A stretch of 50,779 bases of DNA from Bacteroidales bacterium (GTDB lineage Bacteria; Bacteroidota; Bacteroidia; Bacteroidales; JAAYJT01). The position numbers and the translations under genes were made by a program. A model generated the notes under the pieces. It did not search any database. It had not been told where the DNA came from and saw nothing but the letters and a program-made list of their open reading frames with translations. Below are positions 1 through 50,779 of this stretch, piece after piece (the stretch's first letter is position 1; each line of letters begins with the position of its first letter). Location of the stretch: contig JAAYJT010000006.1 in NCBI GenBank assembly GCA_012522795.1, forward strand, positions 1-50,779. Reading direction: 5' to 3'.

Positions 1-22
1 TCTTCATCTCGCTTTTTTTGAG

Positions 23-66
23 AAACCCCGATTTTGAGACTTTATGCTCGTTTTCGGGGTTTTGTT
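23..66 (+). terminator. Rho-independent terminator-like hairpin at the window edge
   Basis: AAACCCCGA at 23-31 pairs perfectly with TCGGGGTTT at 54-62 and is followed by a T-rich stretch on the plus strand. It probably ends a plus-strand gene lying left of the window. On the minus strand it is followed by A, not T, so it is a poor terminator for the ATPase operon. From 67 to 311 I see no gene; the bases are AT-rich. Confidence 0.5.
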
Positions 67-311
67 TCCGCAAAGATACAACTTAATTATTTATAAATCA
101 AATATTTAAGCCTTTTCTGAAAGTGCCCATGTATCTTAGAATAGTAAAAATCTTCTATTTCAGTGTTTTGCTGATAAACTACAAATCATGATATAGCAAA
201 ACAGGAAAGATGCGTTTTTCAGAAATATTACAATAAATATCAGCGAATTTAAAACTCATTGACATGTCCTGTTTCATCAAGCAATTACAGCCTTTAAATC
301 ATAATTTTTTA

Positions 312-785
<474 letters not shown>

Positions 786-886
786 TTAATTGTTAAAAGT
801 TAATTTTTGATAATAAATGAATTTCTGTTTTAAATTATGAATTGTTTATGTTTATTAGATAGTTTTAATTAATTAAAAAATATTTT

Positions 887-2692
887 TCATTTTTTAATTT
901 TTTCAGTAAATGGTTTATATTCTTTACCTCCACCGTTAAATCCTGCGTATTTAAAAAATTCAACAAAAGTTAAACGCATAGGATGAACAAAAGCCCCTAA
1001 TGATGCAATAAGAATATTGAGAGTGTGAGCAAGAGTAAGGAATATCACAAATATAACAGGGCCAACATACGGGGTCTCAAGCAAGCTTAATCCAACGCTA
1101 TTGATAACAAATCCAAGTATTGAACTAGCAATACCAAGAGCAAATAAACGAATGTACGACAGTATATCACCAAACAATCCGGTTGCCATTCCATAAATAT
1201 CCCATATACCCTTGCCAATTCTTACGAAAATATTTACATTAGGATCATTCAGCAAGAATATAAACACGCCACTTACTGCCAACACACTATATAAGACTAT
1301 CTTTTCACCTTCTGGAAGGATTTTAGTTTGCACCAATATTACTCGAGCGATCAAGCCTAAGAAAAGGACAAGCCATCCAAGAGTTGAGAACGCATATTTA
1401 AAACCTCTTTGTTTAGTAATATTAAGTATTTTCACAAATAGTCCGAAGAGTATCTGAACACATCCCAGGATCAATGCCAGATAAAACATTTTCTGACTGT
1501 CGAGAAAATATTCACGCATGCCGGAAAGGAACGGAATATTGGCATCAATAAGGCTAATACCAAAAAACGTCCCTGATAGAGTTCCCAGAATAACAGTACC
1601 TATACCAAGATATTGAGCCAGCGACAAATAAGGTCGGAAAGAAGGATCCACTTTTCGTTTTAGCAATAGAGACAATATTAAGATCAACAGTCCGTAACCT
1701 GCATCTCCAACACAGAATCCAAAAAACATCATAAAAAATGGAGCAAAAAATTGCGTCAGATCCAATTCATGATAAGAAGGTAATGAGAAAAGACTGCCAA
1801 TTGGTTCAAACAACTTGGCAAAAGGTTTATTTTGTAGTAGAATTGGTATCTTATCGGTTTCTTCTGGTTGACCTTCCACATAAAGAATCTTGTTTTCTTC
1901 GCAAAACTCTATAAGCTTTTGTTCTTCCGATTCAGGAACATAACCCTGAAGAAGCATCAACTTTTCGTCTGCTTCAACACGTGTATTAGATATAACACGA
2001 TTAAAATCAGCTTTGGTTTTTAATTTTTGTAAAGTTTCCTCAAGTACTGGTATTGAAGTAGCTGCAAATTCATCTAGCATATCAGCAACTTTCTTTTTAC
2101 GCTCCAGAATTGCATCACGACGTTTAATTACTTCGGTAACAGATAATTCAGGTGCTTTTACCTCTTCGGCACTGAGTTCAACAGGTTCATCACTATCACT
2201 TACTAGTATAAAATACACACTTGTCGGAGTTGATCTTACAACTCCAATAGCATATTGATTTTCCCATTCGGGATTATATCTTTTTGCCGAAGCAATATAA
2301 AAAGAAACATTTAAATCAGCTTTTTTTAGATTTTCAAGAGTGCCAAGTGAGAAATCACCCCAGGGTTCAAGATTTGAAATTTCTTTGTTTACCGAATTAA
2401 GTTGTTGTTCAAAACCATCTTCTTCATTAAGTAATTCTCTAACTTTTTCAACTATGGCAATCCCATCGGTTTCAGGTGAGGGAGAATCTTTTGAGGCTAT
2501 CCTCCGGCGATTAAGCAATTTAATGGTCTCTTGAATTGCTCTTTGTTCCATCAACTGAACACGTGTTTCGTCATCCATATTTTTAGTACGTTCCACAATA
2601 TCTACCACACCAACTTTCCGTAATTTTTCCAGAAAGATCTGATAATCTTCATGATAAACCAGAAACGTATATTTTTTCATTGGTACTATCAT
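887..2692 (-). CDS. atpI: V-type ATP synthase subunit I (stator membrane subunit a)
   Basis: This 601-residue subunit is the stator that supplies the ion half-channels. Residues 1 to about 310 are a soluble, partly coiled-coil arm; the remainder is a multi-helix membrane domain beginning near FMMFFGFCVGDAGYG. The conserved arginine that faces the rotor carboxylate is in SYIRLFALGIA (R515), and the family motif GAFVHPMRLTFVEFF follows near the C-terminus. The start MIVPMKKY overlaps the stop of atpD by four bases (ATGA), which supports this start over the internal Met at residue 5. Length is typical for the bacterial family. Confidence 0.95.
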   Translation of the reverse strand: MIVPMKKYTFLVYHEDYQIFLEKLRKVGVVDIVERTKNMDDETRVQLMEQRAIQETIKLLNRRRIASKDSPSPETDGIAIVEKVRELLNEEDGFEQQLNSVNKEISNLEPWGDFSLGTLENLKKADLNVSFYIASAKRYNPEWENQYAIGVVRSTPTSVYFILVSDSDEPVELSAEEVKAPELSVTEVIKRRDAILERKKKVADMLDEFAATSIPVLEETLQKLKTKADFNRVISNTRVEADEKLMLLQGYVPESEEQKLIEFCEENKILYVEGQPEETDKIPILLQNKPFAKLFEPIGSLFSLPSYHELDLTQFFAPFFMMFFGFCVGDAGYGLLILILSLLLKRKVDPSFRPYLSLAQYLGIGTVILGTLSGTFFGISLIDANIPFLSGMREYFLDSQKMFYLALILGCVQILFGLFVKILNITKQRGFKYAFSTLGWLVLFLGLIARVILVQTKILPEGEKIVLYSVLAVSGVFIFLLNDPNVNIFVRIGKGIWDIYGMATGLFGDILSYIRLFALGIASSILGFVINSVGLSLLETPYVGPVIFVIFLTLAHTLNILIASLGAFVHPMRLTFVEFFKYAGFNGGGKEYKPFTEKIKK

Positions 2693-3291
2693 GCCACTTC
2701 CTCCATTTGTGTAATACGATTTTTCACAATTTTTTGAGATGATTTTGATAGATTCTCTTCATCTTCAAGAAAACGTTTAATTTTTAAAATGGCTTCTTCG
2801 TAACCAGGTATCTGTACTTTTTCATAAAGATTTACTTTCTGTGTGGTTTTCTTTCTGGCGTGATCCAACAACCTCATTTTACGAACAAAAAATTCACGTT
2901 CAATCGCAATTATTGCTAGTTCTTTCAAAATCGAAATACCATCCATATACCAGAATGGATTATTAAACAAGCTAAAATCGTTTATTCTAAAATGGATTTG
3001 TTCCAAAACAGGCGTTCTTACACCAGCAATCTTTTTTATGCTTAAATCAACATCATCAATATGAACAAGTGATGTATCAAATTCAGCCCAAAGACTAGTC
3101 ATTTCATCATAAGCAGCCATTTTTTCATGAAGTTTATCATCAAGTCTTGAAGCTTCATCTTTTGCTCGACTAACTTCTACCCGCAATGCTGATTCTTTAT
3201 TTTTCAAAGTTGGAAGTGCTCGCAAACGAATACTCAACTGCTTATTCAATTCTTGTAATGAAGTCTTATTATATTGAAATTTTATTGCCAT
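2689..3291 (-). CDS. atpD: V-type ATP synthase subunit D (central stalk)
   Basis: This 200-residue protein is the central rotor shaft, the counterpart of F-type gamma. The sequence has long amphipathic helices at both ends (residues 1-70 and about 140-195), the expected antiparallel coiled coil, with the family-like start FQYNKTSLQELNKQL. It lies 137 bp after atpB and overlaps atpI by four bases. No subunit F gene, the usual partner of D, follows. Confidence 0.92.
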   Translation of the reverse strand: MAIKFQYNKTSLQELNKQLSIRLRALPTLKNKESALRVEVSRAKDEASRLDDKLHEKMAAYDEMTSLWAEFDTSLVHIDDVDLSIKKIAGVRTPVLEQIHFRINDFSLFNNPFWYMDGISILKELAIIAIEREFFVRKMRLLDHARKKTTQKVNLYEKVQIPGYEEAILKIKRFLEDEENLSKSSQKIVKNRITQMEEVA

Positions 3292-3428
3292 TTATTCGAT
3301 GATTATACCTAAAATTCAAAATTCATTTAACTCACTTCTAAAGTAATTCTCTTAGTATTTATCTGATTAAATATGTTAATGTTTTAATCTTTCTCAAGTT
3401 GAAATAATGAATTTAGAATTTACTGTTC

Positions 3429-4754
3429 TTAATTATCTTTAATCCAGTATTTATCAACCAAGTCTTTTCTCAAACCTACTTCAGCAGGTGAAAAATATTT
3501 GTTGAACAAACTCCATGCTATAATAAGCATTTGTTCAGTATCAATATTTACGTCAATAGCCAATAACTTATCTGAGTATTCTTTAGCAAAGTCCAGAGTT
3601 CGCTGATCATAGTCGGTAAGATCAAAACCATTTTCAAGTTTAGTGCGTGCATTAGCAGCATCGGCATAAAGACGTACTGCAGCATTCATCACCTGCGGAT
3701 GGTCTTCACGGGTTTTAGTACCTATAACCAATTGCTTCAGACGTGACAAGCTCCGAAACGGGTCAACAATAACTTTCCCAATTTCAGTATCACGACGTAA
3801 AAACAACTGACCTTCAGTAATATATCCGGTATTGTCAGGAATAGCATGTGTAATATCTCCGCCCGAAAGAGTAGTAACAGCAATAATGGTAATTGATCCC
3901 CCGTCAGGAAATTGAACTGCTTTTTCATAGAGTTTTGCAAGGTCGCTGTATAATGAACCCGGCATAGAGTCTTTTGATGGAATCTGGTCCATACGGTTCG
4001 AAACTATACTTAATGCATCGGCATACAGGGTCATATCAGTAAGTAGCACAAGCACTTTTTCATTTTTATCCACTGCAAAATATTCAGCAGCTGTAAGTGC
4101 CATATCGGGAACCAGCAGTCGTTCGACAGGTGGATCTTCAGTAGTATTTACAAAACTAATGATACGATTAAGTGCTCCTGCATGCTCAAATACATTTTTA
4201 TAATACAGATAATCGTCGTTTGTAAGACCCATACCACCAAGAATAATCTTATCAGCTTTAGCACGCATGGCAACCATAGCCATTACCTGATTATAAGGCT
4301 GATCGGGATCAGCAAAAAATGGAATTTTTTGCCCGGTAACCAGGGTGTTGTTAAGATCAATACCTGCAATACCCGTTGCAATAAGCTCTGATGGCTGCAT
4401 CCGCCTTACCGGGTTTACAGAAGGACCGCCGATTTCACGTTCTTCACCTTCAACTTCGGGACCTCCGTCGATAGGTTCGCCAAAAGAGTTAAAAAATCTT
4501 CCGGCAAGGTCTTCACTGACTTTTAACGTTGGAGGTCGATTAAAGAATACTACTTCAGCATTGGTAGGTATTTCTTCAGTACCTGAAAAAACCTGAAGGG
4601 TAACATTATCGCCCATAATTTTTACTACCTGAGCAAGACGTCCATGTACCAATGCAAGTTCTTCATTCCCAACTCCAGTAGCATTTAATGAGCAAGTGGC
4701 TTTAGTGATCTGAGTGATTTTTGTATAGATTTTCTGAAAAGCTCTGGTTTCCAT
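3429..4754 (-). CDS. atpB: V-type ATP synthase subunit B (non-catalytic nucleotide-binding subunit)
   Basis: This 441-residue protein is the regulatory subunit of the soluble V1 head and alternates with subunit A in a hexamer. It shows the family features: an N-terminal beta-barrel with GNEELALVHGR, the region GIDLNNTLVTGQKIPFF where the A subunit would have a P-loop (degenerate here, as expected for B), and the conserved LTDMTLYADAL and SMPGSLYSDLA segments. Its start overlaps the stop of atpA by one base, so the two are probably translationally coupled. Length is slightly short of the usual 455-470 residues. Confidence 0.95.
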   Translation of the reverse strand: METRAFQKIYTKITQITKATCSLNATGVGNEELALVHGRLAQVVKIMGDNVTLQVFSGTEEIPTNAEVVFFNRPPTLKVSEDLAGRFFNSFGEPIDGGPEVEGEEREIGGPSVNPVRRMQPSELIATGIAGIDLNNTLVTGQKIPFFADPDQPYNQVMAMVAMRAKADKIILGGMGLTNDDYLYYKNVFEHAGALNRIISFVNTTEDPPVERLLVPDMALTAAEYFAVDKNEKVLVLLTDMTLYADALSIVSNRMDQIPSKDSMPGSLYSDLAKLYEKAVQFPDGGSITIIAVTTLSGGDITHAIPDNTGYITEGQLFLRRDTEIGKVIVDPFRSLSRLKQLVIGTKTREDHPQVMNAAVRLYADAANARTKLENGFDLTDYDQRTLDFAKEYSDKLLAIDVNIDTEQMLIIAWSLFNKYFSPAEVGLRKDLVDKYWIKDN

Positions 4755-6523
4755 TACGATACTTTCCTTTCATCAATTATATTATGTAATTCTTTTTCAA
4801 AATCATAAAAATCTTTCGATTCAAATACTGAATAGTTCATCTGTTTCAAAAGGTTGATAACTCTTTTGAAATAAGTGTTTACTTCTTCAAAATTATCGAA
4901 ATTAAAATCGGTATAATAAATGTCATAGATTTTATCAAGCATGAATTTTTGCCTGTTCATTGGTGCATTACAGTCAATTTTATCGAAAGCATCCTGCTGA
5001 AGTATTACTGAATCAAATACTTCAGATTTCCAATAAACAAGGTGATAATCAAGTGGAACACCATCGTCACCAAGAATATTTATTTGTTCTGAAGCTTCTT
5101 TACCACGGATCAGAATATTCTTCAACATCATTACTCTATCCACCCAATCATCAGCAATATCCTTTTTAAGATTTTCCTGTAATTCAGGATATTCAAGATA
5201 TTTTGAATAGCTGTCAATGGGGTCAATAGCAGGATAGCGTTTACTGTCAGCACGCTGCTGCGATAAAGCATAGAAAGCGCGGGCAGCTTTTTTAGTTGAC
5301 TCGGTTACTGGTTCTTTAAGGTTACCACCGGCAGGCGAAACAGTTCCAATAAAAGTAATAGAACCGGTTTTTCCATTGTTCAGGTATACGAAACCGGCAC
5401 GGCTGTAGAAGTTTGAAATAATAGCAGGCAGGTCCATCGGAAAAGCGTCAGGTCCGGGAAGTTCTTCCATACGGTTCGACATTTCGCGTAATGCCTGGGC
5501 CCAGCGCGATGTAGAATCGGCAAGCAACAATATTTTCAAACCCATTGCACGATAATATTCTGAAATTGCCATCGCAGTGTAAACCGAAGCTTCGCGAGCA
5601 GCAACAGGCATATTGGAAGTGTTTGCAATAATGGTAGTACGCTCCATTAATTTCCTGCCTGTTCGCGGGTCTTCAAGTTCGGGGAACTCAGTAAACAGTT
5701 CAACAACCTCATTAGCACGTTCACCACATGCTGCCACAACCACAATATCAGCCTCAGCCTGTTTTGAAATAGCATGCTGAAGAACAGTTTTTCCACTACC
5801 AAAAGGACCGGGTATAAAGCCTGTTCCGCCTTCAACAATTGGGTTAAGCGTATCAATCGTGCGAACTCCCGTTTCAAGCAGTTTGAATGGCCTTGGCTTG
5901 TCTTGATAATTCTTGACTGCTCTTTTCACAGGCCATTTCTGAACCATTGTTACTTCAACGTCTATGCCTTTTTCATCGGTAAGGGTAGCAATGACATCAT
6001 AAATCTTGTATTTACCGGCTTTTACTAGTTTTTTAATCCTGAAATTTCCTTTAAAATTAAAAGGAACCATGATCTTGTGAGGGATTGAATTTTCCATTAC
6101 CTGCCCAAGCCAATCAGCAGCATTAACCATATCGCCTTCTTTGGCAATAGGTTCAAAATCCCATTCTTTATCAGGATTGAGAGCGCGGGTATAGTCACCA
6201 CGTTTTAGAAAAATACCCTTCATCTCATCCAGGTCGTGTTGCAAACCATCGTAATTACGTGACAGGATACCAGGTCCCAGAGTTACTTCGAGCATATGAC
6301 CTCGAAATTCTACATCAGCTGCCGGTTTTAATCCCCGAGTGCTTTCAAAAACCTGCACATAGGCTTTGTCACCCAACACTTTGATTACTTCAGCCATAAG
6401 TGCAGTACCATCATGGCTGATATAGCAAATTTCATTTTGCGCTACCGGGCCATATACCTCAACAATTACAAGGTTGGCAATTATGCCTGTTACCTTACCG
6501 CGGGTTAAGTTGTTGCTATTCAT
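4754..6523 (-). CDS. atpA: V-type ATP synthase subunit A (catalytic ATPase subunit)
   Basis: This 589-residue protein hydrolyses or makes ATP in the V1 head. The P-loop GPFGSGKT is at residues 239-246, followed by the Walker B region ILLLADSTSRWAQALREMS and the catalytic AACGERANEVVE segment. The long insert between the N-terminal barrel and the nucleotide domain (about residues 100-210), which separates V/A-type A subunits from F-type beta, is present. It overlaps the DUF2764 gene by one base upstream and atpB by one base downstream, so E-DUF2764-A-B are tightly coupled. Confidence 0.97.
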   Translation of the reverse strand: MNSNNLTRGKVTGIIANLVIVEVYGPVAQNEICYISHDGTALMAEVIKVLGDKAYVQVFESTRGLKPAADVEFRGHMLEVTLGPGILSRNYDGLQHDLDEMKGIFLKRGDYTRALNPDKEWDFEPIAKEGDMVNAADWLGQVMENSIPHKIMVPFNFKGNFRIKKLVKAGKYKIYDVIATLTDEKGIDVEVTMVQKWPVKRAVKNYQDKPRPFKLLETGVRTIDTLNPIVEGGTGFIPGPFGSGKTVLQHAISKQAEADIVVVAACGERANEVVELFTEFPELEDPRTGRKLMERTTIIANTSNMPVAAREASVYTAMAISEYYRAMGLKILLLADSTSRWAQALREMSNRMEELPGPDAFPMDLPAIISNFYSRAGFVYLNNGKTGSITFIGTVSPAGGNLKEPVTESTKKAARAFYALSQQRADSKRYPAIDPIDSYSKYLEYPELQENLKKDIADDWVDRVMMLKNILIRGKEASEQINILGDDGVPLDYHLVYWKSEVFDSVILQQDAFDKIDCNAPMNRQKFMLDKIYDIYYTDFNFDNFEEVNTYFKRVINLLKQMNYSVFESKDFYDFEKELHNIIDERKVS

Positions 6524-7350
6524 TATATATTAAACTCTTTTGAAAATTTATAACTATTTTCCAGGTCTTTAATCAATTTCCGGAACATTTCTTCGCCAGT
6601 TTTTTTATCAAGCTTCAGCCAACGTTCTACCATCTTCATTTTTATTACAAAAGCAAGAATGACTTCAATTGAAAAATATCTGAAAGTGTTCTGCTCATCA
6701 AGATAATTCCATTTTAACTGATCAATGGCTCTTTCACGATCAAGCAAATTGTCGTATTCATTGATCTGAATCAGTTTATCAATATAGAAAAATTCATCCT
6801 GCAAACCAAAATCCGCTGCATTGCTTTTGCGAATGGCATTATTAATATAATTATCTCCAACTAAAAGGTGTTCCACAGGAATTTTATGACGTCGTGCAGT
6901 AAAACCTGCTAGGATGTTACGGATATTACATTCAAGCTCAAACCAATCCCGCAAAAACTCATTCTTGGTTTTAAATAAGTACTCATAATATAGAGTTGCA
7001 AGCTGATCTTCCCAGCTCATTTTAGCTCTAATCGGTTGATCTGTTTTAAAACTGGTTATAAAGGTTTTAAGATAAGAAGGCAGAATTTTTGGTTCCTTGA
7101 TCTCTTCTTCCAGCTCATAAAATGAATATTTTCCAGAACTATCGAATTTGTCAATATTCTGAGTAAGCAGGTTAAGCACATTATTATTATCAACTTCAAG
7201 AAATAATAATTCTACTAATTTATAATCGGTAGAATGAAGATTTGCTTTCAGTTCCATTTTAAACTCAGACAAAGTAACAGAAAGCTTACTTTGCTCAAAA
7301 ACAATATCCGGCATACCTGCTACCAGGTAGTAATAATTTCTCCTATACAT
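6523..7350 (-). CDS. DUF2764 family protein, V-ATPase operon component
   Basis: This 275-residue protein starts with NYYYLVAGMPDIVFEQSK, the signature of the DUF2764 family that lies between subunits E and A in V-ATPase operons of Bacteroidota, Chlamydiae and spirochaetes. It is rich in charged helices and has no membrane segment or signal peptide. No gene for subunit C is in this operon, and I infer that this protein occupies the same position, linking rotor and central stalk; this is context-based. It overlaps both neighbours by one base. The exact biochemical role is not established by the sequence. Confidence 0.85.
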   Translation of the reverse strand: MYRRNYYYLVAGMPDIVFEQSKLSVTLSEFKMELKANLHSTDYKLVELLFLEVDNNNVLNLLTQNIDKFDSSGKYSFYELEEEIKEPKILPSYLKTFITSFKTDQPIRAKMSWEDQLATLYYEYLFKTKNEFLRDWFELECNIRNILAGFTARRHKIPVEHLLVGDNYINNAIRKSNAADFGLQDEFFYIDKLIQINEYDNLLDRERAIDQLKWNYLDEQNTFRYFSIEVILAFVIKMKMVERWLKLDKKTGEEMFRKLIKDLENSYKFSKEFNI

Positions 7351-7967
7351 TATTCGTCCCCGTATAGCAATTTGGTAGTTCTTGGCCTGAGATAATATTT
7401 AAAGAAATTTTCGAAGTCCTCATCAGTAAAGCTTAATAAAAAGCTTTTATCGCCCGGACCAATTCGAAAACCACTGCTCAACTTGTTATCGAATTGAATA
7501 TCAAGTCCGCCTTTCAACAATTCATTAGTTTTCCGGTCAAAATAATTGCCAAGAGTTTTTTCATCTTCTTTTGGCAATGTAAGAGCAAGATTAATACCTG
7601 CATTTGACCCGGGATCCCAGTTTTTTATAATAGTCTCAATGATCTTTTTAATAAAATCTTTATCGTTGACTGCTGATTTCACAGGTTCGTGAACAAGGCG
7701 GGAAACAACCAAATTGGTAATTTGCTGTTTTAGTGCCAGAATTGATTGCCTTGCAGACATTGTCACTTCGTTTGCAACATTATTATACAATTCATCTGAC
7801 TCCTTTTTTGATTGTTCTTTCAATTCTAATGCTTCTTTTTTGGCATTTTCCAAAATAGCTTCTGCCTCTTTACGAGCGTTTTCAACAATAGCGGCAGCTT
7901 CTTTATTTGCCTTTTCTATACCTTCGTTGTAGATTTTACTGGTAAGCTCTTGAAGTTTACTTTCCAT
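7350..7967 (-). CDS. atpE: V-type ATP synthase subunit E (peripheral stalk)
   Basis: This 205-residue protein forms the peripheral stalk. Residues 10-75 are an Ala/Glu/Lys-rich coiled coil (AIVENARKEAEAILENAKK), followed by a globular C-terminal head domain that binds the top of V1. It is the first gene of the operon. A subunit G/H partner, which normally pairs with E in the stalk, is not encoded in the operon. A candidate -7 element lies 24 bp upstream. Confidence 0.92.
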   Translation of the reverse strand: MESKLQELTSKIYNEGIEKANKEAAAIVENARKEAEAILENAKKEALELKEQSKKESDELYNNVANEVTMSARQSILALKQQITNLVVSRLVHEPVKSAVNDKDFIKKIIETIIKNWDPGSNAGINLALTLPKEDEKTLGNYFDRKTNELLKGGLDIQFDNKLSSGFRIGPGDKSFLLSFTDEDFENFFKYYLRPRTTKLLYGDE

Positions 7968-7990
7968 TTTCTGATTTTTAAAATTGAGTG

Positions 7991-7998
7991 CAAAATTA
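7991..7998 (-). promoter_or_regulatory. Candidate -7 promoter element for the V-ATPase operon
   Basis: On the minus strand this reads TAATTTTG, matching the Bacteroidota -7 consensus TAnnTTTG. It lies 24 bp from the atpE start. No clear TTTG -33 box is found 19-21 bp upstream, so support is partial. Confidence 0.4.
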
Positions 7999-8065
7999 GT
8001 ATTTTATTAATATGTTGAGCATCTTCGTGTTATTTAATTATTGACTGTAGATAAATATTCTCACT

Positions 8066-8080
8066 ACATTGAAACAATGT
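8066..8080. repeat. 15-bp inverted repeat in the atpE-pepD intergenic region
   Basis: ACATTGAAACAATGT has perfect 6-bp arms around AAA. It lies about 70 bp upstream of the candidate atpE -7 element. It might be an operator, but I recognise no regulator. The rest of the 576-bp gap between atpE and pepD is AT-rich and holds no gene that I can support. Confidence 0.3.
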
Positions 8081-8502
8081 GCTAAAGTCACATTGAAGAA
8101 CATATTCCACTGTATTTCAAGACATTACAAAGAAAATATCATACATTCCTTGTCAAAATATTCATTAAAAATAACAGGTTACAGAAATAAACTTTTTATT
8201 ACTCTTGATCATTGAAAAGCTCTGTACAGATACCTGAATATCAAGAACCTTTAATTTGCATTTATAGAATCGTAAAATCATAAAAATGTTTTTATTCTCA
8301 AAAAAACAATTAATTCAATTTCTATTATTACAAAAGTTTTATCCTTTAGTATTTCAAAAAGTAAAATCAATGATTTTTATCAGAATGCCAATTAAATTAG
8401 GTTCTGAAATAGGTTATTGCAGAAACAAGCCTGATTAGAAAATGTTTAAAGGCTTAAAACAAAATTATTTTTTACTTGGTTCTAAAATTAAAATTTTTAG
8501 TG

Positions 8503-8510
8503 TACGTTTG
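8503..8510 (+). promoter_or_regulatory. Candidate -7 promoter element for pepD
   Basis: TACGTTTG matches TAnnTTTG, 33 bp before the pepD start. A CTTG at 8475-8478 is the nearest -33 candidate but the 24-bp gap is longer than usual. Confidence 0.45.
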
Positions 8511-8543
8511 TAAATTCATTATTCTAATCCAAAAACTGATGTT

Positions 8544-10004
8544 ATGAGTTATGTTTTCGAAGGTTTAAAACCAGATGCCCTATGGCAGTATTTTGATGAA
8601 ATATGTAAAATCCCCCGACCTTCAAAAAAAGAGGATAAAATTATTGCCTATCTTTTAAAGTTTGCTGCCGATCATGATCTTGAAGTTGATACTGATGAGA
8701 TTGGTAATGTTTTAATTAAAAAAGATGCTACACCAGAATACGAAAAGAAAAAGACTGTTGTACTACAAAGTCACGTTGATATGGTTGGCGAGAAAAACAG
8801 TAATGTTGACCATGATTTTGATACTGATCCCATAAAACCATTTATCGATGGAGAATGGGTTAAGGCTCGTGGCACGACCCTTGGCGCTGATGATGGTATT
8901 GGCGTAGCAGCACAACTGGCAATTCTGGCGGCAAACAATATTCCTCATGGTCCTATAGAATGTCTTTTCACGGTGGATGAAGAAACTGGACTTTCTGGTG
9001 CTTTTGGTTTGAAGCCTGGTTTCTTAAAAGGTAAAATTCTACTTAATCTTGACTCAGAAGATGAGGGCGAGCTTTTTATTGGTTGCGCCGGTGGAAAAGA
9101 TACAGTTGGTACCCTACCCTGCCCTACCGTGCCCGCAGATGTTGATGGAAAGGCATATCTGCTCAAGGTTAGCGGACTTAAAGGCGGACACTCAGGCGAT
9201 GATATAAATAAAGGACTTGGCAATGCCATAAAAATGCTTAACCGAGTTTTATGGACTGCAACAAAACAATATGGTCTGCGTGTTGCAGATATTGACGGTG
9301 GAAACCTAAGAAATGCCATTGCACGCGAAGCTTTTGCCACAGTTATGGTTCCGCAAAGGTTCATTAACGATTTTGAAAGTTATGTTAAAGAAATGGAAAA
9401 GATCATTAAATATGAATTCCGTTCAACTGAACCTAATTTGAGAATCAAAATTGAGGAGACCGGACTTCCTTCAAAACTGTTTGAAAAATCTTTTCAGGAA
9501 AAGCTTCTGAACACGCTTTATGCACTACCACATGGAGTTCTTTCCATGTCGCGTGAGATTCCAAACTTTGTTGAAACAAGCACCAATCTTGCTTCAATAA
9601 AAATGGTGGATGGGAAGATCGTAATAAGTACAAGTCAGCGCAGCTCGGTTGAAAGTGCCAAAGAAAGTGCTGCCAATAAACTTGCCAGTGTTTTTTCTAT
9701 GGCAGAAGCTCAGGCAGAACATTCATCCGGATATCCGGGATGGACCCCTAATCCGGACTCAGAAATTCTTGAAATCACAAAAAATGCATATAAAAAGCTT
9801 TTCAATACCGAACCAAAAGTCCTTGCCATTCATGCTGGGCTTGAGTGCGGTGTGATTGGTGAAAAATATCCGGGTATGGACATGATTTCATATGGTCCTA
9901 CCATCAAGGGTGCACACTCACCTGATGAGCGGCTTAATATTGAAACCACAAAGAAGTTCTGGGACCTCACCCTTGAAATACTGAAAAGTATCTCAGACGA
10001 GTAA
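8544..10004 (+). CDS. pepD: Aminoacyl-histidine dipeptidase (cytosolic non-specific dipeptidase, M20C)
   Basis: This 486-residue dinuclear metallopeptidase hydrolyses dipeptides such as Xaa-His in the cytoplasm. Metal-ligand motifs of the M20 family are in order: QSHVDM (H77, D79), GADDGIG (D116/D117), DEETGLSG (catalytic E146, E147), NLDSEDEGE (D170/D173) and GAHSPDERL (H458). The lid/dimerisation domain with GGHSGDDINKG (about 214-223) splits the catalytic domain as in the family. Length matches the usual 480-490. It appears to be a single-gene unit, with a minus-strand gene convergent after it. Confidence 0.95.
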   Translation: MSYVFEGLKPDALWQYFDEICKIPRPSKKEDKIIAYLLKFAADHDLEVDTDEIGNVLIKKDATPEYEKKKTVVLQSHVDMVGEKNSNVDHDFDTDPIKPFIDGEWVKARGTTLGADDGIGVAAQLAILAANNIPHGPIECLFTVDEETGLSGAFGLKPGFLKGKILLNLDSEDEGELFIGCAGGKDTVGTLPCPTVPADVDGKAYLLKVSGLKGGHSGDDINKGLGNAIKMLNRVLWTATKQYGLRVADIDGGNLRNAIAREAFATVMVPQRFINDFESYVKEMEKIIKYEFRSTEPNLRIKIEETGLPSKLFEKSFQEKLLNTLYALPHGVLSMSREIPNFVETSTNLASIKMVDGKIVISTSQRSSVESAKESAANKLASVFSMAEAQAEHSSGYPGWTPNPDSEILEITKNAYKKLFNTEPKVLAIHAGLECGVIGEKYPGMDMISYGPTIKGAHSPDERLNIETTKKFWDLTLEILKSISDE

Positions 10005-10023
10005 ATACTTGTTTTACAGATAA

Positions 10024-10548
10024 TCAAATACCGAAAACCAAGCCCACCCTGATTACGGGATTGGAATAAGGTGAATTTTCTGTTTCATTAAGATTATACA
10101 GGAGCATGATCTCAAGAGCACTATGCTCACTGAAATACTGCCTATATCCACCTCCAATGAAAATACTGTTGAAATCAATATTTTCACGGTTTTCTCTTCG
10201 GAACAACAGATATTCATATTCCGTATGAGCGAATAATTGTGGCAATATGGTATATCTGGCAAAGCAGCTTCCACCCCAGATATTGGTTTTATAGCGTTCT
10301 TTTGGGTTATATATCGAACGGATACTATAGAACTTATAGGTTCCGCCAACGCCAAGTGCTAATTTTTCGGTTAGTTTATAACCAACTATTGGTGAAATGT
10401 CAATAAGGGTAATAGTCCCAAACTGCAAACCAAAATTCCCTCCGAGATACCAGTGTTTTGTTTTTTCTGTCCTGTCAAAATCCTGAGCCAATATATAAAA
10501 AGGGATCAGTATCAGGACTGTTAAAATAGCAGTAATCCTTAGCTTCAT
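10024..10548 (-). CDS. Hypothetical small outer-membrane beta-barrel protein
   Basis: This 174-residue protein begins with a clear signal peptide (about residues 1-21, ending ILAQ). The mature part alternates hydrophobic and polar residues with many aromatic and Gly residues (HWYLGGNFGLQFG, GVGGTYKFYS, TEYEYLLFR, GGGYRQYF) and ends in a hydrophobic strand terminating RVGLVFGI, a pattern of an eight-strand outer-membrane barrel. I do not recognise a specific family and assign no function. It is followed by convergent pepD with only a 19-bp gap. Confidence 0.7.
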   Translation of the reverse strand: MKLRITAILTVLILIPFYILAQDFDRTEKTKHWYLGGNFGLQFGTITLIDISPIVGYKLTEKLALGVGGTYKFYSIRSIYNPKERYKTNIWGGSCFARYTILPQLFAHTEYEYLLFRRENRENIDFNSIFIGGGYRQYFSEHSALEIMLLYNLNETENSPYSNPVIRVGLVFGI

Positions 10549-10766
10549 TTTTATTGTTTAATTTGCTTACCAGCAGGTTCAAATAAAGGCTTCAAAATAT
10601 TTTTTTTTAAAGAACTCATAAACCTGAAGTCAAATTGTTAATTATCATTCGCCAAAATTACTAAGCTAATCAATACAACAAGATAATATTAAAAAATTTA
10701 ACCAAATATGTGGTTTAGGAACAAATAATCATGATTTTGTTAATTCAGCCCTGACAGTAACAAAAA

Positions 10767-10803
10767 AATCACCTCCGGCTTTGCTATCCAAAACCGGAGG
10801 TGG
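10767..10803 (-). terminator. Rho-independent terminator of the hyd1 operon
   Basis: CACCTCCGG at 10771-10779 and CCGGAGGTG at 10795-10803 form a perfect 9-bp GC-rich stem with a 15-base loop. Reading on the minus strand the stem is followed by ATTTTTTTG. It lies 30 bp past the stop of hydA1. Confidence 0.85.
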
Positions 10804-10832
10804 TCAGAGTTAATTATATGGTAACCCAACTA

Positions 10833-12626
10833 CTAATACCTTTTTCTTGGCTTGTAGTGAGTATGCAGCAGATCATGAGCTTTATGGCTATTAGCCTCTC
10901 CAAGGAATTCCTTGTAAAGACGTACTACTTCAGGATTATCATGCGACTTACGTAAAGGCATGCCTTCGTCCTCAGCATAAATTGCTTCGGCACGTTTCTT
11001 CCTGATCTCCAATGATGTTGGAATAGGCTGCCCACCACCTCCAAGGCATCCACCCGGACATCCCATAACTTCAATAAAATGGTAATTAGCCTCGCCTGAC
11101 TGTACTTTTTCCATAAGAATTTTGGCATTTGCCAATCCATGGGCGACAGCTACATTTAGATCAACACCTTCAAGAAAACTCCACTCGGGCTTTACATTCT
11201 TAATTTTAATTGTAGCTTCCCTAACACCTTCCATACCACGAACCGGAGTAATATTCAGATTAGTAAAAGGTACTTCGTTACCTGTAACAATTTCATAGGC
11301 AGTGCGTAATGCAGCTTCCATAACACCACCGGTAGCACCAAAAATTACAGCTGCTCCGGTTGATTCACCAAGAATGCTGTCATATTTTTCATCTTCAAGT
11401 TTTTCAAAATCAATGCCAGCCTGACGTATCATCATTGCCAATTCGCGTGTAGTAAGGATATAATCCACATCCTGATAACCACTGTCACGCATTTCAGGGC
11501 GATTTGCTTCAAATTTCTTGGCAGTACATGGCATGATGGAAACCACAACCATATCCTGAGCCTTAATGTTAATCTTATCAGCATAATATGTTTTAGACAA
11601 AGCTCCAAACATCTGCTGTGGTGACTTACAGCTCGATAGATTATTTAACAAATCAGGAAAGATATGTTCCTGGAATTTAATCCATGCCGGCGAACAGGAA
11701 GTCATGAGAGGCAGCGCTATATTTTCATCGTTATCTACCAGAGCTCTCTTCAGGCGTGTGAGTAATTCAGTACCTTCCTCAATAATTGTAAGATCAGCAG
11801 CAAAGTCAGTGTCAAGAACTTTACTAAAACCAATTTTCTTTAAAGCTGATACAAGTTTTCCTGTTACCCTTAAACCAGGATCAAAGCCAAGGTCTTCGGC
11901 AAGAGCAACTCGAATGGCCGGTGCAGTTTCAACAACAACAAATTTATTGGGATCATAGATAGCATCCCATACTTCATCAATATAACTACGTTCAGTGAGA
12001 GCACCCGTTGGACAACGATTTACGCATTGTCCGCAATTTGTACAAACCACTTCATTCAATGGTTTACCAAGGAAGGTAGATATCTTCTGCTGATCTCCCT
12101 TATTTATCACTGCCAACGCACTCACAGCCTGCAAATCAGTACATGTACGAACACAACGCTGGCAACGGATACATTTGCTATCATCCTTAACGATTGAAGG
12201 TGAACTTATATCCTGAATTTTATCCTTTGGCTTCACAAGATCAAGAAAAACATGATCGCCAATACGATATTCGCTTGAAAGGGTCTGTAGCTCACAATTA
12301 CCATTCTTAAAGCATTTTGTACAGTCCGAATTGTGTTCTGACAACAGTAACTCAATAATGTGCTTACGTGATGTTCTTACCTTTTCGCTATTTGTAAACA
12401 CTTCCATTCCTTCAGAAACAGGAGTGGCACAAGCTGCTGCAAGTAATTTTGCTCCTTTTACTTCAACCACACAAACACGGCAATTTCCAGCCACATTTAA
12501 ATCGGGGTGGTCGCAAAGAGTAGGGATACGAAAATTGATCCTACTGGCAGCTTCCAGAATAGTTGTACCTTCTTCAACTGAAACCGGTATATTGTTTATC
12601 TTTAGATTAACCAGATACTTACTCAT
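10833..12626 (-). CDS. hydA: [FeFe]-hydrogenase catalytic subunit HydA1 (HndD-like, group A3)
   Basis: This 597-residue protein carries the H-cluster. Domain order: plant-type [2Fe-2S] (C38, C49, C52, C66), His-Cys3 [4Fe-4S] (H98, C102, C105, C111), two [4Fe-4S] ferredoxin clusters (C152/155/158/162; C195/198/201/205), then the H-domain with L1 TSCSPAW (C311, S312), L2 MPCTAKKFE (C367) and L3 EVMGCPGGCLGGGGQP (about 521 and 525), ending with the small-subunit-like tail. L1 has Ser where the second Cys of TSCCP stands in HydA2, and an extra Cys occurs in SSCKSPQQ (C333). Last gene of the hydCBA operon, 21 bp after hydB1. Confidence 0.95.
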   Translation of the reverse strand: MSKYLVNLKINNIPVSVEEGTTILEAASRINFRIPTLCDHPDLNVAGNCRVCVVEVKGAKLLAAACATPVSEGMEVFTNSEKVRTSRKHIIELLLSEHNSDCTKCFKNGNCELQTLSSEYRIGDHVFLDLVKPKDKIQDISSPSIVKDDSKCIRCQRCVRTCTDLQAVSALAVINKGDQQKISTFLGKPLNEVVCTNCGQCVNRCPTGALTERSYIDEVWDAIYDPNKFVVVETAPAIRVALAEDLGFDPGLRVTGKLVSALKKIGFSKVLDTDFAADLTIIEEGTELLTRLKRALVDNDENIALPLMTSCSPAWIKFQEHIFPDLLNNLSSCKSPQQMFGALSKTYYADKINIKAQDMVVVSIMPCTAKKFEANRPEMRDSGYQDVDYILTTRELAMMIRQAGIDFEKLEDEKYDSILGESTGAAVIFGATGGVMEAALRTAYEIVTGNEVPFTNLNITPVRGMEGVREATIKIKNVKPEWSFLEGVDLNVAVAHGLANAKILMEKVQSGEANYHFIEVMGCPGGCLGGGGQPIPTSLEIRKKRAEAIYAEDEGMPLRKSHDNPEVVRLYKEFLGEANSHKAHDLLHTHYKPRKRY

Positions 12627-12647
12627 AATTTTATTCTTTTAAGTTTT

Positions 12648-13814
12648 TTAGTAAATAATTTCTTCCCTGAAGTTATCGACAATAGAATTAAAAGGATTAC
12701 CAACCGATTGTCCTAAACCACACTTTGCAGCAATACGCATGGTAGTGGTGAGTTTTTTCAGATCATCAAGGTACGATGGTGGTTTTTCACCTCTTTTTAC
12801 AGCTTCAATTCCTTTTAATAACTGCTGACAACCAACACGGCAGGGAGTACACTGTCCGCATGATTCCTCAGTAAAGAATTCCAGATAGTCATGCAGCACA
12901 TTGTACATAGAACGCGTACTATTGAAAATCATCATTGAACCACCGGTGGGAATTCCTTCAAAACCAATGATTGTGTCATTGAACTTTTTACGCGGCACAC
13001 AATGCCCTGATGCACCTCCTACCTGAACAGCCTTGGCATCGCCATCAGCAAATTCATCAACAAATTGATTCAATGGCATACCAAGTTCCAGTTCATAGAT
13101 TCCTGGTATAGGAGTGTCGCCTGAAACTGAGAAAACCTTTGACCCGCGGGAGTCTTTGGTTCCAAGTTCTTTAAATTTCTGAACGCCCAATCTCGAAATC
13201 ATGGTAACATATACCAATGTTTCAACATTATTAATTACTGTGGGTTTTTTATTATAGCCTGCAACAGTAGGATAAGGAGGTTTATTTCTTGGCTCCCCTC
13301 TATATCCCTCCATTGATTCAAACAAAGCACTTTCTTCACCGCAAACATAAGCACCACTACCAGAACGGATAGCTATCTGAAAATCGAGATTCCTGTCTTT
13401 TAAGTGTTTATTAAAATTATCAAGCTTTTTCTGAAGACCTTTAACTAAGAAATTATATTCACCACGAATATAAATATAGCCTTCTTTGGCACCTACTACA
13501 TAACCACAAATTGCCATTCCTATAAAGACTTTCTCAGGCACCTTGTCAAGTATTTCACGATCTTTAAAAGTACCCGGTTCTCCTTCGTCAGCGTTACAGA
13601 TAACATATTTAACATCGCTATCTTCATTTTTGGTGAATTTCCATTTCAATCCTGTAAGAAATCCTGCACCACCTCTTCCTTTTAAGCCTGAATCAATAAG
13701 ATCCAGAATAATATCATCGGCAGGTTGTGCCAGCGCTTTATCCAATATATCAAGAAGATTACAATCTTCATCCATTTGGAATATTATATCTACTTTTTTA
13801 ATTTGCTTGTCCAT
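12648..13814 (-). CDS. hydB: NADH-binding flavoprotein subunit HydB1 (short NuoF-like)
   Basis: This 388-residue subunit binds FMN and NAD(H) and passes electrons to HydA1. It shows the glycine-rich NADH/FMN motifs GRGGAGFLTGLKW and CNADEGEPGTFKDRE, the GAYVCGEESAL segment, and the C-terminal [4Fe-4S] set ESCGQCTPCRVG (C319, C322, C325) with C365. It lacks both the N-terminal thioredoxin-like [2Fe-2S] domain and the C-terminal double [4Fe-4S] domain found in the 597-residue HydB of the second operon. Short HydB proteins are known from NADH-dependent, ferredoxin-independent hydrogenases such as Syntrophomonas wolfei Hyd1ABC (from memory), so Hyd1 may be non-bifurcating. Confidence 0.93.
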   Translation of the reverse strand: MDKQIKKVDIIFQMDEDCNLLDILDKALAQPADDIILDLIDSGLKGRGGAGFLTGLKWKFTKNEDSDVKYVICNADEGEPGTFKDREILDKVPEKVFIGMAICGYVVGAKEGYIYIRGEYNFLVKGLQKKLDNFNKHLKDRNLDFQIAIRSGSGAYVCGEESALFESMEGYRGEPRNKPPYPTVAGYNKKPTVINNVETLVYVTMISRLGVQKFKELGTKDSRGSKVFSVSGDTPIPGIYELELGMPLNQFVDEFADGDAKAVQVGGASGHCVPRKKFNDTIIGFEGIPTGGSMMIFNSTRSMYNVLHDYLEFFTEESCGQCTPCRVGCQQLLKGIEAVKRGEKPPSYLDDLKKLTTTMRIAAKCGLGQSVGNPFNSIVDNFREEIIY

Positions 13815-13845
13815 CTTAGGTTAATTTTAAGTTATTAATTTGTTA

Positions 13846-14310
13846 CTATTTTCTGGAATATTCTTCTATAACCTCTATGGCTTTCTGCGGGGTTAATTCG
13901 GTATATACTTCATCATTTACAAGCATAACAGGCCCTTTATGACACCATCCAAGGCAATTTACTGTAAGAAGTGTGAACATTTTGTCATGTGTGGTCTCTC
14001 CTGCTTTGATCTTCAGCATATTTTCAAGTGCCAGCAACACTTCATCCTTACCTTTCATATGACAGGTAATTGTTTTACAAATCCTAATAATATTTTTTCC
14101 ACGCGGAATAGTATCAAGGAAAGTGTAAAATGAAGCAGTACCATAAACATCAGCGGCAGAGAGATCTAGCTCTCTGGCTACGGCGATCATAGCATCTTCA
14201 GAAAGGTATCGTTCTTCCTGAACAACACCTTGTAAAACAGCCATTAAGCTGTTACGAGTTTTTCCATGCTTTCTGACAAGCTTTTGGACTAATTGATCAG
14301 TTTTCGACAT
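13846..14310 (-). CDS. hydC: NuoE-like [2Fe-2S] subunit HydC1
   Basis: This 154-residue thioredoxin-fold ferredoxin is the first gene of the hyd1 operon. The [2Fe-2S] ligands CKTITC (C78, C83) and CLGWC (C119, C123) match the NuoE pattern C-x4-C...C-x3-C, after the helical bundle with VYGTASFYTFL. A GGAGG ribosome site (14319-14315 on the minus strand) sits four bases before the ATG, unusual for this window. Two Rex-like operators lie upstream. Confidence 0.94.
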   Translation of the reverse strand: MSKTDQLVQKLVRKHGKTRNSLMAVLQGVVQEERYLSEDAMIAVARELDLSAADVYGTASFYTFLDTIPRGKNIIRICKTITCHMKGKDEVLLALENMLKIKAGETTHDKMFTLLTVNCLGWCHKGPVMLVNDEVYTELTPQKAIEVIEEYSRK

Positions 14311-14361
14311 TTATCCTCCGTAATTAATTTAAACTATTGAAACATAATGGGTTATCAACTT

Positions 14362-14383
14362 CATTGTTAGTGTACTAACAATG
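14362..14383. promoter_or_regulatory. Rex-like operator S1, downstream of the hyd1 -7 element
   Basis: A palindrome with 10-bp arms, CATTGTTAGT and ACTAACAATG, around GT. Its core TTGTTA-GTGTAC-TAACAA (14364-14381) fits the 18-bp Rex pattern TTGTTA-N6-TAACAA known from clostridia. It covers the expected transcription start, a position typical for repression. The regulator is inferred from the motif and from the NADH-linked target. Confidence 0.65.
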
Positions 14384-14388
14384 AGAGA

Positions 14389-14396
14389 CAAAAGTA
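14389..14396 (-). promoter_or_regulatory. Candidate -7 element of the hyd1 operon
   Basis: On the minus strand TACTTTTG fits TAnnTTTG. It lies exactly between the two Rex-like operators, 78 bp upstream of the hydC1 start. The -33 region is overlapped by operator S2 and has no clean TTTG. Confidence 0.5.
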
Positions 14397-14406
14397 AGTA
14401 ATTCAT

Positions 14407-14424
14407 TTGTTATATAATTAACAA
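14407..14424. promoter_or_regulatory. Rex-like operator S2, over the hyd1 -33 region
   Basis: TTGTTA-TATAAT-TAACAA is a perfect match to the TTGTTA-N6-TAACAA pattern. Its centre is 43 bp (about four helical turns) from the centre of S1, so two dimers could sit on the same DNA face on either side of the promoter. Confidence 0.65.
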
Positions 14425-14634
14425 TATCGCATTATTTTTAGTCAAATATGATATTTAGAATTAATCTAAATATATAAAACTCTGGAAGTAGTTAAATAAC
14501 AGCATCTTACAATGATATTTAATAAGCATTAAAATTAAATAAATTATGATGAAATCCTTATTTTCATAATAATATCTAAATGGATCAAACGAAGCCAAAA
14601 AACATATCCCTAACTACAATTCTCAATATTTATA

Positions 14635-14642
14635 TAACTTTG
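14635..14642 (+). promoter_or_regulatory. Candidate -7 promoter element for enolase
   Basis: TAACTTTG fits TAnnTTTG, 73 bp before the eno start. No good -33 box is visible. The remaining part of the 405-bp hydC1-eno gap holds the hyd1 control region and AT-rich sequence only. Confidence 0.4.
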
Positions 14643-14685
14643 CGCACCAAATGAAAATGAGGCGAGGATTTTTATTTTGAATTAA

Positions 14686-15996
<1,311 letters not shown>

Positions 15997-16059
15997 AATC
16001 AGTGGATAGATATCTACAGAATACTATCCGATTCCAATTAAAAACATAATTAATATTAG

Positions 16060-16097
16060 AAAGGAATACTAAAGCCTGACTTTTGTATTCCTTTTTT
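16060..16097 (+). terminator. Rho-independent terminator of eno
   Basis: AAAGGAATAC at 16060-16069 pairs with GTATTCCTTT at 16085-16094, a 10-bp stem with a 15-base loop, running into TTTTTT. It lies 63 bp past the eno stop. Confidence 0.8.
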
Positions 16098-16116
16098 CAT
16101 TGCCCCCTTTTTCGCA

Positions 16117-16210
16117 GCCTAAAGCCAGCGACAATTAATTGTTGCATCATTGCAAAAGTAAAAGGGAATTAACTAAAATTCATAAATAGGAATCGGCTTT
16201 AGCCTATTTA
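16117..16210. repeat. Dispersed CTAAAGCC-type intergenic repeat, copy A
   Basis: The stretch starts GCCTAAAGCCAGCGACAATT (16117-16136) and ends with an inverted half containing ATAGGAATCGGCTTTAGCC (16186-16204). Both halves resemble copies near 38.8 kb and 50.5 kb. No coding capacity is seen. Confidence 0.6.
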
Positions 16211-16311
16211 CCAAATAATTCCAAATAATTTGTTCAGCTTCTGAAAATTTTTCTTAACTACTAAAATCAGGCTTTCCGAAATAGTCTGTTACTCAGTTTT
16301 CAACAGACTTA

Positions 16312-16346
16312 CTGTTATTTTATTAACAATGTGAAAAAATTAACAA
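16312..16346. promoter_or_regulatory. Paired Rex-like operators S3 and S4 upstream of the hyd2 promoter
   Basis: S3 is CTGTTA-TTTTAT-TAACAA (16312-16329) and S4 is ATGTGA-AAAAAT-TAACAA (16329-16346). Each differs by one base from TTGTTA/TTGTGA-N6-TAACAA. They abut, 17 bp apart, and end 7 bp before the -33 box. They lie upstream of the promoter, unlike S1, so the regulatory effect may differ. Confidence 0.5.
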
Positions 16347-16353
16347 TAAATCC

Positions 16354-16384
16354 TTTGCCAGTAACTTTTAAGTAGCTATCTTTG
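16354..16384 (+). promoter_or_regulatory. Promoter of the ten-gene signalling/hydrogenase operon
   Basis: TTTG at 16354-16357, a 19-bp spacer and TATCTTTG at 16377-16384 match the Bacteroidota primary sigma consensus TTTG-N19-TAnnTTTG exactly. Transcription should start near 16389, giving a leader of about 50 bases. Confidence 0.75.
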
Positions 16385-16439
16385 CAGCGAAATTTAATAA
16401 AAGGATTTAAGAAACTGGGTTGAGTTAATAAAAACAAAA

Positions 16440-16784
16440 ATGAAGATTCAGAAAATCAATGAGCTTTTAAACGCTGAGGTCGTTTGCGGAGAGATCACCA
16501 ATGATAGTGAAATTGCCTTTGCTTTTGCTTCAGATTTGATGAGCGAAGTACTCACAATTAAAAAGGATGGGATTGTACTTCTTACAGGATTATGCACTAT
16601 TCAGGCTATTCGCACTGCCGAAATGTCTGATATTCACTGCATTATCTTTGTAAGAGGAAAAAAGGTAAGCGAAGAAATGATAGAGCTTGCAAAAGAAAAC
16701 AATATCATACTTCTTAAATGCCAGTACTCAATGTTTAAAACCAGTGGGATTTTATATTCTGAAGGAGTTCAACCGGTTTATTAA
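16440..16784 (+). CDS. DRTGG domain protein 1, first gene of the hydrogenase signalling operon
   Basis: This 114-residue protein is a stand-alone DRTGG-type domain, recognisable by the FASDLMSEVL segment (DLMS motif) and the alternating beta/alpha pattern, including VLLTGLCTIQAIRTAEMSDIHCIIF. DRTGG domains usually accompany CBS pairs or phosphotransacetylase-type enzymes and are thought to bind ligands; the role of the free form is unknown. It has four Cys (16, 52, 67, 94). The next ORF starts at the last base of its stop codon, so the two are coupled. No Shine-Dalgarno site. Confidence 0.8.
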   Translation: MKIQKINELLNAEVVCGEITNDSEIAFAFASDLMSEVLTIKKDGIVLLTGLCTIQAIRTAEMSDIHCIIFVRGKKVSEEMIELAKENNIILLKCQYSMFKTSGILYSEGVQPVY

Positions 16785-17233
16785 TGAAAATTATAATGAT
16801 GGAACCAATGCATCTGCAATACGAACTGGAAGGTGGAAACTTCACTAAAGCGGGATTTGCTTCAAGTGAAATTAAGAAAGTATTGAAACAGCTTAATGTA
16901 GATGCAAAAACCATTAAACGTATTGTGGTATCATCGTACGAAGCAGAAGTTAATATTGTAGCACATGCCTATAGCGGAATTATCAATGCATGGATTGATA
17001 ATGAAAAGATAGTCTTACATTTCAACGATAAAGGACCTGGAATTCCGGATATTGAAATGGCTATGCAGGCAGGATACTCAACTGCTTCGCCGGCAGTTAG
17101 GGAAATGGGATTTGGGGCAGGTATGGGCTTACCAAATATAAAAAATAATGTTGACCTGCTGGAAATAAATAGTGAAGTCAATAAAGGGACCTTAGTTAAA
17201 TTTACAATAGGTTTAACGCCTGAAATGAATTAA
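16784..17233 (+). CDS. RsbW/SpoIIAB-like ATP-binding protein (anti-sigma/serine kinase fold)
   Basis: This 149-residue HATPase-fold protein shows the N box SYEAEVNIVAHAY (N57), G1 box NDKGPGIPD (D82, G84, G86) and G2 box GFGAGMGLPNIK (G109-G115). The compact size and lack of a dimerisation/phosphoacceptor domain fit the anti-sigma factor/serine kinase class rather than sensor histidine kinases. No STAS antagonist or sigma factor lies nearby; the natural partners are the flanking DRTGG protein and Fe-S sensor (inference). It follows DRTGG1 with a one-base overlap and precedes the sensor gene by one base. Confidence 0.85.
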   Translation: MKIIMMEPMHLQYELEGGNFTKAGFASSEIKKVLKQLNVDAKTIKRIVVSSYEAEVNIVAHAYSGIINAWIDNEKIVLHFNDKGPGIPDIEMAMQAGYSTASPAVREMGFGAGMGLPNIKNNVDLLEINSEVNKGTLVKFTIGLTPEMN

Positions 17234-17234
17234 A

Positions 17235-18587
17235 ATGAACAACAAGTTTTTTCATCACGCATTGTACTTCTCCAAAGAAACCTGTATAGGTTGTACACAT
17301 TGCATGAGAGTATGTCCAACCCAGGCAATACGGGTGCGTAATGGAAAAGCCGAACTGCTTCCAAATCGTTGTATTGACTGTGGAGAATGTTACAGGGTAT
17401 GCCCTGTGGATGCTGTTAAGGTTGAGCAGGACGATTTCAACCTTATCTACAATTACAAATACAGGGTAGTGCTTATTCCCGGTGTATTTTTAGGTCAATT
17501 CCCCGAAGACATCAACCAGCAACAGATATACAGCGTACTGATTGAACTTGGATTTACTCATGTATGTGAAGTAGAAACCGGTGCAGAAATCCTTAAAAGC
17601 GTTATGGCTGATTATATTGACGAAAACCTGCATATCAGACCCATGATATCTTCGTTCTGCCCTGCCATAGTTAGACTTATTCAGGTAAAATTCCCTTCGC
17701 TGGTAAACCATTTGATACCTTTAAAACAACCGTTGGACATTGCAGGATTTTATGCTAAACAACTTCTTATAAAACAAGGAGCTGAACAAGATGAAATCGG
17801 TGTGTTTTATATTACACCCTGTGCCGCTAAAATTGCGGCAATCAAAAGTCCGGTGGGCGAAACTCAATCAGTGATTGATGGTGTAATAAATATAGACTTT
17901 GCTTACAATAAAGTACTAACCATTATAAGGCAATCAAAATCAAAAAAGTTTCCTTCAGCTAAAGAATCTAATTTGAGCCCTGAAAGTATTTTATGGGCTT
18001 TAACTACAGGCGAGTCATCAGTAATGAGAGGCAGAAGTCTTGCTATTGATGGCATCAGCAATGTTATTGAATTTCTTGAGCAGCTTGAAAATGAAGAGAT
18101 GAGCAATATTGATTTTCTTGAATTACGTGCATGCGACGAAAGCTGCGCCGGTGGCATATTAACAAGCTCAAATCGTTTCTTTACTTCCGAAAGGTTGAGA
18201 AACAGGGCAAAATCAGTACAACACCCGGCAGAAAGAAACGAAAACGACATTCATAATTTCAGAGAATATTTATCTAAACATTTTAGTATTGAAAAAATCA
18301 AACCTCGTTCAATGCTAAAGCTAGATGAAAATATTGGCAGCGCTCTTGAAAAAATGAAAAAAGTGAATGAGCTGATGGAGATTCTGCCATATGTGGATTG
18401 CGGTATTTGCGGCTCCCCTACATGCCAGTCGCTGGCAGAAGACACTGTTAGAAATGAAACTGAGATAAGTCGTTGTATTTTCATTCAGCGCATTCTTGAA
18501 CAGAAAGGCACTTTTACTAATGAGGAATCAGTAAAAATAATGAAGGAGATCTGGGGTGAAGGGAAACTAGATAAAGACTTGAAATAA
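17235..18587 (+). CDS. H-cluster-type Fe-S sensor protein ([FeFe]-hydrogenase-like, non-catalytic class)
   Basis: This 450-residue protein has two N-terminal [4Fe-4S] motifs (C17/20/23/27 and C46/49/52/56), a hydrogenase large-subunit domain, and a C-terminal DCGICGSPTC...C Fe-S domain (C389, C392, C397, C414). All four H-cluster cysteines can be placed: C142 in L1 (SSFCPAIV), C196 in L2 (TPCAAKIAA), C300 and C304 in L3 (ELRACDESCAGG). The relay Cys before C142 is Phe, the L2 Glu is Ala and the GGGxP end of L3 is lost. This matches the putatively sensory group C/D hydrogenases rather than H2-producing ones, but no PAS or phosphatase domain follows. Output probably passes to the neighbouring ATP-binding proteins. 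Confidence 0.85.
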   Translation: MNNKFFHHALYFSKETCIGCTHCMRVCPTQAIRVRNGKAELLPNRCIDCGECYRVCPVDAVKVEQDDFNLIYNYKYRVVLIPGVFLGQFPEDINQQQIYSVLIELGFTHVCEVETGAEILKSVMADYIDENLHIRPMISSFCPAIVRLIQVKFPSLVNHLIPLKQPLDIAGFYAKQLLIKQGAEQDEIGVFYITPCAAKIAAIKSPVGETQSVIDGVINIDFAYNKVLTIIRQSKSKKFPSAKESNLSPESILWALTTGESSVMRGRSLAIDGISNVIEFLEQLENEEMSNIDFLELRACDESCAGGILTSSNRFFTSERLRNRAKSVQHPAERNENDIHNFREYLSKHFSIEKIKPRSMLKLDENIGSALEKMKKVNELMEILPYVDCGICGSPTCQSLAEDTVRNETEISRCIFIQRILEQKGTFTNEESVKIMKEIWGEGKLDKDLK

Positions 18588-18679
18588 ACTGAGAAAACCA
18601 GATAGAAAATGTAAAATAACGGACAAAACATCATAAAACAGTGAATAACAGCTTAATAAATGAATAATTTAAAGATATA

Positions 18680-19024
18680 ATGAAAAAGCATAAAGTAAGT
18701 GAAATAGTTAAAAACCTTAATCTCAAAGTACTGAGTGGCGGCGAGGGGCTAGATCGTAAAGTATCAGGAGGTTATGTATGCGATCTGTTAAGTGATGTAA
18801 TGGGCAATTCAAAAGAAGGGCAGATATGGGTCACTCTGCAAACACATAAAAATGTTATGGCAATTGCCTCGTTGCGCGATCTTGCCGCTATTTTACTCAT
18901 TAATGGTGTGAACCCTGATGAAGATACAATAGCACAAAGTGAAACTGAGGGTATACCTATTCTTGGAACTGATATGCCGGCATTTGAAATTGCCGGAAAA
19001 TTATATGAACTAATTAACAAATAA
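18680..19024 (+). CDS. DRTGG domain protein 2
   Basis: This 114-residue protein is a second free DRTGG-type domain (GGYVCDLLSDVMGNS; then IWVTLQTHKNVMAIASLRDLAAILL). It is the same length as DRTGG1 but diverged in sequence, so the two probably have distinct partners or ligands. It overlaps the start of the PHP gene by one base (TAATG). It lies 92 bp after the sensor gene, the longest gap in the first half of the operon; I see no terminator in that gap. Confidence 0.8.
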   Translation: MKKHKVSEIVKNLNLKVLSGGEGLDRKVSGGYVCDLLSDVMGNSKEGQIWVTLQTHKNVMAIASLRDLAAILLINGVNPDEDTIAQSETEGIPILGTDMPAFEIAGKLYELINK

Positions 19025-19764
19025 TGAAAACTTTCAGGGCTGATCTGCATATTCATACTGTACTCTCGCCATGTGGAGATCTGGAGATGAGCCCTATAAA
19101 TATTATACAAAAGGCAAAAGAAAAAAAACTGGATATAATAGGCATCACCGACCATAACAGCACCAGAAACAGCCTGCTCACACGAAGGCTTGCAGAAAAG
19201 GAAGGCATTACGGTGTTTTGCGGAGCTGAAGTTACAACAAAAGAAGAGGTGCATTGCCTGGCGTTCTTTGAAACCGATGAAGCAATTGAAGAGTTTCAGC
19301 AATTTCTTGAAAAACAATTACCTCCGGTAAAAAACGATGTAAACCGTTTCGGAGAGCAAATTGTACTTGATGAAGATGAAAATATCATTGATGAGATCCC
19401 CTACCTGCTTATTTCAGGATTACATGCTGGTATTGACAAGGTAGAAGAAATGGTTCATAAATTAAATGGCATCTTCATTCCGGCTCATATTGACAGAGCT
19501 TATTACAGCATACAGAGCCAGTTGGGGTTTGTACCGCCTAATCTTAAAGCCGATGCCTTTGAGATTTCAAGAAATGCAAAACCGGAGGAATTATTGAAAG
19601 AGCTGATGATCAAAGAGGATGCAACTTTTATAAAAAACTCCGATGCTCATTATATTGAAGATGTTGGAAGAACTTATAGTGAGTTTTACATGGAAGAACC
19701 AAGTTTTAAAGAGTTCAGAATGGCACTGGCAGGTATTAACGAACGAAGTGTTAAAATACAATGA
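19024..19764 (+). CDS. PHP domain metal-dependent phosphoesterase
   Basis: This 246-residue protein has a complete set of PHP metal ligands: DLHIHT (H9, H11), GITDHNS (D43, H44), CGAEVTT (E69), EVHCLAF (H77), PAHIDR (H155) and NSDAHY (D207, H209). PHP enzymes hydrolyse phosphoesters such as histidinol phosphate or nucleotides. In this operon it may dephosphorylate a partner protein or a small signalling molecule (inference). It overlaps the next gene by four bases (ATGA). Confidence 0.88.
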   Translation: MKTFRADLHIHTVLSPCGDLEMSPINIIQKAKEKKLDIIGITDHNSTRNSLLTRRLAEKEGITVFCGAEVTTKEEVHCLAFFETDEAIEEFQQFLEKQLPPVKNDVNRFGEQIVLDEDENIIDEIPYLLISGLHAGIDKVEEMVHKLNGIFIPAHIDRAYYSIQSQLGFVPPNLKADAFEISRNAKPEELLKELMIKEDATFIKNSDAHYIEDVGRTYSEFYMEEPSFKEFRMALAGINERSVKIQ

Positions 19765-20339
19765 AAGATCTGGCATTACATATTCTTGACATTACGCAAA
19801 ACTCAATTACTGCCGGAGCTAACCTGATTGAAATAATTATCAATGAAGATGCACCTGATGGTATGATAAGCATTTACATAAAAGATAATGGTGCGGGCGT
19901 ACCCAAAGAAATGCTGAAACAAATCACTGATCCTTATACAACATCACGCAAAACAAGAAAAGTGGGAATGGGATTACCTCTCTTAAGGCAGAATGCAGAA
20001 CAAACTGGAGGATCACTTACTATAAATTCAGAATTAGGAAAAGGAACTGAAGTAAATGTGAAGTTTGCAGCCACCCATATTGACCTGCCTCCATGGGGTG
20101 ATATTTCAGGAGTAATTATTTTAATGGTAGCTGCTAATCCTGAAATAATTTTTTCATACATTCACCGCTCGGTAAAAGGAGAGTATGAGTTTGATACAAG
20201 AGAGGTAAAAAAGGCTCTTGAAGGTGTACCAATTGATAATGCTGAGATAAGAGAATTCTTAAAGGATATGATAAATGAGAACCTGAATGAAATTGGGGCA
20301 TGTAACACGAAATTATGGGAAAAGGATAATAATCAATGA
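19761..20339 (+). CDS. HATPase-fold protein with an extra C-terminal domain
   Basis: This 192-residue protein has the HATPase boxes: N box LHILDITQNSITAGA (N14), G1 IKDNGAGVPKEM (D42, G44, G46) and G2 KVGMGLPLLRQNAE (G69, G71). The fold here begins at the N box without a dimerisation helix, so it resembles the ATP-binding half of a histidine kinase. Residues about 108-180 form an additional domain starting PPWGDISGVIILMVAANPE that I do not recognise. Coupled to the PHP gene by a four-base overlap. Confidence 0.82.
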   Translation: MKDLALHILDITQNSITAGANLIEIIINEDAPDGMISIYIKDNGAGVPKEMLKQITDPYTTSRKTRKVGMGLPLLRQNAEQTGGSLTINSELGKGTEVNVKFAATHIDLPPWGDISGVIILMVAANPEIIFSYIHRSVKGEYEFDTREVKKALEGVPIDNAEIREFLKDMINENLNEIGACNTKLWEKDNNQ

Positions 20340-20523
20340 AATAAAACAAAGACTGATAATCAGGATATTAAAATGAAATAATAAATTAATAAAATTATTA
20401 AATTAACAAAATTAGTTTTAATTAAACCGGAATAATGTGGACATAACCAATCTGTAACTGGAGAACAAACAGCAGCAAATGATTAACAGATTGTGAGTCA
20501 GCAGTTTTTCGGAAAAATAAAAT

Positions 20524-20528
20524 GGAGG
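20524..20528 (+). promoter_or_regulatory. Shine-Dalgarno site deciding the ferredoxin start
   Basis: GGAGG ends six bases before the ATG at 20535. It favours that ATG over an in-frame GTG at 20493. Confidence 0.75.
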
Positions 20529-20534
20529 AAAAAT

Positions 20535-20927
20535 ATGACAAAAATCAAAACCCTGGCCGATCTTAAAAAGATGAAAGAAGAAGTTCGGTCGAAGATTACC
20601 CTGAGAGAACAAGGAGATAATCCTGAAGACAGGGTACAGGTAAAAGTAGCTATGGCTACCTGTGGTATTGCATCCGGTGCAAAGGATGTTATGGATTTCA
20701 TGGTAGGTGCTTTCAATAAAAGAGGAATTGACGCAGTAGTAACCCAAACTGGTTGTATGGGCTATTGTTATGCCGAACCCACTGTTGAAGTTACAGTTCC
20801 CGGAAAGGAACCTGTTGTGTTCGGTTATGTAGATGTGAAAAAAGCTGATGAAATTATTGAAAAGTATATTAAAAAGGGAATTTTGCTTGAAGGCATCATT
20901 CCCGTGAATTATCAAACTATTGAATAA
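20535..20927 (+). CDS. Thioredoxin-like ferredoxin of the hydrogenase operon (TM1420-like)
   Basis: This 130-residue protein resembles the C-terminal [2Fe-2S] domain of NuoE and the small ferredoxin that accompanies Thermotoga-type hydABC (TM1420, from memory). The second half-motif GCMGYC (C74, C78) is intact, but the first, ATCGIASGA, keeps only C43 where C-x4-C is expected, so just three Cys are present. Residues 1-35 are a charged helical extension. The ATG at 20535 is chosen because GGAGG precedes it; an upstream GTG has no ribosome site. It is followed 18 bp later by hydB2. Likely electron carrier or cluster-status partner; unproven. Confidence 0.82.
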   Translation: MTKIKTLADLKKMKEEVRSKITLREQGDNPEDRVQVKVAMATCGIASGAKDVMDFMVGAFNKRGIDAVVTQTGCMGYCYAEPTVEVTVPGKEPVVFGYVDVKKADEIIEKYIKKGILLEGIIPVNYQTIE

Positions 20928-20945
20928 CAAGCGGAGGAAATAAGA

Positions 20946-22739
20946 ATGTCAAATTACAAAATGCATTTGCTTGTATGTTCAGGAACAGGCTGTCACGCTT
21001 CGGAAAGTGACCAGTTACTGATTAACCTGCAAAATGAAATTGCTCTCCGGGACCTGGCAGATGATGTGCAGGTAATAGGCACTGGCTGCTTTGGGTTCTG
21101 CGAAAAAGGACCTATTGTTAAGGTAATCCCTGACAATACTTTTTATACTGAAGTAAAATCTGCTGATGTTACTGAAATTGTTGCCGAACATGTGATCAAA
21201 GGTCGCAAGGTTGAACGGCTTCTTTACAAGGACCCGGTTACAAAAGAACATGTTACCGACTCAAAACACATGGGATTCTATCAGAAACAATTACGTATAG
21301 CGTTGCGTAACTGCGGTTTCATTAATCCTGAAAACATTGATGAATATATCGGTCGTGACGGATATGCAGCCCTTGGCAAAGTACTTCTGGAAATGACTCC
21401 CGAAGAAGCCATTAAAGAAGTAATGGATTCAGGACTTCGAGGACGTGGTGGTGGCGGATTCCCGACCGGCCTGAAATGGCAAATAACCAGAGAAGTACAA
21501 GCCGATCAGAAATATGTGGTATGCAACGCTGACGAAGGCGACCCGGGTGCTTTTATGGACCGTAGTATTCTTGAAGGCGACCCTCACAGCGTTCTTGAAG
21601 CAATGGCAATATGTGGTTATTGCATAGGTGCAAGTAAAGGGCTTGTATATATCCGCGCTGAATATCCCCTCGCTATTGAAAGACTGAAAACTGCCATTAA
21701 ACAGTCTATTGAATATGGTTTACTTGGTGATGATATATTAGGCAGCGGCTTTAATTTTGATATTGAACTCCGCTATGGTGCAGGTGCTTTTGTTTGTGGT
21801 GAAGAAACAGCTTTGATACATTCAATGGAAGGCGAACGTGGAGAACCTACATTCAAGCCACCGTTCCCATCGGTAAGCGGATATCTTGGCAAACCCACCA
21901 ATGTTAACAACGTGGAAACTTTTGCCAATATCCCTGTAATCTTCAACAAAGGCGCCAAATGGTTCTCAGGTATTGGCACTGAAAAGTCGAAAGGAACTAA
22001 AGTTTTTGCTCTTGCAGGAAAAATCAATAATGTTGGATTGATTGAAGTTCCAATGGGTACTACCCTTCGTGAAGTAATTTTTGAAATCGGAGGTGGTATT
22101 AAAGGTGGTAAAAAATTCAAGGCAGTTCAAACAGGTGGACCTTCAGGTGGTTGCCTTACTGAAAAGCATCTTGACACACCCATTGATTTTGACAACCTTC
22201 TTGCTAGTGGCTCAATGATGGGTTCGGGAGGTATGATAGTAATGGATGAAGATGACTGTATGGTGGCCGTTGCCAAGTTTTTCCTTTCATTTACAGTGGA
22301 TGAAAGCTGTGGAAAATGTACTCCCTGCCGTATCGGAAACAAACGTTTATATGAAATGCTGGAAGCCATAACAAAAGGTAAGGCAACAGTTGAAGATCTC
22401 GATAAAATGCAGAACCTCAGCAATGTCATCAAAGACACATCGCTTTGTGGTTTAGGTCAGACTTCACCAAATCCGGTATTATCAACCATGAATAATTTTT
22501 ACGATGAATATCTGGCTCACGTAGTAGATCACAAATGTCCTTCAAGTCAGTGTAAGGATTTATTACGTTACGAAGTTATAGAAGAAAATTGCGTTGGTTG
22601 TACTGCCTGCGCCCGTAATTGCCCTGTTAATTGTATCAGTGGTGAGCGCAGACAAGTGCATTATATTGACCAGTCGCTTTGTATAAAATGTGGCGAATGC
22701 TTTGAAAGATGTAAGTTCGACGCTATAGCAGTGAATTAA
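20946..22739 (+). CDS. hydB: Electron-bifurcating-type hydrogenase subunit HydB2 (long NuoF-like)
   Basis: This 597-residue flavoprotein has three parts: an N-terminal thioredoxin-like [2Fe-2S] domain (C11, C16, C48, C52), the NuoF core with FMN/NADH motifs GRGGGGFPTGLKW and CNADEGDPGAFMDRS plus the ESCGKCTPCRIG cluster, and a C-terminal double [4Fe-4S] domain (C549/552/555/559 and C579/582/585/589). This full domain set is that of Thermotoga-type bifurcating HydB, which couples NADH, ferredoxin and H2. GGAGG lies eight bases before the ATG. It contrasts with the 388-residue HydB1 of the other operon. Confidence 0.95.
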   Translation: MSNYKMHLLVCSGTGCHASESDQLLINLQNEIALRDLADDVQVIGTGCFGFCEKGPIVKVIPDNTFYTEVKSADVTEIVAEHVIKGRKVERLLYKDPVTKEHVTDSKHMGFYQKQLRIALRNCGFINPENIDEYIGRDGYAALGKVLLEMTPEEAIKEVMDSGLRGRGGGGFPTGLKWQITREVQADQKYVVCNADEGDPGAFMDRSILEGDPHSVLEAMAICGYCIGASKGLVYIRAEYPLAIERLKTAIKQSIEYGLLGDDILGSGFNFDIELRYGAGAFVCGEETALIHSMEGERGEPTFKPPFPSVSGYLGKPTNVNNVETFANIPVIFNKGAKWFSGIGTEKSKGTKVFALAGKINNVGLIEVPMGTTLREVIFEIGGGIKGGKKFKAVQTGGPSGGCLTEKHLDTPIDFDNLLASGSMMGSGGMIVMDEDDCMVAVAKFFLSFTVDESCGKCTPCRIGNKRLYEMLEAITKGKATVEDLDKMQNLSNVIKDTSLCGLGQTSPNPVLSTMNNFYDEYLAHVVDHKCPSSQCKDLLRYEVIEENCVGCTACARNCPVNCISGERRQVHYIDQSLCIKCGECFERCKFDAIAVN

Positions 22740-22743
22740 TTAA

Positions 22744-22748
22744 GGAGG
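22744..22748 (+). promoter_or_regulatory. Strong Shine-Dalgarno site of hydA2
   Basis: TAAGGAGGT seven bases before the ATG is fully complementary to the 16S rRNA tail, whereas most genes in this window have no such site. Confidence 0.75.
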
Positions 22749-22755
22749 TAGAAAC

Positions 22756-24531
22756 ATGAACAAAATAAAAGTAAATATTGATAATACTATTGTTGAGGTA
22801 GATCCAGGTACAACTATCCTGCAAGCAGCCCGACAAATTGATATTGATATTCCCACTTTGTGCTATATGCACCTTGGTGATATGGGAATAGAACATAAAC
22901 CGGGTGGTTGCCGTATATGCGTTGTTGAAGTTAAAGGACGCCGCAACCTCGCTCCTGCCTGCGCTACTGAATGTACTGAAGGTATGGAAATTGAAACCCA
23001 TAATATTCGAGTTCTAAACGCCCGCAAAACAGTTATGGAATTAATTCTGTCCGACCATCCGTCAGAATGTCTGTTATGTGCAAAAGCAGGTAACTGCGAT
23101 CTCCAGACAACTGCAATCAAGATGGGTATCCGTGAAATTCCATATCAGGGTGAACAAAGCACCTATAAGGAAGATACTTCGCCTGCCATAATACGCGATA
23201 TGGATAAATGTATTATGTGCCGCCGTTGTGAAACAATGTGTAATGAGGTACAAACCGTTGGTGTGCTTTCAGCTATAAACCGTGGATTCATGTCAGTTAC
23301 GGCACCTGCTTTTGAACGCAATCTCGATCATAGTGAATGTACTTATTGCGGACAATGCGTAGCCGTTTGTCCAACAGGTGCATTGACTGAAGTGGATCAT
23401 ACAAATCAGGTAATTCGTCATCTGGCTGATCCCAACAAGGTAGTTGTGGTTCAAACTGCTCCCGCTGTTAGAGCTGCCCTGGGTGAAGAATTCGGTTTAA
23501 AACCAGGAACACTTGTTACGGGTAAACTAGTAGCTGCATTACGTCGTTTGGGTTTTGATTATGTGTTTGATACTGATTTTGCTGCCGACCTTACTATTAT
23601 GGAAGAAGGTACTGAATTACTTGAGCGTTTGAACAAATACCTTAGCGGCGATAAGGATGTAAAACTGCCTATGCTTACATCCTGTTGCCCGGGATGGGTC
23701 AACTTTTTTGAATACCATTTCCCCGACATGCTTGATATACCTTCAACAGCACGATCACCTCAGCAAATGTTCGGAGCTATAGCCAAGAATTATTTCGCTG
23801 AAAAAATAAATGTAAAACGAGAGAATCTCGTGGTTGTGTCAATCATGCCTTGCGTTGCCAAAAAGTATGAATGTACTCGTGAAGAATTCAGCGTCAATGG
23901 AAATCCTGATGTTGATTTTGCTCTTTCAACCCGCGAATTGGCTAACCTGATCAAACGAGCCAATATCAATTTCAATAAGCTGAATGACGAAGATTTCGAT
24001 CGTCCTCTTGGTGAATCAACAGGTGCCGGAGTTATTTTCGGAGCAACTGGCGGTGTAATTGAAGCAGCCATAAGAACTGCATACGAAGTCCAAACTGGTA
24101 AGAAACTGGAAAAGGTAGATTTTGAGCAACTTCGTGGTTTGGAAGGAATCCGTTCTGCTAAAGTTGATTTTGACGGACTGGAATTAAGCATAGGAATTGC
24201 TCACGGACTTGGTAATGCCCGTAAGCTGCTTGATGATATCAGACAAGGTAAGAGTCAGTACCACGCTATTGAAATTATGGCATGTCCTGGTGGATGTATT
24301 GGCGGTGGTGGTCAACCATTGCATCATGGCGATTCATCAATACTTAAGGCAAGACAAAGAGCTATTTATGAAGAAGATGCAAACAAGCCTATACGTAAAT
24401 CACACGAAAACCCATATATTATTCAGTTGTATGAAGAATATCTGGGTAAACCTTTGGGCGAAAGATCGCATCAGCTTTTGCATACTTCTTATTTTGATAA
24501 AAGTAAAAAATTAATTGAAATAGAGGAATGA
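22756..24531 (+). CDS. hydA: [FeFe]-hydrogenase catalytic subunit HydA2 (bifurcating type)
   Basis: This 591-residue protein has the same order of domains as HydA1: plant-type [2Fe-2S], His-Cys3 cluster, two ferredoxin [4Fe-4S] clusters (CIMCRRCETMC; CTYCGQCVAVCP), then the H-domain. All catalytic motifs are canonical: L1 TSCCPGW (C310, C311), L2 MPCVAKKYE, L3 EIMACPGGCIGGGGQP. The L1-following segment is STARSPQQMFG, without the extra Cys of HydA1. It ends with the small-subunit-like tail. Partner of HydB2 and HydC2. No HydEFG maturation genes lie in the window. Confidence 0.97.
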   Translation: MNKIKVNIDNTIVEVDPGTTILQAARQIDIDIPTLCYMHLGDMGIEHKPGGCRICVVEVKGRRNLAPACATECTEGMEIETHNIRVLNARKTVMELILSDHPSECLLCAKAGNCDLQTTAIKMGIREIPYQGEQSTYKEDTSPAIIRDMDKCIMCRRCETMCNEVQTVGVLSAINRGFMSVTAPAFERNLDHSECTYCGQCVAVCPTGALTEVDHTNQVIRHLADPNKVVVVQTAPAVRAALGEEFGLKPGTLVTGKLVAALRRLGFDYVFDTDFAADLTIMEEGTELLERLNKYLSGDKDVKLPMLTSCCPGWVNFFEYHFPDMLDIPSTARSPQQMFGAIAKNYFAEKINVKRENLVVVSIMPCVAKKYECTREEFSVNGNPDVDFALSTRELANLIKRANINFNKLNDEDFDRPLGESTGAGVIFGATGGVIEAAIRTAYEVQTGKKLEKVDFEQLRGLEGIRSAKVDFDGLELSIGIAHGLGNARKLLDDIRQGKSQYHAIEIMACPGGCIGGGGQPLHHGDSSILKARQRAIYEEDANKPIRKSHENPYIIQLYEEYLGKPLGERSHQLLHTSYFDKSKKLIEIEE

Positions 24532-24604
24532 TAACCGGAGAAAGGTTCTAATGTGAGTAAAAATAATAATCCTTTTTATTTTCAATTTTTAAATCAGAAA
24601 TAAC

Positions 24605-25087
24605 ATGACATCAATAAAAGTAAAACTTAAAGAAAAAGATGTTGCTCAACTGAAACAGGTTTGCAAAGAATTTAATAATGAAGCCGGCGAACTGATAAAT
24701 GTGTTACATAAAGCACAGGGCATTTTCGGTTATCTGCCTGCAGAAGTACAGGAAATTGTAGCTCAAGAATTAAATGTATCAGTAGCAAAGGTATATGGAG
24801 TAGTAACTTTCTACTCTTTCTTCACTATGATACCCAAGGGTTTACACCCAATTTCAATATGTACCGGTACAGCTTGTTATGTTCGTGGTGCTGAAAAGGT
24901 TCTTGATGAATTCAAACAACAATTGAACATCAAGGTTGGTGAAACCACACCAGATGGTAAATTTTCGTTGAGCTGCTTGCGTTGTGTAGGAGCTTGCGGA
25001 TTGGCACCTGTAGTTCTTATAGGTGAAAAAACCTACGGACGTGTCTCTCCTGACGGCGTTAAAGACATCTTAAAGGAATACGAATAA
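24605..25087 (+). CDS. hydC: NuoE-like [2Fe-2S] subunit HydC2
   Basis: This 160-residue thioredoxin-fold ferredoxin carries CTGTAC (C86, C91) and CVGAC (C127, C131), after the helical bundle with VYGVVTFYSFF. It is the last gene of the operon, after hydA2, instead of before hydB as in the hyd1 operon and in Thermotoga. Unlike hydB2 and hydA2 it has no GGAGG site. A terminator follows. Confidence 0.95.
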   Translation: MTSIKVKLKEKDVAQLKQVCKEFNNEAGELINVLHKAQGIFGYLPAEVQEIVAQELNVSVAKVYGVVTFYSFFTMIPKGLHPISICTGTACYVRGAEKVLDEFKQQLNIKVGETTPDGKFSLSCLRCVGACGLAPVVLIGEKTYGRVSPDGVKDILKEYE

Positions 25088-25108
25088 ATAAGATATTCCA
25101 TTTATTGT

Positions 25109-25141
25109 AACGGCTGCCCTTATAGAGCAGCCGTTTTTGTT
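25109..25141 (+). terminator. Rho-independent terminator of the hyd2 operon
   Basis: AACGGCTGC (25109-25117) and GCAGCCGTT (25127-25135) form a perfect 9-bp stem with a 9-base loop, followed by TTTGTTT. It begins 22 bp past the hydC2 stop. Confidence 0.88.
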
Positions 25142-25178
25142 TACTAAATTTTCTACTATAATGTCATTCTTATAGGAC

Positions 25179-25263
25179 TACCCCAGGCGTAGCGCATGTT
25201 AAAAACGCGGGGGCTGAGGTTCTTAAAAGATTCGGGCGCTGAGGCTCTCGGAGTGCCTGGGTA
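25179..25263. repeat. GC-rich intergenic element with inverted ends and internal direct repeat
   Basis: The ends TACCCCAGGC (25179-25188) and GCCTGGGTA (25255-25263) are inverted copies with one extra C. Inside, GGGGGCTGAGGTTCTT and GGGCGCTGAGGCTCTC are imperfect direct repeats. The element is much richer in GC than its surroundings and has no ORF. It may be a REP-like or mobile non-coding unit; I do not recognise a named family. Confidence 0.5.
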
Positions 25264-25353
25264 ATACAACCCTACTGGATTTCAGGTAGTGAAGAAAAGT
25301 AGTTATGTTTATTGTGTACGAAGAAAGAACTGACAAAACAGAAATTTTACAAT

Positions 25354-26193
25354 TTACTTTAACTGCCTTTGTATTCTGTGTTTTTGATGGAAATATTTTA
25401 GCAGCCAAATAGCAAGGTACAGAACTACAAAAACAAAGATGATGATAGCTCCTGAGGGCAAATCTGCAATATATGAAATGTATAGTCCTGTTATACTGCC
25501 CAATACCCCGAAAATAACGGAATAAATGATAATGTGTTTAAAATTCCGGGTTAGCAGGTTTGCAGCCGATTGTGGTATTGTAAGGTATGAGATCACAAGG
25601 ATAATGCCTATAACCCTGATATTCAGCACAATGACTAAAGCTACGAGGGCAATTAATATATAATTAAATGTGTTTACCGGTAGTTTATGACTTTGAGCGT
25701 ATTCTTCATCGAACGAGATAAAGAGAATGATGCGGTAGAACAGAATAAAAAACAGTATGAGTAATGAGCAAAGAATTATCATGAAATTAATATCGGTATT
25801 GCTTACTGTAAGAATATTCCCGAAAAGGTAGGTCATAAGATTGGGAGCATATCCGGGAGTAAGGAAAATGAAAATGATACCCAGTGCCATCCCAAACGAC
25901 CAGATTATTCCGATGGCAGAATCTTCGCGGATCTCAGTCTTTTTTGAGATGAACTCAATACCCAGTGCCGATAGCAGTCCGAAAGCAGCACCTCCAAACA
26001 TTGGATTTATACCAAAAAAATACCCCATTCCAATCCCGCCAAAAGATGCATGAGTAATCCCTCCGGCAATGAACACTTTGCGCCGTGCAACTATATAAGT
26101 TCCGGCAATACCACATGATATACTTGCCAGTAAGGCGGCCAGCAGGGCTTTGCTGAAAAATGAATAGCTGATAAGTTCAATAAATTCAGCCAT
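25354..26193 (-). CDS. znuB: Metal ABC transporter permease (ZnuB/MntB family)
   Basis: This 279-residue inner-membrane protein has about eight hydrophobic helices and the ABC-3 family segments VARRKVFIAGGITHASFGGIG near the N-terminus and LVISYLTIPQSAANLLTR further on. It should form the channel for Zn2+ or Mn2+ import. The start follows the stop of znuC by one base, so the two are translationally linked. Metal choice cannot be read from the permease. Confidence 0.92.
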   Translation of the reverse strand: MAEFIELISYSFFSKALLAALLASISCGIAGTYIVARRKVFIAGGITHASFGGIGMGYFFGINPMFGGAAFGLLSALGIEFISKKTEIREDSAIGIIWSFGMALGIIFIFLTPGYAPNLMTYLFGNILTVSNTDINFMIILCSLLILFFILFYRIILFISFDEEYAQSHKLPVNTFNYILIALVALVIVLNIRVIGIILVISYLTIPQSAANLLTRNFKHIIIYSVIFGVLGSITGLYISYIADLPSGAIIIFVFVVLYLAIWLLKYFHQKHRIQRQLK

Positions 26194-26194
26194 A

Positions 26195-26950
26195 TTAGTG
26201 ATCGTGTTTCTTTAATACAGTATGAGGAATATCGCCGTGAGTAATAATCTGGATCGGGCAGCCGTAAGCAGCAAGCTGTTTCTCAGTGATAATGTTTGAC
26301 GGATGGTAATTCAAATATTTATTTACGCAGGCTATTGTTTTTACATAATATGAAATAGTACCTATATCGTGGGTAACAACAATGATAGCCATGGTTTTGT
26401 TAAGCTCCAGCAGAATATCATAAAGATCGGCTTCAAATTTACTGTCAACAAAAGTATTAGGTTCATCCAGAATAAGCAGGGAAGGGGATGTAATGATAGC
26501 ACGGCAGAGAAAAACCCTCTGCATCTGCCCGCCCGACAGTTCTCCGATCGGCCTTGAGTAAAGATCGCTGATACCCATCCTGGCAAGCAGTTCAATGGCT
26601 TTATCCTTATCAGCCTTCGTATATTTTTTAAAAACAGCTTTCTCAGATGCCAGACCTGATAGCACAACATCAATTACAGAAATTGGAAAACGCTTATCAA
26701 AAAGGCTTATCTGAGGTAAATACCCGATTTGGTTCTTTGTATCCCTGCCACTTGCCTTATGCATTATTATCCGACCTTTAACAGGTTTGAGCAAACCAAC
26801 CATCAGCTTTACCAGAGTTGTTTTCCCTCCTCCGTTCGGACCAATTATCCCAATAAAATCATTTGAATTTATAGTGAGATTTACATCCTTAAGAATGATC
26901 CCTTCACCATAAGTAGCCGAAATGTCAATCAATTCAAAAATCTTGCCCAT
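26195..26950 (-). CDS. znuC: Metal ABC transporter ATP-binding protein (ZnuC family)
   Basis: This 251-residue ATPase drives the importer. Walker A GPNGGGKTT, signature LSGGQMQRV, Walker B LLILDEPNTFVD and the H-loop VVTHD are present. The start chosen is the internal Met of MGKIFELIDISATYG, because the 34 residues upstream are Arg/Lys/Phe-rich and do not belong to the fold. The gene begins 119 bp after znuA. Confidence 0.94.
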   Translation of the reverse strand: MGKIFELIDISATYGEGIILKDVNLTINSNDFIGIIGPNGGGKTTLVKLMVGLLKPVKGRIIMHKASGRDTKNQIGYLPQISLFDKRFPISVIDVVLSGLASEKAVFKKYTKADKDKAIELLARMGISDLYSRPIGELSGGQMQRVFLCRAIITSPSLLILDEPNTFVDSKFEADLYDILLELNKTMAIIVVTHDIGTISYYVKTIACVNKYLNYHPSNIITEKQLAAYGCPIQIITHGDIPHTVLKKHDH

Positions 26951-27069
26951 AGAGATAATAGATTTCTTTAAATGCAAAAGTAATTCTTTATTCCGGGTTC
27001 TGAAAAAACAATTACCTGATCGTAATCTTTTCCGGATTAATGTTATAAACAACTTTTTAATTATAGTTT

Positions 27070-27969
27070 CTATGGGTTCAGTGCTTTCTGTATGGTATGA
27101 GAAATGGCGTACATGCCTGCAAACCAGTCTTCTTCAAGAGGGTTAAGGATCTCAATTTTTGCGGATATTTCAGCAGCCACAACTTCAGCCGAAGCAGTAT
27201 TAAACTGACTTTGAACTAGTATGGTGTGAATATCCAACTTTCGGGCAACATCAATTATATTTTTAATATGCGAACCGGTAGGCTCTTTGCCGTCTGATTC
27301 CAGTGCAATTTGCTCAAGTCCATAGGTTCTTGCAAAATATGTAAAAGCCGGATGATATATCAGAAATGTTTTGATCGGAGAATCTGCAAGCAGCCCTTTA
27401 ATATGATCGTCGAGTTTATCAATATCCTTTGTGAAATCCTCATAATTAGCCATATACATCTCCCTATTGTCCAGGTCAAATTCCAGAAATGTTTTCAGAA
27501 TTGTACTGATTTGTATTCTTACTTCTGTCGGCGATAGCCAGTGGTGAGGGTCAATACCGTGAAGATGGACATGGTCGCCGTGGTTAACTACTTCCCCTGC
27601 AATCAGGTCAATACCTTTACTGAGATCAACCGTAAGAGTTTCAGAACTTTTCTCTGATTTGTCAATAATATGATCCTCAAACATCAGATTGCCATTAATA
27701 AAGAAAACAGCTGAATTGCTCAGATCTTTTATTTGTTTTGGAGTTGGTTCGTAAGTTTCGGGGCTTACCCCCGGAGGCGTAATGACCTGGACTTCAAAAT
27801 TATCTCCTGCAATACGCTCAACAAAGTATTTATAGGGCAGTATACTTACTGATATTACAGGCTTTTCTTTAACGGAAACAGGAACACAGGCTACGGTCAT
27901 TGCTGCCACTATGCCTAAGCTCAGGATTTTTTTTAATAAATTTCGGAAATTCTGTAATACTGATAGCAT
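27070..27969 (-). CDS. znuA: Metal ABC transporter substrate-binding lipoprotein (ZnuA family)
   Basis: This 299-residue lipoprotein binds the metal outside the inner membrane. Residues 1-27 form a signal peptide ending MTVAC, with C28 as probable lipidation site. The cluster-9 features follow: SILPYKYFVERIAGD, PPGVSPETYEPTP, a short His-rich loop HGDHVHLHG, the ligand His in DPHHWLSP, and later FLIYHPAFTYFA. The His loop favours zinc over manganese. I chose the second possible Met, since an 11-residue upstream extension adds nothing to the signal peptide. First gene of znuACB. Confidence 0.9.
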   Translation of the reverse strand: MLSVLQNFRNLLKKILSLGIVAAMTVACVPVSVKEKPVISVSILPYKYFVERIAGDNFEVQVITPPGVSPETYEPTPKQIKDLSNSAVFFINGNLMFEDHIIDKSEKSSETLTVDLSKGIDLIAGEVVNHGDHVHLHGIDPHHWLSPTEVRIQISTILKTFLEFDLDNREMYMANYEDFTKDIDKLDDHIKGLLADSPIKTFLIYHPAFTYFARTYGLEQIALESDGKEPTGSHIKNIIDVARKLDIHTILVQSQFNTASAEVVAAEISAKIEILNPLEEDWFAGMYAISHTIQKALNP

Positions 27970-28087
27970 AATTTCATTGATTAGCCCGTATGACGAAACC
28001 AAACTCCATTGGTTTCAGAAAAACATGAATAACAGCAAGCACCTGTTTTTATAGGTGTAACAGTTTCTTAGACCCTTAATTTATTAA

Positions 28088-30106
28088 TTAGCTATTCATT
28101 GATATTAAAAATTCCTCATTCGAATGAGTAAATTTCATTTTATCCTTTAAAAACTCCATTGCTTCTATAGGGTTCATATCAGCAAGATGATTTCTGAGTA
28201 TCCACAGACGCTGGAGGAATTCCTTTCTTACCAGCAATTCTTCTCTGCGTGTACTTGAAGCAACAATGTCAATAGCTGGCCAGATACGCTTGTTAGCAAG
28301 CCTACGGTCGAGTTGTAATTCCATATTACCGGTACCTTTAAATTCTTCAAAAATGACCTCATCCATCTTTGAACCTGTATCAATAAGCGCTGTGGCAAGT
28401 ATAGTTAAAGAGCCTCCATTTTCAATTTGTCTGGCTGCACCAAAAAATCGCTTGGGTTTCTGAAGTGCGTTAGCTTCCACACCTCCTGAAAGTACTTTGC
28501 CAGATGCAGGTGACACTGTATTGTAAGCACGTGCAAGACGTGTTATTGAATCTAAAAGTATCACAACGTCATGACCACATTCCACCATTCTTTTAGCCTT
28601 TTCAAGAACGATATTGGCTATTCGGACATGCTTTTCTGCCGGTTCATCAAAAGTTGAAGAGATCACCTCTGCTTTTACATGGCGCGCCATATCGGTTACT
28701 TCCTCAGGTCTTTCGTCAATAAGCAGAACTATCATATACGCTTCAGGATGATTAGCGGCTATGGCATTTGCAATTTCCTGCAGCAGAATGGTTTTTCCGG
28801 TTTTAGGCTGGGCTACTATCAAACCACGCTGACCTTTTCCAATGGGAGTGAACATGTCAATAATGCGGGTTGACATACTTTCCTGTGCATGACCGATAAT
28901 TTTGAATTTCTTTTCAGGAAATAATGGTGTAAGGAAGTCAAAAGGAATACGATCGCGAATTTCATCAACTGTACGTCCGTTTATTCCTTCAATTTTTACC
29001 AGTGGAAAGTATTTTTCACCATTACGAGGAGGTCTTATGCTTCCACGTACGGTATCTCCGGTTTTAAGTCCAAAAAGTTTTATTTGCGATTGCGAAACAT
29101 AAATATCATCGGGGGAGTTCAGATAATTATAATCCGATGAACGCAAAAATCCGTATCCGTCACTGATCACTTCAAGAACTCCTTCACTTGTAACTATGCC
29201 CTCAAATTCAGCGTAGTTCTCGTCTCTTTCCTTACGTTTGTCGTGATAACGTTGTTTATGATTCTTCTGTTGTTGCTCGCGGTGAGGGCGTTCTGTTTCA
29301 ACAGGTGCTTCTGCCGGAGGTACAACTATCTGATCCGGAGCCTTATTATCTGCAGGCTGAACAAGAACTTCTGTCAAGCTTTTCTGTTCAGGTATTTCTG
29401 GTGTGATAATATCGTCATTATCACCTTCAAGAATTTTAAGCTCTTCAATTACCGGATTAATCTCTTCAGCAGTATCATCAGGTTTTGGGTAACGAGTTGG
29501 TTTTCCCTTATCCGGTTTCAGAGATTCTTTTCCGGGAGCCTGACCGATATGTTGTTTATTCTTTTCATTTAATACTTCCTGTTTTTTACTATCTAAACTC
29601 TTGCTTTCAGTTGTTTCTACTTCAGATTTTTTTCCCTGAGCTGCTGACTCTTTTGTTTTGTTATCAACCGTTGGTTTTATAATTCTTTTTCTTTTCCGTG
29701 GTTGTACTGTGGATGCTTCTTTTGAATTCTCAGGAGTTTTATCAGCTTGTTTCTCAGAAGGTTTTGTTTCTGGTTTTGATGATGCAGCCGGCGTTTTGGT
29801 TTTGGCTTTAGTTTTTGGTTTTTCAGTGCTTTTATTTTCAGCAAGCTTTTCCTGACTCTGTCTTTTTTCAGCCAAAGCTTTTACATCGCTAATAACAACG
29901 ATTTTTTTTCGCTGATTCTTAGCGCGTTGCTCTTCTTTTTTTTCTTTTTTAAGAATATCGGGGGTGGGGTTTATTGCCTGATGGTCCAGGATAGTATAGA
30001 TAAGATCCTGTTTGTTAAGCCGGTCGTACTTAGGAATTTTAAGACTTTTGGCAATTTCTTTTAATTCAGCTACTAATTTGCTGTTTAGTTCAAGAATATC
30101 ATACAT
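28088..30106 (-). CDS. rho: Transcription termination factor Rho with long disordered insertion
   Basis: This 672-residue hexameric RNA helicase ends transcripts. Residues 1-47 are the Rho N-terminal helical domain; residues about 60-295 are a low-complexity Lys/Glu/Pro/Gln/Thr-rich stretch; then the RNA-binding cold-shock fold ([24 protein letters not shown]), P-loop QPKTGKT near 433, Walker [18 protein letters not shown] and R-loop [12 protein letters not shown]. coli Rho has 419 residues; the extra length is nearly all the insertion. Large disordered insertions are known in Bacteroidota Rho, where one in Bacteroides was reported to promote phase separation. Promoter 127 bp upstream. Confidence 0.97.
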
Positions 30107-30233
30107 ATTAAAAATGTGTTTGGAAAGTTAACCGATAGAATAAAATCATACTTAACGGTTATCTGTCAGAAAATGTCTTTGATTATAATTTTACGGATAC
30201 GGAAAAATCAAGATTGAACCCGAAATGGTGATG

Positions 30234-30263
30234 CAAAGATAAAAACTTTTTTTGAATCTCAAA
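30234..30263 (-). promoter_or_regulatory. Promoter of rho
   Basis: On the minus strand TTTG (30263-30260), an 18-bp spacer and TATCTTTG (30241-30234) match the Bacteroidota consensus. It predicts a leader of about 120 bases before rho, room for the self-attenuation that rho genes often have. Confidence 0.65.
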
Positions 30264-30716
30264 TATTTTCATATCAAAAGCATTTTTATTTTTCAAAAAG
30301 ATAATGGTTCAGATAAGTAAGAACCGTTTTACAAAACATTGAATAGCTGATGATTGTAGTTATACTAAGGCTATTTTAAGCCCTTATTGAGTAATTGCCC
30401 GGTTTATAGGTTTATGAAATGTATCAGGATATATTATTAAGGAATAAGAATGATTTATTTTCTTGTTTGGTTAAAGCCGGTAACAATTAATGATTGTATC
30501 ACTATAAAGTCCGTTTATAAAATGAAACAAACCCCAATCATGAACTTTAGCCCAAAACAAAAACCAGCATCAACTGGTTTTCATTTATATTCTGAATTCA
30601 ACACTCTCTTTGAACCACATGTTTCTGATTCACTTTATATTATAAATCCTGTATTGTTGGATTATGATACTGCAATCAAAAAAATACTGGTAAAAAAAAG
30701 ATTTTTTGTCATTAAG

Positions 30717-30746
30717 TTTGTCATATTAAAAAAATGTGTAATTTTG
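30717..30746 (+). promoter_or_regulatory. Promoter of rpmE2
   Basis: TTTG (30717-30720), an 18-bp spacer and TAATTTTG (30739-30746), 29 bp before the start codon. The rest of the 670-bp gap between rho and rpmE2 holds the rho promoter, one weak hairpin and a 109-codon open frame that I do not accept as a gene. Confidence 0.6.
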
Positions 30747-30775
30747 CACTCTCAAAATCAGATAGTAATATTATT

Positions 30776-31051
30776 ATGAAGAAAGACATTCATCCAAAGG
30801 AATACAGACTGGTTGTTTTTAAAGATATGTCAAACGATTACGCTTTTTTAAGCAAATCAACAGCTAACACTAAAGAAACTATTGTATGGGAAGATGGCAA
30901 GGAATATCCCCTTGTTAAATTAGAGATTTCTCACACTTCTCATCCTTTTTATACTGGAAAGATGAAACTTGTTGACACAGCGGGTCGTCTTGATAAATTC
31001 AAGGCAAGATATGAAAAACATCTGGAAAACCGGAACATGCAGAACAAGTAA
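30776..31051 (+). CDS. rpmE2: 50S ribosomal protein L31 type B (zinc-independent)
   Basis: This 91-residue ribosomal protein starts [17 protein letters not shown] and contains the L31 signature [21 protein letters not shown]. It has no CxxC zinc ligands, so it is the C-minus type. The start is the ATG at 30776, since an in-frame GTG 14 codons upstream would lie before the predicted transcription start and adds unrelated residues. C-minus L31 normally serves under zinc limitation, though in Bacteroidota it is often the main form. Confidence 0.93.
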
Positions 31052-31075
31052 GATCAAATGTTCACAACTGTTTAT

Positions 31076-31107
31076 AAAAAAGCCCTTCAGAAAGAGGGCT
31101 TTTTTTG
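31076..31107 (+). terminator. Rho-independent terminator of rpmE2
   Basis: A-run plus AGCCCT (31081-31086) pairs with AGGGCT (31095-31100) plus T-run TTTTTTT. It begins 25 bp past the rpmE2 stop. Confidence 0.8.
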
Positions 31108-31149
31108 TACAACCTTTTGTATTTTTGGCGCACTAAAAACCATGTTTTT

Positions 31150-32340
31150 ATGAATTACATACTTTTTGATGATACAAGGCGCGGTAACCTGCTGCCAATG
31201 ACCTTTACCAGACCTGTTGCCGATATCAGAGTCGGAATTCTGACATTAAGAGAAAAATGGGAAAAATATCTGAGAGTTAAAACCTCTTCTCTTACTGAGA
31301 AATATCTTGAGAGAAAATTCCCTATCGTTAAGGAATCGGACAACATTCTTATCAATGGTGCTGTTTTTCCAAACAAGGAGTTGATAAGTGAGATCAACAA
31401 TCTTAAAGCTAATCAGGCTCTTATCAGAAACGAAACGGTTATAGCAATGCATGTAACTTACGAGGATTTGGAAGGTACCGGATCAAAAAGTACAGAAAAC
31501 ACTGAAGAGGTCATCACAAAAGCTTCAGTTACCGAGGTATGCAATCTCTGGGATATCTTTGCACTAAATGATCAGGCAATAAAGGATGATTTTGCTCTGA
31601 TAACCAAAGGGAGGAAATCGCAGGATGTATCAAAGTTTGCTCATCTGGTACACCCTGAAAATATCTTTATTGAAAATGATGCAAAGGTAGGTTATGGCGT
31701 TGTTCTGAATGCCAGCGATGGACCCGTGTACATTGGCAATAAGGCTGAAGTCATGGAAGGCAGCATGATAAGGGGTAGTTTTGCTTTATGTGAGCATTCA
31801 ATAGTTAAAATGGGTGCAAAGATCTATGGTGGCACAACTATAGGACCGCATTCAAAAGTTGGCGGCGAAGTGAGTAACTCAGTTATTTTTGGCTATTCTA
31901 ACAAAGCCCATGATGGTTATCTTGGCAATTCGGTATTGGGCGAATGGTGCAATCTGGGAGCTGATACCAATACTTCGAACTTGAAAAACACATACGAGAA
32001 TGTTCGTTTGTGGAATTATCCCGAACGATCTTTTATTGACACAGGTTTGCAATTTTGTGGTCTTATTATGGGTGATCACTCAAAATCGGGGATAAACACC
32101 ATGTTTAATACCGGTACAGTCGTTGGAGTAAACTCCAATATTTTTGGCGGAAATTTTCAGCGCAATTTTATCTCTTCTTTTGCTTGGGGAGGTTACACCG
32201 GTTTTACCACCTACAATATCAACAAAGCAATAAAGGTTGCGGAAGCTGTTTATAAGCGGCGTAATATTGGATTTTCCGCTATAGATAAAGATATTATGAA
32301 ACATGTTTTCAATATTACTTTCGAGTACCGCAAACTTTAA
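31150..32340 (+). CDS. GlmU-family sugar-nucleotidyl/acyltransferase-like protein (Bacteroidota type)
   Basis: This 396-residue protein starts MNYILFDDTRRGNLLPMTFTRP, the typical N-terminus of the alternative GlmU family of Bacteroidota. The N-terminal part (to about 180) is a divergent nucleotidyltransferase-like domain; the C-terminal part is a left-handed beta-helix of hexapeptide repeats (for example IGNKAEVMEGSMIRG, IYGGTTIGPHSKVGG, GVNSNIFGG). A role in UDP-GlcNAc formation is suggested by family, but the canonical LxxGxGTRM pyrophosphorylase motif is replaced by DDTRRGNLLP. The start at 31150 is chosen; an upstream in-frame codon adds 15 unrelated residues. Confidence 0.85.
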   Translation: MNYILFDDTRRGNLLPMTFTRPVADIRVGILTLREKWEKYLRVKTSSLTEKYLERKFPIVKESDNILINGAVFPNKELISEINNLKANQALIRNETVIAMHVTYEDLEGTGSKSTENTEEVITKASVTEVCNLWDIFALNDQAIKDDFALITKGRKSQDVSKFAHLVHPENIFIENDAKVGYGVVLNASDGPVYIGNKAEVMEGSMIRGSFALCEHSIVKMGAKIYGGTTIGPHSKVGGEVSNSVIFGYSNKAHDGYLGNSVLGEWCNLGADTNTSNLKNTYENVRLWNYPERSFIDTGLQFCGLIMGDHSKSGINTMFNTGTVVGVNSNIFGGNFQRNFISSFAWGGYTGFTTYNINKAIKVAEAVYKRRNIGFSAIDKDIMKHVFNITFEYRKL

Positions 32341-32461
32341 TTCTGCCATACTGTTGTTATAAAAACTGACATTTACCGACAAGAGGTCAGATTATTTGTT
32401 TATTTGGCTGTTTATGACATAAAAATGTTCTATGGCCGAATAATTGTAATAAGATTATACT

Positions 32462-34924
32462 ATGTTTGATCCAAAAATAAATCCAAAAATATCATTCATC
32501 TCAGAATTGGCTAATGAAGGAGCCGATTTTATTCCTTTGCTCTCGGCAGAGGATGAAGAACAGATGAGGGCAGAAGCTCTGCCCGAAACTTTACCAATAC
32601 TGTCGTTACGGAATACCGTACTTTTTCCCGGAGTTGTAATTCCACTCACCGTAGGTCGTGATAAATCAATAAAACTGATCAAGGATTTCTATCGTGGAAG
32701 CCGTATTATTGGTGTGGTTGCTCAAAAAGATGCAGTAATTGAAGATCCCGTTTTTGATGATCTGTATAAAATAGGTACCGTAGCGTATATAATCAAGCTG
32801 CTGCAGATGCCCGACGGAAGCACAACAGCCATAATCCAGGGACGTAAGCGTTTTAAAATGGAAACGCTTGTGCAGGAAGAACCATACATCATTGCGCAGG
32901 TAGTTGCTCACGAATCAATGGAGAAATTCAGGATGAACAGGCAAACAAAAGCGCTGATATCATCGCTGAAAGACCTTTCAACCCAGATTATCAAGCAATC
33001 GCCCAATATCCCTTCCGATGCGGCTTTTGCAATTCGTAATATTGAAAGTCCTGGGTTCCTCATTAATTTTATTTCTTCAAACCTGAACATTCAAGTGTAC
33101 GAAAAACAAATGCTGCTTGAGACACTTAACTTTGAAACTCGTGCAAATAAGGTTCTTGCATTGCTTACAAAAGAACTGCAGGAACTTGAATTAAAAAATC
33201 ATATTCAAAACAGGGTTAAAACTGAAATTGATAAACAACAGCGCGATTATATACTTCATCAGCAATTGAAAACCATCCAGGAAGAGCTTGGTGGCGCTCC
33301 TAATCAACAGGAGATTGCTGAATTGAAGAATAAGGCTGCAGCAAAGAAATGGCCAAAAAACGTTGCCGAAGCTTTTGAAAAGGAAATATCCAAGCTTCAG
33401 CGTATGAACCCGGCTGCCATGGAATATTCTATGCAGATGAATTATATTGAAGTACTTGTTGATCTACCCTGGGATGAATGTACCAAGGATAATTTTGATC
33501 TTAAACATACACAGAAAGTTTTGGATCAGGATCATTACGGATTGGAAAAAATTAAGGAACGTATCATTGAATATTTGGCAGTGTTGAAACTGAAAGGTGA
33601 CATGAAATCTCCGATACTTTGCCTTGTAGGTCCTCCGGGAGTGGGTAAAACCTCATTAGGAAAGTCTGTTGCAAGAGCAGTTTCAAGAAAATATATCAGA
33701 ATGTCATTGGGTGGTTTACGTGATGAGGCTGAAATACGAGGACATCGTAAAACATACGTAGGCGCAATGCCGGGCAGGGTTATCCAGAGTCTTAAAAAGG
33801 TTAAAAGTTCAAACCCTGTATTCGTACTTGACGAAGTTGATAAAGTTATGGGATTGAATATAAGCGGAGACCCCGCTGCCGCTCTTCTTGAAGTACTTGA
33901 CCCTGAACAGAATCAGGCTTTTCATGATAACTATCTCGGCATTGATTACGATCTGTCAAGGGTGATGTTTATAGCCACTGCCAATACCCTTAGCACAATA
34001 CATCCTGCCCTTCGCGACAGAATGGAGGTTGTTGAGCTAAGCGGATATCTGATAGAAGAAAAGGTTGAAATAGCTTTCAGACATCTGATACCAAAACAGT
34101 TACGTGAACATGGTTTGGAAAAAAATAAACTGAAGTTCACAAAACCCATAGTGCGTAAGATCATTGAAGATTACAGCAGGGAAGCAGGAGTAAGGAATCT
34201 GGAAAGGCTTATAGCCAAGATTATTCGGAACCGTGCTAAATATATCATTTCTAACGAACCATACAATGTTAAGTTAACCATTGATGACCTGCGTAAGATC
34301 CTTGGTCCTGAACAATACCACATTGAAAAAGACCTCATTAATAATAATGTAGGGGTTGCTACCGGTCTGGCATGGACTTCGGTTGGCGGGCAAATACTGT
34401 TTGTGGAAGTGAGCCTTAGCCGTGGTAAAGGTAATCTAACACTTACCGGTAGCCTTGGCGATGTGATGAAGGAATCTGCCACTCTGGCTTATGAGTATCT
34501 TAAAGCTCATGCCGCACAGCTTGGACTTGACGACAGAGCTTTTGAGAAATGGAATGTGCATATTCATATCCCTGAAGGTGCTACTCCAAAGGATGGTCCT
34601 TCAGCAGGTATCACAATATTCACTGCTTTGGCTTCTGCCTATACCCAGCGTTTGATAAAACCCCGTATTGCAATGACTGGCGAGATAACCCTTAGAGGTA
34701 AGGTTTTACCGGTTGGAGGAATAAAAGAAAAAATCCTTGCGGCAAAACGTGCCAAAATAAATGATGTAATCCTCCCGGGCGAAAACCGTAAAAATATTGC
34801 CGAAATCCCATCAAGATATATTGAAGGACTGAATTTTCATTATGTTGACAATATGATTAACGTAATTGATTTTGCCCTTCTCAACCAACGAGCTGACAAT
34901 CCTATTGATTTAAACAGGGATTAA
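32462..34924 (+). CDS. lon: ATP-dependent protease Lon
   Basis: This 820-residue cytosolic protease degrades misfolded and regulatory proteins. Order: substrate-binding N domain (about 40-240, starting LPILSLRNTVLFPGVVIPL), helical linker, AAA+ module with Walker A GPPGVGKTS near 389 and Walker B VFVLDEVDKV, and the protease domain with S714 in KDGPSAG and the partner Lys in VGGIKEK. Length is normal. A 40-residue acidic lead (LLSAEDEEQMRAEALPE) precedes the N domain, as usual in this phylum. It begins 121 bp after the GlmU-like gene. Confidence 0.98.
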   Translation: MFDPKINPKISFISELANEGADFIPLLSAEDEEQMRAEALPETLPILSLRNTVLFPGVVIPLTVGRDKSIKLIKDFYRGSRIIGVVAQKDAVIEDPVFDDLYKIGTVAYIIKLLQMPDGSTTAIIQGRKRFKMETLVQEEPYIIAQVVAHESMEKFRMNRQTKALISSLKDLSTQIIKQSPNIPSDAAFAIRNIESPGFLINFISSNLNIQVYEKQMLLETLNFETRANKVLALLTKELQELELKNHIQNRVKTEIDKQQRDYILHQQLKTIQEELGGAPNQQEIAELKNKAAAKKWPKNVAEAFEKEISKLQRMNPAAMEYSMQMNYIEVLVDLPWDECTKDNFDLKHTQKVLDQDHYGLEKIKERIIEYLAVLKLKGDMKSPILCLVGPPGVGKTSLGKSVARAVSRKYIRMSLGGLRDEAEIRGHRKTYVGAMPGRVIQSLKKVKSSNPVFVLDEVDKVMGLNISGDPAAALLEVLDPEQNQAFHDNYLGIDYDLSRVMFIATANTLSTIHPALRDRMEVVELSGYLIEEKVEIAFRHLIPKQLREHGLEKNKLKFTKPIVRKIIEDYSREAGVRNLERLIAKIIRNRAKYIISNEPYNVKLTIDDLRKILGPEQYHIEKDLINNNVGVATGLAWTSVGGQILFVEVSLSRGKGNLTLTGSLGDVMKESATLAYEYLKAHAAQLGLDDRAFEKWNVHIHIPEGATPKDGPSAGITIFTALASAYTQRLIKPRIAMTGEITLRGKVLPVGGIKEKILAAKRAKINDVILPGENRKNIAEIPSRYIEGLNFHYVDNMINVIDFALLNQRADNPIDLNRD

Positions 34925-34945
34925 TGAAAAAAGCTCAATCTTTCT

Positions 34946-35524
34946 ATGAAAAAAATTCTGATAATACTCGGTCATCCTGTAAAGGATACCTTCAGCGATA
35001 AATTAACTACAGCATACATTGAAGGAGCTCTAAACTCGAAAGCCGAAATAAAGAGCCTGAAATTAAGTCAATTGAAGTTCGATATCAACTTCAGCAGTGG
35101 CTATAGAGGCAATCAGGAGCTTGAACCCGATCTGGTAATGGCTCAGGAACTGATAACATGGGCTGACCATCTGGTTTTCTTTTATCCAAACTGGTGGGCA
35201 ACATTTCCTGCCCTGCTAAAAGGCTTCATTGACCGAACTTTCCTGCCTGGCTTTGCGTTCAGGTACACCGGAAAAGGACGTGCGCATGATAAACTGCTGG
35301 TGGGGAAAACCGCCAGACTCTTTGTTACCATGGACAACTCGCCTTTCTATTATAGGTGGGTATTAGGCAGACCTGGACATCATGCCATGAAAAAAGCTTT
35401 TTTACAGTTTTGTGGGGTCAATCCAGTAAATATTTCAATAATTGGTCCGATCAAAGGATCAAATGAGAAGAAAAGAGAAAAATGGCTAAAAAAGGTTAAA
35501 CGACTGGGAAAGAGGTTAATATAA
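34946..35524 (+). CDS. NAD(P)H-dependent quinone oxidoreductase-like flavoprotein
   Basis: This 192-residue flavodoxin-fold protein belongs to the NQO1/MdaB/KefF family: ILIILGHPVKDTFSDKL at the N-terminus binds FMN phosphate, and HLVFFYPNWWATFPALLKGFIDRTFLPGFAF is the family signature around the flavin and quinone site. It should reduce quinones by two electrons in the cytoplasm. It starts 21 bp after lon, so co-transcription is likely. Confidence 0.88.
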   Translation: MKKILIILGHPVKDTFSDKLTTAYIEGALNSKAEIKSLKLSQLKFDINFSSGYRGNQELEPDLVMAQELITWADHLVFFYPNWWATFPALLKGFIDRTFLPGFAFRYTGKGRAHDKLLVGKTARLFVTMDNSPFYYRWVLGRPGHHAMKKAFLQFCGVNPVNISIIGPIKGSNEKKREKWLKKVKRLGKRLI

Positions 35525-35585
35525 CAATTTTTAAGTTTTATATGCATTGAAAAAATAAAATTATTATTCATATTTTTAAAGGTGC

Positions 35586-35618
35586 TTTGTTTTTGAAAAG
35601 AAAATAGGCGTATATTTG
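35586..35618 (+). promoter_or_regulatory. Promoter of rplS
   Basis: TTTG (35586-35589), a 21-bp spacer and TATATTTG (35611-35618), 41 bp before the rplS start, match the Bacteroidota consensus. Confidence 0.7.
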
Positions 35619-35659
35619 CAATCTTTTTTAAAGATCACCTATTTCTAATACATACTGCT

Positions 35660-36013
35660 ATGAATACGAGAGAAATAATGAATTTTGTTGATACCATAGT
35701 ACCCAGAAACGAACTTCCGGAATTTAAGGCTGGCGATACTATTACGGTACATTATAAGATCAGGGAAGGAGATAAAGAACGTATCCAGCAATTTCAGGGC
35801 GTAGTTTTACAGCGTGCCGGCAGTGGAAGCACTGAAACATTTACAATTCGCAAGGTTTCAGGAAGCATTGGCGTTGAAAGGATTATTCCCGTTCATTCAC
35901 CGTTTATTAGTAAGATCGAAGTTAATAAACGCGGTGTGGTTCGCAGGGCACGTATTTTTTACTTGCGAAAAATCAAAGGCAAGAAAGCCCGTATCAAAGA
36001 AAAAAAATATTAG
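35660..36013 (+). CDS. rplS: 50S ribosomal protein L19
   Basis: This 117-residue protein sits at the 30S-50S interface. [31 protein letters not shown] and [24 protein letters not shown] are diagnostic, and the basic C-terminus ends [10 protein letters not shown]. It is flanked by its own promoter and terminator, so it is a single-gene unit here, not part of the rpsP-rimM-trmD-rplS cluster seen in many bacteria. Confidence 0.98.
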
Positions 36014-36032
36014 TCTCCGGCTTAAAAAATAT

Positions 36033-36061
36033 AAAAGCTCCAACTCAGGGGCTTTTTTTTT
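36033..36061 (+). terminator. Rho-independent terminator of rplS
   Basis: AAAAGCTCC and GGGGCTTTT form a 9-bp stem with one G-U pair, followed by a T-run ending at 36061. Confidence 0.75.
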
Positions 36062-36124
36062 GACCGGTACTTTCACAAGTACTACTGAACTGCCTATATC
36101 CGTTTATCATAATATAATTTTGGT

Positions 36125-36667
36125 ATGAATGAATCAGATAATATCTTCAGCCCTCCAGTCATCGAATTGTTCACTGTACTCAACGAGTATTGTATTTTCA
36201 TTGAAAAAGCTTCGGATTACGCTAAGCACGATATTCTCGAATATCTGAACCGGGTATTGCCGCTTATGTACCTAAAAGGCACCCTTGTACCTGCGGTTGA
36301 AGTGGAGCACCCTGAAGCAAACGAGCGTTACGTAACCGAAGAACAATGGCAGGATATTTTCAATATGCTGAGAGCCAAATTTGACAAAGAGGATATATTT
36401 TATTTTATTGACCCCGGCTCAAATAATTTTGATGAAGAATGGGATATATACAGCCTCTCAGAAGACCTTACCGATATTTATCAGGACAGTAAAGATTTTG
36501 TTTTGCTCTACAGTAAGAATTTACATGCTGCCCGCGAAAATGCTATACATGAAATTGCAGCGCTTTTCAAATCTCACTGGGGACACAGAATAAGCCGCAG
36601 TCTCATTCATATTCATTATATTTTATACCGTTCATATATCGGATCTGACAACTCGTACTTTGATTAA
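36125..36667 (+). CDS. DUF5063 domain-containing protein
   Basis: This 180-residue soluble, acidic, helical protein resembles the DUF5063 family (VIELFTVLNEYCIFIEKA; LPLMYLKGTLVPAVEVEHPEANERYVTEEQW; then DLTDIYQDSKDFVLLY and FKSHWGHRISRSLIHIHYILY). No catalytic motif, signal peptide or membrane segment is seen and the function is unknown. A TAATTTTG lies only three bases before the ATG, too close to act as a promoter for this start. Confidence 0.75.
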   Translation: MNESDNIFSPPVIELFTVLNEYCIFIEKASDYAKHDILEYLNRVLPLMYLKGTLVPAVEVEHPEANERYVTEEQWQDIFNMLRAKFDKEDIFYFIDPGSNNFDEEWDIYSLSEDLTDIYQDSKDFVLLYSKNLHAARENAIHEIAALFKSHWGHRISRSLIHIHYILYRSYIGSDNSYFD

Positions 36668-36756
36668 ATACATAAAACATTAAAAACAAAACCATTCTTT
36701 GGTTTGTTAATCCTCAAAATTCTTAATTTCGCAAACTAACTCAAAGTAAAAATATC

Positions 36757-38148
36757 ATGAATTACGATCTCATTGTTATTGGTAGTGGACCGGGTGGTTA
36801 TGTAGCAGCTATCAGGGCTTCACAATTAGGATTAAAAACTGCTGTTGTTGAAAAATCAGAACTGGGAGGGGTATGCCTCAACTGGGGTTGCATCCCTACC
36901 AAGGCATTGCTGAAAAGCGCACAGGTGTTCAATTACATGAAAAGTGCCAGCGATTATGGTATCACTCTGAATCAGGAACCTGTTGCCGACCTTGAAGCTA
37001 TTGTTAAAAGAAGCCGTGAAGTATCGGCAGGTATGAGCAAAGGTATTCAGTACCTGTTCAAAAAGAATAAAATTGAACATATTGCTGGAACAGGTAAAGT
37101 TAAACCCGGTAAAACAGTGGAAGTTACTACTGCTGATGGTTCGAAACAGGAATTTACTGCTTCTCACATCATTCTGGCTACCGGAGCACGCAGTCGTGAA
37201 ATAAAAGGACTTGAGCAGGATGGCAAAAAGGTAATAGACTACCGTGAGGCTCTGACCCTTACCAAGCAACCAAAGTCAATGGTGGTGGTTGGTTCGGGCG
37301 CTATAGGAGCTGAACTTGCTTATTTTTATAACAGCATAGGCACCAAGATCACCCTTGTTGAGTTTATGCCCAATGTTTTACCAATTGAAGATGAAGAAGT
37401 TTCGAAACAACTTGCCAGAAATTTCAAGAAAATGGGTATAAAGATCATGACTAACTCAACAGTGGAATCGGTGAATAAAACCGGAGATATCTGCAAGGTC
37501 CTGGTTAAAACCAAAAAGGGCAATGAAACGATTGAAGCCGACATTGTTCTTTCAGCAGTGGGAATTGTACCAAATATTGAAGGAATAGGACTTGAAGAAA
37601 CAGGTATTGCTGTTGAAAAGGGAAAAATTAAAGTTGACCAGTACTATCGCACCAATGTTGAAGGTTATTACGCCATTGGCGATATTGTTCCGGGTCCTGC
37701 TCTGGCGCATCTGGCATCCCATGAAGGTATTGTCTGCGTTGAGGCAATTGCAGGTAAGAACCCAGAACCGGTTGATTATGGCAATGTCCCCGGTTGTACA
37801 TATACCAATCCAGAGGTTGCTTCAGTGGGAATGACAGAGCAAAAAGCACGCGAAGCCGGTTACGAACTCAAAATAGGAAAGTTCCCTTACTCAGCTTCTG
37901 GCAAGGCAAGTGCTTCGGGTAATAAGGATGGCTTTGTAAAACTGATCTTTGATGCCAAATATGGTGAATTGCTAGGCGCTCACATGATTGGCGAAAATGT
38001 TACCGAAATGATCGCTGAGCTGGTTATAGCACGCAAGTTAGAAACTACTGCCGAAGAGATAATCAAAGCGATCCATCCTCATCCTACCATGTCAGAAGCA
38101 GTTATGGAAGCTGCTGCTGCTGCCTACGATGAAGTTATCCATTTGTAA
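36757..38148 (+). CDS. lpdA: Dihydrolipoyl dehydrogenase
   Basis: This 463-residue FAD enzyme reoxidises lipoamide of 2-oxoacid dehydrogenase or glycine cleavage complexes. FAD site GSGPGGYVAAIRA, redox pair C40-LNWG-C45, NAD site VVGSGAIGAELAYF, FAD site YYAIGDIV, and the C-terminal catalytic HPHPTMSEAV segment are present. No other complex subunits are adjacent, so the enzyme is probably shared. Monocistronic or followed by rfbC (77-bp gap). Confidence 0.96.
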   Translation: MNYDLIVIGSGPGGYVAAIRASQLGLKTAVVEKSELGGVCLNWGCIPTKALLKSAQVFNYMKSASDYGITLNQEPVADLEAIVKRSREVSAGMSKGIQYLFKKNKIEHIAGTGKVKPGKTVEVTTADGSKQEFTASHIILATGARSREIKGLEQDGKKVIDYREALTLTKQPKSMVVVGSGAIGAELAYFYNSIGTKITLVEFMPNVLPIEDEEVSKQLARNFKKMGIKIMTNSTVESVNKTGDICKVLVKTKKGNETIEADIVLSAVGIVPNIEGIGLEETGIAVEKGKIKVDQYYRTNVEGYYAIGDIVPGPALAHLASHEGIVCVEAIAGKNPEPVDYGNVPGCTYTNPEVASVGMTEQKAREAGYELKIGKFPYSASGKASASGNKDGFVKLIFDAKYGELLGAHMIGENVTEMIAELVIARKLETTAEEIIKAIHPHPTMSEAVMEAAAAAYDEVIHL

Positions 38149-38225
38149 TTTGTAGCCAGACAAAAAGCTCAAACTACCGGATATGCCCTTTTTAATGATC
38201 AGTGAATTTATTTTAAATCAAAGAA

Positions 38226-38768
38226 ATGGAAATTATAAAAACTGAAATTCCTGATGTGCTGATCATTAAACCAGTTGTTTTCAGGGATGAACGCGGATAT
38301 TTTTTTGAGTCATTTCATTCCGAACGCTATCGTGACTCCGGAATTGACTTTGTTTTTGTTCAGGATAATGAATCGAAATCACAAAAAGGAGTACTTCGTG
38401 GTTTGCATCTTCAGAAACCTCCCTTTGCACAGGGAAAGCTTATCAGAGTGGTAAAGGGAGCAGTGCTGGATGTAGTGGTGGATGTAAGAAGAAACTCCCC
38501 TTATTATGGGAAATGGGTTTCAACTATACTTACCGAAGAAAATAAATGGATGTTCTGGGTCCCGCCGGGCTTTGCCCATGGGTTCCTGACACTTGAAAAC
38601 GACACGGTCTTTTTTTATAAATGTACTGCTTTTTATAATAAAGGATCAGAAATGGCTATCCGCTGGAACGACCCTCAGCTTGCAATAAATTGGGGTATTG
38701 AAGATCCGATATTGTCAGAAAAAGACAAAAACTCACCCTTTTTCAGTGAATTCATAAGTCCGTTTTAA
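38226..38768 (+). CDS. rfbC: dTDP-4-dehydrorhamnose 3,5-epimerase
   Basis: This 180-residue cupin enzyme makes dTDP-4-keto-L-rhamnose for surface glycans. The signature KGVLRGLHLQ (catalytic H61), K71 in QGKLIRVVKGAVLDVVVDVR, and FWVPPGFAHGFLTL are present. rfbA, rfbB and rfbD are not next to it, so the gene stands apart from a glycan cluster. Confidence 0.95.
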   Translation: MEIIKTEIPDVLIIKPVVFRDERGYFFESFHSERYRDSGIDFVFVQDNESKSQKGVLRGLHLQKPPFAQGKLIRVVKGAVLDVVVDVRRNSPYYGKWVSTILTEENKWMFWVPPGFAHGFLTLENDTVFFYKCTAFYNKGSEMAIRWNDPQLAINWGIEDPILSEKDKNSPFFSEFISPF

Positions 38769-38800
38769 TTTTTTTATCCTTTCATAATGGCATGATTATG

Positions 38801-38921
38801 AATTGCCACCGGCTTTAGTTTGGGCTAAAGCCCGTGGGGAAGGGAGAGTATTTATTTGTTAAACGGGCTAAAGCCCGTTCCTATTCATAACATTTTCCAT
38901 TTTCTCCCGAGTCATTCGGGA
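38801..38921. repeat. Dispersed CTAAAGCC-type intergenic repeat, copy B (double)
   Basis: AATTGCCACCGGCTTTAG (38801-38818), GGGCTAAAGCCCG (38822-38834), the palindrome AACGGGCT-AA-AGCCCGTT (38862-38879) and TCCCGAGTCATTCGGGA (38905-38921) follow each other. The first and last parts recur in copy C near 50.5 kb, and the AACGGGCT part with its flank ATTCAT recurs in copy A. This fills most of the 298-bp gap between rfbC and the convergent exporter gene. Confidence 0.7.
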
Positions 38922-39066
38922 TCCATTATCCATTTATTATTTCACTTCTACAGTGCTTAGGAATGGAATTTGTCCGATTTTCTACCAATTACATTAAGTT
39001 TTTGTTATATTGCATATTCCGGCATCAGTTTCGATGGATCAATTATATATTTTTATATTCTATTTT

Positions 39067-39969
39067 TTAGCATTTTGAATCATATTCAGTTTCAATGATA
39101 TTTCTTTCTAACTGAATTGTAGTATGACTTATCCCAAACTTATTTTTAAGCTCTTTCTGAAGCTTCTGAATAAATTCATCATTTTTCTGTTCATCAGTTA
39201 CAACGTGTACAGTAAGCGCTACCTGGGTTGTACTCAAAGCCCAAACATGCAGGTCATGAATATTTTTGACACCTTCTCTGGTCAACAAGTAATTGTTTAT
39301 CTGTTCAATATCAATATGCTTAGGAACTGCATCAAGGGCCAGATTTATTGCATCAATAAATAAACCCCACGTACCCCACAGGATCACAAGAATAATTATA
39401 AAACTTGTAATAGGGTCAATCCAAAGTATTCCGGTAATATTAATCAATAAACCTGCTATCACCACTCCGAGTGAAACACCTGCATCGGCAGCCATATGCA
39501 AAAAAGCTCCCTTTACGTTAATATCTTCCTTTTGCCCCCTGAAAAACAATAAAGCTGTAAATGTATTGATAATCACACCAATAGCAGCAACTATCATAAC
39601 CTGGGTTCCTCCTACCGGTTCGGGTTCAATTAATTTATGAATAGCATCGCGGGCTATAATTATCACTGCACCAAACAGCAGTAAAGCATTAAGCAGCGAA
39701 ACCAAAATTGTAGTCTTACGAAATCCATAGGTGTATTTCCCACCTGGCTTTAATGTTGACATCCATGCAGCAGCCCACGCAAAAGCCAATCCAAGTATAT
39801 CACTGATATTATGACCTGCATCAGCTAATAAAGCTGATGAATTGGCAATAAAACCATACATTACTTCCAGAATCACAAATAAAATATTTAAGCCTATGCC
39901 AATGGCAAAAGCTTTTCGATATTTCAGCGGATGGACATCTGTATGATCATGCTTATGTGTATGAGCCAT
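39067..39969 (-). CDS. Cation diffusion facilitator, Zn2+ exporter (CzcD/ZitB type)
   Basis: This 300-residue inner-membrane protein exchanges Zn2+ for H+. The His-rich N-terminus MAHTHKHDHTDVH is followed by six helices with the metal site HNISD (H53, D57) in helix 2 and HMAAD (H158, D162) in helix 5; two His and two Asp is the zinc-selective pattern. A cytosolic C-terminal domain ends the protein (INNYLLTREGVKNIHDLHVWALS, the metal-sensing part). Length is typical. Confidence 0.93.
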   Translation of the reverse strand: MAHTHKHDHTDVHPLKYRKAFAIGIGLNILFVILEVMYGFIANSSALLADAGHNISDILGLAFAWAAAWMSTLKPGGKYTYGFRKTTILVSLLNALLLFGAVIIIARDAIHKLIEPEPVGGTQVMIVAAIGVIINTFTALLFFRGQKEDINVKGAFLHMAADAGVSLGVVIAGLLINITGILWIDPITSFIIILVILWGTWGLFIDAINLALDAVPKHIDIEQINNYLLTREGVKNIHDLHVWALSTTQVALTVHVVTDEQKNDEFIQKLQKELKNKFGISHTTIQLERNIIETEYDSKC

Positions 39970-40153
39970 GCTTAATTATTTTTCGTATTCCAATATATCA
40001 CATGTCTATCCTGAATAGTTCAAACATCAGGATAATAATTATATCATAACCCGGAACCTGCATTTGATAACAAAGATTTCAGCAAGCCCGGTAAATGACA
40101 AAACATATTTCAAATTGCTAAGATGAAAACTCAGGATCGTGATACTTATATTA

Positions 40154-40984
40154 TCACATTTTATCAATAAATGTTTTCATTTCCTGCTGAATTTCTTCTG
40201 CTGCCTTTCTTGCCTCATCAGCAAAGTCCTCATTATCAGCGGCATAAATAACACTTCTTGAAGCATTGATTATTAAACCAATATCCCGGTTCAAACCATA
40301 ATGAACCACTTCAGCCAGACTTCCACCCTGAGCGCCAATACCGGGGACAAGCAAAAAATGATCAGGAACTGTTTTTCTGATTTCAGCAAGTATAGGTGCC
40401 TTAGTAGCTCCTACAACAAACATGGTATTATCACTACTTCCCCATGAAGCAGTGGTTCTTAAAACTTGTTCAAAAAGTTTCGCATTATTTTCCAACACCT
40501 GAAATTGAAAATCCTCAGCCCCCTTGTTTGAGGTAAGAGCTAGTATAATAGCCCATTTTCCGGAATATTGCAAAAATGGTTTTACTGAATCGGAACCCAT
40601 ATAAGGAGCAACGGTAATGGCATCGAACCCGAATCCATTTGTATCATCGAGAAATGCTTTTGCATATTGCAATGAAGTGTTACCAATATCTCCGCGTTTG
40701 GCATCGGCAATAGTGAAGATTTCAGGGTGATTATTTCTGAGATATTCAATCGTCCTTGACAAGCTTTGCCATCCTTTAATGCCCAGGCTTTCATAAAAAG
40801 CAAGATTGGGCTTATATGCAATGCAAAGATGGTGAGTAGCATCGATTATCTGTCTGTTGAATTCAAAAACCGGATCATCGGATTTGAGCAGATGCACAGG
40901 AATTTTTTCAATATCGGTATCTAATCCGATACACAGAAAAGACCGTTTGCTTTTGATCTCACTTATCAATTCATCTTTTGTCAT
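40154..40984 (-). CDS. pyrF: Orotidine 5'-phosphate decarboxylase (long form)
   Basis: This 276-residue enzyme converts OMP to UMP, the last step of pyrimidine synthesis. The active-site motif DAKRGDIGNT (D94, K96, D99) is present, as are FLCIGLDTD at the N-terminus and LLVPGIGAQGG near residue 218. The length and motif belong to the second PyrF subfamily. It lies 77 bp after prfA on the same strand and may share its transcript. Confidence 0.96.
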   Translation of the reverse strand: MTKDELISEIKSKRSFLCIGLDTDIEKIPVHLLKSDDPVFEFNRQIIDATHHLCIAYKPNLAFYESLGIKGWQSLSRTIEYLRNNHPEIFTIADAKRGDIGNTSLQYAKAFLDDTNGFGFDAITVAPYMGSDSVKPFLQYSGKWAIILALTSNKGAEDFQFQVLENNAKLFEQVLRTTASWGSSDNTMFVVGATKAPILAEIRKTVPDHFLLVPGIGAQGGSLAEVVHYGLNRDIGLIINASRSVIYAADNEDFADEARKAAEEIQQEMKTFIDKM

Positions 40985-41061
40985 AAATATTATGATTCCC
41001 TATAAGTTAAGGTTTTAATTTTTAGACAGGTAATAGTTTATTTCTAAATTTCAAACAAGTT

Positions 41062-42135
41062 TTAACCGTTGACAGCTTCTTTCATTTTTTCTGCATTTTC
41101 TGCAAGTTGCAGGGCATCAATCATATCTTGAATATCACCATCCATAAACGATGGCAGATTATAAACTGACAAACCAATTCTATGATCGGTAATCCTGCCC
41201 TGTGAGTAATTATAAGTGCGGATTTTAGCCGAACGGTCGCCTGTACTTACCATAGTTCGCCGTTTTGAGGTAATTTCATCAAGATATTTCTGATATTCCT
41301 GTTCATAAATCCGTGAACGCAGTACTGACAAAGCCTTTTCATAATTCCTAATCTGCGACTTCTGATCCTGACACTGAACTACTATGCCTGTTGGAATATG
41401 AACCAGACGTACAGCCGAGTATGTAGTATTAACCGACTGACCTCCAGGTCCCGACGAGCAATATGTATCTTTTCGAATGTCTTCAGGTTTAATTTCAACA
41501 TCAAACTCATCGGCTTCAGGTAACACTGCAACAGTAGCTGCCGAAGTATGTACCCTGCCCTGTGTTTCGGTTTGTGGCACACGCTGAACACGATGCACCC
41601 CCGATTCATATTTTAGCTCACGATAAACTTTTTCACCAGTAACATTTGCAATTATTTCCTTATATCCGCCCACCGTGCCTTCAGTATAATCAACCAGTTC
41701 AATCTTCCAGCGCTTGGTTTCGCAATACTTTGTGTACATTCTAAAGAGGTCGCCGGCAAAAATACTTGCCTCGTCACCACCGGTTCCTGCCCTAATCTCA
41801 AGGATAGCATTTTTAGTATCCTGGGGATCAGAAGGTATAAGCAATATTTTTATTTCTTCCTCAAGCAAATCCATTTCTTCAGTAAGGTTCTGAATTTCTT
41901 CCTTTGCCAAAGCTCTGAATTCTTCATCCTTTTCATTATACAGCACTTCTTTTGCCGATGTTAGATCGCTTTCGAGTTTAACAAAGCGTAAATATTTTTC
42001 AACAACAGGCTGTAAGTCCTTGTAATCGCGGTTAAGTTTAACATAACGCTTCATGTCGCTCATGACATCAGGTTCGTTAAGTTGTTGTTCTATTTCTTTC
42101 CAGCGATTATGAAGAGCCTCTAACTTATCAAGCAT
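41062..42135 (-). CDS. prfA: Peptide chain release factor 1
   Basis: This 357-residue factor releases peptides at UAA and UAG. The GGQ hydrolysis motif (SSGPGGQSVNTT) is near residue 232, and the codon-reading tripeptide position in RVPQTETQGRVHTSA near 186 reads PQT. The start MLDKLEALHNRW is preferred to a Met ten codons upstream, because a -7 element at 42163-42170 places the transcription start inside that extension and release factors begin in this way. Confidence 0.96.
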   Translation of the reverse strand: MLDKLEALHNRWKEIEQQLNEPDVMSDMKRYVKLNRDYKDLQPVVEKYLRFVKLESDLTSAKEVLYNEKDEEFRALAKEEIQNLTEEMDLLEEEIKILLIPSDPQDTKNAILEIRAGTGGDEASIFAGDLFRMYTKYCETKRWKIELVDYTEGTVGGYKEIIANVTGEKVYRELKYESGVHRVQRVPQTETQGRVHTSAATVAVLPEADEFDVEIKPEDIRKDTYCSSGPGGQSVNTTYSAVRLVHIPTGIVVQCQDQKSQIRNYEKALSVLRSRIYEQEYQKYLDEITSKRRTMVSTGDRSAKIRTYNYSQGRITDHRIGLSVYNLPSFMDGDIQDMIDALQLAENAEKMKEAVNG

Positions 42136-42162
42136 AAAATTAAAATCTTTAAAAAATGGGTA

Positions 42163-42170
42163 CAAAGTTA
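42163..42170 (-). promoter_or_regulatory. Candidate -7 promoter element for prfA
   Basis: TAACTTTG on the minus strand fits TAnnTTTG, 27 bp before the preferred prfA start. No good -33 box. Confidence 0.4.
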
Positions 42171-42224
42171 CTAATTTTCGGGGTTATAGTTGAAAAATCC
42201 TTATTGATTTTCAATTCATTTTGC

Positions 42225-42232
42225 TAATTTTG
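42225..42232 (+). promoter_or_regulatory. Candidate -7 element for the type IX-secreted protein gene
   Basis: TAATTTTG fits TAnnTTTG, 26 bp before the start at 42259; ATTG at 42203-42206 is a weak -33 candidate with an 18-bp spacer. Confidence 0.45.
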
Positions 42233-42258
42233 CTGCTCATATCCAATACAGGAACTTT

Positions 42259-43473
42259 ATGATACAACGATTTTTAATTCTCCTTTTAAGTATAGCTCTG
42301 TCAGGTTTAATTTACAGTCAGGAAATTGACTTTTTCATTGTTGACAGGAACGGAGATGAAATGAACGACACTGTATATATCATCGAAAGTATGACTTTGA
42401 ACTTAAGTACTAATTTTGAGCAACTTGGCATTGAATATGTATTTTTTGAAGACAACGATTCATACGGCAATGAAGAAAAAGCGTTTCCAATAGGTTTTGA
42501 CTTTAAGTTTTATGATGAAAATAAAGACAGTTTTTATATTGCTCCTACGGGTTTTTTAAATCTTGAAGGACCAAACAGACCATTAAGGTATCCTAATGAG
42601 GTTATCCCTTTTCCTGGAGCGCCTTCTCTCAAAAACAGTATTTATGGTTGTTTTATGGCCTGGGAACCAGTAAGTGATAAAAGTGTAAGTATTTATCGGA
42701 CGGACACCACCGTTTGTGTCACATGGTGTGAATCGCCGGTTGATACTCCTGCAATGCCAGATAATACAACCGGAACATTCCAGATAGTGTTAAACAACGA
42801 AAACAAAATTTTCATTCATCTTGTAAACATACCCAAATCAGAAAAATATGGTGGACGGGCTACTGTTGGGATTGTGTCAGCAGATAAAAATAGATTCACT
42901 GCCATTGATACAATGAATAATACACAATGGACTCCATTACAAGAACGGTCGTTTATATTTACTCCTGAAGATGATTATGTAAAATACGAAGATGATAGCA
43001 TTTACTATGATCCCCATCCGGTTCCGGATCATATAGTCTGGTACGAAATTGATGATTCAGTCCATAAAACTGAAATAGGTTCAAACTTTAATATCAGTGT
43101 AAAACCTAAGCAAACAACCACTTATCGTGCTGAATTATATTCATGCTGGGGCGATATAATTGCAAGCGCTGAAATAACAGTAGGTATAGCCGGCGCTTTT
43201 CCCAATGCTTTCAGACCAGCTTCAGGATATGACGAAAACAAAACATTTAAAATAGTGCTCAAGGAAACCAATGTGGAGGTTGTTGGTTATTTGCTTCAGG
43301 TTTATAACCGTTGGGGGCAGCTTGTTTTTGAAACTGATGATTATGAGGAAGGATGGGATGGCACTTTTAAAGGAAGTGCCTGTCCAGCAGGCATTTACAA
43401 CTGGACTCTCATGTTTGAGGAAAGTGGAAAAGGTAAAATTGCAAATTCTGGATCAGTAATGCTGCTACGCTGA
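42259..43473 (+). CDS. Type IX secretion substrate with gliding-motility C-terminal domain (type B)
   Basis: This 404-residue protein has a signal peptide (about 1-20, ending LIYSQ) and a C-terminal domain from about residue 310 with the gliding-motility-associated pattern: FPNAFRPASGYDENKTF, LQVYNRWGQLVFET, EGWDGTFKGSACPAGIYNW. This is the CHU_C/type B sorting signal for export and surface attachment by the type IX system. The middle region (about 30-300) is beta-rich and unrecognised. No type IX machinery gene is nearby. Confidence 0.88.
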   Translation: MIQRFLILLLSIALSGLIYSQEIDFFIVDRNGDEMNDTVYIIESMTLNLSTNFEQLGIEYVFFEDNDSYGNEEKAFPIGFDFKFYDENKDSFYIAPTGFLNLEGPNRPLRYPNEVIPFPGAPSLKNSIYGCFMAWEPVSDKSVSIYRTDTTVCVTWCESPVDTPAMPDNTTGTFQIVLNNENKIFIHLVNIPKSEKYGGRATVGIVSADKNRFTAIDTMNNTQWTPLQERSFIFTPEDDYVKYEDDSIYYDPHPVPDHIVWYEIDDSVHKTEIGSNFNISVKPKQTTTYRAELYSCWGDIIASAEITVGIAGAFPNAFRPASGYDENKTFKIVLKETNVEVVGYLLQVYNRWGQLVFETDDYEEGWDGTFKGSACPAGIYNWTLMFEESGKGKIANSGSVMLLR

Positions 43474-43516
43474 TTTATTATTCATTATTAGTTAATGACC
43501 CGGCTTTAATATTTTT

Positions 43517-43550
43517 TTTGAATAGCAGCAAGCATTTTTTCATACCTTTG
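43517..43550 (+). promoter_or_regulatory. Promoter of guaB
   Basis: TTTG (43517-43520), a 22-bp spacer and TACCTTTG (43543-43550), 81 bp before the guaB start. Confidence 0.55.
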
Positions 43551-43631
43551 CATCTTGTCTTCCTGCAATAAGCAGTTGTAAAATTAGTTTTCTGGATATT
43601 TAGTAGTAAATAAAATTTTAAAAAACGCATT

Positions 43632-45104
43632 ATGTCGTTAGATAAAGAAAAATTCGCCGGCGAAGGTTTTACTTTCGATGATGTACTTCTGGTTCCGGCT
43701 TATTCAGAAGTCCAGCCACGCAAAGCCGATACTTCAACCCTGTTTTCAAGAAATATAAGGCTGAACATACCTATTGTTTCATCTGCCATGGATACAGTTA
43801 CTGAATCCGGTATGGCTATTGCCATGGCACAGGAAGGTGGTATAGGAGTGTTGCATAAAAATATAGGTATCATGGAACAGGCTGCTGAAGTTCGCAAGGT
43901 AAAACGTGCGGAAAGCGGTATGATCATTGACCCTGTAACGCTTAACGAAAAGGCTCTGGTAGGCGATGCACTTAAAATAATGGCTGAGTTCAAAATCGGT
44001 GGAATCCCTGTTGTAAACAAAGCAAACAAGCTTGTTGGAATAATCACAAATCGTGACCTGCGGTTCGAGACCAATCCGAAACGTCCCATTGCTGAAATTA
44101 TGACAGTGGAAAACCTGATCACTACAACTGGATTTATTGATTTTAAGAAAGCCGAGGAGATTTTTCAAAAGCATAAAATAGAGAAACTGCCCGTAGTAGA
44201 TAAAAACAACAAATTAATAGGGCTGATAACTTATAAAGACATAATAAAGATCAAAGCTCGTCCCAATGCCTGCAAAGACGATAAAGGAAGACTAAGGGTA
44301 GCAGCGGCGGTAGGTATTACGGTTGATATTCTTGATCGTGCAAAAGAACTGGTTGCTAATGATGTGGATGCTATTGTTATTGATACTGCTCATGGTCATT
44401 CAAAAGGCGTTTTTGAAGCAATAAAACTATTGAGAAATAATTTCCCTGATGTACAACTGATTGCCGGGAATATTGGCACCGCAGAAGCGGCACATGCTCT
44501 GGCTAAAATCGGTATTGATGCTGTGAAAGTAGGCATAGGACCGGGTTCAATATGCACGACCAGAGTAATTGCAGGAATTGGAGTACCACAGCTTTCAGCA
44601 GTTTTTGAAGTTAGCAGGGCACTAAAGGATACTGGTATACCAATTATAGCAGATGGCGGCATCAGATACAGCGGCGATATTGTAAAAGCCCTTGCGGCAG
44701 GAGCGCATTCGGTAATGGTTGGCTCATTAATTGCCGGTGTTGAAGAGTCGCCCGGCGAAACTATAATTTTTGAAGGACGAAAGTTCAAGAAATACAGAGG
44801 CATGGGTTCAATTGAAGCTATGCAGAAAGGTTCAAAAGATAGATATTACCAGTTTGAAGAAGAAGATTTCAGCAAACTGGTTCCCGAAGGAATAGTTGGT
44901 AGAGTGCCGTATAAAGGCACACTGTCAGAAGTAGTTCATCAATTGGTAGGAGGTTTGAGAGCAGGTATGGGCTACACGGGATCCCAAAATATAGAAATGC
45001 TGCAGCAGGCTAAATTCATCAAAATCACTCAGGCCGGGGTTGTTGAAAGTCACCCTCACGACATTACCATAACAAGCGAGGCCCCTAACTATAGCAAAAG
45101 ATAG
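43632..45104 (+). CDS. guaB: IMP dehydrogenase
   Basis: This 490-residue enzyme oxidises IMP to XMP with NAD+, the committed step to [18 protein letters not shown] at the N-terminus, two CBS domains (about 95-205), the catalytic Cys loop GPGSICTTR (C308), [20 protein letters not shown] and the mobile flap with [11 protein letters not shown] are all present. Length is typical. It is followed after 93 bp by the isomerase cluster. Confidence 0.98.
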
Positions 45105-45197
45105 AAACAGAATATTTTTAATGCCAACGGGCATCATGTTTTTAATTTATTTTATTTTCGCCAAAAGAAATCTAAATCTGAATTAAAATTCTTATCC

Positions 45198-47213
45198 ATG
45201 ACAACTAAATTAATCGCCAGAAAGATGACCGCTTTAAGAAAAGTAATAGCGCTTATTATGGCTCTGTTTTTCATTTTAGGCAATGTTGCAGCGCAAGACA
45301 TTAGTAAAGAGATTATTGCTGAAATAGGCAGTGAAAAAATTACGGTAGAAGATTTTTTAAAGGTTTATCGCAAAAACAATGCTCAGACCGATAAGCTTGA
45401 ACTAAAATCGCTTCAGGAATATCTTGATTTATATATCAATTTCAGGCTAAAGGTTTTGGAAGCTGAAGACACCGGATTACAAAATGAGCAGTCGTTCAAG
45501 GATGAATTACAGGGATACCGGGAACAACTTGCCAAACCCTACCTTGTTGATGAAGAAGCAACTGAAAGACTTATAAAGGAAGCTTACGACAGATCGCTGG
45601 AAGATATTCGTGCCAGCCATTTACTTATCAGAGTTGAAAAACAAGCTTTACCTGAAGATACACTGAAAGCATGGAATAAGACTATGGACCTTTACAAACG
45701 TGTAAAAGCAGGAGAAAAATTTGAAGATCTTGCGCTTGAGTTCTCAGAAGACCAGTCGGTTCGTGACCGTGAAGCCGCCGGCAGGATCATGCAGGGTAAT
45801 AAAGGCGATTTAGGATATTTCAGCGCTTTTGATATGATATATGCTTTTGAATCAGGAGCTTATGCCCTCCAAAAAGGTGATGTTTCAATGCCGATAAGAA
45901 GCGAATACGGATATCATCTGATTTATATTACTGACAGGAAACCTGCAATGGGCAAAGCACTTATAGCACACATTCTGCTTCTTAACCCTTCAGAAGACAA
46001 AGCAAAGGACAGCGCAGTGCAGAAAGAAAAAATCAACGAAGCATACAACAAGCTTCTTGCAGGCGAACCCTTTGAAGATGTAGCACGTACCTATAGCGAC
46101 GATCGCTCAACTGCCGATAAAGGCGGTGTTTTGCAATGGTTTGGTTCGAACCGTATGATACCTGATTTTATCTACCAGATATCATTAATAAAAGAACCAG
46201 GCGAATTCTCAAAACCTTTTCATTCACATATAGGATGGCATATTATAAAACTGCTGGAACTGAATAAACCCGGCTCTTTTGAAGATTCATATGCCGAAAT
46301 TAAAGACAACGTACAAAAGAATGAGCGTTCGGTAATAATAAAACAATCGCTTGTAAAAAGGATTAAAAACGAATACGGTTTCAAAGAAAATCCAAAATCA
46401 CTTGAAACATTCTATCAGAACGTAACTGATTCCGTTTTTTCAGGTTCGTGGAGCATACCCCGCAAAATGAGCCTTAAAAAAGAACTTTTTACCATAGGTC
46501 AGCAAAGCGTTTTACAGCAGGATTTTGCTGATTATATTGTGAAAAATCAACGCAGAGGCACTAAGGAAAACATCCGATTCTATGTGGATGAAGCCTATAA
46601 GAAGTTCGTTGAAACGGTTCTACTTGACTATGAAGACAAACAACTGGAAAACAAATATCCTGAGTTTAAAGCACTTGTAAATGAATACAGGGATGGTATT
46701 TTGCTGTTTGAACTTACTGATAAGAAAATCTGGTCAAGGGCAGTGCAGGATACAATTGGGCTGGCCGAATTTCATAAACAACACGAAAATGATTATATAT
46801 GGGGCGAACGTGCCGATGCTTCTGTTTACACATTAACCGATACAGACAACAAGAAAATTGATCTGATATTACAAATGATCGCCAGTAAGGTTCCAAACAA
46901 TGAAATACTTGACACTATTAACATTGATACCCAGGGTCTGACTATAAAACGCAGTTTATTCCAGAAAGGTGAAAATGAAGACGTGGACGCTACAAGCTGG
47001 GAAAAAGGAACCATAAACAAAATTGAGAAAGACAATCAAACAATTCTGGTCTTTATTCATAATGTGCTTGAACCTACACCCAAAAAACTTAATGAAGTCA
47101 GGGGGCTGGTAACTGCTGATTATCAGAATTATCTGGAAAAAGAATGGATACAGGAGCTCAGGGCAAAATTTCCGGTTAAAGTAAATAACGAATTACTTAC
47201 GCAAATAAAATAA
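45198..47213 (+). CDS. Periplasmic peptidyl-prolyl isomerase, two PpiC domains
   Basis: This 671-residue protein folds outer-membrane and secreted proteins in the periplasm. A signal peptide ends near residue 33 (NVAAQ); a SurA-N-like helical chaperone part follows (about 35-125), then two parvulin domains (about 130-240, with ASHLLIRVEKQ and KGDLGYFSAFDMIYAFE; about 250-355, with AHILLLNPSED and KGGVLQWFGSNRMIPDF). The C-terminal third is helical and unassigned. The start codon could also be the Met at residue 10. It forms a tight cluster with the next two genes. Confidence 0.9.
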   Translation: MTTKLIARKMTALRKVIALIMALFFILGNVAAQDISKEIIAEIGSEKITVEDFLKVYRKNNAQTDKLELKSLQEYLDLYINFRLKVLEAEDTGLQNEQSFKDELQGYREQLAKPYLVDEEATERLIKEAYDRSLEDIRASHLLIRVEKQALPEDTLKAWNKTMDLYKRVKAGEKFEDLALEFSEDQSVRDREAAGRIMQGNKGDLGYFSAFDMIYAFESGAYALQKGDVSMPIRSEYGYHLIYITDRKPAMGKALIAHILLLNPSEDKAKDSAVQKEKINEAYNKLLAGEPFEDVARTYSDDRSTADKGGVLQWFGSNRMIPDFIYQISLIKEPGEFSKPFHSHIGWHIIKLLELNKPGSFEDSYAEIKDNVQKNERSVIIKQSLVKRIKNEYGFKENPKSLETFYQNVTDSVFSGSWSIPRKMSLKKELFTIGQQSVLQQDFADYIVKNQRRGTKENIRFYVDEAYKKFVETVLLDYEDKQLENKYPEFKALVNEYRDGILLFELTDKKIWSRAVQDTIGLAEFHKQHENDYIWGERADASVYTLTDTDNKKIDLILQMIASKVPNNEILDTINIDTQGLTIKRSLFQKGENEDVDATSWEKGTINKIEKDNQTILVFIHNVLEPTPKKLNEVRGLVTADYQNYLEKEWIQELRAKFPVKVNNELLTQIK

Positions 47214-47224
47214 GTTTCCAGAAC

Positions 47225-48079
47225 ATGAACAGGCTGATACTGTTTTTCCTGACAGTTGTCGTACTGCTGGGCGGATGTCAATATTTATCCACTGCTACCA
47301 GCAACGAAATAGTATTGGCACGAGTTCACAACAAATATCTTTGTTACTCAGATATTCAGGACATGATTGTTGGAAAGGGATTATCATCTCAGGACAGTCT
47401 TACAATAGTCCAGAATGTGGTAAACAGTTGGGTAAGAAAACAGTTACTGCTCGATCAGGCAGAGAAGACACTTACACCTGATGAAAAAGACTTTAGTAAA
47501 CAGCTTGAAGAATATCGTAATAGTTTGGTAATATATGAGTTTGAATCAAGTATAATAAGCCAGAAGTTGGATACAGTGGTTAGCTTAAAAGAAATTCAGA
47601 CATACTACGATCAGAATATGCAGAATTTTGAATTGAAGGAAAATATTATAAAAGCTGATTATGTCCAGATACTTGACGATCAAAAACAATTACCACGCTT
47701 GAAGAAGCTCTGGCAGAACCATGATATAAGAAGTAAAACTGAGCTAGAAAAATATTGCATTCAAAATGGCTTAAATTACTCGCTTTTTGATGACTCGTGG
47801 ATTTATTTCTCTGATCTGCTGAACATTATACCTATAAACACCTATAACCAGGAAAACTTTATCCGTTACAACAGAAATATAGAAGTAATGGATTCGCTGT
47901 ACGTTTATCTGGTTGAAATCAAAGATTTTAAAATAAAAGAAAGCATTGCTCCGTTAAGCATGCACGAAAACAATATCAGACAAATAATTGTAAACCGTCG
48001 TAAACTCGAGTTGTTGCAAAATCTTCAGAACGAGATCTATGAAAATGCGCTGACAAACAATTATTTTGAGATTTATTAA
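47225..48079 (+). CDS. SurA-N-like lipoprotein without an isomerase domain
   Basis: This 284-residue protein has a lipoprotein signal (LLGGC, C18). The body resembles the SurA N-terminal chaperone fold (VLARVHNKYLCYSDIQDMIVGKGLSSQDSLTIVQNVVNSWVRKQLLLDQAEK) and its helical ending, but no parvulin domain is found between them; the middle carries FELKENIIKADYVQIL in its place. Located 11 bp after the first isomerase and 20 bp before the next, so co-expressed. Likely a membrane-anchored chaperone partner. Confidence 0.8.
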   Translation: MNRLILFFLTVVVLLGGCQYLSTATSNEIVLARVHNKYLCYSDIQDMIVGKGLSSQDSLTIVQNVVNSWVRKQLLLDQAEKTLTPDEKDFSKQLEEYRNSLVIYEFESSIISQKLDTVVSLKEIQTYYDQNMQNFELKENIIKADYVQILDDQKQLPRLKKLWQNHDIRSKTELEKYCIQNGLNYSLFDDSWIYFSDLLNIIPINTYNQENFIRYNRNIEVMDSLYVYLVEIKDFKIKESIAPLSMHENNIRQIIVNRRKLELLQNLQNEIYENALTNNYFEIY

Positions 48080-48099
48080 AAACCCCGAACGATATTTTG

Positions 48100-49440
48100 A
48101 TGAAAAAGCTGATTATTATTTCTGTTTCATTGATTTTTATGCAACTCCAGTTGTTTTCCCAGCAAACTGAAGTGCTTATTGACGAAGTAGTAGCCGTAGT
48201 CGGAAACCGGATAATTCTTGAATCAGACCTTGAAACCCAGTTGCTTCAGCATCAGACAAAAGGTTTGATAAGCGGTAAAAAAACTATGAAATGTGAAATA
48301 CTTGAAGATCTGATGATACAGAAACTATTTGTGAACCAGGCGGAGACTGACAGTATTGAGATCACTGATAATCAAATAGAAACCGCCCTTAATCAACGCA
48401 TCAGATATTTTACATCTCAGTTTGGATCGCAGGAGAAATTAGAGAATTTCTATGGAAAAAGCATTATGGAGATCAAAAACGAGTTTCGCGATCTTATAAA
48501 AGAGCAAATGATGGCAGAAGAAGCCCAACAACAAATTATTGAAGATATTAAAGTTACACCTTCCGAAATACGAGCGTTTTATAAAAGCATACCTGCTGAT
48601 AGTATTTATACTATTCCTACAGAATTTGAAATAGGGGAGATAGTAAAAAAACCTCCTGTAAGCACTACCGAGCTTAATGCAGTTCGCAACCAGCTAAAAA
48701 CTTATCGCAACCGTATTCTTGCGGGAGAAAGATTTGAAACCTTTGCTGCATTATATTCTGAAGACCCGGGTTCGGCAAGCCGCGGTGGCGAACTTGGCTT
48801 TTACCGCCGTGGTGAGCTATATCCTGAGTTTGAAGCAGTAGCTTTCAGGCTTGAAAAAGGTGAAATTTCAGATATAGTAAAAACCAAATCCGGTTATCAT
48901 ATAATACAAATGCTTGAACGCCGTGGTGAAACCATTAATGTGCGTCATATTTTATTGCGTCCTAAGCCTTCTCCTGTTGAGCTTGAAGAAGCCAGAAATT
49001 TTCTCGACAGCCTTGCCGGTGAGATCAGAGCCGGAAAAATTACATACGAACAGGCTCTTGAATATTCTGATGATCCGGGAAAAATGCACGGAGGCCTGAT
49101 GATAAACCCATACACAGGTACTCCACGATTTGAAGGCGAACATCTTGAACCTCCTGTGTATTTTGTTGCTGATAAAATGAAAATTGGTGAAATATCAAAT
49201 GCTGTACCTTTTCTTGATGAAGAAGGTTATAACGCTTATCGTCTGTTATATCTGAAAGATAAAACAATACCCCATAAAGCCAACCTTAACGACGATTATG
49301 ATCGTATAAAAAACTGGGCTCTTGAAAACAAACAGCATAATGCTATTGTTGATTGGGTTAAGGAAAAAAATAAAAAAACCTATATCAACATAATTGAGAC
49401 TTATCGGGACTGTGATTTCAGAACAAAATGGATTTTTTAA
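48100..49440 (+). CDS. surA: SurA-like periplasmic chaperone/peptidyl-prolyl isomerase
   Basis: This 446-residue protein (from the ATG at 48100; a TTG directly precedes it) has a signal peptide ending near LFSQQ, a SurA N-terminal chaperone domain starting LIDEVVAVVGNRIILESDLETQ, then two parvulin domains (about 165-265, with SRGGELGFYRRGELYPEFE; about 270-375, with VRHILLRPKPS). This is the layout of E. coli SurA (428 residues), which delivers outer-membrane barrels. Third in the isomerase cluster, with moxR 45 bp after it. Confidence 0.92.
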   Translation: MKKLIIISVSLIFMQLQLFSQQTEVLIDEVVAVVGNRIILESDLETQLLQHQTKGLISGKKTMKCEILEDLMIQKLFVNQAETDSIEITDNQIETALNQRIRYFTSQFGSQEKLENFYGKSIMEIKNEFRDLIKEQMMAEEAQQQIIEDIKVTPSEIRAFYKSIPADSIYTIPTEFEIGEIVKKPPVSTTELNAVRNQLKTYRNRILAGERFETFAALYSEDPGSASRGGELGFYRRGELYPEFEAVAFRLEKGEISDIVKTKSGYHIIQMLERRGETINVRHILLRPKPSPVELEEARNFLDSLAGEIRAGKITYEQALEYSDDPGKMHGGLMINPYTGTPRFEGEHLEPPVYFVADKMKIGEISNAVPFLDEEGYNAYRLLYLKDKTIPHKANLNDDYDRIKNWALENKQHNAIVDWVKEKNKKTYINIIETYRDCDFRTKWIF

Positions 49441-49485
49441 AATGGGTAGTAACAACTCATTCCTATAACTAAATTAAACTACACT

Positions 49486-50451
49486 ATGCAATACAAAACG
49501 GATGTTGAGGCACTAGATGCCTTATCAATTAAATACGAAGAGCTTAAATCAGAAATTGCAAAAGTAATTGTCGGGCAGGATGTGGTAGTAAAAAAGATTT
49601 TAATTTCAATTTTCAGTAAGGGACATGCTTTGCTTGTCGGTGTTCCTGGACTTGCAAAAACACTGATGGTAAATACTATTTCAAAATCTCTGGGATTAAC
49701 TTATTCACGAATTCAGTTCACACCTGACTTAATGCCTTCGGACATTACAGGAACCGAAATACTGGATGAAAACCGTCATTTCAGATTTGTGCGAGGACCT
49801 GTGTTTGCCAATATTATACTTGCTGACGAAATTAATCGTACTCCTCCTAAAACACAATCGGCACTGCTTGAAGCCATGCAGGAACTTTCAGTAACAGTAT
49901 CGGGAGAAAGCCATAAACTTGCTGAACCTTTCTTTGTTCTTGCAACCCAAAACCCTATTGAACAGGAAGGAACCTATCCTCTGCCTGAAGCTCAGCTCGA
50001 CAGATTTATGTTTAATATCTGGCTGGACTATCCTTCATTTAAAGAGGAAGTGGATATTGTGAAGCGGACTACCCTAGGCACCTCTTATCAGCCACAGATT
50101 GTTTTAACAGGAGAGGAAATAGTATATTTTCAGAACCTTATAAGACGGATACCGGTTGCTGATAATGTGTATGAATATTCTGTAAAATTAGCTGCCAAAA
50201 CCCGCCCCGGAACTTCGGAAGCTACTGCTGACATCAATAATTATATTACCTGGGGAGCAGGACCACGTGCATCTCAGTATCTGATAATAGGAGCAAAATG
50301 CCATGGTGCACTGAACGGAAAATACTCTCCTGACATTGAAGACGTGCAGGCTGTTGCTGCTGACGTGCTCAGGCACAGAATTGTCAGAAACTATAAAGCT
50401 GAAGCTGATGGAGTTAGCATAGAAGCCATTATTGAGGGACTTCTTAAATAA
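49486..50451 (+). CDS. moxR: MoxR-family AAA+ ATPase
   Basis: This 321-residue ATPase has Walker A GVPGLAKT (near 51-58), Walker B IILADEINRTPPKTQSALLEAM and sensor-1 LATQNPIEQEGTYPLPEAQLDRF. MoxR proteins act as chaperone-like remodelling factors, often for von Willebrand A and DUF58 proteins. Such genes do not follow here: a repeat copy and no ORF lie in the last 328 bp. It may work with, or just sit beside, the SurA cluster. Confidence 0.95.
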   Translation: MQYKTDVEALDALSIKYEELKSEIAKVIVGQDVVVKKILISIFSKGHALLVGVPGLAKTLMVNTISKSLGLTYSRIQFTPDLMPSDITGTEILDENRHFRFVRGPVFANIILADEINRTPPKTQSALLEAMQELSVTVSGESHKLAEPFFVLATQNPIEQEGTYPLPEAQLDRFMFNIWLDYPSFKEEVDIVKRTTLGTSYQPQIVLTGEEIVYFQNLIRRIPVADNVYEYSVKLAAKTRPGTSEATADINNYITWGAGPRASQYLIIGAKCHGALNGKYSPDIEDVQAVAADVLRHRIVRNYKAEADGVSIEAIIEGLLK

Positions 50452-50469
50452 ACAGGGATCTGAGTTTTT

Positions 50470-50508
50470 GGCTAAAGCCGGCGGCAATTGATCCCGAATG
50501 ATTCGGGA
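50470..50508. repeat. Dispersed CTAAAGCC-type intergenic repeat, copy C
   Basis: GGCTAAAGCC (50470-50479), GGCGGCAATT (50480-50489) and the palindrome TCCCGAAT-G-ATTCGGGA (50492-50508) match parts of copy B; the palindrome differs by one base from B's in inverse orientation. From 50509 to the window end no gene is visible. Confidence 0.7.
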
Positions 50509-50779
50509 GAGAATTGGGTTGTACTGCACAAACTAAAAACACTTCAAATTTACCGTGGGTTTAGCGGGGAGGGAGCATGAATACAGAGCAGCGCTCGCCT
50601 GAAAACACAAAAAAGTGCATGTAAATCTTGCAAGGCAGTACCTCCGAAAGCTCCTAAAATCCGCATGTCTTTCTAAAATTTTAAAATCTTGATTTTTTCA
50701 ATGACTTTTATAGCTTATGAGCTAGTTTTTTTGATGCTTTCAGTAATTTCATTATAAAATATCTGCTTATTACATAAAA

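Follow-up and report, generated by a model that had tools for sequence, protein, structure and literature searches.

A conserved six-gene module with a putative sensory [FeFe] hydrogenase and its possible role in the control of HydBC-type enzymes

Results

Six intact genes lead into a ferredoxin gene and hydBAC

We analysed six genes read in one direction at 16440-20339 (+) of the window (the whole stretch of DNA under analysis, 50,779 nucleotides). Analysis of ORFs and Pfam matches confirmed that all six are real and intact, as the earlier note had them with the same coordinates, and that they are followed by ferredoxin-hydBAC. The first encodes DRTGG1, a stand-alone DRTGG protein of 114 aa (16440..16784, +; PF07085, 29.7 bits), and is followed by genes for a SpoIIAB/RsbW-like GHKL ATPase (16784..17233, +; PF13581, 36.8 bits) and for HydS, a putative sensory [FeFe] hydrogenase of the group D (M2e) type (17235..18587, +; Fer4, PF02906, PF04060). 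The remaining three encode DRTGG2, a second stand-alone DRTGG protein of 114 aa (18680..19024, +; PF07085, 27.7 bits), a PHP phosphoesterase-like protein (19024..19764, +; PF02811, PF13263) and HAT2, a second GHKL ATPase with a predicted MutL/gyrase-like fold (19761..20339, +; PF02518, 60.5 bits). Pfam cut-offs were passed for both DRTGG domains, HATPase_c_2, Fe_hyd_lg_C, FeS, PHP and HATPase_c. The genes are tightly spaced, as had been claimed: by ORF coordinates, four of the five junctions overlap or lie within 4 bases (from DRTGG1 to HAT2, an overlap of 1, a gap of 1, a gap of 92, an overlap of 1 and an overlap of 4). The RsbW-like ORF possibly starts at 16808, the position favoured by most aligned relatives, which would make the first gap 23.

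Downstream lie genes for a [2Fe-2S] ferredoxin-like protein (20535..20927, +; weak matches to PF01257 and NF041613, below cut-offs), whose likely start is placed at 20535 from an ATG with GGAGG; HydB, NuoF-like and a likely subunit of the target enzyme (20946..22739, +; an ORF named from sequence and gene order); HydA, the catalytic [FeFe] hydrogenase of group A type (22756..24531, +; TIGR02512, 549.5 bits, cut-off 405.95); and NuoE-like HydC (24605..25087, +; PF01257, 171.3 bits). When the window was compared with locus L125, pN was well below pS; dS was infinite for six of the ten genes and 3.4 for hydB.

A candidate Bacteroidetes-type promoter, TTTG-N19-TATCTTTG, was found by pattern match upstream of DRTGG1 (16354..16384, +). 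The pattern occurs 7 times in the window against 4.45 expected, which alone is not significant. Among 109 distinct loci, however, 19 have it in the 350 nt that precede DRTGG1, as against 1.0 in mononucleotide shuffles, and at most 3 have it before any one later module gene.

The six genes co-occur, also where they are unlinked

Our survey covered 198 genomes of the order Bacteroidales, of which the 59 PHP-positive ones gave an unselected set of loci. The six genes stand in the window's order in 42 of these 59 loci, with the Fdx-HydB pair next in 33; several of the 17 loci without the full order are cut by contig ends. This arrangement is far beyond chance, and the expectation that the neighbourhood would be conserved beyond this genome is borne out. 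One Clostridia record extends it outside the phylum: the same ten genes are found there, split in two divergent operons, with HAT2 inside the hydrogenase operon. At eight loci the six genes occur without Fdx-HydB in the 5.6-8.4 kb of downstream sequence, and a Parabacteroides distasonis record holds the bare six-gene set.

The RsbW-like gene was present in 58/59 PHP-positive and 3/139 PHP-negative genomes, and HydS in 54/59 and 3/139, respectively; HydS was likewise found in 57 of 61 RsbW-positive genomes and in none of 137 RsbW-negative ones (the Fisher statistics for these comparisons ignore kinship among genomes, and completeness varies by genome). In five genomes (G243, G267, G279, G295 and G330) the trios DRTGG1-RsbW-HydS and DRTGG2-PHP-HAT2 are both present on separate contigs, and in G248 they are likewise separable on the chromosome. 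Because the trios co-occur even when unlinked, we reject hitchhiking or a chance neighbourhood; the gene set and its association have good support. Three genomes (G216, G292 and G324) have RsbW and HydS with no PHP match at E<=1e-20, and four (G179, G236, G293 and G296) keep the other five genes with no HydS match at E<=1e-60. A scan of 93 stretches of viral contigs found no RsbW relatives. As side observations, the six genes co-travel in numerous bacteria from anaerobic guts and sediments, where they look like an H2-sensor switch on a hydrogen-making or hydrogen-burning enzyme, and an Acetoanaerobium plasmid record has a HydS-like place that is unannotated there.

HydS resembles group D sensory hydrogenases

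Judged by sequence, the layout of HydS matches that of the published group D (M2e) putative sensory [FeFe] hydrogenases. The H-cluster cysteines (Cys142/196/300/304) are kept in 123/123 distinct proteins, in agreement with the Fe-S sensor proposed earlier, which appears to be a protein of the sensory-hydrogenase type. Two N-terminal [4Fe-4S] motifs are conserved nearly as strictly (Cys27/46/49/52/56 in 123/123, Cys17 and Cys23 in 122/123, Cys20 in 120/123), and a C-terminal Cx2Cx4Cx16C motif (Cys389/392/397/414 in the window protein) is kept in all 123. The accessible part of the group D description gives absence of the proton-relay Cys and replacement of Met353 by Ser/Thr as criteria (PMC8163306). 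In our 123 proteins the relay Cys (CpI C299) is replaced by F in 100, Y in 22 and A in 1, and the Met353 position holds T in 117 and S in 6. A Pfam scan of the window HydS gave no PAS match, PF04060 being present, and in a tree built without TamHydS these proteins form their own clade, apart from PAS-type HydS and from HydA.

HydE, HydF and HydG score above cut-off in the window's own genome. HydG is below cut-off or absent in 9/59 module genomes, and in seven of these nine (G150, G190, G197, G219, G243, G252 and G301) HydE and HydF also lack an above-cut-off match; HydS in those seven may, therefore, be without a full H-cluster. For TamHydS of Thermoanaerobacter mathranii, the accessible text reports that H2 does not reduce the C-terminal cluster (PMC13104023), so that the redox state of that cluster is not the signal there.

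A conserved kinase-like ATPase is fused to DRTGG1 in two genomes

The RsbW-like protein passed PF13581 and fell below the cut-off of the SpoIIAB model (TIGR01925, 60.1 bits against 135). Its Glu53 and Asn57, belonging to a SpoIIAB-type N box, are present in 128/128 proteins. In DRTGG1, Asp32 and Ser35 are found in 123/123 distinct proteins and Thr49 in 122/123; the Asp, Ser and Thr are common to DRTGG2, where they occur in 36/36 rows of one alignment. Natural DRTGG1::RsbW fusions (in G216 and G292) make the DRTGG proteins plausible partners of the ATPase, as had been supposed, and a CBS::RsbW fusion was seen once, in G047.

The AF2 model of DRTGG1 (pLDDT 94.8) is closest, among the matches listed, to the DRTGG protein AF1212 (Z 17.1); DRTGG, HprK-N and Mur ligase N domains head that list. 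No STAS chain is among the matches listed, which makes it less likely that DRTGG1 is, by fold, a disguised STAS domain. Designed 'Pizza' proteins were also discarded as DRTGG relatives, being an artefact of summed repeats.

The PHP protein keeps its metal site and HAT2 models as a MutL-like ATPase

The metal-site residues His9, His11, Asp43, His44, Glu69 and His77 of the PHP protein are present in 129/129 proteins, and His155, Asp207 and His209 in 128/129; this conservation of an intact site agrees with the phosphoesterase that had been predicted. The nearest solved relative by sequence is Endonuclease Q, and profile models also show a resemblance to TrlF/Ppl N-termini. HAT2 models like the MutL/gyrase ATPases and probably is not a kinase: its AF2 model (pLDDT 90.0) matches MutL with Z 13.9 and an rmsd of 2.6 over 142 residues, and its 192 aa leave no room for a MutL C-terminal domain. 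Of the two likely kinases in the earlier note, the RsbW-like ATPase is supported by its invariant catalytic Glu/Asn, and HAT2 is not supported as a kinase. At locus L028 PHP and HAT2 form a single ORF. A part in anti-phage defence was considered and rejected: the hydrogenase context speaks against it, and partial PADLOC matches were weak and for PHP only (E 2.9e-8 to 4.2e-6), with none for the RsbW-like ATPase or HAT2.

A SpoIIE-type PP2C co-occurs with the module

A SpoIIE-type PP2C was found in 49/59 module genomes and 16/139 others and, among genomes with a group A hydrogenase, in 49 of 58 with the module versus 15 of 68 without it. Ten of the 59 module genomes lack it, and in two of the 49 that have it (G248 and G344) the match is weak, at 30-35% identity. 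The gene lies as a rule in trans to the module, as on contig C37 of the window's own genome (G000); at nine distinct loci, in the flanks examined around the module, it stands beside a PAS-type HydS. For the role of opposing phosphatase, which had been given to the PHP protein, a SpoIIE-type PP2C whose gene usually lies apart from the module is a likely candidate, either alongside that protein or in its place.

STAS domains are the usual substrates of partner switches. The window's own genome (97% complete) and G266 gave no match to PF01740. A search of 14 genomes with PF01740 alone detected a small STAS protein in 10 of them and none in the other four, all of which have RsbW and PP2C.

The module adjoins several HydBC-type enzymes

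A group A FeFe enzyme is present in 58/59 module genomes and 68/139 others, and 68 of the 126 genomes with such an enzyme, about half, have no PHP match. One genome with the module (G148) has neither a group A nor a B1 hydrogenase at E<=1e-60, and in one genome the module, minus HydS, is placed before a formate dehydrogenase with the same HydBC core. The catalytic subunits of the adjoining HydBC enzymes vary among HydA, FdhA and a molybdopterin-like subunit of 766-775 aa. The second hydCBA cluster of the window has no module copy of its own. The hydrogenase link drawn previously thus holds, but not strictly.

Discussion

We propose, with a confidence somewhat short of even, that the six genes regulate electron-bifurcating enzymes of the HydBC type through two arms, as a STAS-less partner switch with DRTGG standing in for STAS. 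In arm A, HydS would bind H2 or read the redox state of ferredoxin and alter the activity of the RsbW-like kinase. DRTGG1 would be the substrate or antagonist of this kinase, with Ser35 at a helix start as candidate acceptor, and the SpoIIE-type PP2C, going with a PAS-type (group C) sensory hydrogenase, would oppose it. In arm B, DRTGG2, PHP and MutL-like HAT2 may together serve as a phosphoesterase gated by ATP, which would provide output or reset by acting on the bifurcating enzyme or on its gene expression. The gene set and order, co-occurrence, fusions and conserved residues are observed; that DRTGG is phosphorylated, that H2 is what is sensed, how the arms follow each other and what they act on are inferred. 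The earlier reading, a partner switch or phosphorelay, is supported by the gene set, the SpoIIAB-like residues and the DRTGG1::RsbW fusion but loses HAT2 as a kinase and the strict tie to hydrogenase. It is doubtful that the full scheme is right, in which group D and group C sensors set the RsbW-like kinase against the SpoIIE-type phosphatase over a phosphorylatable DRTGG, and the DRTGG2-PHP-MutL-like arm leads to control of HydBC-type enzymes (hydrogenase and, in at least one genome, formate dehydrogenase).

The same proteins might sense a ligand with no protein phosphorylation: DRTGG, and CBS where present, would bind an adenine nucleotide or similar, PHP would hydrolyse that nucleotide or nucleic acid, and the ATPases would be ATP-gated clamps coupling the energy charge of the cell to the bifurcating enzyme. 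The nearness of PHP to Endonuclease Q and TrlF models, a MutL-like HAT2 that can share one ORF with PHP, and the fusion of a CBS pair with the RsbW-like ATPase all suit such sensing, as does the place of DRTGG next to CBS in adenine-nucleotide-controlled pyrophosphatases (3l2b/3l31, as far as their accessible descriptions go). The CBS fusion was, however, found once, and the retained SpoIIAB kinase residues together with co-occurring PP2C indicate protein phosphorylation; we consider ligand sensing unlikely.

Less probable still is a module that assembles, activates or protects HydBC-type enzymes, with HydS as scaffold or electron donor and no signalling. Its attachment to enzymes with differing catalytic subunits, and HAT2 inside a clostridial hydrogenase operon, would suit this role, yet about half of the group A genomes do without PHP, the window's second hydCBA cluster does without its own copy, and the SpoIIAB-type RsbW with its PP2C association fits signalling better. 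We think it very improbable that the trios are independent neighbours, DRTGG1-RsbW-HydS sensing H2 and DRTGG2-PHP-HAT2 having another purpose: they are separable on chromosomes, and three genomes have RsbW and HydS with no PHP match, but their co-occurrence is near-perfect even when unlinked, and both contain paralogous DRTGG proteins with the same invariant Asp-Ser-Thr.

In the accessible part of PMC8163306, the signal output route of group D sensory hydrogenases is posed as a question and their biological role called unknown. The literature searched (with subscription papers mostly outside coverage) gave no description of the whole module, no relevant paper on DRTGG together with hydrogenase, nothing on a bifurcating hydrogenase with anti-sigma and PHP domains, and a table entry alone for PHP with FeFe hydrogenase. 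New here are the DRTGG1::RsbW fusions, the co-occurrence of SpoIIE-type PP2C and the lack of a STAS match in the window's own genome. The module offers a concrete, testable list of partners for group D sensor signalling. If the STAS-less partner switch is true, it would be the first described output route for these sensors, and DRTGG a new class of phospho-acceptor and a new partner in the partner-switching family. How bifurcating hydrogenases and formate dehydrogenases are controlled matters for the output of H2, formate and acetate by fermenting organisms of the gut, the rumen and digesters.

Among known systems, SpoIIAB-SpoIIAA-SpoIIE and RsbW-RsbV-RsbU share with the module a GHKL kinase with catalytic Glu and Asn and a SpoIIE-type PP2C, here a co-occurring one; unlike them, the module contains DRTGG and PHP proteins and no STAS or sigma factor. 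The DRTGG fold of our predicted model is common to the regulatory region of CBS-DRTGG pyrophosphatase (Z 14.0) and to AF1212 (Z 17.1), whereas here it stands alone, carries an invariant Asp-x-x-Ser and Thr, and is paired with GHKL ATPases. Group C PAS-HydS (R. albus, the hfs locus of T. saccharolyticum, HydS of T. maritima) also places a sensory [FeFe] hydrogenase and phosphorylation-type partners near hydrogenase genes, according to the accessible parts of PMC6776011, PMC5707799 and PMC10055695, but has PAS, a PP2C partner and a clade separate from the module HydS. HydS is also like TamHydS in layout, which in the accessible text of PMC8163306 and PMC13104023 has two N-terminal [4Fe-4S] sites, no group A proton-relay Cys, Ser/Thr for Met353, a C-terminal Cx2Cx4Cx16C and no PAS, and whose gene lies close to those of a bifurcating group A hydrogenase and of an ATPase resembling histidine kinases. 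At the relay position 122/123 of our proteins have Phe/Tyr, where groups C and D for the most part have Ala (PMC10407848, accessible part). The TamHydS neighbourhood, as far as the accessible text describes it, consists of one ATPase and an AraC regulator, whereas here HydS has five conserved partners.

A conserved six-gene array upstream of hydBAC

The six ORFs that an earlier note had placed at 16440-20339 (+) lie there and are intact. Its claim of tight spacing also holds, as four of the five junctions overlap or are spaced by no more than 4 bases; the exception, from the Fe-S gene (HydS) to DRTGG2, is a gap of 92 bases. By Pfam, the other five products carry DRTGG (DRTGG1, DRTGG2), HATPase_c_2 (RsbW, a SpoIIAB/RsbW-like ATPase), PHP plus PHP_C (PHP) and HATPase_c (HAT2), while the Fe-S ORF has two ferredoxin motifs, Fe_hyd_lg_C and FeS (PF04060). 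Downstream, on the same strand, are a [2Fe-2S] protein (Fdx), hydB, hydA and hydC. Nothing else in the 2.9 Mb genome matches PF07085 (E<=0.001) besides DRTGG1 and DRTGG2.

A pattern search found, at 16354-16384, a perfect match to the Bacteroidetes promoter consensus, TTTG-N19-TATCTTTG. The 7 occurrences in the window (4.45 expected) are alone not beyond chance. Among 109 distinct loci, 19 carry the strict pattern in the 350 nt before DRTGG1, against 1.0 in shuffles, and no more than 3 carry it before any given later gene; because of this enrichment before DRTGG1 and rarity before the later genes, DRTGG1 is probably the head of a transcript.

The window has two separate hydABC clusters, 10833-14310 (-) and 20946-25087 (+), which lie on either side of an enolase gene within 14 kb. 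The two HydA proteins fall in different clades. No module accompanies the minus-strand cluster; several relatives have a cluster of this kind upstream of the module and in the same direction. ABC-type metal uptake genes (permease, ATPase and binding protein, named by eye) at 25354-28002 (-) are convergent to hydC and showed no connection with the module.

The neighbourhood is kept well beyond its own genome. Scanning named genome contigs with PHP gave 282 relatives; in the best 80 loci, chosen by similarity and all Bacteroidota by title, the six genes are in order in 67. An unselected sample of 198 genomes from the order had PHP in 59, and the other 58 loci were fetched, nine of them on contigs also among the best 80. 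Here the six genes are in order in 42 of 59 loci, 33 of which run on into Fdx-HydB, and DRTGG2-PHP-HAT2 is in order in 51; several of the remaining 17 loci are cut by contig ends. The clostridial neighbourhood mentioned in the earlier note was found in one record, the single case found outside the phylum (Subdoligranulum, Bacillota; 'plasmid' of a gut assembly), as two divergent operons: HydC-HAT2-Fdx-HydB-HydA on one strand and DRTGG1-RsbW-HydS-DRTGG2-PHP on the other, where an unrelated ORF separates RsbW from HydS. In a record of Parabacteroides distasonis the six genes are present, and the 24.7 kb shown contain no hydBAC.

Two separable trios

The array divides into DRTGG1-RsbW-HydS and DRTGG2-PHP-HAT2. 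In G248 the second trio precedes the first, in G148 they are ~26 kb apart, and in five genomes (G243, G267, G279, G295, G330) they are on different contigs, the first flanked by unrelated genes. Across the 198 genomes, RsbW is found in 58/59 genomes with PHP versus 3/139 without (3e-45), HydS in 54/59 versus 3/139 (9e-39), and HydS in 57/61 genomes with RsbW versus 0/137 without (2e-45), by Fisher tests that ignore relatedness. In G218, the sole PHP genome lacking RsbW, the PHP gene lies at the end of its contig. Since co-occurrence is near-complete though the trios are sometimes unlinked, they probably act together with no need for adjacency. HydS is dispensable in four module genomes (G179, G236, G293, G296), which lack it at E<=1e-60.

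DRTGG1 and RsbW form a single protein in two genomes of different families, G292 (272 aa) and G216 (279 aa). The G292 fusion scores 24.2 bits with PF07085, just below the 25.2 cut-off; a DRTGG1 profile built here gives the two fusions 74 and 85 bits. At one locus (L028) PHP and HAT2 make up one 427 aa ORF, possibly a sequencing slip because it comes from one MAG. RsbW carries a fused CBS pair in G047, which belongs to a different class of the phylum.

Sensor and partner proteins

Residues were counted over the distinct proteins gathered (HydS 123, RsbW 128, PHP 129, DRTGG1 123). HydS keeps its eight ferredoxin Cys in 120-123 of 123, its four H-cluster Cys, four C-terminal Cys and Glu296 in all, and Lys199 in 121. 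The group A (bifurcating HydA) relay Cys is replaced by Phe or Tyr in 122 and by Ala in one, and the position of Met353 in the hydrogenase CpI is Thr or Ser in 123/123. The window HydS has no PAS match (Pfam) and a C-terminal spacing of Cx2Cx4Cx16C. By these residues the layout is that of group D (M2e), a putative sensory class, as in TamHydS of Thermoanaerobacter mathranii. In a 37-row tree the 16 module HydS rows form one clade (100/99), with the HydS of the Subdoligranulum record inside it, separate from the eight PAS-type HydS (100/100), of which only the L036 protein had its PAS domain confirmed by Pfam. In TamHydS, H2 reportedly alters the secondary structure and does not reduce the C-terminal cluster (PMC13104023), so that, by analogy, a conformational input signal is more likely. 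The physiological role of TmHydS is called unclear by its own paper (PMC10055695).

RsbW has Glu53, Glu55 and Asn57 in 128/128 and scores below the TIGR01925 cut-off; PHP keeps all nine candidate metal residues in 128-129 of 129. In a 36-row alignment of DRTGG1 and DRTGG2 only an Asp, a Ser and a Thr (D32, S35, T49) are invariant, and D32 and S35 do not vary in 123 DRTGG1 proteins. In the AF2 model of DRTGG1 (pLDDT 94.8), strand 27-30 is followed by helix 34-38, whose first turn contains S35. This position resembles that of the phosphoserine in STAS proteins, but the fold is that of DRTGG (AF1212, Z 17.1, rmsd 1.9, 113 residues).

HAT2 had been proposed as a likely kinase. Such a role, though possible, found no support: its AF2 model (pLDDT 90.0) best matches MutL N-terminal domains (Z 13.9, rmsd 2.6, 142 residues), though its top Pfam score is HATPase_c and its best profile matches are histidine kinases of known structure. 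Asp10, kept in 122/123 with one gap, occupies the position of the catalytic Glu in MutL.

A co-occurring phosphatase and the search for STAS

A SpoIIE-type phosphatase (PP2C) lies near the module, beside a long HydS of PAS clade or length, at 9 distinct loci (11 listed, two contigs twice), five of them among the 59 unselected; 12 more loci have such a PP2C within the fetched flank, one a weak fragment. Genome-wide, PP2C occurs in 49/59 module genomes versus 16/139 others and, among hydrogenase genomes, in 49/58 with the module versus 15/68 without; the matches in G248 and G344, counted among the 49, are weak. The present genome has it on contig C37, outside the window. STAS proteins are the usual substrate of SpoIIE/RsbW-type phosphatase/kinase pairs. 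STAS (PF01740) has no match in this genome or in G266, matches solely in frames >500 aa in G195 and G330, and occurs as a small protein in 10 of the 14 genomes tested.

At L081 4473-7515, L082 4234-7267, L087 4150-7183 and L168 3079-6153, a PAS-type HydS and PP2C abut the group D module directly upstream on the same strand, and therefore both sensory hydrogenase kinds stand in one array. In a Monoglobus record, a SpoIIE phosphatase comes after a sensory-type hydrogenase of 560 aa, and no module gene is annotated in the vicinity.

Likely target and maturation

Group A [FeFe] hydrogenase is found in 58/59 module genomes versus 68/139 others; G148 has the module and no group A or B1 match at E<=1e-60. 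Eight loci with the six genes intact and 5.6-8.4 kb of downstream sequence lack Fdx-HydB. In G236 a module without HydS precedes Fdx-HydB-FdhA-HydC, where the 900 aa FdhA has molybdopterin oxidoreductase domains (Pfam) and FdhD- and MobA-like genes (named by eye) lie upstream. A smaller relative, made up of DRTGG2, DRTGG1::RsbW and a HydS-like protein, is found in G216 and G292. It precedes HydC-HydB and a molybdopterin-like subunit of 766-775 aa, and Nfn-like genes (named by eye) are close by. The NuoEF-like HydBC has been described as BfuBC, the core of a family in which it joins many catalytic partners (PMC9304861). This core may be the element shared by the module's targets, a lead rather than a rule because there is one formate dehydrogenase case and one related case.

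At L183 13518-15818 and L184 1584-3911, a NuoG-like subunit (766-775 aa) with a divergent molybdopterin region lies beside HydBC and NfnAB-like genes, perhaps an undescribed bifurcating complex; the small module version there has no PHP at E<=1e-20. At L013 1277-8383 (G047), with the CBS-fused RsbW version, HydC is fused to a FAD/Fer4 HdrA-like N-terminus; HypC/D/E-like genes (named by eye) adjoin, and the contig ends before a catalytic subunit.

HydG above cut-off is absent from 9/59 module genomes, seven of which also lack HydF and HydE above cut-off (G150, G190, G197, G219, G243, G252 and G301; stated completeness 98, 95, 95, 99, 93, 99 and 78%). All seven carry the module HydS and a group A HydA match, with L1 and L2 motifs intact in the HydA of G190 and G219. 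Either these maturases escaped detection or have diverged, or a standard H-cluster is lacking from HydS and HydA in those genomes; alternative or divergent maturation, or assembly gaps, are possible.

A proposed partner switch without STAS

The gene set, order, co-occurrence, fusions and residues are direct observations, and all links between the module proteins are genomic. On these we interpret the module as a STAS-less partner switch, in which RsbW would phosphorylate or grip DRTGG1, HydS would set the strength of that action, and PP2C would reset DRTGG1, with DRTGG2-PHP-HAT2 as a second arm. We infer Ser35 of DRTGG1 as the phosphorylation site, H2 as the signal, the order in which the arms act, and an output in enzyme activity or transcription. 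Counting against this reading are the seven module genomes without HydE, HydF or HydG above cut-off, the two more that lack HydG, and the four that do without HydS.

Group D hydrogenases with a histidine-kinase-like ATPase upstream of a bifurcating hydrogenase are already known (PMC8163306, PMC3608648), as are PAS-HydS with kinase or phosphatase partners (PMC6776011, PMC5707799). As far as the literature searched shows, what is new is the six-gene module as a whole and its division into two separable trios, DRTGG1 fused to RsbW, the module's association with PP2C together with the lack of STAS, and the variant that has a formate dehydrogenase.
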